Origin: Tetracentron sinense
Taxonomy: Eukaryota; Streptophyta; Magnoliopsida; Trochodendrales; Trochodendraceae
Reading direction: 5' to 3'
Length of the DNA stretch: 64,000 nt
NCBI GenBank assembly: GCA_015143295.1
Contig: CM026553.1
Span: 2,503,912 to 2,567,911, forward strand
The notes beneath the pieces were generated by a model, which was given only the letters and a program-made list of their open reading frames with translations, had not been told where the DNA came from and searched no databases. Shown piece by piece: positions 1 through 64,000 of this stretch. Positions within the stretch are counted from its first letter, which is position 1, and every line of letters starts with the position of its first letter. A program made the position numbers and the translations under genes.

Positions 1-640
1 TTCAATCAAGGGTTTCCACCCAAGATCAAGCCTTGATTCAAGGTTAGTACACCTTACTAACTCCAATTGGTAATAACCTAAGTTTTCCATTTTTGTTGAT
101 GATTCTTGATTCCATGTTTTCCCTTCCTTTTTAAATGAGTTATTTCTATAAAATGTAAACAAGATAATAAGGAATGTTGTGATGTGTGGATCGATGAGGG
201 GTTGAGGCGATTGGATGCCATAGGGATGTGGTGTGATGTATGAAATGGAAAATGGTGGAAGGGCACTTTACGAATAAGGAACTTACCTTGATGACTTGAT
301 GGAAAATATGCACTAAAAAGAATAAGATGAGCCACTAAGAAAATGTTGTATATTATATGTTTGAAAAAATGCCTAAACTAAGAGTAAATGAATTTTATGA
401 AGAAAATGGAGGTATGACTTATGCAATTGTTCTTATAAGTGATGAATTGACCACATGCCATGTAGATTAACCCAACTCTCACATGTTATACTATGAATTG
501 AAATGCGATGCACTATCATCCATGTCACACATGTCATCATAGTTCCCACTATTGACAAGCACACAAGAACGCATGCATGCAGGAACCGGGTTTTCCACGA
601 GTAGCTTTATATGGTAAATCAAACATGAAAACAAGCATAT

Positions 641-892
641 GTCAAGGAGGTTGATAGCCCAGGGATGTGCGGGTGCTAGCCTCTGGCTCACAAGAACATT
701 AAACAAGACAAGGAGGTTGGTAGCCCAAGTGGAAGGGTCCTAGCCTCTGGCTCACAAGTGAAAGGAAACAAGTACATGATAAGTAGGTTGGTAGCCCAAG
801 TGAAGGGTGCTAGCCTCTGGCTCACAAGAAAATAAAATGTCAAGGAGGTTGGTAGCCCAGGGAGGTGCGGGTGCTAACCTCTGGCTCACAAG
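641..892 (+). repeat. Four-unit hairpin-forming array in E1 5' LTR
   Basis: Four units of about 50 bp each read GGAGGTTGGTAGCCC, a variable spacer, GGGTGCTAGCCTC and then TGGCTCACAAG. The two halves of each unit can pair as an imperfect stem. The array lies inside the predicted LTR intron. Related arrays occur in E1 3' LTR, E0 and S2. Confidence 0.9.
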
Positions 893-1178
893 TATACAAG
901 TTAAGAACAAGTCAAGACATGAAATACAAGACAAGACAGACACGCATGCATGATTTTCACAAGCAAGACCGAGACATGAAAAGGGTTTCCCAACATGAGT
1001 TTTATCGAGGTTTTCACATTCATGCACGCATGTCAAGATATTGATATTGCTTCATGTTCAATACTATTTATCTCATACTGCTAGTATTGCTTTAATTGAT
1101 ATTTCGTATCGTGTTCACTGTTGTTATGCTTTCGTCATTGCTATGGTTAGCTAATAGCTTGTACTCGCTGGGTATTCC

Positions 1179-1337
1179 ATGCTCAGCCGTACTTTTATGT
1201 CGGCAGGTTTCGTGGATGTCCTCGACCCCGAGCCTTGGGTCAAGGAAGAGTACGTAGAGGAGAGGGAGCCACCTATCCCATTGCAGTCCCAGGAGGATAG
1301 GGATTTGGACGTGTGGCCGTATCTCGACTACTATTGA
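1179..1337 (+). CDS. LTR-encoded acidic micro-ORF (52 aa), E1 5' LTR
   Basis: A 52-codon ORF starts at an ATG in the loop of hairpin H1 and ends in TGA. I do not recognise a named family. It has the core DPEPWVKEEYVEE, a glutamate-rich middle and the tail RDLDVWPYLDYY. The same frame recurs in the LTRs of R1, D, E0, S2, S1, E3, E5 and F with diverged DNA but a retained PW-(V/I)EE-(E/D)Y core, which suggests selection on the peptide. It lies after a candidate 3' splice site (CGGCAG|GT at 1206), so it may be translated from a spliced leader. It would be an upstream ORF relative to gag. Role unknown; expression is not shown. Confidence 0.5.
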   Translation: MLSRTFMSAGFVDVLDPEPWVKEEYVEEREPPIPLQSQEDRDLDVWPYLDYY

Positions 1338-1624
1338 GAGGTGGGTACAAGAGAGTTCTTTGTTTACATTTTTGATATTTTGATAGGTTGGTCTATCCAC
1401 CTTTGACTTGTTATGTTATGTAACTTTAACTTGATATACTAGTTTGAGTTTTAAAAGAAAAGAAAAGTTAGTTCCCGTTTCCGCATTCATGATATAGCTT
1501 CCGTACTCTGATTATCATTGTATTATATCATGTTTAGCCCTGTTCATTATAGGATGGTTTGGCAGGTACGTACAGTCACCTCTAAAGTATCCGTTAACTC
1601 CTAGGGGTATTTTGGAGCGCGACA

Positions 1625-1945
1625 GAAATGGTATCAGAGCCCTAGGCATTAGAGTCCCTAGGGTCACTTAGCACTCGATACTATAAATAAATAAGGCATT
1701 AGGTATTATGGAAGAGTTGTATTCCAAGTATAGACTAACAAGTTAGTCTTAGTCAAAATAGGTTGAACTTCAACCAAACTTAGAGTCCTACACTAGGAAC
1801 ATGGATTGTTTGTTATGCTGTTGTGTTGTATACCATGTGTGCATTATTTTGTGCTTAGTAAATATGCTTTGAATAAGTGGTGAAATTGTTACTAAATGCG
1901 TATCCAAGTTAGACTCATGTTGTATTGTCGTTCTCAGGAGAAATC
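1625..1945 (+). promoter_or_regulatory. E1 primer-binding site (1629-1640) and gag leader
   Basis: TGGTATCAGAGC at 1629-1640 is the usual plant initiator-Met tRNA primer site, four bases after the LTR end. The rest is untranslated leader. TTCTCAG|GA at 1931-1939, nine bases before the gag ATG, looks like a splice acceptor and recurs at the same place in E3, E5 and F. Confidence 0.9.
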
Positions 1946-3182
1946 ATGAGATGCAATATTCGGGGTCATGGATACAACACAAGGGGCAATGGAAGTGATG
2001 CTCCATTGGGTGATGATCAACCCGACTTTGCCCAAGCTTTTCCCTCAATAGCCGAGACTTTGGCTATGTTAGCGGCAAGGCAACCGGCTACTCCGCCAAA
2101 TACCGCACTTATACTGGCTCCTCCTAATCGAGCACAAGCCAGAATAGAGGCTTTTCGGAGGATGAGGCCTCCAACAGTTTGTGGAAGCATTGATCTACTT
2201 GTGGCCGAGGGATGGATTCGGTAATTAGAAAAGATATTTTCGGTGTTGGTGCCTACGGAGGCGGAAAGGGTTACTTGGGTCGCCTTTATGCTTGAAGGTG
2301 AGGCCGATCATTGGTGGAAGTTCGCACTTAGGACCCGGGAGTTAGCCCGACAGGGTCAAGACTGGACTTGGGGGGAATTTTTGGACGTTTTCAACAAGAA
2401 GTACTTCCCAACAGGGATGAAAGAGAAGAAAGAGGTCAAATTTATTACCTTGGAGTAAGGTAGTATGTCCCTTGCCGCTTATGAGGCAAAGTTTTCGGAG
2501 CTATCCAGATTTGCTCCGCATATGATAGCTACCGAGGCTATGAAAGCCCAAAAATTTGAGAGGGGGTTGAAGACCTACCTCAAGGACCGAGTTTCAATGT
2601 TCCAGCATGAGACATATGCCGAGGTGGTGGACAAGGCACTATTAGCGGAGGCTAATTCTAAAGAGTTCTTCAAGAGAAGAGGGATAGAGAAAGGCCAGTC
2701 TAGTAGTTCAGGGGAGAAGAGAGCTAGGACTATGTCATACCAGTCCATAGGGCTAGCTCAGTCACCGAGGATGTATTATGCACCACAGGCTCCCCGCCCT
2801 TCTGCTCCACTGACTTTTCGCCCGGCTACCTCATATGCTCCTCGCTCGGTACTACCTCAGACTATGGGTTATGCTCCTCCTGCCTATTCACATGATGTCT
2901 GCACCCTTTGTGGAAGGAGGCATCCAGCAGGGGAGTGCTGGAAGGCTACAAGAGGCTGCTTTCATTATGGCGACCATGGCCACATGATTCGGGATTGCCT
3001 CCGACGTCATCTACCAGCTCAGTCTCAGGGGAGTAGGCCCCCTGTTAGGCAGAGTTCTCAGCAGGGCTCTTGCCAGGCTTCGAGGGCCTCACCGTCTACA
3101 CGGCCTCTTCGCCCAGCCACCCAGGGCTGAGTTTTTACCCTATCCGAGAGAGACGCACATGCATCCAACACTGTCGTTCAAG
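1946..3182 (+). pseudogene. gag: E1 gag, broken by three stops
   Basis: This is a Ty3/gypsy Gag (capsid-nucleocapsid) frame starting MRCNIRGHG. The capsid region runs through WVAFMLEGEADHWW, KKYFPTGMKEKKEV and AAYEAKFSELSRFAPHMI. The nucleocapsid zinc-knuckle region near codons 315-350 (CTLCGRRHPAGEC...CFHYGDHGHMIRDC) has Tyr in place of the usual second Cys of the CCHC. The reading frame is unshifted but stops occur at 2222 (TAA), 2456 (TAA) and 3128 (TGA). At two sites E3 has Gln or Arg, which fits C-to-T change. The last codon is split by the predicted intron at 3183. Confidence 0.9.
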
Positions 3183-3317
3183 GTACACAAGAATTTTTGA
3201 AGTTTTAAGTTGTGTATAATTTCCATTCGGTGATGAGTTGTTATCTATACTAGGGGTTACCTATGTATGATGTATGTCTTGTTTGAAATCTACTGATGTT
3301 AGTCTTTAATCGCACAG
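3183..3317 (+). other. Predicted phase-1 intron between gag and protease, E1
   Basis: 135 bp, starting CAAG|GTACAC and ending CGCACAG|GC. Removal joins the gag frame to the protease frame within a glycine codon (1+2). The same phase and position are found in E3 (29433-29577) and E5 (40143-40324). It is AT-rich and holds in-frame stops, so unspliced RNA would give Gag only. Confidence 0.6.
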
Positions 3318-6300
3318 GCGCCTTATTAGTGAACGAGTGTCTCGCCCGAGTGTTGATCGACACAGGATCCACTCACTCTTTTGTCTCACCCAGTTTTGTA
3401 GAGGGCTTTTTGACTGAGGCCACTCCGTTAGAGCGGGAGTTGACTATTGCAACTCTACTTGGCAAGTCGATTGATACGGACAAAATATTTAGAGATTGTG
3501 TGGTTCAAATGGGGTAAAATGAACTATTAGCCGATCTCATCATCCTAGATTTCCAAGACTTGAATTTCGATGTCATCCTAGGGATGGATTGGTTGTCAAA
3601 CCATCATGGCCATGTTGTTTTGAAAAGATGGTGAACTTCAAGCTGAAATGAGTAAAACCATTTCACTTTCGAGGATTGAGAGAAAGGGATATTGCTCGCC
3701 TTGCAACTTTGAGCTTAGCAAACCCAAAAGCACAAAAATCCTCGATCATTCTGGTCGTGAGTGAGTTCTTAGATGTTTTTCCAGAAGAACTTCCCAGATT
3801 GCCTCCAAATCGGGAGATTGAGTTCGCGATAGAGCTTGCTCTGGGCACCACTCCGATTTCAAGGGCACTGTATAGAATGGCCCCGATAGAGCTTGAGGAA
3901 CTGAAAAAGCAAATTGAGTAGTTACAACAACTTGGTTTCATCCAACCGAGTGTGTCGCCTTGGGGAGCTCCGGTCCTCTTTGTAAGGAAGGACGGGTCGA
4001 TGAGAATGTGCATAGACTACTGTCAATTGAACAAGGTCACTATCAAGAATCGTTATCCATTACCACGGATAAACGACCTATTTGACCAACTGAAAGGAGC
4101 AAGATTCTTCTCCAAGATTGATCTTAGATCGGGATATCATCAGTTAAAGATCAAGGCGGAAGATGTTCCGAAGATGGCCTTCAGGACTCGGTATGAGCAC
4201 TACGAGTTCCTTGTCATGTCTTTTAGGCTAACGAATGCACCAGCAGCGTTCATGGATCTGATGAACCGAGTGTTTTGATCATACTTAGATCGATGTGTGA
4301 TTGTGTTCATTAATGACATTTTGGTGTATTCCCAGACACGGGAAGATCACGCACGAGAATTCTGCCTTGCTCTGGAGATGTTGAGAGAGCATAGACTATA
4401 TGCCAAATTGAGTAAGTGAGAATTCTGGTTAGAGAAGGTAGCATTTCTCAGGCATATGGTGTCAGCTGAGGTCATTTCTGTTGACCCAGCAAAGATTGAG
4501 GCAGTCATGAGTTGGGAGAGACCCAAGAGTGTCACCGAAATCCGGAGTTTCCTTGGATTGGCAGGCTACTACCGGAGGTTTGTGGAGGGATTCTCTAGTT
4601 TAGCCGCACCTCTCACTTACTTGACGAGGAAAAATGCCAAGTTCAGTTGGAGTGACAAATGCGAAGTGAGCTTCCAAGAGTTGAAGAAACGCCTTACCAT
4701 GGCTCCCGTCCTCTCAGTGCCATCCGGGGGTGGTGGTTTTCTCATTTACAGTGATGCCTCCGACGTGGGATTGGGGTGTGTACTCATGCAGCACGGTAGT
4801 CATTGCTTATGCCTCAAGGTAATTAAAGGAACATGAGAAGAATTATCTCACTCATGATTTGGAGCTTGCAGCGGTTGTGTTTGCCTTGAAGAGTTGGCAA
4901 CATTATCTCTATGGGGAACAGTTTGAGATATTCACGGACCATAAAAGCCTCAAGTATTTATTTTCCCAGAAAGAGCTAAACTTGAGGCAAAGAAGATGGG
5001 TTGAGCTTTTGAAAGACTATGAGTGTTCCATTCAATTCCACCCTGGTAAAGCGAATGTGGTTACGAATGCATTGAGTAGGAAGTCACATGGGCTTATTGC
5101 ATACATGATGGTTTGAGAATGGAAATTGTTGGAGGATGCTTCCAACCTCGACATTAGTTTAGGTCATCCTACTCATGGGCCATTGATGGCAAATGTCACG
5201 GTAAAGCCGTGCATTATAGATTGGATCCGAGAGTTGCAAATAGCTGATGTCAAGTTGATCGCTTTCCGTGACAAGGTGGTTAACAAAGGAAGTGAGGATT
5301 TCGCCACGAACGGTGATGAGGCAATCACATTCAAGGGTAGACTTTATGTCCCGGCCAATGAAGAGTTTAGAAAAGATATTTTGGATGAGGCCCACCGGTC
5401 CAAGTATACAGTTCACCCCGGGGGTACCCAAATGTATAGAAACTTGAAGGGGTACTTCTGGTGGTGAAACATGAAGAGGGATGTGGCCGAGTATGTGTCT
5501 AAGTGCTTGGTGTGCCAGAAAGTCAAGGCCGAGCACAGGAGACCGGCTGGACTTTTACAGTCTCTCCCTATTCCCTAGTAGAAATGGGAACATATCTCCA
5601 TGGACTTCATTGTTGGGTTACCGAAGACGGCTAGAAATTGTGATGCTATATGGGTTGTGGTCGACAGACTGACAAAGTCCACCCATTTCTTGCCATACCG
5701 GACTATCTTCAATTCAAATCAGTTGGCTGCATTGTATATCAAAGAAATAGTTCGGTTGCATGGGGTAGTAGTGAGCATTGTCTCAGATCGGGACCCTAGA
5801 TGTACCTCCAGGTTCTGGACGAGCTTTCAGAGTGCCATGGGACTTTAGAACGGCTTTCCATCTATAGACGGATGGGTAAACCGAGCGAGTGAATCAGGTT
5901 ATTGAAGATATGCTCAGAGCTTGTATGCTAGACTTCAAGGGAAGTTGGGAAGATCACCTACCTTTGGTGGAATTCATCTACAATAACAGTTATCAAGCGA
6001 GCATTCAAATGACGCCTTTTGAGGTTTTGTACGGAAGGAGTTGTAGATCCCCGTTGTATTGGGATGAAGTTGAGGAAAGGAAGGTGTTGGGCCCCAAATT
6101 AATTGAACAAACCGTGGATAGGGTCAAGCTTATCTGGGAGAGGTTGAAGACCGCACAAGATAGACAAAAGAGCTACGCCGACAACCGAAGGAGAGACCTT
6201 GAATTCCGAGTTGGCGACTTTGTTTTTGTCAAGATTTCACCAACCAAGGGTGTTATGAGATTCGGGAAGAGAGGCAAGCTTAACGAGATACGTAGGTCCA

Positions 6301-6365
6301 TTCGAGATCACTACTAGAGTCGGTGAGGTGGCTTACAGTGTTGCCTTACCCGCTTATATAGCGAC
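3318..6365 (+). pseudogene. pol: E1 pol: protease, RT, RNase H, integrase (5' part)
   Basis: Degenerate Ty3/gypsy Pol. In order: aspartic protease with [13 protein letters not shown] at about 3350; reverse transcriptase from about 3760 ([25 protein letters not shown], the FVDD site reads FINDILVYS near 4306); RNase H with [16 protein letters not shown] near 4740 and [11 protein letters not shown] near 4930; integrase zinc region from 5390 and core (WISMDF-like near 5598, IVSDRDPR near 5780, VIEDMLRACM near 5898). Frameshifts lie near 3620, 4800 and 5850. Stops include 3919, 4276, 4417, 5114, 5465 and 5577. Solo LTR S1 interrupts it at 6366; the frame resumes at 8725. Confidence 0.93.
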
Positions 6366-6578
6366 TGTAGAGCCCCGGACCTTTTCACATTTAATGCATG
6401 ACACTTTCGTTGCCATTTTACCTTTAAAGAGGTATAATTAATAAATAAGGAAGAAATTGGAAATTCCAAAATGTCAGAAATGTTCCTTTTCGAAGTACGA
6501 ACCCAACGCAAGTTGAATCGTCAAAATCCGACGAACGAGTCAAAAGATATGGCCAAAACAGTCTGGCCCTGCAGGCAA

Positions 6579-6760
6579 CCGATCGCTCGGTCCATGGAGC
6601 GATCGATCGGTCCAAAACCGATCGCTCGGAGGCTATCGACTGGTCAAGATTTTTGTATGGGGAAATTTTCCAGAGAGTAAAATTTTAACCGATCGCTCGG
6701 TTATAAAACCGATCGATCGGTAGGCAACCGATCGATCGGTCATTAACACCGATCGCTCGG
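6579..6760 (+). repeat. GATCGATC palindrome array in S1 U3
   Basis: Six or more copies of CCGATCG(A/C)TCGG-type 12-mers are spaced 10-30 bp apart. They are split by a spacer at 6631-6677 that holds GGCTATCGACTGG and GTATGGGGAAATTTTCC. The same spacer occurs in E3 and, with about five mismatches in 47 bp, in the copia-type LTRs of CN. Confidence 0.93.
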
Positions 6761-7680
6761 TACTCGCGTTTTTGCAGAAAATTTAGTAAGGGTGTTTTCA
6801 TCTTTTGGGCATTTCACTCATACCTTAAAGGCTTTGTCCGATCATTTGAGGGTTCATACACAACCCTTAGAGTCTTTTGAGAGATAGAGAGAAAGGAGAA
6901 GGGTTTCCAAAACCTAGGTTTTCATTTGGGAGAAATCAAAGGGGTTAAGACCCTAGATCAACCCCAAGCCCGTTTTCTTCAAGATCAAGGCTCAAGCATT
7001 CGAGGAACTCGTGATCCAAGCTAGGGCAGCAGCTACACGGTCGTTTTTGGAAGGGGTTTCTTCCTCATTGTTCAAGGTCGGTACTTCTTGCTACCCTCCT
7101 AGTTATAGTTCTTCTTTCCTTTATTTTCTTTGTGTTCCTTTATACATCCATGTATTATGAGATGGGTTGTAAATGGTAAATGGTGAATGATGAATGGAGA
7201 TGAATGTGGGCGATTGGATGCCGTGTGTGTTGATGTGATGGATGAACGGGGAGGGCATTGTACCCATAATAAACATACATATGTGATGTGAGTAAAACCC
7301 ACCTAGAAAAGCATGTTGTAGGGTTAATAAATAATGAACACACTATGTTTGATGAGATGCCAAGGTGAATAAAATGAGTGATAAATTAAGGGAATACATG
7401 TTTAATTATTCATGAAATTGTTAGGGCATATGATAGTGTGTTTCTTACATTTCTCAAAATGTGCGATTTATTACTTGTTCAAATCGTGATATGCTATGCT
7501 TTGTAAATTAACCAAATTGTCATATTTAATTCCAAATGCAAGTATGCACACGATCTCACGAGCACGCATGCATGACATGGATTACCGACATTTTTCAAGA
7601 ATGGGATTTAGAGGTGGGGCATATCCTACGATATGTTTTACCTCGCTTTTGGCAAGGACAAGTCGATCATGCATTATCAT

Positions 7681-8010
7681 AAGAAGGGTCTCCCTTCCTT
7701 CGTAAGTACATACATATCATAAGAAGGGTTTCCCTTCCCTCGCAAGTACATCTCACAAGGACATCTCACAAGTGAAAGGACATGACATGAGCATTTAGAA
7801 AGAAGGGTCTCCCTTCCTTCACAAGTAGTTTACTCTTCCAAGCATGATACGAGCATGACATGACACGGCATGACAAGCATGAGCATTTTAGGAAGAAGGG
7901 TCTCCCTTCCCTCACAAGTAGATTACTTTTCCGAACAAGCAAGCATGATACATGACATGACAAGCATGGGCATTTAGGAAGAAGGGTCTCCCTTCCCTCA
8001 CAAGTAGTTT
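7681..8010 (+). repeat. GAAGGG-TCT-CCCTTC hairpin array in S1
   Basis: Five units each contain GAAGGGTCTCCCTTCC, a perfect 6-bp stem with a 3-nt loop, followed by a CACAAGTA-type tail. Unit spacing is irregular (40-95 bp). The array lies inside the predicted LTR intron, the place taken by other arrays in other LTR families. Confidence 0.9.
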
Positions 8011-8276
8011 ACTTTCCAAGCAAGCATGACATGGCATGACACGCATGATATGATAAGATAAGACACCATGACAAGTTTCAAGCACGGAAATGGTATTTCC
8101 AATCAAGTCAAGTGCACAAGGTTTTCAAGGGTTTTAACGGCTTTCTACGAAATACAAGCATGATTATAAATTGCTTTTACTTCCTTGTATGATATGAATT
8201 GTTTCCTTCTAACTTATAAGAATTGTTCCTGCTTTATGTATGCTATTTGTACGCTATGACTGTTGGTTAGTGCTTA

Positions 8277-8308
8277 GTACCCGCTGAGTATTCCATGCTC
8301 AGCCGTAC
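8277..8308 (+). promoter_or_regulatory. Hairpin H1 of S1
   Basis: GTAC-CC-GCTGAG pairs with CTCAGC-C-GTAC around the loop TATTCCATG: ten base pairs with a small internal loop. Loop and stem are the same in S2 and F. It ends 15 bases before the candidate splice acceptor CGGCAG|GT. Confidence 0.6.
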
Positions 8309-8313
8309 TTCTT

Positions 8314-8430
8314 ATGTCGGCAGGTGATGGTGGAGCAGCTGCTCCATTTGATATTTGTGCTCCGAGCCCTTGGGTGGAGGAGTACGTCGACGAGCCTTTG
8401 GAGGAACCTCTCGTAGAGGGTTACCATTAG
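8314..8430 (+). CDS. LTR acidic micro-ORF (38 aa), S1
   Basis: ATG-TCG-GCA-GGT opens a 38-codon ORF with the core FDICAPSPWVEEYVDEP and ends in TAG. It aligns in frame with the other LTR ORFs at PFDIC and PWVEE. Here the upstream ATG in the H1 loop is one base out of frame because of an extra T before TATGTCGG, so use of that ATG is not conserved. The protein would be small, acidic and soluble, with no signal peptide or membrane segment visible. Function unknown. Confidence 0.45.
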   Translation: MSAGDGGAAAPFDICAPSPWVEEYVDEPLEEPLVEGYH

Positions 8431-8493
8431 GTGGTTGTAGATTCTGAGTGAATAGCTGTGGGTGAGATGAGAGATATACATTCATGTATTTTG

Positions 8494-8507
8494 GCGGGTC
8501 TGTCCGC
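8494..8507 (+). promoter_or_regulatory. Hairpin H2 of S1
   Basis: GCGG-GTCTGT-CCGC: a four-pair stem with the hexaloop GTCTGT, 64 bases after the acidic ORF stop. The stem differs from the AGGTGG/CCACCT stem of S2 at paired positions while the loop is kept. Confidence 0.55.
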
Positions 8508-8724
8508 ACTTTCTTTTGGTTACTTTTTGTATAAACTTGGATTTGCGTATGTATATTCATAGAGGTTTGGTTAGACTTCCGCTGTGTTTTATAGTTATGT
8601 TTCCGCTATATTGTCCTCTATGGTATATGCTCTGTGGGTTTGCAGGTTGGTTGTCAAGCAAGTCATGATTGTCGTCCAAAGTTCACTCTAACTCCTAGGG
8701 TGGGTTTTGGGTCGCGACAGCGAC

Positions 8725-8985
8725 GGTCCACAATGTGTTCCATGTCTCTATGCTCCGGAAGTATATCTCGGATCCTTCTCATGTCATCGAGCTTGATCCA
8801 GTAGAGATTTGAGAGGACCTCACACTAGTTGAACTACCAGTGCAGATCTTGGATAGAAGGGATCAAGTCTTTCGCAACAAAATCATTCCGTTAGTCCTTG
8901 TAAGATGGTAACACCATTCGAGGGAAGAAACTACTTGGGAGCTTGAGGCCGAAGTAAAGGAAAAATATCCCCAACTGTTTGTTTA
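8725..8985 (+). pseudogene. pol: E1 pol, 3' part: integrase end and chromodomain-like tail
   Basis: This continues the E1 integrase after S1. It reads HNVFHVSMLRKYISDPSHV, then the chromodomain-like tail (ILDRRDQVFRNK, LVLVRW, EETTWE, EKYPQLFV). Stops interrupt it in the 8810 and 8910 areas (WQHH reads W-stop-HH). The tail type matches Tekay/Del chromoviruses, in which it is thought to guide integration into heterochromatin. Confidence 0.88.
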
Positions 8986-9060
8986 GAGCTTTCACATTCT
9001 TTTTTGAATTTTGTTGTGGTTTTGTGCATGTATGTATCATCTAAATTTCGAGGACGAAAT

Positions 9061-9077
9061 TTTTGTAAGGGGGAGAA
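9061..9077 (+). promoter_or_regulatory. E1 polypurine tract
   Basis: GTAAGGGGGAGAA lies directly before the 3' LTR and is the expected plus-strand primer. It follows the conserved CGAGGACGAAATTTTTGT, which is also seen before the LTRs of E0, E3 and E4. Confidence 0.9.
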
Positions 9078-9300
9078 TGTAGCTCCCCAGACTTTTCCAT
9101 CCTTAATGAATAGCACTTTCGTAGCCAATTGGACTTTCACGTACTCTAATTAATAAATAAAGGAGAAAGTGAAAATTCTAAAATACCAAAAATGTTCCTT
9201 TTCGAAAGAAAAATCCAATGCAACTTGAATCGTCAAAATCCGACAAATGAGTCAAAAGATATGGCCAAAACAGTAAAATGGGTCAAAAATCTGCAGAACA

Positions 9301-9475
9301 CCGATCGCTACAGATCGATCAGTTCATAACCGCTCGCTCGGTCATTATTAGCGATCGATCGGTCCACAACCGATCGATCGATAGCTATTGACTGGTTAAC
9401 TTTTTTGTATGAGGAATTTTTCTAGAGAGAGTGTTCTGACCAATCGCTCAGTCATAACCACCGATTGCTTGATCT
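9301..9475 (+). repeat. Decayed GATCGATC palindrome array in E1 U3
   Basis: About seven copies of the CCGATCGATCGG-type motif, several mutated (for example ACCGCTCGCTCGG, CCAATCGCTCAG). The central spacer with GACTGGTTAAC and GTATGAGGAATTTTTC is retained at 9395-9430. Confidence 0.85.
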
Positions 9476-10457
9476 ATCACATTTTGCAGAAATTTCATTA
9501 AGAGTTTTTTCGTCTTTTGGGTGTTAAACCCTTGCCTATAAGGGCTTCCTCGGGCATTACGTCCCCACACACCATCCTTAGAGACATTTAGAGAGAAAGG
9601 GAGAGGAAAGAAGAGGGTTTTCCTAGGGCATCATTTGTGAGAGAAGAATCAAGGGTTTTGAAGACCCACAATCATCCCTCTTGCTTGGATTTCTCCAAGC
9701 CAAGCATCAAGCTCGTGGGGGAGTCCTTCTCTAGCTAGGGCAGCGTTCTCCAAGGTACTCCTCAAAGGGGTTTTCTTCCCCACTCAACATTTTTCAAGCA
9801 AGGGTCCTCCTTCTTTCAAGTTGGAGCTTCAATCAAGGGTTTCCACCCAAGATCAAGACTTGATTCAAGGTTAGTACACCCTACTAACTCCCATTGGTAA
9901 TAACCTAGGTTTTCCATTTTTGTTGATGATTCTTGATTCCATGTTTTCCCTTCTTTTTTAATTGTGTTATTTCTATAAAATGTAAACAAGATAATAAGGA
10001 ATGTTGTGATGTGTGGATGGATGAGGGGTTGAGGTAATTGGATGCCGTAGGGATGTGGTGTGATGTATGAAATGGAAAGTGGTGGAAGGGCACTTTACAA
10101 ATAAGGAACTTACCTTGATGACTTGATGGAAAATACGCACTAAAAAGAGTAAGATGAGCTACTAAGGAAATGTTGCATGTTATGTGTTTGACAAAATGCC
10201 TAAACTAGAAGTAAATGAATTTTAAGAAGAAAATGGAAGTATGCCTTATGCAATTGTTCTTAGTGATGAATTGACCACATGCCATGCAGATTAACCAAAC
10301 TCTCACATGTTATAATATGAATTGAAATGCGATGCACTATCATCCATGTCACACATGTCATCATGGTTGCCACTATTGACAAGCACGCATGCATGCATGA
10401 ACCGGGTTTTCCACGAGTAGCTTTATATGGTAAATCAAACATGAAAACAAGCATATG

Positions 10458-10708
10458 TCAAGAAGGTTGGTAGCCCAGGGATGTGCGGGTGCTAGCCTCT
10501 GGCTCACAAGAACATTAAACAAGACAAGGAGGTTGGTAGCCCAAGTGGAAGGGTGCTAGCCTCTGGCTCACAAGTGAAAGGAAACAAGTACATGACAAGG
10601 AGGTTGGTAGCCCAAGTGAAGGGTGCTAGCCTCTGGCTCACAAGAAAATGAAATATCAAGGAGGTTGGTAGCCCAGGGAGGTGCGGGTGCTAGCCTCTGG
10701 CTCACAAG
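10458..10708 (+). repeat. Four-unit hairpin-forming array in E1 3' LTR
   Basis: Same four units and order as at 641-892, ending CTGGCTCACAAG. It lies within the predicted LTR intron. Confidence 0.9.
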
Positions 10709-10999
10709 TATACAAGTTAAGAACAAGTCAAGACATGAAATACAAGACAAGACAAGACAGACACGCATGCATGATTTTCTTAAGCAAGACCGAGACATTA
10801 AAAGGGTTTCCCAACATGGGTTTTACCAAGGTTTTCACATTCATGCACACATGTCAAGATATTGATATTGTTTCATGTTCAATACTATTTATCTCATGCT
10901 GCTAGTATTGCTTTAATTGATATTTCGTATCGTGTTCATTGTTGTTATGCTTTCGTTATTGCTATGGTTAGCTAGTAGCTTGTACTCACTGGGTATTCC

Positions 11000-11158
11000 A
11001 TGCTTAGACGTACTTTTATGTCGGCAGGTTCCGTGGATGTCCTCAACCCCGAGCCTTGGATCGAGGAAGAGTACGTAGAGGAGATGGAGCCACCTATCCC
11101 GTTGCAGTCCCAGAAGGATAGGGATTTGGATGTGTGGCCGTATCTCGACTACAGTTGA
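11000..11158 (+). CDS. LTR acidic micro-ORF (52 aa), E1 3' LTR
   Basis: Second copy of the 1179-1337 ORF, the same length, open from the loop ATG to TGA. Core NPEPWIEEEYVEEMEPP, tail RDLDVWPYLDYS. It has no frameshift or stop although the neighbouring E1 pol frames have many. Function unknown. Confidence 0.5.
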   Translation: MLRRTFMSAGSVDVLNPEPWIEEEYVEEMEPPIPLQSQKDRDLDVWPYLDYS

Positions 11159-11445
11159 GAGGAGAGTACGAGAGAGTTCTTTGTGTACATTTTGATATTT
11201 TGATAGATGGGCCTGTCCACCTTTGACTTATTATGTTATGTAACTTTAACTTGGCATACTAGTTTGAGTTTTAAAAGAAAAGAAAAGTTAGTTCCCGTTT
11301 CCGCAGTCATGATATAGCTTTCGCACTCTGATTATCATTGTATTATATCATGTTTAGCCCTGTTCATTACAGGATGGTTTGGCAGGTACGTGCAGTCACC
11401 TCTATAGTATCCCTTAACTCCTAAGGGGTATTTTGGGGCACGACA

Positions 11446-12410
11446 TCTTGCCTTACCGAACTACGTTCAATTCAAATCAACTAGCTGCGCTGTACATCAA
11501 AGAAGTAATTTGGTTGAACGGAGTGCCAGTGAGCATTGTGTCGGACAAGGATCCTCGATTTACTTCTAGGTTTTGGAAGAACTTCCAGAGCGCTATGTGT
11601 TCTCGGTTGGACTTCAACACAGCTTTCCATCCACAGACTGATGGGCAAACTGAAAGGAAATAAGGTGATAGAGGATATACTCAAAGCCTATATGTTGGAT
11701 TTGAAAGGAAGTTGGGAAGATTATTTACCTTTGGTTGAGTTCGGGTATAACAATAGTTATCAGGCGAGCATCCAAATGACACCTTTCGAGACTTTATACG
11801 GGCGAAGTTGCAGATCTCCCTTATATTGGGATGAAGTCGGAGAAAGGAAAGTATTGGGTCCAGAGTTGATTGAGCGGACTGCGGACAGGGTCAAGCTTAT
11901 CTGAGAAAGGTTGAAGGCCGCGCAGAATCGAAAGAAGAGCTATGCCGACACCCATAGGTAGGATCTTGAATTCTTTGTTGGCGATTTGGTGTTTGTCAAG
12001 ATTTCACCGACCAAGGGTGTGATGAGATTTAGGAAGAGAGGCAAGCTTAGCCTGAGATATGTGGGTCCGTTCGAGATTATCACTAGAGTCGGTGAGGTGG
12101 CTTACTATGTTGCCTTACCCGCTCATATGGCAGTGGTCCACAATGTGTTCCATGTCTCTATGCTCCCAAAGTATATCCCGGATCCTTCCCATGTCATCGA
12201 GTCTGATCCGGTAAAGATTCGAGAGGACCTCACTCTAGTTGAGCAACCGGTGTAGATCTTGGACAGGCGAGATCAAGTCTTGCGCAACAAAATCATTCCG
12301 TTAGTCCTTGTAAGATGGCAACACCATTCGAGGGAAGAAGCTACTTGGGAGCATGAGATCGAAGTAAAGGAAAAATATCCCCAACTGTTTGTTCAGAGCT
12401 TGGGCATTCC
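11446..12410 (+). pseudogene. pol: E0 pol fragment: integrase core to chromodomain-like tail
   Basis: The 5' part is left of the window because E1 inserted here. Visible: [32 protein letters not shown] (second catalytic Asp); DGQTERK with a frameshift at about 11660; VIEDILKAYMLD (catalytic Glu); WDEVGERKVLGPELIE; KGVMRFRKRGKLSLRYVGPF; and the tail EEATWEHEIEVKEKYPQLFV. Stops at 11902, 11959 and 12253. It belongs to the same chromovirus group as E1 and is the older host of E1. Confidence 0.92.
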
Positions 12411-12464
12411 CTTTTGTATTTTGTACATGTATGTATTATCCAAATTTCTAGGATGAAATGTTTG

Positions 12465-12478
12465 TAAGGGAGGGAGAA
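12465..12478 (+). promoter_or_regulatory. E0 polypurine tract
   Basis: TAAGGGAGGGAGAA directly before the E0 3' LTR. Confidence 0.85.
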
Positions 12479-12698
12479 TGTAGCGCCCCGGAACGGTTTG
12501 TACCTAATGAAGAGTGTTCTTGTAGTCAATTCGTCTTTCACGTTGTCCAATTAATAAATAAAGAAGAATTTGAAAATTCTAAAATGCTGAAAATGTGCCC
12601 CTTCGAATGATGAATCCAACGCAAGTTGAATCGTCAAAATCCGACGAACGAGTCAAAAGTTATGCCCGAAACAGTAAAATGGGAAAATTTGCAGAACA

Positions 12699-12841
12699 CC
12701 GATGGCCTGGTCCAAATTAGCGATCGATCGGTCCAAAACCGATTGATCGGTATCTGTTAACCAGTCAAAAGTTTTGTATGGGGAAAAATTCTAGAGAGGG
12801 TGTTTTTAACCGATCGATCGGTAAGCCACCGATCGCTCAGT
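12699..12841 (+). repeat. GATCGATC palindrome array in E0 U3
   Basis: Five motifs (for example GCGATCGATCGGTCC, ACCGATCGATCGGTAAG) split by the CCAGTC...GTATGGGGAAAAATTC spacer. The array ends about 60 bp before the TATA box. Confidence 0.88.
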
Positions 12842-12900
12842 CTTTCGCGTTTTTGTAGAATTCATTAAGGTTTAAATGAGTCTTTGATCACCCTATTTTT

Positions 12901-12909
12901 CTATAAAAG
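12901..12909 (+). promoter_or_regulatory. E0 LTR TATA box
   Basis: CTATAAAAG after a T-rich run, about 423 bp into the LTR. Transcription would start near 12930, leaving a leader exon of about 150 bp before the splice donor at 13079/13080. Confidence 0.65.
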
Positions 12910-13601
12910 CCCCAACTCGTGGGTGAGGGTTTCATAAATCCTCAAAGATTATATTTGGGAGATTTAGAGAAGGGAGAGAAGGGAAGAACTAAGGTTTTGC
13001 TCAAGACCCATTACAAGCAAGGATCTTCTCCACAAGGATTGGATCTCATCTCCCCACAAGTTATTCTCCAAATTCTAAGGTTAGTACACCCTCCTAGTTA
13101 AGCTTAGCAATAACCTAGGTTTTCCCTTTAAGCATGCTTGTGTGTTGATTTTGTGTGTTCCCTCTTCTTAATATGCATAAATTTCCCTAAAGGAACAAGA
13201 TAAATTAAATGGTTGTGAATGTATGGGATATGGATGCTGGAGGCGCTTGGATGCCATGTGGATGTGATGATTGTTTTGTAATGAAAATGGTGGAAGGGCA
13301 ATGTATCCATAATGCACATACATGAGGTGTTTGATGAAATGCTTGATTGGAAAATACAAGTTAAAGGTTAAAAGAGTTATTGCATATCATATGGTTGGTA
13401 AAATGTATGAACGAAATAAAGACACGATTTTAAGGATTCTCCTTGAATTATCAATGTATTATCATGCTTATATATGTTCTATTTAAGATCTCTCATGCTT
13501 ATGGAATTGGTATATGTTATTGTTCCAGCATCCTCATGCCAAGACAATGCTAACAATGCACTAAGCACAAGCACCTATGAAATTGAAAAGGAAAAAGAAT
13601 T

Positions 13602-13932
13602 GTCAAGGAGGTTTGTAGCCCCGGTTAAGGGTGCTAGCGTCTTGCTCATAAGAAAAAGAATTGTCAAGGTGGTTGGTAGCCTTGATTAAGGGTGCTAGCT
13701 TCTTGCTCATAAGAAAGTGAACTGCCAAGGAGGTTGGTAGCCTAGGTTTGTGCGGATGCTAACCTCTAGCTCATCAGAGAATGCTCAAAAGTATTGAAAA
13801 TGTCAAGGGGGTTGGTAGCCCAAGGTGGTGCGGGTGCTAACCCCTGGCTCATAAAAAAGGACTCAAAAGTATTGTACTGTCAAGGAGGTTGGTAGCCCAA
13901 GGTGGTACGGGTGCTAACCTCTATCTCTTAAG
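13602..13932 (+). repeat. Five-unit hairpin-forming array in E0 LTR
   Basis: Five units of TCAAGGAGGTTGGTAGCC...GGGTGCTAACCTC...GCTCATAAG. Units have diverged (GTGCTAGCGTCTTGCTC, ACCTCTATCTCTTAAG), more than in E1. Confidence 0.9.
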
Positions 13933-14131
13933 AAAGATTTAAAGGAAAACTCATAAGGACTCATATGACTCACAGGCTTGTCTCGGTTTTCATGAGAATT
14001 ATGCTTTGATAAATGTTTATGTATGATGTTGTTCAAATAATTAAGGACTGTATTCTTTCCAGCACTTGCATATGATGTTTTGTTCGTTATTACTATTGTT
14101 TAGCTAGGAGCTTGTACTCAATGAGTATTCC

Positions 14132-14284
14132 ATGCTCAGCCGTAATTTTATATCAGTAGGTACACGGGTCCCCTTTGACATTTGTGCCCCGGGTCCTTGG
14201 GTTGAGGAGGACTACGACGAGGAAGAACCATATGTGGATTCGGAGGTTGAGCCTCAGGCTGAGGCAAGGGACTTAGACCATTGA
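14132..14284 (+). CDS. LTR acidic micro-ORF (50 aa), E0
   Basis: Open from the H1-loop ATG to TGA. Core PFDICAPGPWVEEDYDEEEP, then DSEVEPQAEARDLDH. The TGA replaces the Trp codon found in S2 (DLDHWPHGGDY), and the frame continues PHGGG beyond it, so the original end was eight codons further. The splice acceptor has decayed to ATCAGTAG. Function unknown. Confidence 0.45.
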   Translation: MLSRNFISVGTRVPFDICAPGPWVEEDYDEEEPYVDSEVEPQAEARDLDH

Positions 14285-14597
14285 CCCCATGGGGGTGGCT
14301 ACAGAGAGAGAGAGAGAGTTACATTTTTATATTTTGATAGGTGGGCATGTCAACCTTTACATGTCATATTTTGTATAAACTTGGAATACTTGTTAAGGTT
14401 ATAGAAGAAAAGAAAAAGTTGGTTGTACTTCTGCAATATTTTAGCTTACGCGCTCTGTATTATATTTCTATTAGAATATGTTATTCATTGTTCATTACAG
14501 GATGATTTGCCAGGTTAAGTATAATCACACCTAAAGTATCCCTAAACTCCTAAGGGGTATTTTGGGGCGCGACATAGATACACAACAATAACTGTAA

Positions 14598-14615
14598 AGG
14601 TGGACATGCCCACCT
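14598..14615 (-). promoter_or_regulatory. Hairpin H2 of R1
   Basis: On the minus strand AGGTGG-GCATGT-CCACCT, a six-pair stem with hexaloop GCATGT, about 37 bases after the ORF end. Confidence 0.55.
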
Positions 14616-14652
14616 ATCAAAATACAAAAATAAACTCTCGTAATCACTCAGC

Positions 14653-14793
14653 TCAACAGTAAGCTAGATACGGCCACACATCTAGATCTCTATCCGCCTA
14701 CGTCTGCATCAGGATAGGCGACTCTCTCTCCTCGACATATTCCTCTTCAACCCAAGGCTCGGGGTCGAAGGTACCCTCTAGACCTGACAACAT
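14653..14793 (-). pseudogene. LTR acidic micro-ORF, R1, one stop
   Basis: 47 codons with one internal TAG. The part before the stop has FDPEPWVEEEYVEERESP; the part after has ADRDLDVWPYLAYC. It is closest to the E1 and D copies. The loop ATG is mutated to ATA, leaving the ATG before TCAGGT. Confidence 0.5.
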
Positions 14794-15219
14794 GAAAGTA
14801 CGGCTGAGTATGGAATACTCAGCGAGTAGAAGCTACTACCTAACAATAGTAATAACAACACAATAGAAACAACGGGATATAATTCATCACATCAATTTAA
14901 AACAATTATAACAACATATGACATTCATAGTATCAAAGTTAAAGCAATGTAATAATCATGACATGCATGAGTGAATGCGAAAACTCTGATAAAACTCATA
15001 CTTTAAAGGTCATGTCTTGTTCTTGAAAGTAGTCTTTCGTATTTTCTTCAAAACTTGCTTATCGTGTTAAAACTTGTTCTTGTTTCGTGGGAATCACATG
15101 TATCTTATCTTGCTTGGAATCACTTGTCTTGCTTGCCATGACTTGACTTGTATACTTGTGAGCTAGATTTTAGTGCCCTTGTAGTGACTTGTGAGCCGGG
15201 AATGTAAATTCCCTTCAGC

Positions 15220-15480
15220 AAATATATATATATAGAAAAGGGGTACACCAACATCCTTGATCGGTCCCTTGTCCGGTTTGATCAAATTGTTTTCTTGTGA
15301 TCAAGGTATGACATATCTTGCGATATTTCCTACCTTTGACCGGCCCGATGTCTGGCATTATCAACTTGTTTTCTTATGAACCAGGTGTGACATATCCGGG
15401 GCATATGCCCTACCCTTGACCGGTCTGATGTCCAGCTTGTGAGCCAGGTATGACATATCATGTAAACCTGTTCCAACTCA
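15220..15480 (-). repeat. Tandem array in R1 LTR
   Basis: Three to four units of about 70 bp contain TGACCGG(C/T)C(C/T)GATGTC and GAGCCAGGTATGACATAT. The same unit occurs in the D LTR at 48240-48440. It lies in the predicted LTR intron. Confidence 0.75.
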
Positions 15481-15767
15481 AATGTTCTTCATTCCTACCC
15501 CCTGATTCATATGAAATGTAAGTTAACTCAAACATGTATCTCATTCTATCATACTAGCTACCCAGAAATGTAGTAAATGGGTTTAACCGTTTCAGCAATG
15601 GAGTATGACAGTAAGTGGCATACTAGCTACTCAGAAAATCAAATCAAAAAGCCCAAAGTTTTCGGGATCGAAAAAACAATTTATAAAACGGATGATTTCA
15701 AGAATAGAAAAAAAGAAATATTATAAAATTTTATTAAGTTACTAGATTTGAAGTTCTCACCTTCAGA

Positions 15768-16014
15768 GATCACAGAGATGTGAACTGCAGCAACTGGGGC
15801 GAGGACGTGAGAGGCGAGGCCGTGAGAGGTGAGAGATGGCGATTGGCGATGACATTTTGTTAAGAGACGAAGAAGAGAGGGTGTTAGGGTTTAGGGGTGG
15901 TGAGGAAGAGGGGAAACATGGTTTCAAGTTTAATGGAATACGAAGAGGTCAAGAGACGAAGGAGATGAGTTAGGGTTAGGGTTGCTGAACGGATGAGGCC
16001 TTCTCCACTTCTCC
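15768..16014 (-). other. Possible R1 leader exon
   Basis: On the minus strand this C/T-rich stretch holds AACCCTAACCCTAAC, several short ATG frames and ends at CTGAAG|GTGAGAAC, a strong donor. It is unlike the leader exons of the other LTRs and could be captured host sequence. No long ORF. Confidence 0.35.
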
Positions 16015-16017
16015 TTA

Positions 16018-16420
16018 GAGCATCCTAGAAGCCTCACCAAATTTTACTCACCAAAATAGCCAAAACTCACTTTTTTCTATTTTGGCTATCCACTTTTTTA
16101 AAACACTCCCAGCAGGCTCACCAATTTAACAAAAAAAGAAGGGAGAGAGAAACATAATTTTATTATTTGTGTGGGAAAAAAATAAAGGAAGGGAGAGAGA
16201 AAGAAACATTATTTTATTATTTGTGTGGGACCACAAAAAGGAAGGCAGAGAGAAATATTTGGTTTGGTGAGTGTACAGTACTCACCAAACTTGGTGAGTA
16301 CTGTACACTCACCAAACCAAAATGTTTATTTTGAAGCGGGAGACCCTTTTTGCAATTTTTAGTGTTTTGGCTCATCAAAATAACCAAAAATTTATTTTGG
16401 TGAGGCTGCTTGGAATACTC
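16018..16420. mobile_element. Tourist-like MITE, TSD TTA
   Basis: 403 bp with inverted ends GAGCATCCTAGA-AGCCTCACCAAA and (reverse) GAGTATTCCAAGCAGCCTCACCAAA, flanked by TTA (16015-16017 and 16421-16423). TTA duplications and ends of this kind fit PIF/Harbinger-derived MITEs. Inside are a duplicated GAGAGAGAAACAT...TTGTGTGGGA block and a 31-bp perfect palindrome (arms 16258-16288 and 16291-16321, 2-nt spacer). No coding capacity. Confidence 0.75.
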
Positions 16421-16423
16421 TTA

Positions 16424-16753
16424 GGGTGTTAGGGTTTAATCATTTGGTATATATAGTAAAGCATAATTACCAAAATATCCTCCTATCAAAGAGAAATTAC
16501 GCCTAAAACCTTAAAGGCCTTAAAATCATAAGGGGGCATATTTGGTATTTAAATTGATGTATACTCATTGTAAACGATTCGGATACTTGGCGGAACGGAT
16601 AGTGGTCTATCCGTATCCGCTCCATTTATAAACGGATTTCCTTACTGGATATACGAATACGATCCGCCGGATACCTAATCGGATAAATATCTGCTTAAAC
16701 GGATACGGATACGGATTGGATCCGGATAAAAATTCGGATAGTTGACAGTCCTA
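16424..16753. other. Gene-free stretch with GGATAC/ATCCG repeats
   Basis: AT-rich left part, then 16575-16745 is rich in GGATACGGAT and ATCCGGAT motifs and ends TTGACAGTCC. I see no gene. It could be U3 of R1 or an independent repeat. Confidence 0.5.
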
Positions 16754-17545
16754 TATATTACTATGGTTTTTTTGAATGATGGGTGAACCTTGTCATTCAA
16801 TATATTACAACAGTTAACTACCCCATATTTAATCAATGGAGAGACTAGAGGTTACATTTCTCCCTCAAGAGGCCTACGACAGGGCGACCCGCTATCCCCC
16901 TATATTTTCATCCTTGCGTCTAATTGCTTCTCTTATCAATTAGCTAAAGCTCAGGCACAGGGTGAGATTTATGGTACTAGAGTCCATATATATGATCATC
17001 CCCATTATCACTCGGCTTATTTGAAATGACAGTATACTCTTTAGTGAAGCCTCTCTCTAGGAAGCAGAAAAAGTGAAGGACATGATAGTAGATTTTAGCC
17101 AAGCTTCAGGGCAGCGGGTCGATTTCCAAAAATCTAGTATCATCTTAAGTAATATCACACCCCATAAGTTTGCCAAAATCATTGCTCGGATGCTCAGATG
17201 CTCAGATGCTCAGAATTAAAATTATGTATGATGTAGGGAAATATTTGGGGCTGCCCTCCACATTTGAGAAATAAAAATTGAAACTCTTAAGGACAAAGTC
17301 CTCGGCAAACTCCAATGCTGGAAAGGAAAATTCCTCAACAAGGCCGGAAGGAAAGTGCTAATTAAGACAATGGTGCAAGCCATTTTAGCCTATGCCATGA
17401 GCTACTTCAAACTCCCTCAGAAAATATGCAAGGACATCAATTCCATGGTGGCTAAATTTTGATGGGGAAAGGACAATAATCAGCGGAATATTCATTGGAT
17501 CAGTTGGGATACCATGTGCACTAATAAGGCATTAGGGGGTGATTG
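16754..17545 (+). pseudogene. LINE reverse transcriptase fragment
   Basis: Plant L1-type reverse transcriptase pieces in several frames: NGETRGYISPSRGLRQGDPL (RT block with the RQGDPLSPYIF signature), then EAEKVKDMIVDFSQASGQR, then LGKLQCWKGKFLNKAGRK, and MVAKF-stop-WGKDNNQRNIHW near the end. The catalytic FADD block between them is destroyed. A local GATGCTCA triplication lies at 17190-17212. There is no endonuclease domain and no poly(A) tail, so this is an internal relic. 17546-17689 shows nothing recognisable. Confidence 0.88.
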
Positions 17546-17689
17546 TGATGTCGCTCAAAGATATGCAGTACTTTATAGTGCAATAAAGGAATTGTCGATC
17601 CATAGAGAGTAGTGAAAATAAGAACAATAGTAGAGAAATGAGTTTGTAGAATTTTTGGTAGAGAAAGTTAAATTAATTAAGGAAGAATA

Positions 17690-18283
17690 TGTCATGCCCG
17701 AAAATACCACCTAGGAGTTATGATACTTTGACAATGTGACGTATAATTCAAACCATCCTACATGATGTATACAAGGCTTGAAAAATAGTGAACCTGAAAA
17801 TTTCTTTCTACTATGTATAGTATTCCAAGTACACCCATACAATATCTGAAATGTAAAATAAGACATATACATAAGATCCCTAACTTAAGGTACTAACTCA
17901 AACCGATACAAAAATCTCAGTAATGAAAACCCAAAATACATCTCTCCCTCTCATCCACTCATCAATGGAGACATTTGTCAAGGTCCCTCTTGGCCTCCAG
18001 ACAACTGCCTACTAGTTCCTCTTCATATACCTCTTCGAACCATGGTTCCAGAGCACATGTCTACTTGTGTACCTGCCGAAGTAACAATTTGGCTGAGCAT
18101 GGAATACTCAACGTATACAAAGTACTAGCTAACCATGTTCTGAATATCATATTAGTATGCTTGCATATATGTAGAATAAGACATTTCAAAACATGAACAA
18201 TACTAAAATCAGAGTGCGGAAGCTATAATTCTTTTCAATACCTATCATGTGCCTACCTTTTTTGAATTCATACTTACATCCAT
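17690..18283 (-). mobile_element. E4 LTR, segment 1 of 3
   Basis: The LTR of reverse element E4 begins TGTCATGCCCGAAAATACC, with left flank gaata. E3 is inserted after 18283. The other parts are 33400-34150 and 44382-46047; together they make about 3.0 kb. H1 is recognisable near 18083-18115, with a G-U pair in the stem. A decayed acidic ORF is present. Confidence 0.85.
17962..18079 (-). pseudogene. LTR acidic micro-ORF, E4, frameshifted
   Basis: After CGGCAGGT the frame reads toward VDMC, then a one-base shift gives EPWFEEVYEEEL and later KRDLDK before TGA. The PW-EE core and RDLD tail place it in the same family. Confidence 0.45.
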
Positions 18284-18494
18284 TGTCGCGACCCAAAACC
18301 ACCCTAGGAGTTAGAGTGAACTTTAGATGACTAATCATGACTTGCTTGACAACCAACCTGCAAAACCCACAGAGCATATACAATAGAGGACAGTATAACG
18401 GAAACATAACCATAAAGCATAGCGGAAGTCTAACAACCTCTAAGTATATACACATGGCCCATGTTTAATACAAAGAAATCAAAACAAAGAAAGT

Positions 18495-18508
18495 GCGGAC
18501 ATGCCCGC
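18495..18508 (-). promoter_or_regulatory. Hairpin H2 of E3 3' LTR
   Basis: On the minus strand GCGG-GCATGT-CCGC. Stem as in S1, loop as in R1. The 5' LTR copy is at 31400-31413. Confidence 0.55.
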
Positions 18509-18572
18509 CAAAATACATGGATATAATCACTCATGCTCACCCACAGCTAATCCACTCAGAATCTAACACCAC

Positions 18573-18692
18573 CTACTGATAACCCTCTACGGGAGGTTCC
18601 TCCAAAGGCTCCTCGACGTACTCCTCTTCCACCCATGGACCAGGAGCACAAACATCAAATGGAGCAGCAGCTCCCTCAGAACCTGCCGACAT
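18573..18692 (-). CDS. LTR acidic micro-ORF (39 aa), E3 3' LTR
   Basis: ATG-TCG-GCA-GGT start, then EGAAAPFDVCAPGPWVEEEY, EEPLEEPPVEGYQ and TAG. It is intact and matches the S1 ORF with substitutions only. The E3 gag and pol are broken but both LTR copies of this ORF are open. Function unknown. Confidence 0.5.
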   Translation of the reverse strand: MSAGSEGAAAPFDVCAPGPWVEEEYVEEPLEEPPVEGYQ

Positions 18693-19044
18693 AAGAAGTA
18701 CGGCTGAGCATGGAATACTCAGCGGGTACCAAATACTAACCAATAGTCATAGCATACATAAATCAGAAGCAATTCATATATGTTAGAAGGAAACAATTCA
18801 TATCATACAAGGATGCAAAGTAATTTATAATCATGCTTGTATTTCGTAGAAAGCCGATGAAACCTCTTGAAAACATCGTGCACTTGACTTGGCTTGAAAT
18901 ATCTTTTCGTACTTGAAAGCTTGTCGTGTTTGTCTTGCTTGATCTTGTCGAGCGTGTCGTACGTGTCATGTCATGCGTGCTTGCTTGTGATCATGTAACT
19001 TGTGAGATACACTTGTGAGATATCCTTGTGAGATGCGCTTGAGA

Positions 19045-19190
19045 GATGCCTTGAGAGGGAAGGGAGACCCTTCTTTATGCAATGCACTTGAGAGGGAAGG
19101 GAGACCCTTCTTCATGATATGTATGTACTTGCGAGGGAAGGGAGGCCCTTCTTCATTATATGCACTTGTGAGTGAGGGGAGACCCCTCGT
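19045..19190 (-). repeat. GAAGGG hairpin array in E3 3' LTR
   Basis: Four units of GAAGGGAGACCCTTC type with about 39-bp spacing, inside the predicted LTR intron. Orthologous to the S1 array but more regular. Confidence 0.9.
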
Positions 19191-20092
19191 GGAATGTTGG
19201 TTCTTGTTTCCTTGTGAAATGCGAGGTAAAACATATTGTAGGATATGTCCCACCTCTAACCATGTTCTTGAAAACCTCGGTAAATCATGTCATGCATGCG
19301 TGCTCGTGAGGTCGTGCGCATACTTGCATTTGGAATTAAATATGGCATTTGAGTAATTCATAACACATAACATCAATGATTTGAGCAATTTAGTATTCAT
19401 ATCATTTAGGGAAAGCGAACAATCACACTATCATGACCCTAGCAATTTCCATAAACCTTAAACATGAAATTTATTAATTTATTATTCATTTCATTCATCT
19501 TGGCATTTCATCAAACATGGTGTGTTCGTTATTGATTTACCCTACAACATGCTTTTCTAGATGGGTTTTACTCAAATCATGCATGTATGTTCATTATTGG
19601 AACAATGCCCTCCCCATTTTAATCATCACAACACAACCATTGGCATCCAATCGCCCATTCCATCTCCATTCACCATTCACAACCATCCATCTCATAGCAC
19701 GTGTAAATAAAGGAAAATAAAGAGAAATAAAGGGAAAAGAGGAACTATAACTAGGAGGGTAGCAAGAAGTACCGACCTTGACAAATGGGGGAATAAATCC
19801 TCCACCAAAACGCACGTGAGTTGCTGCCCTAGCTTGAGGAGAGTGCCCCACACGAGCTTGAGCCGAGATCTTGAAGAAAATGGACTTGAGGTGAGTGTGG
19901 GTTCACAACCCTTTGATTTCTCCTCCAAAAATCAAACCCTAGGTTAGGGATCGCCTTCTTCTCCTCTCCTTAGCTCTCAATCTTCTAAGTATTGTAAATA
20001 AGCCCTAAAGGCTCGGGCAAGACTCTTAAGGTAAGAGTAAACCGCCCAAAAGACTAAAACACCCTTACTAAATTTTCTGCAAAAACGCGAGT

Positions 20093-20276
20093 ACCGAGCG
20101 ATCGGTGTTAATGACCGATCGATCGGTTGCCTACCGAGCGATCGGTGTGTTGACCGATCTCTCGACCAAAAATCAACTCTCTGGAAAATTTCCCCATACA
20201 AAAATCTTGACCAGTCGATAGCTACCGATTGATCGGTTTTGGACCGATCGATCGCTCTATGGACCGAGCGATCGGT
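20093..20276 (-). repeat. GATCGATC palindrome array in E3 3' U3
   Basis: Seven palindromic motifs such as ACCGAGCGATCGGT and ACCGATCGATCGGT around the spacer at 20177-20222 (CTCTCTGGAAAATTTCCCC, CCAGTCGATAGC). It lies upstream of the inferred transcription start on the minus strand. Confidence 0.93.
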
Positions 20277-20488
20277 TGCCTGCAAGTCCAGACTGTTTTG
20301 GCCATAACTTTTGACTCGTTCGTCTGATTTTGACGATTTAACTTGCGTTAGGTTCGCACTTCGAAAACGAACATTTCTGATGTTTCAAAATTTTCAATTT
20401 CTTCCTTATTTATTAATTATACCACTTTAAAGGCAAAATGGCTATGAAAGTGTCATGCATTAAATGTGAAAAAGTCCGGGGCTCTACA

Positions 20489-20589
20489 TCCTCCCCCCCT
20501 TACAAAAATTTCGTCCTCGAAATTTAGACGCTACTCGCATTACAAACCCAAAAGAAAATTACAAGTCATGTACAAACTTATGCAAAAAC
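20489..20589 (-). promoter_or_regulatory. E3 polypurine tract and pol 3' untranslated stretch
   Basis: TCCTCCCCCCCTTACAAAAA (minus strand AAGGGGGGGAGGA) adjoins the 3' LTR and precedes TTTCGTCCTCGAAATTT, the conserved sequence seen at the end of other elements here. Confidence 0.88.
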
Positions 20590-23527
20590 TCATTCAAATA
20601 ATTCTGGGTACTTCGCTTTGGCTTCGGCTTCACGCTCCCATGTAGCTTCTTCCCGAGCATGGTGTTGCCATTGCACAAGAACCAAAGGGATTGTCTTGTT
20701 GCGAAGCACTTGATCTCTTCGAACCAAAATCTGAACCGGCTTTTTAATCAAGGTGAGGTCCTCTCGAATCTCCAACGGTTCCAAGTCTATGACATGCGAA
20801 GGATCCGCAATGTACTTCCGAAGCATAGACATATGGAAAACGTTGTGAACCGCGGCCATGTAAGGCGGAAGAGCTACTCGATAAACAACTTCACCAACCC
20901 GTGTGATAATCTCAAAAGGCCCAACATAACGAGGACTGAGCTTGCCTCGCTTGCCAAATCTCATGATCCCTTTGCTAGGAGATACTTTCACAAAAACTTG
21001 ATCCCCTACTTCAAAATTCCAAGTCCCTACGGCACGTGTCCGCATAACTTTTCTGGCGATCTTGAGCGGCTTTCAATCGATCCCGAATGATCTTAACTGT
21101 GTTTGCAGTTTGCTCAATCAACTCCGGACCAAGTACTTTCCTTTCTCCTACCTCATCCCAATAGAGAGGAGACCTACAACTTCGCCCATACAAGGCCTCA
21201 AATGGTGTCATTTGGATACTTGCCTGATAGCTGTTATTATAGGCGAATTCAACCAAAGGCAAGTGCTCTTCCCAACTGCCTCTGAAATCCAACATACAAG
21301 CCCGAAGCATGTCTTCAATGACTTGGTTCACTCTCTCGGTTTGTCCATCCGTCTGTGGATGAAAAGCGGTGCTGAAATCAAGTCGGGAACCCATAGCCTC
21401 TTGGAAACCTTTCCAAAATCTTGACGTGAATCTTGGATCCCGATCCGACACAATACTGACGGGCACTCCGTGCAACCTCACCACTTCCTTGATGTATAGA
21501 GCGGCCAACTGGCTAGAGTTGAAAGTAGTTCGGTACGGTAGGAAATGAGCGGACTTTGTCAAACGATCCACTACAACCCAAATTGCATCTGAGCCCTTTG
21601 CCGTTTTTGGCAAGCCAACTATGAAATCCATTGATATGTTCTCCCATTTCCATTCGGGAATAGGAAGATAATGCAATAGACCGGCGGGTCGCATGTGTTC
21701 TGCTTTCACCTGTTGGCACACTAAGCACCGTGCCACATATTCTGCAACATCCCTCTTCATATTCCGCCACTAAAAGTGACTCTTGAGGTTCCGGTACATC
21801 TTCGTACCCCCTGGATGCACAGTGTACTTTGCCCGGTGGGCTTCATCCATAATCTCCCTCCGAAGATCTGCATTGGCTGGGACACACAGCCTTCCCTTGA
21901 ATGTGATAGCACCTTGGCTAGTGAGAGAGAAGTCCTCACTACCCTTAGCAACTTCCTTGTCCCGATAAGCCAACAATTCAGCATCCGTGGCTTGGTATTC
22001 TTGGATCAAATCTATAATGTATGGCCGAACCGTGACATTTGCCAAGATAGGACTACGGACAGAGTCATTCACACTAATGTCCAGATTTTCCAAGTCTTCA
22101 AGTAGCTTCCATTCCTGCACCAACATGTGTGCTAATAACCCCGGAGGTCTTCTACTCAAAGCATCAGCCACTACATTTGCTTTACCCGGGTGGTATTGAA
22201 TGGTACAATCATAGTCCTTCAAAAATTTCATCCAACGCCGTTGCCTTAGATTCAATTCCTTTTGGGAAAAGAGGTACTTGAGGCTCTTGTGGTCCGTATA
22301 CACATAGAATTCCACCCCGTATAAGTAATGTCGCCAGATCTTGAGTGCAAACACGACTGCGGTAAGCTCTAAGTCGTGCGTGGGGTAATTCTTCTCATGC
22401 TCCTTCAATTGCCTCGATGCATAGGCAATGACCTTCTTGTGTTGCATAAGCACACATCCAAGTCCAACGTGTGAGGCACCACTGTACACCTCATACCCAA
22501 GAGGTCCGGATGGCACTATAAGGACAGGAGCTGTAGTAAGCCTCTTCTTTAGTTCCGTGAAACTGATCTCACACTTTGTCGCTCCATACAAACTTCGCAT
22601 TCTTCCTTGTCAGGTAAAACCCTCTACGAATCTCCTGTAGTAGCCTGCCAACCCAAAGAAGCTGCGTATCTCCGTAACACTCTTGGGCTTCGCCCAACTC
22701 ATAACTGCTTCGATCTTCTTCGGATCTACCGAGATACCTTCTGTAAAAACAACGTGGCCTAGGAATGCCACCTCTTCCAACCAAAACTCACACTTGCTAA
22801 GTTTGGCGTATAGCTTGTGCTCTCTTAGCATTTCCAAAGCAAGGCGTAGATCGCGTGTGTGATCTTCCCGTGTCTGGGAATAGACCAAAATGTCATCAAC
22901 AAACACAATCACACACCTATCAAGATATGGCCGGAACACTCGGTTCATCAAATCCATAAAGGCTGCCGGCGCGTTCGTGAGACCAAAAGGCATCACCAAG
23001 AACTCGTAGTGCCCATATCGAGTCCTGAAAGCAGTTTTGGGAACATCTTCCACCTTAATCTTCAACTGGTGATAACCCGATCGAAGATCTATCTTCGAGA
23101 AAAATCTCGCTCCCTTCAACTGATCGAACAAGTCATCAATCCTAGGCAAGGGATACCTATTCTTTATAGTGACCTTGTTCAATTGCCGGTAATCGACGCA
23201 CATCCGCATCGAACCATCTTTCTTCTTAACAAACAACACCGAGGCACCCCACGGTGAGACACTTGGTCGAATGAAACCAAGGCCTTGTAATTCCTCCAAC
23301 TGAGTCTTCAACTCTTTGAGTTTAATAGGGGCCATTCTATACGGAGCCCTGAAAATAGGAGCTGTGCCTGGTGCAAGCTCGATCACAAACTCAATCTCCC
23401 TGTCTGGAGGCAATCCTGGCAACTCCTCTGGAAATACATCCTGGAATTCACTCACAACCGGAATAGTCGATGAGTCCTTTACCTCGGGGTTAGCTAAGCT
23501 CAACACCGCAAAACGAGCAATATATCT
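20590..23527 (-). pseudogene. pol: E3 pol: RT, RNase H, integrase, chromodomain-like tail
   Basis: Minus-strand Pol 3' to the CN insertion. [56 protein letters not shown] and catalytic FVDDILVYS (near 22885-22915). RNase [21 protein letters not shown]. Integrase: [14 protein letters not shown]...CLVCQQVKAEH zinc region; [20 protein letters not shown] and VNQVIEDMLRACMLD carry the DDE residues; tail EEATWEREAEAKAKYPELFE. Lesions: frameshift and small deletion near 22600-22620, TAG for Trp at about 21770, one-base insertion at about 21012. It is the least damaged gypsy pol here. Confidence 0.95.
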
Positions 23528-24206
23528 TGAAATTTATCCAGATCAATGATCTCTAAGACCTAGAGGGGGGGTGAATAGGTCTATCTAATAATTTCTAACC
23601 AATTTTAATTTTTCAATTAATATGTTTAAAAATCAATGATTAACTCAATCAGACAATCCACACAAATCAAACACAGACGATTTTTACGTGGAAAACCCTA
23701 ACGGGAAAAAACCACGGGACCTTGTCCAGCAATAAACTTCACTATGAAAAGATATCAAGTACAAGATAAGACCTTACCAAAACAGAAACTATGTTCCTAG
23801 GTATAGACTCTTACTCTTGATTTCCACGAACCAGCAGGTTCGATCTCCGCCTTAGCAGCTTCAGTTCCACACCGACCAAATCTTTTCAAGCAACTTCAAA
23901 TCCACGATCACACACGATCGATCTCCTTCCACGAAGGCTCCGGATCAAACACCGGACACACACACAAGGTGTAGGGTTGTGAATCAATTTAGTAAATTTC
24001 AAACCCTAGAGGGATCTCATACAGATCTGAGATCACACAATGCAAGATCAAAGATTTTAATCTATACTTGCATTCTCTAGGATCTAAGAAAGAGGAGGGA
24101 TCACAAAGATCTAATTAAAAACAATTAGAAAAACCCTAGAAGAGTTTCTCAGACCTCTACTCTTTCAAAAATTATCAAAGACACGAATTAGGTCTCTCAA
24201 AAGTTG

Positions 24207-24214
24207 TTTATATA
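24207..24214 (-). promoter_or_regulatory. CN 3' LTR TATA box
   Basis: TATATAAA on the minus strand, about 45 bp downstream of the palindrome array. The 5' LTR copy, the one that would drive the element, is at 28510-28517. Confidence 0.7.
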
Positions 24215-24259
24215 GGGTTAAAAAAAGAATCCAGAAAAAGAAAAATTCTTTTTACGGGG

Positions 24260-24437
24260 ACCGATCGATCGGTGCTCACAACCGATCGCTCGGTTCACAA
24301 CCGATCGATCGGTTCTAATGACCGATCGCTCGGTCTTAAAACATCTCTCTGGAAATTTTCCCCATACAAATATTTAGTCCAGTCGATAGCCACCGATCGC
24401 TCGGTAGGCCAACGATCGATCGGTCGCAATACCGAGC
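24260..24437 (-). repeat. GATCGATC array in CN 3' LTR, shared with gypsy LTRs
   Basis: Seven motifs of CCGATCG(A/C)TCGG type. The spacer at 24345-24391 matches that of S1 (6631-6677) at about 42 of 47 positions, with the same orientation relative to transcription. The 5' LTR copy is at 28562-28747. One substitution between the two LTRs falls here (CCAACG versus CCACCG). Confidence 0.93.
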
Positions 24438-24760
24438 GATCGGTTGAGACAGAATTTTTGCCAAAATTAATTCATTTTATTTTTATTTGATTCAACTAAG
24501 ATCAAATAACTTTGGTAGGCTTAAATCTATCCTCCTAGGTATTTTTAGAGTTATCTAAGTCAAATCAAACCTAGGTAGGGGTCTCTAAGTCCATTACCTG
24601 TCTAGATCCGGAGTAGAACCTTTTTCTTCTCTTTCTTCTATCTTCTTTAAGCTTTAGCTCTTCTCTTCTTTTCTGACAAGTTGAACATGATTCGAGGACT
24701 CGACTCAACTGACCTATCTAATGATCACGGAATTTGCCAACACCTATTTAGGGATTTACA

Positions 24761-25364
24761 ATCTCCCCCTTTGGCAATTCCGGGACAAAACAAAACTAAT
24801 TCATATACTAGGTTCAAATTTTCCCAATTGATTCAAAAATGGAAAATTGACCTTTACATGACTCAAAAAAAATTACATGACTGTTGACATGTTAACTTGT
24901 CATGATTTACCAAACTTAGAACCTGTTTGCCTGCACATGCTAAATCAAAAACCTGTGAAGCATGGGAAATAACATATAGGATGAAATATGTATAACCATT
25001 CAAAACCATTCACAATCCTATTCCAAACCATTCACAATCCATAACAGGTTAGTATTCCAAAAGAACCATTCATCATCCATAACACAATCTATAACCATTC
25101 ATCATCCAATCATCCATAACTCATCCATAACATATTCTCCCCCTTTTTGGCTCGAAATGCCAAAGGTGGATTAGAAAATAAAATCATAAACCATTGAAAG
25201 GAGATGAGATAGAAAGTAAGGAGCATAAACCATTCAAATATATATATCCATAACAAGTCATAATAACCAAGAAGGGTTGTACTAAGTACAACCAATTCAA
25301 AGTACATCAAAATGGGAAACAAAGTCTGTCACTCGACAAAAAAAAAAACTTCTATCACGAACCA
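24761..25364 (-). promoter_or_regulatory. CN polypurine tract and 3' untranslated region
   Basis: ATCTCCCCCTTTGGCAATTC adjoins the LTR (minus strand GCCAAAGGGGGAGAT). A second, similar tract, CTCCCCCTTTTTGGC, lies at 25137-25151. Between and around them are AT-rich repeats of AACCATTCATCATCCATAAC. No gene seen. Confidence 0.8.
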
Positions 25365-26170
25365 TCACTCTTGCTCATCATCAGAAGTGAGCTGTGACTC
25401 ATAGTAAGTTCGAAAATCTCGAACATCTCTCTGTACTCCAAGCACTGCTGCATCGAGAGATCCAAGTCGACCACGAACCTCTGTAGTAAACTCCTCGTAT
25501 GAAGAAATATGAGTCCTGAGATCCATCTGCATCTCTCTCATCATCCTCCCAAGATCGTCCATAGTGGTAGGAGGAGGACGAGATGACCCAGCACCAACTT
25601 CTGCTCCCTCCTCTGTATCTCGAACTGAGGCATGTGAAAAACTCTGAGCTAGGGTCTTTTTGGTGATTGGACCCTTAGGAACTCGAGTTGGAACACCAGG
25701 AGGAGCGATAACTCCTTGAGAACCAAGAAGTTTAGTGATGAGTGAACCAAATGGTAGGGCTCCAACTGCTGTATTAGTTTGATGGGCTTGGATCATCAAG
25801 TCAATGATGTGAGCGGCAAGATCAATATCACGCCCACGTAGAAGACTAAACAAAAATCTAGCTCTTTTTCCCTAAGGATAGGCACGGACTGGGATAAAAC
25901 CCTTTGGATGGATATTTGCACTCATAACAAGGTTTACTAGTCTAGCATCCTTAGTGAGTTTCGCCACTTCAATAAGAGACCCAACCCAAAACGAAGGAGT
26001 ACCACTTAGAAAGGTAACTACATGTTCCATGGAGTCTTTATCCTCATCAGTTTTATAATTATAAGGATAATATGCATTTGGAACTCTAGGACATCCAAGG
26101 AATTTAGAAACCAAATCAGCATTTATGATAACAGATTGTTCTAATGCTCGAGATTTGAATGACCATTTTT
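25365..26170 (-). pseudogene. Plant transposon-protein domain ORF of CN, one stop
   Basis: Minus-strand frame from about SLEKKWSFKSRALEQSVI through FLGCPRVPNAYYPYNYKTDE, SGTPSFWVGSLIEVAK and MSANIHPKGF, a TAG at about 25872, then LLRGRDIDLAAHIIDLMI, ALPFGSLITKLLGSQGV and a C-terminal tail with two predicted coiled-coil stretches and an acidic end (TSDDEQE). The layout fits the plant family annotated as putative plant transposon protein (Transposase_32-like), which has no known activity. A single stop in otherwise good sequence suggests recent loss or readthrough. Confidence 0.6.
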
Positions 26171-26173
26171 TCT

Positions 26174-26409
26174 CTAGACTTCGTCAAGAGTATAGACCTT
26201 CTGAATCAAGTCAGTCTTGTCTTTAAGGGTAATTTGGTGTTCTTTTTCAAGAAATTTCACCTTATCAACAAGAGAGACTTTAAAAGTTTCCAGCTCCATT
26301 TGCAGAGTTTTTAACTCTTCAATTTCTTTCATGGAAGTGTCTCTTTCATTTTCTAATTTTCTGACCACATTAGTCAATGAGACATTCTCTTCCAAAAGAC
26401 ATTGAACTT
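26174..26409 (-). pseudogene. CN gag C-terminal coiled coil, frameshifted from gag
   Basis: Heptad-rich frame: ENVSLTNVVRKLENERDTSM, KEIEELKTLQMELETFKVSL, KVKFLEKEHQITLKDKTDLI. It continues the coiled coil at the end of the preceding frame after a one-base shift near 26405. A long coiled-coil tail is common in this kind of copia-related Gag. Confidence 0.65.
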
Positions 26410-27769
26410 TTATAACAAATGCTCTTTTTCATTTTCCAACTGACTAACTAGTGCACTCTTCTCTTCTGCTACTAGTTTACAGATATCTCTTTCATTTTGA
26501 ATGAATTTGAGTTTTTTGCTCAAAGAGATTTTTGTTTTAGTCAGTTTTAAACTTTCAGCATACAACTTATCATAAGTTGTTTTCAAATCTTCATCACTTT
26601 CAGAGTCAGTTTGACTCTTCTGTAAGTCATCACTTGACTCAGTATGAATACTTTCATCACTTCTATCCTTTTCATCAACCGCAGAGGTAGTCTCAAGAAT
26701 CCCAGATAGGGAAACAGTGAAAGCCGTATGATTTCTAGTATCTTCATTTGAAGAGGAACTGTCCGATTCTTCATTCTCGGAATCACTGTCATCCCAACAG
26801 GCATTCATCACCTTGCCCTTACTCTTCTTCTTGTTAGGACAGTTAGGTGAAATATGACCGAAGCCATGGCATTCATAACATTGAACACCTTGGGATTTCT
26901 TGTCGCCACTTTTGGAATTTTTCTTGTTTTCCCAGGGCTTAGACTTTGACTTATCAAAAGATTTTCCTCCCTGTTTGGGATTAAACCTCTTTTTCGTTCT
27001 AAAAAATTTTCGAAATTTTTTAACGAAAAGAGCCATTTCTTCCTCATTCATTTCTCCATCACTGTCATCCTCATCCAAAGTTCCTTGATGGTTTTCAAGG
27101 CTAAAGATTTATTCTTCTGGATGGACGTAGATTGAGTTCATAGGTTTGGAGTGATCCAACCAATTCCTCAATCTTCAGAGAGTCAACATTTTTACTCTCT
27201 TCGATTGCAGTGACTTTGGGTTGAAATCTCTCTGGGAGAGATCTAAGGACTTTTCTAACTATTTTGGACTCAGATATTTTCTCACCTAAATTGAAACTAG
27301 CGTTGACAATGTCACTAAGTTTTGCATAGAATTCATCAAAAGTGTCATTGTCGTCCATGTTTAAATGTTCAAATTTGGTGGTTAACATTTGGAGTTTTGA
27401 GATTTTAACAGTGGTAGTACCCTCATGGGTAATTTCTAGAATGTCCCAAGCCTCCTTTGCTGTTTCACATGAAGAAATTCGTCTGAATTCCTCAGCAGTG
27501 ACTGCAGTAAAGATAGCATTGAGACCTTTAGTGTTCCATCCACTTGAATCAAGCTCTTCTCTGGTCCATTCATCAGAATATTTGACGACAGTCAAATCAC
27601 CTACAGTTTTTACGGGCGTAGTCCACCCATTCTGTATAGACATCCAAATTCTCTCGTCAATTGATTTGAGAAAGGCTCTCATTCTGGCTTTCCAGTATGC
27701 ATAATTATTTCCATCAAAAAGTGGGGGACGAGAGACGGATCCTCCTTCTCTTAGAGTACTCATGATCAC
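26410..27769 (-). pseudogene. gag: CN gag (copia type) with CCHC knuckle, one frameshift
   Basis: Starts MIMSTLREGGSVSRPPLFDG; capsid region with YWKARMRAFLKSIDERIW, EAWDILEITHEGTTTVK and LPERFQPKVTAIEESK is the UBN2/DUF4219-type copia Gag. A one-base loss near 27110 shifts the frame. It resumes at DEDDSDGEMNEEEMALFVKK, a lysine-rich stretch, the zinc knuckle CYECHGFGHISPNC (near 26840-26880), an acidic serine-rich region and a coiled coil. Gag would package element RNA. No protease follows. Confidence 0.88.
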
Positions 27770-27816
27770 GGATAATACAGGATCACACTTAAGGGATTAG
27801 CCTTATCAGTGAACTA

Positions 27817-27828
27817 GCTCTGATACCA
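27817..27828 (-). promoter_or_regulatory. CN primer-binding site
   Basis: Minus strand TGGTATCAGAGC, initiator-Met type, two bases from the end of the 5' LTR. Confidence 0.9.
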
Positions 27829-27830
27829 AT

Positions 27831-29062
27831 TGAAATTTATCCAGATCAATGATCTCTAAGACCTAGAGGGGGGGTGAATAGGTCTATCTAATAATTTCTA
27901 ACCAATTTTAATTTTTCAATTAATATGTTTAAAAATCAATGATTAACTCAATCAGACAATCCACACAAATCAAACACAGACGATTTTTACGTGGAAAACC
28001 CTAACGGGAAAAAACCACGGGACCTTGTCCAGCAATAAACTTCACTATGAAAAGATATCAAGTACAAGATAAGACCTTACCAAAACAGAAACTATGTTCC
28101 TAGGTATAGACTCTTACTCTTGATTTCCACGAACCAGCAGGTTCGATCTCCGCCTTAGCAGCTTCAGTTCCACACCGACCAAATCTTTTCAAGCAACTTC
28201 AAATCCACGATCACACACGATCGATCTCCTTCCACGAAGGCTCCGGATCAAACACCGGACACACACACAAGGTGTAGGGTTGTGAATCAATTTAGTAAAT
28301 TTCAAACCCTAGAGGGATCTCATACAGATCTGAGATCACACAATGCAAGATCAAAGATTTTAATCTATACTTGCATTCTCTAGGATCTAAGAAAGAGGAG
28401 GGATCACAAAGATCTAATTAAAAACAATTAGAAAAACCCTAGAAGAGTTTCTCAGACCTCTACTCTTTCAAAAATTATCAAAGACACGAATTAGGTCTCT
28501 CAAAAGTTGTTTATATAGGGTTAAAAAAAGAATCCAGAAAAAGAAAATTCTTTTTACGGGGACCGATCGATCGGTGCTCACAACCGATCGCTCGGTTCAC
28601 AACCGATCGATCGGTTCTAATGACCGATCGCTCGGTCTTAAAACATCTCTCTGGAAATTTTCCCCATACAAATATTTAGTCCAGTCGATAGCCACCGATC
28701 GCTCGGTAGGCCACCGATCGATCGGTCGCAATACCGAGCGATCGGTTGAGACAGAATTTTTGCCAAAATTAATTCATTTTATTTTTATTTGATTCAACTA
28801 AGATCAAATAACTTTGGTAGGCTTAAATCTATCCTCCTAGGTATTTTTAGAGTTATCTAAGTCAAATCAAACCTAGGTAGGGGTCTCTAAGTCCATTACC
28901 TGTCTAGATCCGGAGTAGAACCTTTTTCTTCTCTTTCTTCTATCTTCTTTAAGCTTTAGCTCTTCTCTTCTTTTCTGACAAGTTGAACATGATTCGAGGA
29001 CTCGACTCAACTGACCTATCTAATGATCACGGAATTTGCCAACACCTATTTAGGGATTTACA
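27831..29062 (-). mobile_element. CN 5' LTR
   Basis: 1232 bp, nearly identical to the 3' LTR. TATATAAA at 28510-28517 and the palindrome array at 28562-28747 form the element's promoter. Confidence 0.95.
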
Positions 29063-29067
29063 TATCT

Positions 29068-29432
29068 ACTTTTCAACCCGCGAAAGTGGAATGGTTTTCC
29101 TTCTACTGGCTTGAAGAGTACCATTTTCTCAAAGCAAGCTACATGCCCATGATGTGCTGCTAACCAATCCATTCCCAATATAACATCAAAGTCTTGGAAT
29201 CCAAGGACGATGAGATCAACCGCCAACTCGTGGCTTCCAACTTGGACCACGCTATTTCTATACACTTTATCTGCCAATACTGTTTTGCCGAGAGGAGTCG
29301 AAATGGCTAACTCCGGTTCTAGCTGACTTGGCTCTACAGAAAAGCCTTCTGAAAAACTCGGCGAGACAAACGAATGAGTAGACCCAGTATCAATCAACAC
29401 TCGAGCCAAACACTCATTGACTAGTAGGGTTC
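29068..29432 (-). pseudogene. pol: E3 protease (5' end of pol), cut by CN
   Basis: Minus-strand aspartic protease of E3: [19 protein letters not shown] with the catalytic Asp-Thr-Gly, then LADKVYRNSVVQVGSHELAV and [20 protein letters not shown]. It is uninterrupted up to the CN insertion, where the reading frame would continue at 23527. The exon start follows the predicted acceptor at 29433. Confidence 0.93.
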
Positions 29433-29577
29433 CTGAAATTTTAGCTAGCTAAGTCAATTCATGCATCAACAACGTATACATATAGGTATTTATATATATA
29501 ACATGCCATATACGTACACAAAGAATAATTCATAATAATTTAATTTACGGGTAATTAAATAAATTACAACTGCGTAC
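29433..29577 (-). other. Predicted phase-1 intron between gag and protease, E3
   Basis: 145 bp on the minus strand, CAAG|GTACGC to ATTTCAG|GA, strongly AT-rich with TATATATA. Splicing joins gag to protease through a glycine codon, exactly as in E1 and E5. Confidence 0.65.
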
Positions 29578-30826
29578 CTTGCACTACATCGTCAGATGCA
29601 AGTGCATCACCCTCTGTCAAGGCAAAAACTCGCCCCTGTTTCGCCTGGCGAGACTCAGGTGTAGACCAGGTAGTCTGAGATAACGCCTGATATGATCCTG
29701 CTGGGCGTGCTGGTGGCCTAATCCCCTGAGACTGGCCTGGTAAATGCCGGCTAAGGCAATCCCTGATCATGTGGCCCTGGCGACCGCAATGATAACATCC
29801 ACCAGATACTCTTCGGCAATCTCCTGCCGGATGCCTTTTGCCGCATGAAGTGCAGACCTCATATGAGTAGGCCGGAGGGGCCGAAGGTGGTGCATACCTC
29901 GCTACCTGAGGTGCAACTGGTCTTGGGGCTGGAAGAGCCTGAGGTCGAGGTGCCTATGGCACGTACTGCCGTGGGGCTGGAGGCGCACAAGTCGGCCTCA
30001 TCTGTGGTGCTGGCCATGTATACTGATAAGGGCCGGTACGAGCTCGCCTCTCTGGAGGTGCTGAACTACTGGCTTGGCCTCTTGCCAACTCTCTCTTAAT
30101 AGACACCGCTTCAGAATTGGCCTCGACCAATAAGGCCTTGTCTACCACTTCAGGGTAGGTAGCATGCCTGAAAACAGAAACCTTCTCCATAATAACATCC
30201 TTGAGCCCTTGCTCAAATCTTCTCGCCTTCATTGCCTCAGTAGTAACCATATGAGGCGCAAATCTCGACAACTCCGAGAACTTGGCCTCATAAGCGGCCA
30301 CAGACATCGAACCTTGCTCAAGGTTGATAAATTCTCTCTCTTTCTTTTCCCGAGCTCCAACCGGGAAATACTTCTTATAGAACGTGTCCTTAAACTCCTC
30401 CCAAGTCCACGGTTGACCTTGCATGGTCAAGTCCCGTGTCCTTAATGCGGACAACCACCAATGGTGGGCTTCGCTCTCTAGCATGAAAACTGCCCATGCT
30501 ACTCTATCCTCCTCTGTAGGCGAGAGGACCGCAAAGATCTTCTCCATCTGGAGGATCCATGCCTCCGCAGCAAGAGGGTCCACACTCCCCTGGAATGGTG
30601 GAGGCCTCAATCTCCTGAATGCCTCAACTCCAGCTGTACGATGTACTGGAGCTGCGGGCAGTGGAGTAGGTGCCGCCGATGATGGTATAGCCTGCCGAGC
30701 CGCCAGTGTGGCAAGTGTCTCAGCAATGGAGCCTAAGACCTGAGAGAGGTCCGACTGCTCATCCTCATCCCGTGAAGAAGAGGAAGCTCTGGTATGTGGC
30801 CCACGACCCCGTGTGTTCCGTCTCAT
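29578..30826 (-). pseudogene. gag: E3 gag, one in-frame stop
   Basis: Starts MRRNTRGRGPHTRASSSSRD; capsid region SVDPLAAEAWILQMEKIFAV, AHHWWLSALRTRDLTMQGQP, YEAKFSELSRFAPHMVTTEA; proline-rich linker; zinc-knuckle region CTSCGKRHPAGDC...CYHCGRQGHMIRDC, the second part a full CCHC. A single TAG (about 29954) replaces a Gln codon in the linker. The ATG follows TTCTCAG|GA, a candidate splice acceptor. Confidence 0.93.
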
Positions 30827-31187
30827 GACTAAAGTCCTGAGAATAATAACACCACACGAGTCTTCTTGAAACCACAATTTATCTCGGTGCCCTTTCACAA
30901 TAATTCAACTTGTAAAAATTTTATAGTACTAGTATACATTACATCAAGTCATCAGAGTATATCATAATATTATACTTATACTTTGGTGTTCTAGCGTCCC
31001 TAGGACCCGTACTTGGTTAAAGCAACCTTTTTAGACTAAGACTAAAGTTTAGTCTTACACTTGGAACCAGACTCGCTCCCGACTTACTTCCATCCTAACT
31101 TTTTTCCTAACATATGCTCTTGTCAAGCCGTGGTATTCGATTCTAAGTGACCCTAAAGACCTAAAGCCTAAGCTCTGATACCACTTC
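30827..31187 (-). promoter_or_regulatory. E3 leader and primer-binding site (31171-31183)
   Basis: Minus strand TGGTATCAGAGCT is the initiator-Met primer site, four bases from the 5' LTR. The rest is leader without a gene; ATTCTCAG|GAC at its end is a candidate acceptor before gag. Confidence 0.88.
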
Positions 31188-33394
31188 TGTCGCGACCCAA
31201 AACCCACCCTAGGAGTTAGAGTGAACTTTAGATGACTAATCATGACTTGCTTGACAACCAACCTGCAAAACCCACAGAGCATATACAATAGAGGACATTA
31301 TAGCGGAAACATAACCATAAAGCACAGCGGAAGTCTAACAACCTCTAAGTATATACACATGGCCCATGTTTAATACAAAGAAATCAAAACAAAGAAAGTG
31401 CGGACATGCCCGCCAAAATACATGGATATAATCACTCATGCTCACCCACAGCTAATCCACTCAGAATCTAACACCACCTACTGATAACCCTCTACGGGAG
31501 GTTCCTCCAAAGGCTCCTCGACGTACTCCTCTTCCACCCATGGACCAGGAGCACAAACATCAAATGGAGCAGCAGCTCCCTCAGAACCTGCCGACATAAG
31601 AAGTACGGCTGAGCATGGAATACTCAGCGGGTACCAAATAATAACCAATAGTCATAGCATACATAAATCAGAAGCAATTCATATATGTTAGAAGGAAACA
31701 ATTCATATCATACAAGGAAGCAAAGCAATTTATAATCATGCTTGTATTTCGTAGAAAGCCGATGAAACCTCTTGAAAACATCGTGCACTTGACTTGGCTT
31801 GAAATATCTTTTCGTACTTGAAAGCTTGTCGTGTTTGTCTTGCTTGATCTTGTCGAGCGTGTCGTACGTGTCATGTCATGCGTGCTTGCTTGTGATCATG
31901 TAACTTGTGAGATACACTTGTGAGATATCCTTGTGAGATGCGCTTGAGAGATGCCTTGAGAGGGAAGGGAGACCCTTCTTTATGCAATGCACTTGAGAGG
32001 GAAGGGAGACCCTTCTTCATGATATGTATGTACTTGCGAGGGAAGGGAGGCCCTTCTTCATTATATGCACTTGTGAGTGAGGGGAGACCCCTCGTGGAAT
32101 GTTGGTTCTTGTTTCCTTGTGAAAAGCGAGGTAAAACATATCGTAGGATATGTCCCACCTCTAACCATGTTCTTGAAAACCTCGGTAAATCATGTCATGC
32201 ATGCGTGCTCGTGAGGTCGTGCGCATACTTGCATTTGGAATTAAATATGGCATTTGAGTAATTCATAACACATAACATCAATGATTTGAGCAATTTAGTA
32301 TTCATATCATTTAGGGAAAGCGAACAATCACACTATCATGACCCTAGCAATTTCTATAAACCTTAAACATGAAATTTATTAATTTACTATTCATTTCATT
32401 CATCTTGGCATTTCATCAAACATGGTGTGTTCGTTATTGATTTACCCTACAACATGCTTTTCTAGATGGGTTTTACTCAAATCATGCATGTATGTTCATT
32501 ATTGGAACAATGCCCTCCCCATTTTAATCATCACAACACAACCATTGGCATCCAATCGCCCATTCCATCTCCATTCACCATTCACAACCATCCATCTCAT
32601 AGCACATGTGTAAATAAAGGAAAATAAAGAGAAATAAAGGGAAAAGAGGAACTATAACTAGGAGGGTAGCAAGAAGTACCGACCTTGACATATGGGGGAA
32701 GAAATCCTCCACCAAAACGCATGTGAGTTGCTGCCCTAGCTTGAGGAGAGTGCCCCACACGAGCTTGAGCCGAGATCTTGAAGAAAATGGACTTGAGGTG
32801 AGTGTGGGTTCACAACCCTTTAATTTCTCCTCCAAAAATCAAACCCTAGGTTAGGGATCGCCTTCTTCTCCTCTCCTTAGCTCTCAATCTTCTAAGTATT
32901 GTAAATAAGCCCTAAAGGCTCGGGCAAGACTCTTAAGGTAAGAGTAAACCACCCAAAAGACTAAAACACCCTTACTAAATTTTCTGCAAAAACGCGAGTA
33001 CCGAGCGATCGGTGTTAATGACCGATCGATCGATTGCCTACCGAGCGATCGGTGTGTTGACCGATCTCTTGACCAAAAATCAACTCTCTGGAAAATTTCC
33101 CCATACAAAAATCTTGATCAGTCGATAGCTACCGATCGATCGGTTTTGGACCGATCGATCGCTCTATGGACCGAGCGATCGGTTGCCTGCAAGTCCAAAC
33201 TGTTTTGGCCATAACTTTTGACTCGTTCGTCCGATTTTGACGATTTAACTTGCGTTGGGTTCGTACTTCGAAAACGAACATTTCTGACATTTCGGAATTT
33301 TTAATTTCTTCCTTATTTATTAATTATACCACTTTAAAGGCAAAATGGCTACAAAAGTGTCATGCATTAAATGTGAAAAGTCCAGGGCTCTACA
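31188..33394 (-). mobile_element. E3 5' LTR
   Basis: 2207 bp, about 98% identical to 18284-20488. It carries H1 (31603-31634), H2 (31400-31413), the GAAGGG array (31955-32095) and the GATCGATC array (33001-33182). The flank tcctt is the second half of the E3 duplication. Confidence 0.96.
31478..31597 (-). CDS. LTR acidic micro-ORF (39 aa), E3 5' LTR
   Basis: Intact copy of the ORF at 18573-18692, same length and core (FDVCAPGPWVEEEYVEEP). It would lie in the leader of the E3 transcript upstream of the primer site and gag. Confidence 0.5.
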   Translation of the reverse strand: MSAGSEGAAAPFDVCAPGPWVEEEYVEEPLEEPPVEGYQ

Positions 33395-33399
33395 TCCTT

Positions 33400-34150
33400 A
33401 CTTTTAATTTATTCCAAGATCATGAGTATATACTTTTCAAATCGCATGCTTTCGAACTTTTCCTTAAAAACTATACTTTTATCATTTTCATGATACCCTT
33501 TACTTTACTTTCCAATTCACATATTTCATGCATACCTTATATCCTTACAAGTATTATACTTCTCATGCATTACTCTTTACAATATCATATTTATCACATG
33601 CATATTTCTTTATTTTTTTTCCACATTCCACACACATGCATTACTGGTACCCGAACTATGATTGAACGGCCCATACTAGTATCCTTTACACATACACATG
33701 CGCATACTTTTCAAAACTTCTTTTCATTTATTTTATTTCATTTAACTGGTGCCTGGACTATGATGGAACGGAATACACTAGCTTCTTTACTTGTGAGCTT
33801 TAACTAGTGTCCGGACTATAGTGGAACGGAACACACTAGCTTATTATCTCTACTTGACTAGTGCCCAGACTATAGTGGAACGGAACACACTAACTATTTC
33901 ACTTGCTTACTAATGCCCGGACTATGACAGAATGGAACACATTAGCATCCTTATACTTGCTTAACTAATGCCCGAACTATAATGGAACATAACACATTAG
34001 CTAATTAACTTGTAACTAATGCCTGGACTATGATGGAACGGAACACATTAGCGTCTTATCTTGACTTGACCAGTGCCCCGACTATGGTGGAATGGAACAC
34101 ACTAGTTATTTTACTTGCTTAGTAATGCCCGGACTATGATGGAACGGAAC
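33400..34150 (-). mobile_element. E4 LTR, segment 2 of 3
   Basis: Continues the E4 LTR between E3 and E5. It is mostly a tandem array (see next entry) plus AT-rich sequence. E5 is inserted inside the array at ggaac. Confidence 0.82.
33640..34150 (-). repeat. CTAGTG...CACTAG hairpin array of E4, first part
   Basis: About nine units of roughly 55 bp: CTAGTGCCCGGACTATGATG, GAACGGAACACACTAG. The ends CTAGTG/CACTAG and CCG/CGG can pair. The array continues at 44382-44560 after E5. Confidence 0.88.
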
Positions 34151-34420
34151 TGTCATGCCTTAAAACCCCACCTAGGAGGATGTGCGATCTTGGCACATGA
34201 CTTACTTATTGATCATCCTATTAGAAGCAATTAAGGCACAAAAATATGGACCTAAAATTTTTTCTTAAAATAAAACATCAACTAAAACTCCAATCCCATA
34301 ATCTAATTGAAAAGTAATAAATCCTGGTCACCCATCTGGACCATAAACATAAAAGACTACAAACATGTGTCTCTATCCATAATTAAAATCATTCGGAATT
34401 TAAATAACCATATAACAACT

Positions 34421-34555
34421 TCAATAATAGGGCCATCGATCTAGGTCCCTTTCTTCCTCGGGATAGTCACCTTCGGGTTCCTCGAGATACTCCTCTTCTT
34501 CCCAAGGTCCGGGAGCACAAATGTCGAAGCCAGAACCTGAACCTAGACCTGCCGA
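34421..34555 (-). CDS. LTR acidic micro-ORF (44 codons), E5 3' LTR
   Basis: Open frame from TCG-GCA-GGT (no ATG here; the position reads TTG) through GSGSGFDICAPGPWEEEEYL, EEPEGDYPEEERDLDRWPYY and TGA. It shares FDIC, PW, EEEY and the RDLD-WPYY tail. Lack of an ATG in both E5 LTRs supports a start in an upstream exon joined at CGGCAG|GT, or a non-coding reading of this conservation. Confidence 0.45.
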   Translation of the reverse strand, partial: SAGLGSGSGFDICAPGPWEEEEYLEEPEGDYPEEERDLDRWPYY

Positions 34556-34573
34556 CAACAAAAGTCATTGGTT

Positions 34574-34589
34574 GAGTAACAAGTTACTC
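34574..34589 (-). promoter_or_regulatory. H1-position hairpin of E5
   Basis: GAGTAAC-TT-GTTACTC (minus strand), a perfect seven-pair stem at the same distance from CGGCAG|GT as H1 in other LTRs but with unrelated loop and stem bases. Confidence 0.45.
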
Positions 34590-35625
34590 CGCGTATATAA
34601 CAGAACATAATAAACAATATAAAGAATAACATTTACATGCATGTCATCAATTCACCATTAACTTATATATAAAAATCAGAGTACGGAAGTTAAACATTTA
34701 CATTATGCCAATTTCTTTCTTTCTTTCTTTTTCTTTCTTTCTGTTCTTTCTTTCTTACTTTTCTTTCTTTTCTTACTTTTCGTATTTCATGTATTATCAT
34801 CACACCAATACTCATTCACAAGCATTTGTAATAACTTAAAATACCGCTTTACCGTATAAGGAAAGGGGTTACTATACTTTACTTTACCGAGATACCACCC
34901 TTCATACATTATCCGATACGAATGGCTTAGTACATTATCCGGTACGACGGCTTACTTACTTTGGCATACATCTCGCCCTTTCTGATGGTATTCAGTGGTG
35001 CACAACATACATTCTCGCTTTTGTGTGTCTTTCTTTCTTACTTACATACTTTTCTTACTTTACTTTGGGTATTACTTACATTTCCTTAATATCTTTAATT
35101 CTTTATTTATACTTTTGCATATTTTCCATTCGTGAGTGCACAATGATATACCCCTTATTTAAATTTGACCTAAGACTAGTCGTCAAGGGCCATAGGACAT
35201 CTCACCATAGCATCCCATACCACTACATTAACCAGGCCTAGGCAGCATGACTTTCATCGTAGGTTCGTTTACCCAATGGTATATCACGTAGTGGGATCAT
35301 AAAAGAAACACACTAACTATCATATTCCTAATGATTCCACAATATAAAATTCACAGTTGATATTAAAAGTGTTCCTAAATCATAATCAAATTTCAATTTC
35401 AATTCCTCCTTTTTGTTTAATCGAGATCAATATTCTGATCATAATCCTTTTTAATTGATAACTATTCTCTTGAATTTCTAAACATGAAATCTAACCCAAA
35501 CATCATTAAATATCACCATAAAATCATCCATTCAAATTCATCCATCATCCCATCCTTCTCGTAAATCTACACACTTCACATCACTTTCCCAACCCCTTCT
35601 TGAATCATAATAAATTTTCATAGTT

Positions 35626-35960
35626 CTTCACATCTTACCATAATAATTCCATGATAATAAAATAATATTAGCAACAGTCCTTCACATCCTATTTTAACAT
35701 TTCAATAATAATAAAATAATATCATCAATAGTTCTTTACATCCTACTTTAACATTTCAATAATAACAAAAAATATCATCAATGGTTCTTCACATCCTACT
35801 TTAACATTTCAATAATAATAAAATAATATCATCAATGGTTTTTCACATCCTACTTTAACCTTTCAATAATAACAAAATAATGTCATCAATGGTTCTTCAC
35901 ATCCTACTTTAACAATCAATAAATAATAAAACAGAGTCATCAATAGGTTTTCACATCCTA
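35626..35960 (-). repeat. About 56-bp tandem array in E5 3' LTR
   Basis: Six to seven units built on TTCTTCACATCCTACTTTAA and CAATAATAATAAAATAATAT. The matching array in the 5' LTR is at 43203-43570 with a different unit count. It lies in the predicted LTR intron, but no clear stem is seen. Confidence 0.88.
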
Positions 35961-36772
35961 TTTTAACCATCAAGGATAATTATAAACGACATCATAGGTA
36001 GGTTCTTCACATCCTATTTTAGCATCCATAAATAAGAAAATGAGAATCAGATATAGTTCTTCACATCATATGTTAATCATTCAATAATAGAGATCGTAAT
36101 CATGGTCCTTTACATTCCATTTAACAAATCCATCAACCATAATAAAAGGATAGACTACGGTTCTTCACATCCTACATATTCTTACATCTTTACCTAGATT
36201 CATCCCTTTTTATTCCTTATTCAGGTTAAACTATTCAAAATATTGAATTCTAGATCTGTTATTTACCTCACTTGATCGTATCTCTACGATCTATTGCTTG
36301 TGAATAGGGTTCTACTTGATCTTCTCGCCTCATTTTCCCTTTTTCTGAACGAATCTTTGAACTCCTTCAATCCTTCTCTCTTTGATCTCTCAAAAACTCT
36401 CCCTTTTCTCTCTTTTAGGTTTTTAGAAGGCCTTAGAAACCCTCCCCACGAGTAAAAAGGGGTATTTATAACATTGGGAGCCCTAGGGACTTAAAAAAAC
36501 ACGAAAACGCTCAACCCACTGTCCAGTCGGCATTTTGGGCAATTGATCGATCGTTGGCGCTAATTATTTTTTTTTTCTACTTTTTGTTCTTCTTTGATTT
36601 AGTGCAATTTATCTCTATAAATTCACTAAATCACGTGAATTAAATGGGTTTTGAGATTCTCGATTTTTAATGCATTGATTTCTCATGGGTTCACACATTA
36701 TTTTGGGCACATTTATTTAGGAACTTAGCTAACACAATTATGAACCTAGTGCATTAAATGTGGGTCATTACA

Positions 36773-36815
36773 TTCTCCCCCCCTTAAAAGAATTTTTTCC
36801 TCAAAATTTCATACC
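36773..36815 (-). promoter_or_regulatory. E5 polypurine tract
   Basis: TTCTCCCCCCCTTAAAAGAA adjoins the 3' LTR (minus strand AAGGGGGGGAGAA). Confidence 0.85.
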
Positions 36816-39800
36816 TTAGTCAAATAGGTGAGGATACTTTTCTTGCACTTCATCCTCTCTTTCCCATGTAGCTTCTTCATTGGAATGGTGTTGCCAACGT
36901 AGGAGGACAAAGCGAATGGTCTTCCTTCGCAAAACATGCTCCTTTCGATCCAAAATTTGCACTTGTTGTTCAATCATTGCTAGGTCTTCTAGAGTTTCTA
37001 GTGGTTCTAAATCAATGACATGAGATTGGTCCGGAATGTACTTCCTTAGCATGGAGACATGGAAGACATTATGGATTGCCGCCATATGAGGAGGTAAAGC
37101 AACTCGATATCCGTCTTCACCTACTCTCCTGATGATTTCAAATTGCCCAACATACCTTGGACTCAACTTGCCCCGCTTCCCAAATCTCATGATTCCTTTG
37201 GTAGGGGATATCTTGATAAAGACCTAATCTTCAACCTAGAATTCTAGATCTCTTATTCTTGTGTCTGCATAACTTTTCTACCTACTCTACACAGTCTTCA
37301 ACCCTTCCCTGATCAGATTCACCTTGTCTGTAGTCTGTTCCACCAACTCTGGGCCTAGAAGTTTCCTTTCCCCTACTTCATCCCAGCAAAGAGGAGATCT
37401 ATAACTCCTACCATACAATGCTTCAAAAGGAGCCATCTGTATACTAGCTTGGTAGCTGTTATTATAAGCAAACTCTATCAATGGCAAATGTTCATCCCAA
37501 CTGCCCTGGAAGTCTAGCATACATGACCGGAGCATATTTTCAATGTTCTGATTTACCCTTTCTGTCTGACCATCTGTCTGTGGGTGAAATGTTGTGCTAA
37601 AATCCAATCGAGACCCCATAGCTTGCTAAAAGCTCTTCCAAAATCTTGATGTAAATCTGGCATCTCTATCAAAAACGATGCTGACCGGTACTCCATGCAA
37701 TCAGACTACTTCCTTTATATATAGTTATGCCAGTTTGTTAAAATTATAAGTGGTCCGGTAAGGAAGAAAATGAGCCAACTTAGTTAACCGATCCACGATG
37801 ACCCAAATTGCATCAAAATTCTTAGATGTCCTTGGTAAGCCCACAATAAAATCCATTGATATATTTTCTCACTTCCACTTGGGAATGGGAAGAGACTGTA
37901 GTAATCCTACTAATCTCTTGTGCTCAGCCTTGACTTGCTGACATACCAAACACTTGGACACATGTGTAGCCACATCTCTCTTCATGTTCGTCCACCAGAA
38001 ATGCTTCTTGAGATTTTGGTACATCTTTGTACTTCCCGGATGAACCGTATATTTAGATCTGTGAGCTTCGTCCAAAATCTCATGCCTTAATTCTTCATTT
38101 GCTGGTACACAAAGTCTACCCCGGAAGGTTATAGCTCCATCTTCATTCGTAGAGAAATCCTCCTGTCTAATTTCCAAGGATTTAGCTCGATAGGCCAAGA
38201 GTGCCTCATCTGACTCTTACAACTCTTTGATTCTAGCCTGAATATATGGTCTAACTGAAAGGTTGGCTATTAATACTTTACCGTCGTAAACACTGAAGCT
38301 TATTTCGTTATTAGACATGTCTTCTAAAAAAACTTCCACTCGTTCACCATCATGTGTGTAATTAATCCGGAGGGTCTTCTACTAAGTGCATCAGCTATTA
38401 CATTTGCCTTTCCCGGATGATACTGAATCAAACAGTCATAATCCTTCAAGAATTCTACCCAACGACGCTGCCTCAAATTTAGTTCCTTTTGTGAAAACAG
38501 ATATTTGAGGCTTTTATGATCCGTGAACACCTCAAATTGCTCACCATACAGGTAGTGCCTCCAGATCTTGAGGGTGAAAACAACTGCTGCCAATTCCAAG
38601 TCGTGAGTAGGATAATTCCTCTCATGATCTTTCAACTGCCGGGTAGCATAAGCAATCACTTTCCCATGCTGCATAAGAACACATCCTAAACCCACATGAG
38701 AAGCATCGTTATACACTACGAATCCTCCACTACCTGTGGGGACTGTAAGGATGGGTGCTGTGGTGAGGCACTTTTTCAACTCTAAGAAGCTTTCTTCACA
38801 CTTCTCATTCCATGTGAACTTTGCATTCTTTTTAGTTAGTTGGGTGAGTGGTGCTACCAAACTCGAAAATCCCTCTACAAACCTTCTGTAATATCCAGCA
38901 AGGCCTAGGAAGCTTCTTATTTCTGTCACACTCTTCGGTGTCTTCCATTCTGACACAGCTTCAACTTTTGCAGGGTCAACTGAAATCTCATCCCCAAAAA
39001 CCACATGGCCTAGGAATGCCACCTTCTCTAACCAAAATTCACACCTACTCAGTTTAGCATACAACTTATGCTCTCTTAGGGTCTCAAGTGTAATCCGGAG
39101 GTGACGGTCATGATCCTCTCTAGTCCTGGAATATACAAGGATATCATCCACAAAGACTATAACATAACTATCAAGGGCTGGCTTGAACACCCTGTTCATC
39201 AGATCCATAAATGTTGCAAGTGCATTTGTTAACCTGAAAGGCATCACTAAATATTCGTAATGCCCATATCTTGTCCTGAATGCTGACTTAGGAATATCTT
39301 CTGCTCTAATTTTCAACTGATGATATCCAGACCTTAATTCGATCTTGGAAAAGAATTTTGCTCCTTGCAATTGATCAAACAGGTCATCTATCCTTGTAGA
39401 GGATATTTATTCTTTATGGTGACCTTGTTTAATTGTCTATAATCGATGCACATTCTCATCGATTCATCTTTCTTCTTCACGAAAAACACTGGAGCTTCCC
39501 ATGGTGACACACTTGTTCTGATGAAACCTTGGTGAAGCAATTCTTCGATTTGTTCTTTCAGTTCCTTTAACTCATCTGGAGCCATCCTATAAGGTGCTCT
39601 TGATATTGGTGCTGTCCCGGGGGCTAAGTCTATCATGAATTCCACTTCTCTATATGGGGGTAGGCCTGCCAGTTCTTCTGGAAATACATCCATAAATTCA
39701 CTAACAACTAGGATGTGCACTGACTCTGGCATTTCTGAATTTTCAATGTTCAAAGCCGCAAATCTAGCAAGGTCCTTTTTCCTTAATCTCTGGAAGTGGA

Positions 39801-40142
39801 AAGGAGTTCCATTGATTGGTTTGAAATCAACTCTCTTCTCAAAGCAGTTGACACTTCCGTCGTAGGTTGCAAGCCAATCCATACCCAGAATCACATCAAA
39901 ATCTTGAAAGTCGAGTACTATCAGATCTGCTGGTAACTCATGCTGACCAATACGGATAATACATGCTTTGTACACCTTACCAGTGATAACTGAGCTACCG
40001 AGAGGAGTGGCAATAGAAAACTCACTATCTAGCCGACTCGACTCCGGTGGAAAACCTTGGGTAAATCTAGGTGTGACAAAAGAGTGGGTCGATCCCGTAT
40101 CAATCAAGACATGTGCTAGACAATCATTTATTAATAGCGATC
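36816..40142 (-). pseudogene. pol: E5 pol: protease to chromodomain-like tail
   Basis: Minus-strand Ty3/gypsy Pol. Protease [17 protein letters not shown] (near 40090); RT with [36 protein letters not shown], catalytic [15 protein letters not shown]; RNase [21 protein letters not shown]; integrase zinc region HPGSTKMYQNLKKHF...CLVCQQVKAEH, core and tail (LLRWQHHSNEEATWEREDEV). A one-base frameshift near 39395, another near 38324, and multiple stops in the integrase core (37620-37870, 37200-37290). RT and RNase H form a single open frame, 38324-39370. Confidence 0.95.
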
Positions 40143-40324
40143 CTTAGTTCATAAATAGCTAAGTGTTAATTTATTATGTTATAATCAAAATCACACCATG
40201 TACTTATTTTCAATAAGTCATATATATATATATGCAAATATCATATTTTTATAAGTATCATGTCATACAATCAATCTACAATATGCAATTATTTCTACTC
40301 AATTAAATTATGAATCATACGTAC
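40143..40324 (-). other. Predicted phase-1 intron between gag and protease, E5
   Basis: 182 bp, CCAGG|GTACGT to ACTAAG|GA, AT-rich. Same phase and place as in E1 and E3: the flanking exon parts join in frame through a glycine codon. Confidence 0.62.
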
Positions 40325-41591
40325 CCTGGACCACATCATCTGATGCTAGAGCATCCTTCTCTGAGATGGAAAAGACTCTCCCCTGTGTGTTCTGGCGAGG
40401 GGGCTGAGGTGCCTACCGAGTCTTTGGTGCTAAGGGAGGCTTTGGCGGTGGTGCCTGTCTAGCTGGAGGCCTGTTTCTTTTCATCTGGGATTGCTGAGTT
40501 ACCGGTTGTGACTTCTGAGGACAATCCCTAATCTGATGTCCTAACTCACCACACTGAAAACATCCGCCAATAAGAGTGCGGCATTCTCTGGCCTTGTGTT
40601 TCTTCCCACAATGAACACACGTCTCAAACACAACTGGAAGAGTAGGTTGGGCAGGACGATTAACTGATGCTGTAGTTATGGTAGAGCGAGGGGAAGGTGT
40701 AGGTCTCTGAGTATTCTGCACTGGCCTTGTACCCGGGTATGGGGCAGGTTTGGCCCTCTTCTCTGGTTGTACTAGTCCACTGGTCTGACCTCTAACCATC
40801 TTCATGTTCCTTATGTTGCTGTCCCTCCTCTTAAAGAACTCCTCAAAATTCTTCTCTGCTATTTTTGCCTTGTTCACTAACTCCCCAAAAGTTCCTATTT
40901 GTAATATAGAAACCTTGTCCCTGATGAATGGCCTTAGACCTCTTTCGAACTTTCTGACCTTCAAATTTTCATTTGAAATCAGTTAAGGTGCAAATCGAGA
41001 CAGTTCAGCAAACTTTCCTTCATATTCCACCACTGTCATCTCTCCCTGTTCCAAGGTGAGGAATTCTACTTCTTTCTATTCCCTGACAAAGGTTGGAAAA
41101 TACTGCTTGTAAAATAAATCCAGGAATTCTGCCCATGTCCATGGCTGCCCAGTCCTGGTGATGTCTCTCTGTCTTACCGTAGCTCTCCACCAGTGCTCGG
41201 CTTCTCCCTCCATAACAAAAACAGCCCAATCGACCCTCTGTTATTCAGTACACCAGAGCACCCTAAAATTTTTCTCCAATTGCATGATCCATGCTTCAGC
41301 TGCCATTGGATCAGTGGTACCATAAAATGTTGGGGGTCTCAGCTTCCTAAAAGCTTCAATTCCTACTGTGGGATGTGCAGGAGGAGGAGGTGGTGGTGGT
41401 ATATTCACTTCCACATGCTCAGGTGTAGTTGCAACAGGTTGCCTAGCTGCAAGGAGTGCCATCGTTTGGGCAATGGAACCCAAAACCTATGCCAAATCAA
41501 GCTGGTCATAAATTTCTGGGCATCCTTCTCCATTGCCCCTGCCTGCATTCCCTCTAGTATTGTATTCACGTCCTCTGCCACCGCGTCTCAT
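40325..41591 (-). pseudogene. gag: E5 gag, several stops
   Basis: Starts MRRGGRGREYNTRG; capsid region MGSIAQTMALLAARQPV, PPTFYGTTDPMAAEAWIMQL, AEHWWRATVRQRDITRTGQP, KFERGLRPFIRDKVSILQ; zinc-knuckle region CVHCGKKHKAREC...CFQCGELGHQIRDC. A polyproline run PPPPPPPAHP lies in the N-terminal third. Stops occur near 41240, 41075, 40985 and 40413. Confidence 0.9.
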
Positions 41592-41771
41592 TATAACAGT
41601 CCTGAGAATAAACGATAACCAATATTTAGTCTCGTAACTATCTTAAATTTATCACTAAAAATTCATGCAAACAAACAATGACTGGTCCTAGCATCCCATG
41701 ACTCCTCCCAGCTCATGGAATTTCTAACTCATGCCCTAGCTGACCTAATGCCTTTGCTCTGATACCATCTC
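41592..41771 (-). promoter_or_regulatory. E5 leader and primer-binding site (41756-41767)
   Basis: Minus strand TGGTATCAGAGC, initiator-Met type. TTCTCAG|GAC lies about 10 bases before the gag ATG, as in E1 and E3. Confidence 0.88.
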
Positions 41772-44376
41772 TGTCACGCCCCAAAACCCCACCAAGGAGG
41801 CTGTGAGATCTTGGCACGTGACTTACTTATTGATCATCCTGTTAGAAGCAATTAAGGCACAACAATATGGACCTAAAAATTTTTCTTAAAATAAAACATC
41901 AACTAAAACTCCAATCCCATAATCTAACTGAAAAGTAATAAATCCTGGTCACCCATCTAGACCATAACCATAAAAGACTACTAACATGTGTCTCTATCCA
42001 TAATTAAAATCATCTGGAATTTAAATAACCATAAAATAACTTCAATAATAGGGTGATCGATCAAGGTCCCTTTCTTCCTCGGGATAGTCACCTTTGGGTT
42101 CCTCGAGATACTCCTCTTCTCCCCAAGGTCCGGGAGCACAAATGTCGAAGCTTGAACCTGAACCTGGACCTGCCGACAACAAAAGTCATCGGCTGAGTAA
42201 CGAGTAACTCCGTGTATATAACAGAACATAATAAACAATATAAAGAATAACATTTACATGCATGTCATCACTTCACACATTAACTTACATATAAAAATCA
42301 GAGTGCGGAAATTAAACATTTACATTATGCCAATTTCTTTCTTTCTTTCTTTTTCTTTTCGTATTTCATGTATTATCATCACACCAATACCCATTCACAT
42401 GCATTTGTAATCACTTAAAATACCGCTTTACCGTATAAGGAAAGGGGTTACTATACTTTACTTTACCGAGATACCACCCTTCGTACATTATCCGGTACAG
42501 ACGACTTAGTACATTTTCTGGTACGACGGCTTACTTACTTTGGCATACATCTCGCCCTTTCTGATGGTATTTGGTGATGTACAACACAACATACATTATC
42601 GCTTTTTTATGTCTTTCTTTCTTACTTACATACTTTTCTTACTTTACTTTGGGTCTTACATTTCCTTAACATCTTTAATTCTTTATTTATACTTTAGCAT
42701 ATTTTCCATTCGTGAGTGCACAATGACATACCCCTTGTTTAAATTTCACCTAAGACTAGTTGTCAAGGGCCATAGAACATCTCACCATAGCGTCCCATAC
42801 AACTACGTTAACCAGGCCTAGGCAGCATGACTTTCATCGTAGGTTCGTTTACCCAATGGTATATCACGTATTGGGATCATAAAAGAAACACACTAACTAT
42901 CATATTCCTAATGATTCAACAATATAAAATTCACAGTTGATATTAAAAGTGTTCCTAAATCATAATCAAATTTAAATTTCAATTCCTCCTTTTTGTTTAA
43001 TCGAGATCAATATCCTGATCATAATCCTTTTTAATTGATAACCATTCTCCTGAATTTCTAAACATAAAATCTAACCCAAACATCATTAAATATCACCATA
43101 AAATCATCCATTCAAATTCATCCAACATCCCATCCTCCTCGTAAATCTACACACTTTACATCACTTTCCCAACCCCTTCTTGAATCATAATAAATTTTAC
43201 ATAGTTCTTCACATCTTACCATAATAATTCCATGATAATAAAATAATATCAGCAACAGTCCTTCACATCCTATTTTAACATTTCAATAATAATAAAATAA
43301 TATCATCAATGGTTCTTCACATCCTACTTTAAATTTCAATAATAACGAAATAATATCATCAATGGTTCATCACATCCTACTTTAACATTTCAATAATAAT
43401 AAAATAATATCATCAATGGTTTTTCACATCCTACTTTAACCTTTCAATAATAACAAAATAATATCATTAACCATTCTATAATAACAAAATAATATCATCA
43501 ATGGTTCTTCACATCCTACTTTAACAATCAATAAATAATAAAACAGAGTCATCAATAGGTTTTCACATCCTATTTTAACCATCAAGGATAATTATAAACG
43601 ACATCATAGGTAGGTTTTCACATCCTATTTTAGCATCCATAAATATTAAAATGAGAATCAGATATAGTTCTTCACAGCATATGTTAATCATTCAATAATA
43701 GAGATCGTAATCATGGTCCTTTACATTCTATTTAACAAATCCATCAACCATAATAAAAGGGTAGACTACGGTTCTTCACATCCTACATATTCTTACATCT
43801 TTACTTAGATTCATCCCTTTTTATTCCTTATTCAGGTTAAACTATTCAAAATATTGAATACTAGATCTGTTATTTACCTCACTTGATCGTATCCCTACGA
43901 TCTATTGCTTGCGAATAGGGTTCTACTTGATCTTCTCGCCTCCTTTTCCCTTTTTCTAACCGAATCTTTAAACTCCTTGAATCCCTCTCTCTTTGATCTC
44001 TCAAAAACTCTCAATTTTCTCTCTTTTAGGTTTTTAGAAGGCCTTGGAAACCCTCCCCACGAGTAAAAAGGGGTATTTATAACATTGGCAGCCCTAGGGA
44101 CTCAAAAAAACACGAAAACGCTCAACCCACCGTCCAGCCGGTGTTTTGGGCGAACGATCGCCGGTGCTAATTTTTTTTTCGCTACTTTTTGTTCTTCTTT
44201 GATTTTGTGCAATTTATCTCTATAAATTCACTAAATCAAGTGAATTAAATGGGTTTTGAGATTCTCAATTTTTATGCGTTGATTTCTCATAGGTTCACGC
44301 ATTATTTTGAGCACATTTATTTAGGAACTTAGCTAACACAATTATGAACCTAGTGCATTAAATGTGGGTCATTACA
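41772..44376 (-). mobile_element. E5 5' LTR
   Basis: 2605 bp. TATAAATA at 44074-44081 (minus), splice-donor-like GTGAG|GTAAATAA near 43877, tandem array 43203-43570. The H1-position hairpin is weaker than in the 3' LTR. Confidence 0.95.
42042..42176 (-). CDS. LTR acidic micro-ORF (44 codons), E5 5' LTR
   Basis: Second E5 copy, open over the same 45 triplets: FDICAPGPWGEEEYLEEP, then EEERDLDRSPYY and TGA. Differences from the 3' LTR copy are substitutions only (for example W to S, E to G), with no indel. Confidence 0.45.
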   Translation of the reverse strand, partial: SAGPGSGSSFDICAPGPWGEEEYLEEPKGDYPEEERDLDRSPYY

Positions 44377-44381
44377 AGAAC

Positions 44382-46047
44382 CCATTAGCATCCTTATACT
44401 TGCTTAACTAATGCTTGAACTATAATGGAATGGAACACATTAGCTAATTAACTTGTTTAACTAATGCCCGGACTATGATGAAACGGAACACTTTAGCATC
44501 TTATCTTATACATAACTAGTGCCCGAACTATGATTGGACTGCACACACTAGCCTTGCTACACATAAAACATCACACTTGAGCTCGTACTTTAAACCAAAT
44601 CTCCTTTTTAGCAAAATCATACTTTTAGAAAAATCCTTCTTTGAGCACATGCCATGGCTTGAGCGGAATCATACTTAAACGGAAATCATTCTTTAAAATA
44701 AAACTATTTTCTTCAACATTTGTATTCAATGAAAATCCGATCATGGAAGCGTGAGTGATCATGTATATCATTTGTGTACAATTAGGGAAAAATGAGGGAA
44801 TCAAATAAACATCCATATCGTACTTTACAAAAGTAAGGCGATAGGCCATTGGATTTACCAAAACCATTTATCAATCCTAATGACTAGAATTTACTCATCA
44901 CATAGCCAACTAGTAGGGTGTATCTACTTTATTTTCATTATTTTATCATGCTTGTTCATCTTACTTTCCTTAATGAATTTCAATAAAAATAGTTGGGGGA
45001 CCTATTTGTTTATTTTCATCAAAACCTAGGTTTAACAACCTAGTAACCATGAATGATTCACAACATGAAAAGCTAGTAGAATGTTTTACCTTAATTGAGA
45101 TCAAATATCCAAAGTGTAGCGCTTGAGAAAAAAGAAGGTTGAATCCCCATGCTCCAATGCTTGCGAAACACCTTGGAAGAGAGATCAAGCTTGAGGAGTG
45201 CAATCCAAGCTCCAATCTTGCTCACCCAAGAAAACCCTAGCTTCTCCCCTTTCTCCCTCTCTAACTCTCTCAATTTTGTACCTTGAGGGTTTCTAAAACC
45301 CTCACCCATGAAATTCGGGATTTATAGACAAAGGTGTGGTCAAAAGACCACCCTACCCTTAATGAAATGGTGCAATAGACCAAACTGGCCGAAATTTCGG
45401 TAGCTCGATCGACTGGCTAGGAGGGGTGGTCGATCGGCCAGGCCAAACACCCTACTCTTGAGCCTTTTTGGCATTTTTACTGACAGTCGGTCGACCTGTT
45501 GGGAGGGACGGTTGATTGGCCCTGCACACTAACTCACTGTTAGCCCATTTTTGGGCTTTTCTGAGACTGTCGGTCGACTGGCCTTCACCAGAAAATGGTG
45601 ATTTCTCTTGTTTTTCCCATTTTTCGCACTTAGAATTTTTCTACTCCTCCCTTAACTCAATTAGAGTGTCTTCACTCTTTTACCTTGGTTCTAACACTCC
45701 CCCCAACACATGTACTTTGGTTGCAACTCTTTCATTCAACCATCACACACCAAAATACATAGAAGGCCCTTTTGGCCTAAAATCACTATTCACTATCACT
45801 ATTCACCAGCACTAATCACTGACTATGAACTTGAGTTCCGGAGTTAACCATACTTAGGTTATTTTATACCCTATGCTTTTAGATACTTAGAGTATTCTTA
45901 TACTCTTGTTTACACGTGTAAGCCCTCACTTCACTTCCCTCAAACCAAGGACCCATGGAAAGCTTTAGGCCTTTACAAACACTATGCAAGTGCATTATTC
46001 ACTACCCTCTTCACATGAACAATGAACTCAAATTTTGGGGCTCTACA
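44382..46047 (-). mobile_element. E4 LTR, segment 3 of 3
   Basis: Ends (minus-strand start) TGTAGAGCCCCAAAATT. It contains the last array units (44382-44560), AT-rich sequence, a donor-like TTAAG|GTAAAAC near 45090, a leader region with GGGTGAGGGTTTTAGAAACC, a TATA-like CTATAAAT near 45321 and a GTCGATCG-rich stretch (45404-45580). Confidence 0.85.
45404..45580 (-). repeat. Palindromic GTCGATCGAC/GGTCGATCGGCC motifs in E4 U3
   Basis: Four to five degenerate copies (CTCGATCGACTGG, GGTCGATCGGCC, CGGTCGACCTG, GGTTGATTGGCC) upstream of the TATA-like box, in the place of the GATCGATC arrays of the other families. Confidence 0.65.
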
Positions 46048-46400
46048 TCCTCCCCCCCTCCCCCCTTATAGAAATTTCATCCTCGAAATTAGGACTTCAA
46101 GCACACAAGAGGGGATAATTTTCCCACACCTTATCTTGTTCAACTGAGCTTACATGCTTAGTAGCACTAGTCATGACAAACAGATGTGTCAATATAATAT
46201 TGACCAACACGTAGGCTAGGTACTTGCTTATCGACAAGGTGCCCTAGTTTCATACGTGACTAAACATTAATCAAATGCAAGGAACATAAAATACATATAA
46301 ATAACATGTTAATACACATACAAAAATGGACAGAATATTCATACATAATATCATCCTTTACAAAAATTATCCTGTAAGCACCTCACCCCACATCCTGAGG
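46048..46400 (-). pseudogene. pol: E4 deleted pol: protease start joined to pol end
   Basis: Next to the LTR is a polypurine tract (46048-46070), then a minus-strand relic. GTLSISKYLAYVLV corresponds to the protease start, the Asp-Thr-Gly site is lost, and within about 25 codons the frame reaches KVWENYPLL, which resembles the chromodomain end (TWE...KYPQLF). Nearly all of pol, about 4 kb, is missing. 46261-46400 is AT-rich and may be the gag-protease intron region. Confidence 0.6.
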
Positions 46401-46417
46401 TGCTCAAGCATATAGAT

Positions 46418-47313
46418 CTAATATGGCAATCCTTGCCCTAGCTCGCCTAGTGAGGCGAATGCGTGAGATACTGAGACTTGCTTCCCTGAGGTTGAGCCAG
46501 AGGCAGACAGTGGACAACCTCTGATCAAGTGGCCTTGATCACCATAATGGAAACATCCACCCGTGAGCTTCCAACAATCCCCAATATGCTTCCTTCCACA
46601 GTGACTACAGAGCTCCCATCCCAACGTAGAATATAAAGGATGTAAGGATCGGGTGGTCTGAGTCGTAGTGGGGCTAGGGGCCTGTGGTGCAAAAGGAGGC
46701 CTCTAAACTTGTGTAAACCCAGAGGTCTTGTACGGGCAGTCCTAGCCCTCTTCTCAAGTGGTGTTGAGCCATTGGACTGACCTCTGTCCATCTCCTTTCT
46801 TTTGAAGAATTCCTCAAAATTCGTTTCTGCCAACTGAGCCTTATCCACAACTTCCACATAGGTCTCATGCCTAAACATAGATACCCTATCTTTGATATAG
46901 GCCTTCAATCCTCGCTCGAATTTCTTAGCTTTCATGGCCTCAGTCGCTATCAAATGTGGAGCAAACCTCAACAATTCAGAGAACTTGGCCTCATACTCGG
47001 CCACCGACATGTTCCCCTGTTCCAAGGTAATGAACTTCACTTCTTTCTCTTCTCTAACTCCTACTGGGAAGTAATTATTGTAGAAAACGTCGAGAAACTC
47101 TTCCCAAGTCCATTCTTGACCTGCTCGAGTCAAGTCCCTCGTTTTGATGGCGGATCTCCACTAGTGATCTGCCTAAGCTTCCATCATAAAGGCGGCTCAT
47201 GTCACTTTCTCTACCTCCATAGGCATCAATACAAAGAATAACTTCTCCAGTTGCCTAATCCATACTTCTACAACCAATGGGTCTATGCCACCATAGAATA
47301 TCAGAGGCCTTAT
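46418..47313 (-). pseudogene. gag: E4 gag, N-terminus cut by element D
   Basis: Minus-strand Gag: GQEWTWEEFLDVFYNNYFPV, NMSVAEYEAKFSELLRFAPH, MFRHETYVEVVDKAQLAETN and zinc-knuckle region CSHCGRKHIGDC...CFHYGDQGHLIRGC (Tyr for the second Cys, as in E1). Stops near 47165-47200 and a frameshift near 46620. D inserted at 47313/47314; the start of gag and the 5' LTR lie outside the window. Confidence 0.88.
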
Positions 47314-47585
47314 TGTCGCGCCCCAAATTACCCCCTAAGAGTTAAGGGATACTTTAGGTGTGACTATACATACCTACCAAACCATCCTGTAATGAACGGG
47401 GCCAACATAATCCAAAAGAGACATTAAATAGAGTGCGGAAACTAAACATGAATGTGGAAGTGTTAACCAAAATTTTCTTTTCATGCACAAGTCCGTATTC
47501 CAAGTTCTATACAATGCATATCAAATTAAAGGTGGACATGCCCACTTATCAAAATACCAAAAAGGAAACCTCACTATCACTCTTC

Positions 47586-47726
47586 TCAACAGAAATCGAG
47601 GTATGGCCACATGTCCAAATTTCTATCCATGTGAGACTACATCAGGATAGGTGGCTCTGTCTCTTCTACATACTCTTCCTCGACCCAAGGCTCAGGGTCG
47701 AGGACATCCATAGTACCTACCGACAT
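47586..47726 (-). pseudogene. LTR acidic micro-ORF, D, one stop
   Basis: 47 codons with one TAG: MSVGTMDVLDPEPWVEEEY, EETEPPILM, stop, then RNLDMWPYLDFC. Closest to E1 and R1. Confidence 0.5.
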
Positions 47727-48239
47727 AAAAGTACGGCTGAGTATGGAATACTCAGAGAGTACAAGCTACTAGCTAACAATAGCAATAACAAAACACAACG
47801 ATAATAACACAACAATAATAAACGAGATATAATTCTTCACATCGATTTAAGCAATACTAGCAACATATGACATTCATAGCATTGAAAGTAAAGCAAAGTA
47901 ATAGTCTTGGCATGCTTGGATGAATGTGAAAAACTCTGATAACACTCATACTTTGAAAGTCATATGTTATTATTGAAAATAGTCTTTCATGTAGTTAAAA
48001 ACTTGCTTGTCATATTCAAAACCTTGTTCTTGTCTTGGTCTTGTTTCGTAAGAATCACACATGCTTGTCTTGTTCTTGTTGGAATCACTTGTCTTGCTTG
48101 TTCATGTCATGACTTAACATGTTCTTGACTTGACTTGCTTGTTTTCTTGTGAGCCAGAGGTTAGTGCCCTTGTATCGACTTGTGAGCCAGGAATTTAAAT
48201 TCCCTTCAGCGAAATATAATTATATATAGAAAACATACA

Positions 48240-48440
48240 CCAACCTCCTTGACCAGCCCAATGTCCGGCATGATCAACTTGTTTTCTTGTGAGCCAGGTA
48301 TGACATATCTTACTATATGCCCTATCCTTTACCGGCCCGATGTCTGGCTTTATCAACTTGTTTTTCTTGTGAGCCAGGTATGATATATATTCTATGGATA
48401 TGCCCTACTCTTGACCGGCCCGTTGTCCAGCTTTATCATT
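48240..48440 (-). repeat. Three-unit array in D LTR
   Basis: Units of about 75 bp with CCGGCCCGATGTCTGGC and GTGAGCCAGGTATGA, as in R1. Confidence 0.8.
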
Positions 48441-50023
48441 CTATCGTAAATCACATTTCTTGTTCTTGTTGTTTCTTTCAATTACTTATACTTTAAAAAC
48501 ATCGGTTCATGCATGCATGCGTGAGTGGGTATGGCATTGTAGAAATCTTGATGACATGCATGACTAAAAGGAACCATGTGTGTAACACCCGTGGTGATCA
48601 TGACAACATGTGCAACAAAAGGGATTATGCATAGAATTTTCAATTTTAATATAATCATTCGAGAATTTTGACAACATATAAGCATTTGATCAATTTATCA
48701 TTTTTAAGGAAAATTACATAAGGCCTACTTTCATCTTCTTCATTAAATCCATTTAGTTCTCATTTAGGTATTTTATCAAACACATGTCGTGCAACATTTC
48801 ATAGTCATTCTTTTTAAGTTCTTAGTGCATGCATTTCATCAAACCATATAGGGTGTATTCGTTATGCTTGAAATGCCCATCCACCATTCTCCATCACACA
48901 ACATTCATCACACAATACGGCATCCAATCGCCTCAACCCCTCCTTCATTCATACATCCCACCATTCATATTTATCATGTTTGTATTTAGGGAAATTAGCA
49001 TATTGCAAAAAAAGGGAGAATTGAAGATCAAAATCATCATTTTCAAGAGAGAAATCTAGGTTATTACTAAGCTAGTTAGTATGGTGTACTAACCTTAAGA
49101 TCAAAGCTTGATCTTGGAGGAAAACCCTTTATTGAAGCTCCAACTTGGAAGAGGAGAACCCAATCTTGAAGATGAAGAAGCCTTGCTTGATTTGGGTTGA
49201 TTTGATCTCCTCTTGATCTTAGATGTAATCCTCCTTGGAGATTTTCCCAAATCTCCCCTCTCTTCTTTCTCTCCTTTCCTCTCTCTTAGGTCTAGGGTTA
49301 ACCAAAAACCCCCCAATCACTTTCTATTTATAAGCCCAAGGGTTGAAACCCTTGATTTCAGGTCTTAAAAAAAAAAGAGTTATGCGATGACAATCGATTG
49401 TCGATCTTGGGACGATCGATCGTCCACACTCTAGCAAGCTTGCATAGATTTATGTCTCCAGATAATCGATCGTTAGTTTGTGACGATCGATCATCCATGA
49501 TCCAGTGAGTTGCCTAGATTTCTGGGCTCATTGTAGCACCCCAGACTTTTTCATCCTTAATGAATAGCACCTTCATAGCTAATTAGCCGTTTTTGTATTC
49601 TAATTAATAAATAAGGGAGAAATTGGAAATTCCGAAATGTCAGAAATGTTCCTTTTCGAAGTACGAACCCAACGCAAGTTGAATCTTCAAAATCGGACGA
49701 ACGAGTCAAAAGATATGGCCAAAACAGTCTGGACCTGCAGGCAATCGTAGCTCGGAAGGCACTAAGGACGTAGCTCGGAAGGCACTAAGGACGTAGCTCT
49801 GATAACGTGCTCTGACAACGTGTTCTGATAAGGCACAGACAACGCATAGACAACGTACTCTGATAACGTAGCTCTAGCTCTGATAACGTATACGTTGTGC
49901 ATCCGTTGTGCAACAGACAACGGGTACGTCGTGCAGCAGACAACGTGTACGTTGTACAGTAAACAACGTGTACGTTGTACAGCTCACGACGGGCACGTTG
50001 TACATAAGACAACGGACAACGAG

Positions 50024-50397
50024 CTCGGCACTATTCATAGCACAACGTGTTCAACACTATTCACAGCACAACGTGTTCAGCACTATTCATAGCACAACGT
50101 GTTTGGCACTATTCACAACACAACGGGTTCGGCACCCTTCACAGCACAACGTACTCGGCACTATTCACAGCACAACGTGTTCAGCACTATTCACAGCACA
50201 ACGTGTTCAGCACTATTCACAGAACAACGTGTTTGGCACTATTCACAGCACAACGTGTTCGGCACTATTCACAGCACAACGTGTTTGGCACTATTCACAG
50301 CACAACGTGTTTGGCACTATTCACAGCACAATGTGTTCGGCACTATTCATAGCACAACGTGTTTGGCACTATTCACAGCTCAACGTGTTCGGCACTC
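50024..50397 (+). repeat. 26-bp tandem array in S2 U3
   Basis: About 14 units; each reads ACAACGTGTT(C/T)GGCACT plus ATTCACAGC. Upstream, 49747-50020 has looser repeats of the same words (GACAACGTGTACGTTGTACA, ACGTAGCTCGGAAGGCACTA). The period is not a multiple of three and units lack stops, which explains long overlapping open frames here. Those are not counted as genes. Confidence 0.95.
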
Positions 50398-51377
50398 GTG
50401 TTTTTGCAGAAATTTCAGTAAGGGTATTATGGTCTTTTGGTCGGTTCACTCTTACCTTAAGAGTTTAACCCGAGCCTTTAGGGCTCATTCTCAACACTTA
50501 GAGGATTTGGGGGATTAGAAGAGAGGAGAAAGGGTTTCCTAAGCTAGGGTTTTGCTTTTGGAGAAGAATCAAAGGGGTTTTGAGACCCTAGATCACTTCA
50601 AGTCCGAATTTTCTCCAAGATCACGGCTCAAGCACTCGTGGAGAGCGTTCCCCAAGCTAGGGCAGCAACCCAAGCACGTTTTTGAAAGGGGTTTCTTCCC
50701 CAACTCAAGTCTCCTTCAAGCAAAGGTGTTCTTCTTTCAAGTTGGAGCTTCAATCAAGGTTTCTACCAAGGATCAAGCCTTGATCTAAGGTTAGTACACC
50801 CTACTAACTTACCCTAGCAATAAATCTAGGTTTTCCTTATGAAATGTGATTTATGCTATTATGTTTGCCTCCCATATGAAATGTATCATCTCCAATGAAC
50901 CTAAATAAGATAAGAAAAGGGTATGGATGTGTGTGGGTGTTGATGTGGCGATTGGATACCGAGATGTATGTTGTGTGATGTGTGTGATGGAAATGGTGGA
51001 TGGGTAGTTTACCAATAATGAACTTACCTTGATGTTTGGATGGAAAGTATGCGCTAAAAAGAACAAGATGAATTATTATGAAACATTGCATGTGTTGTGT
51101 TTGACAAAATGCCTAAACTATGAATAAACGACTTAGATGAAGAAAATGGAAATAGGTTTTATGCATGTGTTCTTATAGACGATGAATTGATCCAATGTCA
51201 TGTGAATTACTTAAGTTACCTATGCTAATATTATGAATTGAATTGTAATGCCATATCTCTTTTGTTAAGCGCATTCCCACGATTGTTATTATTGGCACGC
51301 ACATGAGCACGCATGATAGCATGAACCGAGATTTCAAGAGCATGTGCATATAATAAACAACAAGAAAATATTGCATG

Positions 51378-51727
51378 TCAAGGAGGTTGGTAGCCCAGGG
51401 AGAATTCGGGTACTAACCTCTGGCTCACAAGAAAACCCCTAAAACACCTATTGTCAAGGAGGTTGGTAGCCCAAGGAAAATTCGGGTACTAGCCTCTGGC
51501 TCACAAGAAAACTAAACAAGTAATAAAAATCACCTATTGTCAAGGAGGTTGGTAGCCCAGGGAGATTCGGGTACTAGCCTCTGGCTCACAAGAAAACCAA
51601 ACATTGCATATCAAGGAGGTTGGTAGCCCAGGGACATTCGGGTACTAACCTCTGGCTCTCAAGTGCATTGCATATCAAGGAGGTTGGCAGCCCAGGGAGA
51701 TTCGGGTGCTAGCCTCTGGCTCACAAG
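51378..51727 (+). repeat. Five-unit hairpin-forming array in S2
   Basis: Units TCAAGGAGGTTGGTAGCCC, GGGAGATTCGGGTACTAGCC, TCTGGCTCACAAG with 60-85 bp spacing, related to the arrays in E1 and E0. Confidence 0.9.
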
Positions 51728-51980
51728 TTACAAGATGAAAGTTTACAAGATGATGATCATGCATTCATGCATGCACGCATACATGATTTCTACGAGGCAT
51801 ATCGAGACAGGACATGGGTTTCAAGCTTGGGTTTTATCGGTGTTTTTGCATTCATGCACACACTTTTAAATGATTGTATTGTACCATGTCAAATACTGTT
51901 TAGTTCGTGATGCTTCTATTACTGCTTTGTATGGTATGACTATTACGTGTGTTATTATTGTTATAGCTAGCTAGTAGCTT

Positions 51981-52012
51981 GTACTCGCTGAGTATTCCAT
52001 GCTCAGCCGTAC
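51981..52012 (+). promoter_or_regulatory. Hairpin H1 of S2
   Basis: GTAC-TC-GCTGAG, loop TATTCCATG, CTCAGC-C-GTAC. It ends 14 bases before CGGCAG|GT. Confidence 0.6.
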
Positions 52013-52172
52013 TTTCATGTCGGCAGGTGTGCGAGCCCCTCTTGACATATGTGATCAGGGTCCTTGGATAGAGGAGGACTACGGGGAGGAAGAACCGTAT
52101 GAGGAGCTAGTAGTCGAGCCTCAAGCGGAGGCGAGAGACTTAGACCATTGGCCCCACGGGGGTGACTATTGA
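51999..52172 (+). CDS. LTR acidic micro-ORF (57 aa), S2
   Basis: The longest intact copy, from the H1-loop ATG to TGA: APLDICDQGPWIEEDYGEEE, then VEPQAEARDLDHWPHGGDY. It aligns with E0 throughout and with E5 and E1 at the DLD-WP tail. Acidic, no transmembrane or signal segment. Function unknown. Confidence 0.5.
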   Translation: MLSRTFMSAGVRAPLDICDQGPWIEEDYGEEEPYEELVVEPQAEARDLDHWPHGGDY

Positions 52173-52212
52173 TCGAGAAAGTGTTGGGTCTTATGTATTT
52201 TGATATTTTGAT

Positions 52213-52230
52213 AGGTGGGCCTGTCCACCT
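52213..52230 (+). promoter_or_regulatory. Hairpin H2 of S2
   Basis: AGGTGG-GCCTGT-CCACCT, perfect six-pair stem, hexaloop GCCTGT, 40 bases after the ORF stop. Confidence 0.6.
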
Positions 52231-52466
52231 TAGACTTAGGCGTGTTTTGTATTTATGCTAACTTGGAATACTACAATTTGGATCATTATAAAGAAAAGAA
52301 AAATTTAGTTTTCGCTTCCGTAAATTATGTTTAGCTTCCGCGCTCTGATTATCATTGTTTAGGACTGTGTTTATCTTGTGCATTACAGGATGGTTTGGCA
52401 GGTATGAAGTGTCACATCCAAAATATTCCTAAACTCCGAGGGGGTATTTTGGGGCGTGACACTCAT

Positions 52467-52711
52467 GACGATTGATCGTCGCCATGTGGAGATCGATTGT
52501 CAAACCCAGTTTTTCATCCTTTTCACCTGCAGACCCCATGGGGTGTTTCCAACCTTGCTCTCATGCTTTTTAGGATCTTAAAATCCCTTCTTCACGCTGC
52601 CCATGAGTTACCGACATCCAATTCCTCATAAATTATTACTTGCACTACGTGAAAGGCCAATTGGCTATGAAAACACTGTTTATTAGGTACGGAAAGTTCC
52701 GGGGCGCTACA
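52467..52711 (-). mobile_element. D 3' LTR, second part
   Basis: Rest of the D LTR after S2, with two more degenerate ATCGATTGTC-type palindromes. It ends CGGGGCGCTACA at 52711 (minus-strand start TGTAGCGCCCCGG). Total D LTR about 2.46 kb. Confidence 0.9.
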
Positions 52712-52900
52712 TTCTCCCCCCCTTACAAAAATTTTTTCCTCAAAATTTGGACGGTACATACATGTACAAAAAATGACGAAATACAAAGAGAATTTCAAAG
52801 ATCTAAATAAACAGTTGAGGATATTTTTCTTTCACTTCGGCCTCACGTTCCCATGTAGCCTCTTCTACTGAATGGTGTTGTCATCTCACCAGAACCAATG
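52712..52900 (-). pseudogene. pol: D polypurine tract and pol C-terminal fragment
   Basis: TTCTCCCCCCCTTACAAAAA adjoins the LTR. Minus-strand frame then gives LVLVR, HHSVEEATWEREAEVKEKYP, the chromodomain-like end. Element T is inserted at 52901 after caatg; the rest of D lies outside the window. Confidence 0.82.
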
Positions 52901-54373
52901 TGTAAACACCCCAATTTTGCACCCCCTTATCATCTTTATACCTCTAAGAACCCTCTTGCCACGTGCTTCGATTTTCAAAAACAGCCCTGAGGTGAAAAAT
53001 GACCAAAATGCCCCTAGGGTGAAAAAGGGCCAAAATACCCCTGGAAAAGTTTTAAAATTTTTTCATTTTGTCCAATATGATTTTACAAATTTTTTGTTGA
53101 ATTTTGGCTATTTTTGGGATTAAATTGGACTTAAAATGGTAGAAAATGACCAAAATACCCCTAGAATGCAAAATGACCAAAATGCCCCTAAAAAGTACTG
53201 AAAAATTCATGTTTTATCTAAAATATTTTTCTGGATTTTATCAGTTCAATTTTGACTATTTTCGGGCTAAAAACGAAAAAACGGCTTATTGGCGAATCGG
53301 GGAGTGCCACATGGCGATTTTTTAACCCCTGAATAGGGGCGCTACTTCAAACAGCACCCCAATATTTACAAAATTGACCATCTCGTTAGATGGTTCAACC
53401 CCATCTACATCGGCTTTAAAAATATCCTAAATAGGGGCGCTACTTCAAACAACGTCCCAGTAAAGTATGATTTTACCCCTATTTTTCCGCCCTACTCTTC
53501 ATTGCCGCCTACTGTTTCGGGTTTTTATCCATAGGGGCGCTACTTCAAGTAACACCCCCCTATTTTTTGACCCCTATAAATAGCCCACCGCATTCCTTCA
53601 CAACTCATTCCATTTCACTTGCTCTCTTCTCTCCTCTCTCAAAAACCTCTCTTTAGCGTTGGCGACCCAGAAATTCAATTTCGAAGAATCGTTCTCGGGA
53701 GAACTTATTTTAGAGACCCTTTTGGGTTCCCGGAAGGTAAAATATTACCAAACTTTGAAGTTTGCTTAGTCTTTTATTAGTGTTAAATTATTTTCTTGTT
53801 TTTAAAATACTTAGACTGCTTGCCCTGTCAAACCCCTGCCTGATCTTCGGTTCAAACATAGCCTACCCTGTCGAACCTCTGCCCGAACTTTGGTTCAAAC
53901 AAATCCTACCCTATTGAACCTCTGCCCGAACTTCAGTTCAAACTTAGCCTACCCTGTCGAACCTTTGTCCGAATCTCGGTTCAAACCCTGGTTCAAACCC
54001 CACTCACCTAGGATAGAACCCCTGTCCTGTCCCTGATTATTTCAACATATATATTACTATTCATACAATACGTATCAGGCATATAGATGAAATGCAAACT
54101 TCTCTTATGGTTTCCCCCACTTTAATTCAGACTTAGGGAGTAGGTAACCATCTCTGGATGGGAGTTTAGGGGTGCCTAACACCTTCCCATAAATCAAATG
54201 AATCCTTACCTTGAACTCTATTTCTAGACCAAAGCCTTATCCAACCTTTTAAGGGACCCTATTTTGCCTAATAATCTAAATAGGTGGCGACTCTCTCTTT
54301 TCAACATTTTTAGCACTATTCCTCCTCGGGTTCAATCCTGATCGGGAGTGGGGATTACAATCTGGGGTGTATA
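52901..54373 (+). mobile_element. T (Tat/Ogre-type gypsy) 5' LTR
   Basis: About 1.47 kb from TGTAAACACCCCAATTTTGC to about GGGGTGTATA (canonical CA decayed). U3 has three GGGGCGCTACTTCAA repeats (53333-53560) and TATAAATA at 53575-53582. The lineage is assigned from the gag at 57891 and from the primer-site type. S3 is an inverted LTR of the same family. Confidence 0.85.
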
Positions 54374-54933
54374 GCTTGGTGACTCTGCTGGGGACTCTGG
54401 TTTCGCATACCAGTATTCGAGCCAAAACCTAAGTTTGAACTAAAAAATGGAAACCACATCAGAAACTTTTACTTTCATCTACATGCTGCTAATTTTGTAC
54501 ATATTCTTACTTACTATCATTCATCGAATCTCGGACATTTGTTTGCCTACTTAGCAACATGCCTAGGATTCCATTTTTTACTTGATTTTGATTATTATAT
54601 TCATATTCATATTCATATTCATTGCATACCAGAATAAAAACCTTTCACCTATCTAGTCGGATCCAGTAAGCTTACAATCGAGTGATGGTTATTTCCGATA
54701 CTGGAGCCCAAAGATCTGTGGAAAGTACTGGATGTAGACCAAGGGATGGTTATCCCCGGTTAACGCGACTGGTCTTTCCCGCTTGCACCAATCGTCCCTT
54801 TTCAGGTATGTTCTATACCGGGGAGTCGTATATACGGTTAAGTGCTCACCAACCTTTTAGACAAAAAGCTTGCATACACCAACATGAGCATATAGACTAT
54901 AGGTCTTTGTTTGGGTATAAACCAAGAATACCC
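54374..54933 (+). promoter_or_regulatory. T primer-binding site (54377-54394) and leader, part 1
   Basis: TGGTGACTCTGCTGGGGA follows the LTR after three bases. It is not the initiator-Met site of the other elements; I could not assign the tRNA. The leader continues without a gene to 54933, where S3 is inserted, and resumes at 57228. Confidence 0.7.
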
Positions 54934-55499
54934 TGTAGACCCGGGATTTTAACCCCCACTCCCGATCAGGATTGAACCCGAGGAGGAATAGTGTTAAAAA
55001 TGTTGAAAAGAGAGAGTCGCCATCTATTTAGATTGTGAGGGAAAATAGGGTCCCTTAAAAGATTGGATAAGGCTTTTGGTATGGAAATAGAGTTCAAGGT
55101 AAGGGTTCATTTGAGTCAGGGGAAGGTGTTAGGCACCCCTAAACTCCCATCCGGAGATGGTTACCTACTCCTTAAGTCTGAATTAAAGTGGGGAAACCAT
55201 AAGAGAAACTTGTATTTCATCTATATGCTTGAAAAATATTGTATGAACAGTAATGTACATGTTGAAGTAAGCCGGGACAGGATAGGGGTTCTATCCTAGG
55301 TGAGCTGAACCTGATCAGGGTTGCCTACGTATCCCAGTCAGTGAAATCAAGCCACACGTAGTTCCAGATGGGTAGTTGATGGTTTGATTTGTTGGGTGTT
55401 TGGATTATGGGTGTTTGATAAGCTGAGATTGGTATTTGGATGTTAGGGTGTTTTTGAATGGTTCAGGGGTTTTTGCTCCTGTTAGAGGAGCGATGTGAC

Positions 55500-55775
55500 C
55501 TTTTAAGCTCGTGTTGAGGAGCGTTTGGACAGTTTTGGCTCATGTCAAGGAGCACTTGGACAGTTTTAACTCATGTCAAGGAGCCTGTGGACAGTTTTAG
55601 CTCATGTCAAGGAGCCCTTGGACAGTTTTAGCTCATGTCAAGGAGCCTGTGGATAGTTTTAGCTCATGTCAAGGAGCCTGTGGACAGTTTTAGCTCATGT
55701 CAAGGAGCCCTTGGACAGTTTTAGCTCATGTCAAGGAGCCTGTGGACAGTTTTAGCTCATGTCAAGGAGCCTCTT
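55500..55775 (-). repeat. 31-bp tandem array in S3
   Basis: About nine units of GACAGTTTTAGCTCATGTCA plus AGGAGCCTGTG, period 31. Absent from the T 5' LTR. Confidence 0.92.
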
Positions 55776-55849
55776 GGGTTTAGGGTTTGATGGGATTTGA
55801 AACAGGGTTTAAAGCGAGGTGTTTGGACAAAAGTTCGACTAGGTGGGTA

Positions 55850-56255
55850 AGGCTTGACCTAGGGTTTACCTAGGGGTAACTAGGGTTTAGGTAGGGTAAC
55901 TGGGGTTTAGGTAGGCTAATTGGGGTTTAGGTAGGGTAACTGGAGTCAACTAGGGTTTACCTAGGGGTAATTAGGGTTTAGGTAGGTGAGTTTTGAATCA
56001 AGGTTTGAACCGAGATTCGGACAGGGTTTTGACAGGGTATGGTATGTTTGAACCAAAGTTCGGACAGAGGTTCGACAGGGTAAGCCGGGTTTAAATAAAA
56101 CCGGGCAGGGGTTCGATAGGGTAAGCCGGGTTTGAGTAAAACCGGGCAGGGGTTTGACAGGGTAAGCCGGGTTTGAGTAAAACCGGGTAGGGGTTCGATA
56201 GGGTAAGCCGGGTTTGAGTAAAACCGGGCAGGGGTTTGACAGGGTAAGCAGTCTA
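55850..56255 (-). repeat. Two further tandem arrays in S3
   Basis: 55850-55990: about six units with TAGGGTAACTGGGGTTTAGG, period about 20. 56055-56255: about five units with GGGTAAGCCGGGTTTGAGTA and AAACCGGGCAGGGGTT, period 41. The T 5' LTR keeps a decayed form of the second array (53820-54000). Confidence 0.85.
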
Positions 56256-57227
56256 AGTATTTAAAAACAATAAAATAATTAGACTAATAAAAGGAAAAAG
56301 AAAACGTCAGAGTTTCGGCGATTTTACCTTCCGGGAAACCCAAAAGGGTCTCTGAATTAAGTGCTCCCGGGAACGATTCTTCGAAATCGAGTTCCCGGGA
56401 TCGCCGACGCCAAAAGAAGGATTTTCGAAAGAGGAGAGAGAAGAGAGCAAATGGAAAGGAATGAAGAATGAAGGAAGGGGTGGGGGTATTTATAGTTTTT
56501 CAAAACGGGGTCCGCGCCTTTTTAAAGGGCACGATTTACTATATTTTAATGAATAGTAAAGCGGTATGAACAGTGAGTCGGCAACACGATATTTCTAAAT
56601 CCGCGCCTTTTTAAAAGGCGCGATTTACAATATTTTATTATTTAGCAAATAAAGATATTAAAAATAAAGTTTACTGTACAAGTGGGGCCCACATGGTCCC
56701 GCGCCTTTTAAAAGGGCGAGCTTGCCCCTTAGGGCCTATTTGGGTCTTCAAAAATGAGTTTTTTTGGTTTTTTTTGTTTATGCTCTTATTTGCCGAGAAA
56801 TTGTTTTTGTCGTTTTAAGCCTATTCTGAGCCCATGAATAATCAAAAATTGAGCTGATAAAATCCAGAAAAATGTTCGAGATAAAACATGGATTTTTCAG
56901 CACTTTTCAGGGGCGTTTTGGTCATTTTACGCTATAGGGGCATTTCGGTCATTTTCAACCGTTTTAAGTCCGATTCAACTCCAAAAATAGCCAAAATTGA
57001 TCAAAAAATTTATAAAATCATTTTAAACAAAATGAAAAATTTTCAGCACTTTTTCAGGGGCATTTTGGTCATTTTTCACCCGAGGGGTATTTTGGTCAAT
57101 TTTTACCTGTGGGGCATTTCTCGAAAATCGAAGCACATGGAAAGATGGTTTTAAAAATGGATTTTTTAAAAAGGGTTTTTAGAGGTGTGCAAGGTGATTA
57201 AGCGGGTGCAAAATTGGGGTGTTTACA

Positions 57228-57890
57228 CACCCGTCAGGAGGGACTACCTTATCCCTATTCTGTTACTGGTTTAAGCTGCTCCTACATCATTTATTCAGGT
57301 ATAGGGACAATCTTATCCCTATACTTAACCATTTTCAGAGCTTGTGTGAGCCTTGATTGCTAGATAGATCTAACCCTATTCTTTTCTAAGTCAACAAGAT
57401 GTTGTGAGGGTTAAAACCTTGGACTCTAAACGAATTACATGGTTAACCCATTGATTCATTTTGATCTTAACCCAATGAGCTCTAGTTCCCTACAACCAAG
57501 ATAAGTGAAATGGATCTCTATCCACTCACCCCATTGGGTCACACACGTTGAGTTGACACATCTTTTTTTGAGTATACTTGCTCAATTCATAAAAAAAAAA
57601 CATTTTATTTGATTCAAGTCAATTCAAAAACTTCATTCAATCATTTTGCTCATCATCATATTGTTTAAATCATATATTAGTCTTACGACTTTCCGCATCT
57701 ATCATCTTGTCCATACTTATATTCATGACCAGACAAGGGGCAACGTCCCATGTGAAAACGTCATCCATTAGATCATATGTGTGTCGCATCAATACTTTCA
57801 TCATTGTCTTAATTCAGTCTTCATTTAGCATGTCGACCGTCATCTGACTCATCTGTACATACCTCTTATTACCACCCAGTTCATTGCACC
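57228..57890 (+). promoter_or_regulatory. T leader, part 2
   Basis: Untranslated leader between the S3 site and gag: CACCCGTCAGGAGGGACTACC onward, AT-rich. No gene or repeat recognised. Confidence 0.6.
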
Positions 57891-58939
57891 TTGAGCCAAA
57901 GCCGTACGGAATTATTTGCCCTCTTTGAGATGACTTCGGTAAGTACGAGATTGACTGATCGAGATAAGCCAGTTGTAGAAGGTTTGGAAACCGACCCTAA
58001 CAGCCCAGTATCTCCTCAACATGTACTGCAGCAAATCCCTGATTTAAAGGTAAGGGTATTTGGAACTGAACAAGGCATCCTAGAACTGAAAAACATCATG
58101 CAGGATATCTTGAATACCGTGAATAGGGAACAACCGTCCTCCTCTTCTATCCCAATCGCTGAACCACTAACCTTGAACCGATCAAACCCATCATCTCACA
58201 ATCCACCACCTCCAAATCTGCCATCTCACAACCCACCACCTTCAAATCCACCATCTTACAATCCACCACCTCCAAATCCGCCATCTCACAACCCACCACC
58301 TTCAAATCCACCATCTCACAATCCACTACCTCCAAATCCACCATCTAATAACCCATCACCTTCAAACCGACCATCTCACAATCCATTACCGTTGAACCAA
58401 CCATCCTCCAACATCCCACCACCACGCACTAACCAGTATGAGGAGGAGGAGGCAAGGATTACCCAGAATACAGAGCAGCAAGGCATATCAACCAGCTCAG
58501 CCCACACCCCAGAGTTTTACAAGGACAGGATTGAGAGGTTAGAATAATTGGTGAAGAGGGCCTAGGGTTCTTACAATTTAGCATCCACTGACTTCTGTGA
58601 TATGTGTCTGCATCCGGGGATTCAATTGCCTCAAGATTTCAAAATGTCCGAATTTGAGAAATACAATGGAAAAGGGTGCCCAAAGACACGCTTAAAAGTT
58701 TACTGAGGAGAATTGTTCCAGCTAGAACACGGAGACAAGCTGCTGGTGCAGCTATTTCAGAGAAGTGGTTAACCAAGGTTGACCTAGCTAAGATCCGCAC
58801 ATGGTAAGACCTCTGTGAGGCGTTTGTTGCTCGATACTCCTACAACATTGACTTGGTCCCACAGAGAGCAGATCTGGAAATGATGACTCAAAGATAGAAT
58901 GAATCGTTTATCGAATATTCTGTTCGATGGAGGGAAAAT
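57891..58939 (+). pseudogene. gag: T gag (Tat type), cut by element F
   Basis: Open from about SQSRTELFALFEMTSVSTRL through LKNIMQDILNTVNREQ to 58547, then in several frames: FEKYNGKGCPKT, GELFQLEHGDKLLVQLFQRS, and near the break a stretch matching the Tat capsid (VARYSYNIDLVPQRADLEMM, ESFIEYSVRWRE). Codons for SHNPPPSNPP repeat as 30-bp units (58185-58390), giving a proline-rich linker. The start codon is uncertain (the open frame begins at TTG). Stops after 58547 and the F insertion at 58940 end it. Confidence 0.8.
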
Positions 58940-60301
58940 TGTAGCACCCCGAAAATTTGGTTCACTGTTCAAGTGAATAGTGTCGAGGACACTAGTATTG
59001 TAAGGGCCAAAGGCCCTTATTATAAGTGGGTTTGGTTAATGAGAGTGAGGGTGTCCCTCATAGCCTAAGTGCGATGTGAGTTCATGTTAGAATCAAGAAG
59101 TGTAAGGTGTTTTGAGAAAACATGCAAAGAGTATAAAACCATACTCAAAGCATTAAATGTATAGTGGTATGAATAATATTGATTCAAGGGATTTGTGGCG
59201 TCCGGGGCCTCCCATGCATATGGGTTGTGCCCAATAGGTTACCTCGGTTTGGTTTTAGAACCTATGGTCGTGAGTTATGAGAATAGAAGTAGGGTATGTA
59301 AAATACCCTAAGGGCTTAAAGGGTTGAAGGTGAATAGGGTTAGTGTACAATGCATTAAAAGGCTTAAGACCTACCATGTGTTCTTGATATTGGGGAAAGT
59401 GAAGTGAAGACTTTATATGTGTATGTTGAGCCTCAAAACAAGAGTATAATAATACTCAAGTATTTAGAGTATAAAATACCATAAGTGTGAACGTAGAACC
59501 ACCGGGAAACCATTTCACAATGTTGTGAATAGCACCATGGGCACAAGTCTTGTAAAGGCCAAGGGCCATTTATGTGACTTGGTTAAGGGGCATGATAAGA
59601 GTAGTCAAATTAGTTTAAGTGTTTATTGTTGGGTGTTTGGATGAATAAATAAGAGTATGACATACTCTAAGTGGGTAAAAACATGGGTATAAGGTACCCT
59701 AAGTGTTAATGAGGTGCGAGTGAATAGTGTTGTTACGCGAGGCATAAAGAGACCGGGGCCTCTCAGGCATGTTGGGGTGTGCCCCATGATCACCTAGGTG
59801 TGTTAAAAACCTATGGAGTAATGAGTCATGAGGAGTTAGTATGGTTTTGGAACCGAAGGAAAGGAGTGTGAAACACTCGAAACGTTCTAAGTGTCAAGAA
59901 TGGGAATGCCTTGGCATACCCTCGACTCTAAATAGCCCTAGCGTTCACACCGCTCGTCGGAATCAAGCAATTCTTGGATTTTTGGAAAGGTAATTGAACC
60001 CTCTTCGGGATTCATGTTGATCACTTGTCTTGGGTTTGAGTTGGTGTTAGGTCAAAAGACCGAATTCTGAAGTCGGGTCGGTTTAAAATCCGGATTGACG
60101 AAACCCAATTTCGGATCAGTCAGGTTTAGGGGAAAGATGGTCCAAGAAAAAGGAAGAATTGGAAGTTGTGAAAAACATGAAAGTTGTTCTTCTTCCAAAG
60201 AGGAATCCAACTCAAGTTCAATCGTCAAAATCGGACGAGCGAGTCAAACGTTATGGCCGAAATACCAAAGCGGGAAAAATCTGGAAAATCATCCTGTCAG
60301 A

Positions 60302-60497
60302 GCTACGATCAATCGTAGAAGACCTACGAACAATCGTAGTTACGAACGATCGTAAAGTTACAGAAATGCTGAAAACTTACTGTAAGAGCTACGATCGATT
60401 GTAGGAAGCCTACGAACGATCGTAGAACTCCAGAAACTGAGCAAAACTTACTGTAAGACCTACGATCGATCGTAGGAAGCCTACGAACGATCGTAGG
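60302..60497 (+). repeat. CTACGATCGATCGTAG palindrome array in F U3
   Basis: About seven half or full motifs (CTACGATCAATCGTAG, CCTACGAACGATCGTAG) in head-to-tail order about 55 bp before the TATA box. Same position as GATCGATC arrays elsewhere, different flanking bases. Confidence 0.88.
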
Positions 60498-61309
60498 TGC
60501 GCGAATCAAACTCTTTAGTGCGTGTTTTTTTTGGGTTTTCACCCCTTGGCCTATAAATAAGGGACATTTTTGGGGGTTTTGGGTTACCCTAAACCTAGAG
60601 AGAGATCTTAGAAGAGAAGGGAAGAGAGTGGAGGATTGCAAGAGGGGTTTTTGGATTTGGAGAAGAAGAGCACTAATCGAGCCTTGATCTCGCTCCTACG
60701 CGCCATTGGAGCTTGGATCTCCAACATCATGCTTGGGTTTCGCTTATACAAGCTTCTTCAAGCCTTTTCAAGCATTGGATCAAAGGTATTTCATCCCATA
60801 AGGTAGATACACTCTACTAGGTTATAATTTCCTAAACCCTTAATGAAAAGCATGATTTTCTTGACAAGTAGAGACATCGATGGCTTTGGATATATGGAAA
60901 TGCACCCTTCTAGCTATTAATCTCATGAAACCCTCTTCCATACTAAGATAAAATCCATTGAATGATGATCTGAGTTAAATGTGATGATGCTATGCTTTCA
61001 ACCAACAAATAAAAGACGGTATTTATTGAGATGTTTTATATATTAGTATCCAAATACGAGAAGCATGTTAAAAACCACAAGTTTTGGGGAAAAACAAAAG
61101 AGAAAACCTTATTTTCAATGTGATTGGATGATGTAATGTTATTGCATATGGATTATTGTGATGGGTGAATTATGTTAAGCATTAGCTATATGATCATATG
61201 CAAAGTGTTTCCTTTAAATGTCTACTATGTTATATCACAATTGCTACACGGACACATACGCATATGCATGATCGAGTTTTTCTATATTATGGGTATCCAA
61301 AGAAGAAGT

Positions 61310-61560
61310 ACATGTATATAAGATGCAATACAAGAATAAGAAGAAGAAGAGTATAAGACGCAAATGAATTACATGAAAAGTACAAGATGTAAATGAACCA
61401 CATGAATAGTACAAGAAGCAAAAGAAGTATAAGAAAAGTACAAGAAGCCCAAGATGTATACGGAAAGCATAAGAAGCACAAGATACATACGGAAAATACA
61501 AGAAGCATAAGATGTTACAAGAAATACAAGAAGATGGAAAGTATACGGAAAAAGCTGACA
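61310..61560 (+). repeat. Short tandem repeats in F LTR intron
   Basis: Units of about 25-30 bp with AAGAAGCACAAGATACATACGG and relatives, then two copies of GATAGCAGGC(C/T)GCC (61570-61640) and two of AAGGTATTTTAAATACCCGT (61761-61826), the last being a palindrome. Confidence 0.75.
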
Positions 61561-62031
61561 GGGATGCGACGATAGCAGGCCGCCTGAAAGGGAAAGGGAT
61601 ACTGGCATCGGACTCCGATGATAGCAGGCTGCCCGGAAGGGAGATGGATACTGGTCGTCTACCCTTGAGGTAGCCGAAGGTGAGGAGAACATTAGGCCAC
61701 CCAGTTTACGTGGGTACAGGTACTAGTTGTCCTACTCCGGAGGTAGCAAATGATGAATACCAAGGTATTTTAAATACCCGTACAGGATAATAAAAGATAA
61801 AAGCCAAGGTATTTTAAATACCCGTATATGCAAAGGTATAGGATGAAAAAAAAAGATGATAAGAAGATGTAAAAGACAAAAGATGATAAGAAGATGTTTT
61901 CCGATAGTATTTTCTGAGATATATGCACATGATATGATTTTGTTTTCCTCGCTGACTTCAGAAATGCATGTGAAATGATAAACCGTGATATATGTTGGAT
62001 TAATGTTTATGATATTACTATCTAGTGGTTT

Positions 62032-62063
62032 GTACACGCTGAGTATTCCATGCTCAGCCGTAC
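62032..62063 (+). promoter_or_regulatory. Hairpin H1 of F
   Basis: GTAC-AC-GCTGAG, loop TATTCCATG, CTCAGC-C-GTAC. Identical to S2 except in the unpaired AC. Confidence 0.6.
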
Positions 62064-62068
62064 ATATT

Positions 62069-62224
62069 ATGTCGGCAGGTCCCTTCGACATTTGTGGCGA
62101 GCGTCCTCAAGAACCATGGGTCGAGGAAGAGTATGTTGAGGAGGAGGAGACTTGGGGTAGTCTTCAGCAGCAGAGGGCTCAGGAGGAGCAGAGGGCTTTT
62201 GTTAGGTGGCCCCATCATGAGTGA
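62069..62224 (+). CDS. LTR acidic micro-ORF (51 aa), F
   Basis: ATG-TCG-GCA-GGT start; PFDICGERPQEPWVEEEY, EEEETW, then Gln-rich LQQQRAQEEQRAF and WPHHE before TGA. FDIC, PWVEEEYVEE and the WP tail are kept; a three-codon insertion precedes PW. Intact although F has lost most of gag. The frame is also open upstream to 61985 through H1. Confidence 0.5.
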   Translation: MSAGPFDICGERPQEPWVEEEYVEEEETWGSLQQQRAQEEQRAFVRWPHHE

Positions 62225-62256
62225 CTAGAGGGAGAGACATGTACATATATTTTGTT

Positions 62257-62274
62257 GAGCGAGTATGTTCGCTC
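62257..62274 (+). promoter_or_regulatory. Hairpin H2 of F
   Basis: GAGCGA-GTATGT-TCGCTC: six pairs, none identical in sequence to the S2 stem as a whole, yet the loop keeps the G-N-N-TGT pattern. 32 bases after the ORF stop. Confidence 0.6.
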
Positions 62275-62487
62275 TTTATTTTGGGTCATGTATAAACTGA
62301 GACATATAGTATTGATAGAAATTTTGTAGTCCGCTTCCACTACCATATATAGATTAGTATTACGCTTCCGCTATCACAGGTTTTATATGTTGTACGGGAT
62401 TCATATGTTATATAGGATGGTTTGGTAATGAGTTCACGTCGCCAAAGTATCCTAACTACTAGGGGTTATTTTGGGTCGTGACAGGTT

Positions 62488-62499
62488 TGGTATCAGAGC
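62488..62499 (+). promoter_or_regulatory. F primer-binding site
   Basis: TGGTATCAGAGC, initiator-Met type, four bases after the LTR end. Confidence 0.92.
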
Positions 62500-63660
62500 T
62501 TAGGCTCTAGATTCCATCGGGCTGGGGTTGTTGTCTTAGGGTAGACATGTCTCGTTCAAGTTGGAGTATGTTCAAGTCTAGGCATTTTAACGGTATGGGT
62601 AGAAGTGATCCTTGAGTTAAACTTAGAGCTTGAAGTTTAGGATAATACAAACGACAAAGTAGATACAAAGTAAGGATATTAGGTCCATATAGGAAATGGT
62701 ATTCCAAGTATAGACTACGTGGATACTTCTACTAACTTGAGTCCTAGCTTCGCTAAGTCATTTAGGAATCCCTATTTTGGGTATACTATATGTACGGTGT
62801 CACGTCATGTTTAGGAACCCTGGAAGAAAGAAATAATAATAATACTAATAAAAATAAATGAATAAATATATATGTATAATTTTTATCAAGTTCAGGGATG
62901 TTTGATGCACGCTTCTAGATACAGATGCGCATTTCTGCAGCACATTCTAGACCCAGTGCTCAGTCCCAATTGAGAAAAGATATAATTTTGAACAAGCACA
63001 CGGATGTCTGCATGCACGCTTCTAGATACAGATGCACGTTCATTCTGCAGCACGTTCTAGACCCAGTGCTCGGTCCAAGTCTAGATACAGATGCGCGTTA
63101 ATTCTGCAGCACGTTCTAGACCCATTGCTTCGTCCAAAATGATAAACATATTATAAAACTCCAAAGAAAATTTTCATCATACACAAGCATCATCCATATC
63201 ATGAGCATCATACACGAGCATCATCTACATCATGAGCATCATCCAATTCATGAACATCATACATGACATGAGCACCCTACGTAGCATCACACATAGCATC
63301 ATACATGGCATGTGCATCATGCATAGCATTCATCTCATACATATCATATACATAATGCACATCTCATATGCATCATACATGTCAAAATAATTTAAAGGAA
63401 ATTGGTTAAATAACTCCAGGGTTGTAAACTAATCATTGTCTTAGCCATGAGTCAGTCAATGTCTTAAGTAGGTCATAGGTTAGTGTTTTAACCGTGTTTT
63501 AGAACGTAGCTTCGCTAGGAAACCAAAGGGTGTGCGATACTATTATGTGTATATCTTGATATATTGATTATACATGGCACGCTCATATAGGCAGGAATTG
63601 CTAGTTGAATAATTATATTCAAAGAGCTTGGTTTTTCCGTTAGACTCACATCTAGCTATT
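62500..63660 (+). other. F leader with two repeat blocks
   Basis: No gene. 62905-63130 has three units around CACGCTTCTAGATACAGATG and GCAGCACGTTCTAGACCCAG. 63172-63375 is a run of CATCATACA(C/T)GAGCATCAT words. CCTCAG|GACTT at 63662 is at the place of the pre-gag splice acceptor. Confidence 0.6.
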
Positions 63661-64000
63661 GCCTCAGGACTTGACCAGGGGGCATGACAAGCGAGGTAGA
63701 GTTTAATAGACTAAAGGAAGTGAAGGTGATACTCCATTTGGCAATGAGCAGCCTATGCTCCCGTCAAAGTTGTGGAGCTATAAATTAGTGATAGAAATTG
63801 CTATGATTATTATATATGTACGAACTTGCTACAATATAACTATACGTGAATGTGTTGCGATGTACGAATTTGTACATGCTAGGTACAAATGAAGACACTA
63901 TTTAGTTTTAATATCAAAGGCACCTTGCTAGTCGGTGAGTGCCTAGTCTATGTGTTAGTCTAAATTGGATCAACACACCCTTGTGCCGTGTCTAAGGTGG
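63661..64000 (+). pseudogene. F shortened gag start and protease start
   Basis: GGAAGTGAAGGTGATACTCC at about 63716 aligns with the start of E1 gag (GGAAGTGATGCTCC), but within 200 bp the sequence reaches AAAG|GC and GTLLVGECLVYVLV-stop-IGSTH, the protease start with Asp-Thr-Gly damaged. Almost all of gag is therefore deleted. The element continues beyond the window. Confidence 0.6.

What the first reader, a model, noticed from the sequence alone, without database searches (positions are those of the whole stretch)
51981..52230. A hairpin, acidic micro-ORF, hairpin cassette conserved across diverged gypsy LTRs
Seen directly: LTRs of E1 (two copies), R1, E0, S1, S2, E3 (two), D, F and, in altered form, E4 and E5 (two) all hold, in order, H1, TCGGCAGGT, a short acidic frame and H2. 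The frame keeps (F/L)DIC or DPEP, PW-(V/I)EE-(E/D)Y-(V)EE and often a RDLD-x-WP tail, while flanking LTR sequence is hard to align between families. It stays open in ten of thirteen copies even where gag and pol of the same element are full of stops. I know of no named LTR protein of this kind. A conserved peptide or uORF system in plant chromovirus LTRs is the inference.
Basis: partly seen in the sequence, partly recalled or inferred. Interest (0 to 1): 0.9.

Follow-up and report, generated by a model that had tools for sequence, protein, structure and literature searches.

The report
Hidden last exon in plant retrotransposon LTRs
A short acidic protein segment conserved in the end repeats of many plant retrotransposon families is probably not a stand-alone mini-gene but an alternative last exon that RNA splicing could attach to the element's Gag protein.

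Summary
In detail: 13 cassettes in the window and 8 more in 200 kb sampled elsewhere in the same 1.16 Gb genome. The frame has a protein-coding signature between families: dN about 0.1-0.45 of dS where computable, most change at third codon positions, and gaps of only 3 or 12 nt inside the frame. The two LTRs of one insertion lack it, and so does variation within the E4 family.

A stand-alone micro-ORF is doubtful. A young family (40 of 40 listed hits at 99-100%) has no nearby ATG, and 22 of 22 E4-family copies have an in-frame TGA just upstream. What recurs is a strong 3' splice site, GGCAG|GT, entering the frame in phase 1. In five families gag and protease are separated by an intron-like, phase-1 gap, VVQ-G|GTAC. 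The same gag donor could splice into the 3' LTR and give Gag an acidic tail.

Not shown: no RNA was available, and 0 of 40 scored genomic hits bridge that junction. H2 covaries; H1 is conserved without covariation.

The parts
50463..50789 (+). R1 LTR: candidate leader exon 1 (no ATG), ending at the donor-like AAG|GTTAGTAC
   Evidence: Borders set by me; donor score 5.4; ATG count 0 against 1.0 in shuffles, not significant alone
50790..52026 (+). R1 LTR: candidate leader intron, rich in ATG
   Evidence: 56 ATG in 1232 nt; inferred, no RNA evidence
51988..52007 (+). H1 hairpin / palindrome
   Evidence: 92% of cells pair, no double-sided changes
52020..52028 (+). TCGGCAG|GT, 3' splice-site-like junction; exon would start at 52027
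   Evidence: Best 3' splice-site score of the R1 LTR (5.4); top 0.37% of AG sites of the random sample
52027..52172 (+). Acidic frame of R1 as terminal exon (phase 1), stop included
52213..52230 (+). H2 hairpin
   Evidence: 4 of 6 pairs with changes on both sides among 10 sequences
1207..1337 (+). Acidic frame, E1 first LTR
11028..11158 (+). Acidic frame, E1 second LTR
8324..8430 (+). Acidic frame, E0
14160..14284 (+). Acidic frame, S1 (stops at the WP tail)
62079..62224 (+). Acidic frame, F
14698..14783 (-). Acidic frame, S2 (premature stop)
47637..47716 (-). Acidic frame, D (premature stop)
18573..18682 (-). Acidic frame, E3, one LTR
31478..31587 (-). Acidic frame, E3, other LTR
34421..34548 (-). 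Acidic frame, E4, one LTR (in-frame TGA upstream, no ATG)
42042..42169 (-). Acidic frame, E4, other LTR (in-frame TGA upstream, no ATG)
3183..3317 (+). E1: intron-like gap between gag and protease, phase 1
   Evidence: Donor CAAG|GTACAC 2.5, acceptor 3.0
29433..29577 (-). E3: intron-like gap between gag and protease, phase 1
   Evidence: Donor CAAG|GTACGC 4.5; acceptor TTTCAG below the 2.5 listing threshold
40143..40324 (-). E4: intron-like gap between gag and protease, phase 1
   Evidence: Donor CAGG|GTACGT 3.9; acceptor CTAAG below the 2.5 listing threshold

Best explanation
The acidic frame is the coding part of an alternative terminal exon in the 3' LTR of chromodomain-bearing Ty3/gypsy elements. 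A 3' splice site (H1, pyrimidine-rich stretch, GGCAG|GT) enters the frame in phase 1. A phase-1 donor at the end of gag (VVQ-G|GTAC) would normally splice to the protease exon and give Gag-Pol; left unspliced, Gag ends a few codons into the gap; spliced to the LTR acceptor, pol is skipped and Gag gains an acidic tail of about 35-50 residues built around PW(V/I)EE(E/D)Y. Shown here: the coding signature between families, splice-site-like sequences, matching phase, and no shared start codon. Inferred: that splicing happens, that gag is the partner, and the role of the tail. My guess for the role is a short docking motif that changes the fate of Gag or of the genomic RNA.
For: Coding signature between families. 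No shared start codon: 22 of 22 E4-family copies with an in-frame TGA upstream; a young family (40 of 40 listed hits at 99-100%) without a nearby ATG. GGCAG|GT is the best 3' splice site of the LTR in E1b, R1, E4 and L027, second in E3; 14 of 18 scored acceptors lie in the top 1% of 23,256 AG sites. The frame is entered in phase 1 in 18 of 21 cassettes (by eye). Gag/protease gaps in phase 1 with donor VVQ-G|GTAC in E1, E3, E4, L061 and R1.
Against: No RNA data. 0 of 40 scored genomic hits bridge the gag-exon junction; such an RNA would lack the polypurine tract, so copies are not strongly expected. The splice matrices were recalled and approximate. Gag donors are only moderate (1.9-4.5) and the E3 and E4 protease acceptors score low. 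A phase match by chance is 1 in 3. Nine of 13 window copies and 16 of 16 distinct R1-family copies have an ATG directly upstream, which this model does not need. Shared variants within E4 look neutral. Two protein searches for larger proteins carrying the tail found none.
Confidence: 0.52

Rival explanations
1. AUG-started micro-ORF (uORF or separate peptide): translation starts at ATG-TCG-GCA-GGT on an unspliced RNA or from a promoter just upstream of H1; families without the ATG have lost it, or use an ATG further upstream.
For: ATG in 9 of 13 window copies and in 16 of 16 distinct R1-family copies. The relative L028 plus-strand cassette has an in-frame ATG where E4 has one T more, and E4 shows neutral change, as after a loss. 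In the L027 family the frame is open to an ATG about 37 codons upstream.
Against: The L027 family is young and high-copy without a nearby ATG. An unspliced RNA from the TATA-like boxes near the LTR 5' end would carry 52-84 ATGs before the frame in the six LTRs counted. The ATG lies just before a strong 3' splice site.
Confidence: 0.27
2. The exon is coding but its partner is not gag: another upstream exon, in pol or in the LTR itself, supplies the start.
For: Phase 1 alone does not name the partner. The LTRs hold donor-like sites upstream, such as AAG|GTTAGTAC in E1 and R1.
Against: The LTR exon-1 candidates have almost no ATG (2 in six), and R1 and E4 have an in-frame stop right before the donor (by eye). 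No donor conserved across the pol of E1, E3 and E4 had a mean score above 1.3.
Confidence: 0.13
3. The sequence acts as RNA or DNA (splicing enhancer, hairpins, splice site) and the acidic frame is a by-product.
For: Purine-rich GAGGAGGA runs sit next to a 3' splice site; H2 is a covarying hairpin; change within E4 looks neutral.
Against: Third-position excess and gaps of only 3 or 12 nt in related LTRs, and a conserved tail ahead of a stop in several families. The whole cassette does not fold unusually well.
Confidence: 0.08

Closest known systems
CERV of Cer1, a Ty3/gypsy element of C. elegans (PMC10309623: abstract; passages)
   Same: A Ty3/gypsy LTR element; a protein from a spliced mRNA whose N-terminal half shares peptide sequences with GAG and whose C-terminal half comes from an ORF at the 3' end.
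   Different: [quoted passage not shown] it makes half of a five-exon protein that is required for export of genomic RNA. No sequence relation was tested.
shGAG isoforms of plant LTR retrotransposons (PMC7730604: passages; it names EVD and BARE-1)
   Same: Short spliced RNAs that encode Gag products without pol.
   Different: They arise by splicing with premature termination; the passages mention no LTR-encoded tail. The Tekay clade was absent from that paper's expressed set.
Ogre intron (PMC6317226: passages)
   Same: An intron inside the polyprotein region, spliced in only a subset of transcripts so that the whole polyprotein can be translated.
   Different: [quoted passage not shown] here the gap is between gag and protease.
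Retroviral genes in the 3' LTR region, such as sag and nef (recalled, nothing read)
   Same: Coding sequence within or overlapping the 3' LTR, reached by splicing.
   Different: By recall they start at their own ATG and are much longer; no comparison was run.

Membership tests
[quoted passage not shown]
   Pfam Chromo at 19.8 and 23.5 bits in E3 and E4, E 7.6e-4 and 5.3e-5, both below the curated cut-off of 25.1
Tekay/Del chromovirus | Placement by reverse transcriptase phylogeny | not tested
   No tree was built; the clade name is recalled
uORF / micro-ORF | Own start codon shared by family members | tested here: not met
   ATG in 9 of 13 window copies, in-frame TGA upstream in 22 of 22 E4-family copies, none nearby in the L027 family
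uORF / micro-ORF | Lies in the 5' leader upstream of the main ORF | not testable with these tools
   Transcript start not known; TATA-like boxes only
Spliced terminal exon | Good 3' splice site at the start of the frame | tested here: met
   14 of 18 in the top 1% of AG sites; matrices recalled
Spliced terminal exon | Upstream coding exon with a donor in the same phase | tested here: met
   VVQ-G|GTAC, phase 1, in E1, E3, E4, L061 and R1; donor scores moderate
Spliced terminal exon | Spliced RNA or its genomic copy | tested here: inconclusive
   0 of 40 scored genomic hits bridge the junction; no RNA data
CERV-like accessory protein | Sequence relation or export function | not tested
   Compared by architecture only

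The most novel reading that the evidence does not exclude
These plant elements carry an LTR-encoded regulatory exon: one gag donor chooses between three fates, retained intron (Gag), protease exon (Gag-Pol) and LTR exon (Gag with a PWVEEEY-type acidic tail). The tailed Gag would be a trans-acting regulator, working like CERV on export or packaging of unspliced genomic RNA, with H1 tuning the choice of acceptor.
Probability: 0.15. Interest if true: 0.9.

Novelty: new variant of a known kind. Interest (0 to 1): 0.7.

Why it matters
If true, a protein-coding exon lies inside LTRs that are usually masked as non-coding, and a phase-1 intron between gag and protease gives a splicing-based way to set Gag against Gag-Pol in an abundant group of plant retrotransposons. 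Both claims can be tested on ordinary long-read RNA data. The LTR copies would also scatter strong 3' splice sites through the genome.

Tried and rejected
Gag LEQ-G|GT as donor (phase 1): promising, rejected because other copies have CAG-GGG (window 47025, minus) or CAA-GGC (L020) there. Pol donors: none conserved with a mean score above 1.3; none seen near the pol end. LTR exon 1 as the coding partner: almost no ATG, and in-frame stops before the donor in R1 and E4. U5 donor behind ATG-GTT-TGG-CAG: phase 0, does not fit (by eye). Non-AUG start at the codon before TCG: TTG, CTG or TCG in E4 copies. H1 as part of the frame: spacing not a multiple of three. Unusual fold of the whole cassette: none. 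Known domain: no Pfam match for four peptides. Viral contigs: two pattern scans, no match. Larger proteins carrying the tail: none in two length ranges, a weak test, since few plant proteins seem to be held. Literature: nine searches; no title or abstract start listed, and no passage read, describes an LTR-encoded acidic exon or a gag/protease intron in such elements; two searches and 143 returned no papers at all. This is not proof of absence. In one search my script put the S1 acceptor at the wrong AG, so its low score there is an error, and the L028 plus-strand cassette was not scored.

Full report
What is there. The window lies in a 1.16 Gb genome held as G000. E3 and E4 LTRs are about 2.2 and 2.6 kb; the frame ends 271-289 nt before the LTR end in E1, E3, E4 and R1. 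Internal parts encode gag, reverse transcriptase, RNase H and integrase, with a chromodomain match below Pfam's cut-off. A primer site TGGTATCAGAGC follows the LTR in E1, E3, F, R1 and L061. Twenty stretches of 10 kb taken elsewhere in the genome gave 8 more cassettes. A protein search gave two short proteins, 47 and 44 aa, with the same core at E 0.008 and 0.06, source ENA, organism not stated. Core: PW(V/I)EE(E/D)Y with EE downstream, often (F/L)DIC before it and RDLDxWP near the stop.

Is it coding? On protein-guided alignments dN lies at about 0.1-0.45 of dS between families where dS could be computed; many pairs are saturated. Examples: E0/E3 0.103 and 0.307, R1/S1 0.163 and 1.025, E1a/D 0.127 and 0.425. 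Protein-guided alignment favours this result, so DNA alignments of related LTRs were counted: R1/S1 differ at 5, 10 and 20 of 51 first, second and third positions; gaps inside the frame were 3 or 12 nt only, probably two events, all in the E0/E3/L025 group, with none in the other three groups, while flanks have many gaps of 1, 2, 4 or 5 nt. D and S2 pairs show a weaker third-position excess (13, 11, 17 of 49). The two LTRs of one insertion show none (E1a/E1b 5, 3, 2; E4a/E4b 2, 3, 3), as expected if selection acts before insertion. Against: within the E4 family, variants shared by at least two of 22 copies split 5 synonymous, 15 non-synonymous and 4 stop, where 0.27, 0.68 and 0.06 were expected without selection.

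Start codon. Nine of 13 window copies have ATG directly before the motif: seven before TCGGCAGG itself, and S2 and D before a variant. The 16 distinct R1-family copies read all keep ATG and an open frame (L001 is the window's own copy). But 22 of 22 E4-family copies read have an in-frame TGA 12 nt upstream of the motif; one (L050) reaches an ATG only through a frameshift. In my count 14 of the 22 are open to the usual end, 5 stop near the WP tail, and 3 are disrupted or were not read by the script. The L027 family is young: 40 of 40 listed hits, out of 1768 candidates, are 99-100% identical. It has no ATG close by; its frame is open through H1 to an ATG about 37 codons upstream.

Splice-site reading. 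With approximate plant matrices that I recalled, GGCAG|GT is the best 3' splice site of the LTR in E1b, R1 and E4 and second in E3, and best in L027. Against 23,256 AG sites of the random sample, 14 of 18 acceptors are in the top 1%; L028 minus is at 1.6%, L022 and L024 are poor, and S1 was scored at a wrong AG. Near the LTR 5' end several families have a TATAAATA-like box followed by a purine-rich stretch with few ATGs (2 in six stretches against a mean of 8.8 in 500 shuffles, lowest 1; no single stretch is significant; borders mine), ending in a donor-like site. The stretch from there to GGCAG holds 52-84 ATGs per LTR in the six counted. A TTCTCAG acceptor stands just before the gag ATG in E1, R1, E3 and E4 and L061. 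So a leader intron is likely too; this is inference.

Gag partner. In E1, E3, E4 and L061 and R1 (L065, L066) gag ends ..VVQ-G|GTAC.., meets a stop a few codons later, and the protease frame resumes after an AG, in phase 1. The gap is 124-182 nt in the four counted. Donor scores are 1.9-4.5. Acceptors score 3.0 in E1 and 4.5 in L061; those of E3 and E4 fell below the 2.5 listing threshold, and R1's was not scored. The LTR acceptor is also phase 1 in 18 of 21 cassettes by eye (exceptions L024, L028 plus, L033). The same donor could therefore join Gag to the acidic exon. A search for a genomic copy of that junction was negative: 0 of 40 scored hits cross it, and all 40 match only the exon half, at 100%. 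The matching search for gag joined to protease did not complete.

Hairpins. H2: 83% of cells pair against 30-53% when slid; 4 of 6 pairs change on both sides. H1: 92% against 18-40% when slid, but no pair changes on both sides and the shuffles show no excess, so a DNA palindrome or protein site is as possible as an RNA stem. H2-like stems of E4, L022, L024 and L028 were picked by eye and not counted.

Comparison. Closest in logic is CERV of Cer1 (PMC10309623, abstract and passages): a spliced product with GAG-like sequence in its N-terminal half and a 3' exon. Spliced shGAG RNAs (PMC7730604, passages) and the Ogre intron (PMC6317226, passages) are plant precedents. In what I read, none places a coding exon inside the LTR. 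Nine searches listed no report of this exon or of a gag/protease intron in such elements (named in Tried and rejected).

Verdict. Observation confirmed. A coding frame is likely (my estimate about 0.9). A stand-alone micro-ORF is doubtful (0.27). An alternative terminal exon of Gag is the best single reading (0.52), not demonstrated.

Noticed in passing
window 3183-3317 (+), 29433-29577 (-), 40143-40324 (-); L061, L065, L066: Gag and protease are separated by an intron-like, phase-1 gap in five families; unspliced, Gag ends a few codons into it.
   Followed up: partly
E1 lead 1600-2100, E3 30700-31190 (-), E4 41200-41775 (-), L017, L061: A 3' splice-site-like TTCTCAG stands just before the gag ATG, so the primer site may lie in a leader intron.
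   Followed up: partly
window 1340-1640, 11160-11460, 52180-52480: Near the LTR 3' end of E1 and R1, CATTACAG|GATGGTTTGGCAG|GTA(C/T)G looks like a 13-nt micro-exon with an acceptor and the strongest donor of the LTR.
   Followed up: no
G000, L027 family: A very young high-copy family: 40 of 40 listed hits at 99-100%, some as pairs about 7.4 kb apart on one strand.
   Followed up: partly
window 49964-50457, 55440-55802, 35558-36174: Tandem arrays with periods of 26, 31 and about 54 nt; the last lies within the E4 LTR.
   Followed up: no
E3 and E0 LTR starts, about 20100-20490 (-) and 6365-6800 (+); L027: Repeated palindromic ACCGATCGATCGGT-type motifs upstream of the candidate promoter.
   Followed up: no
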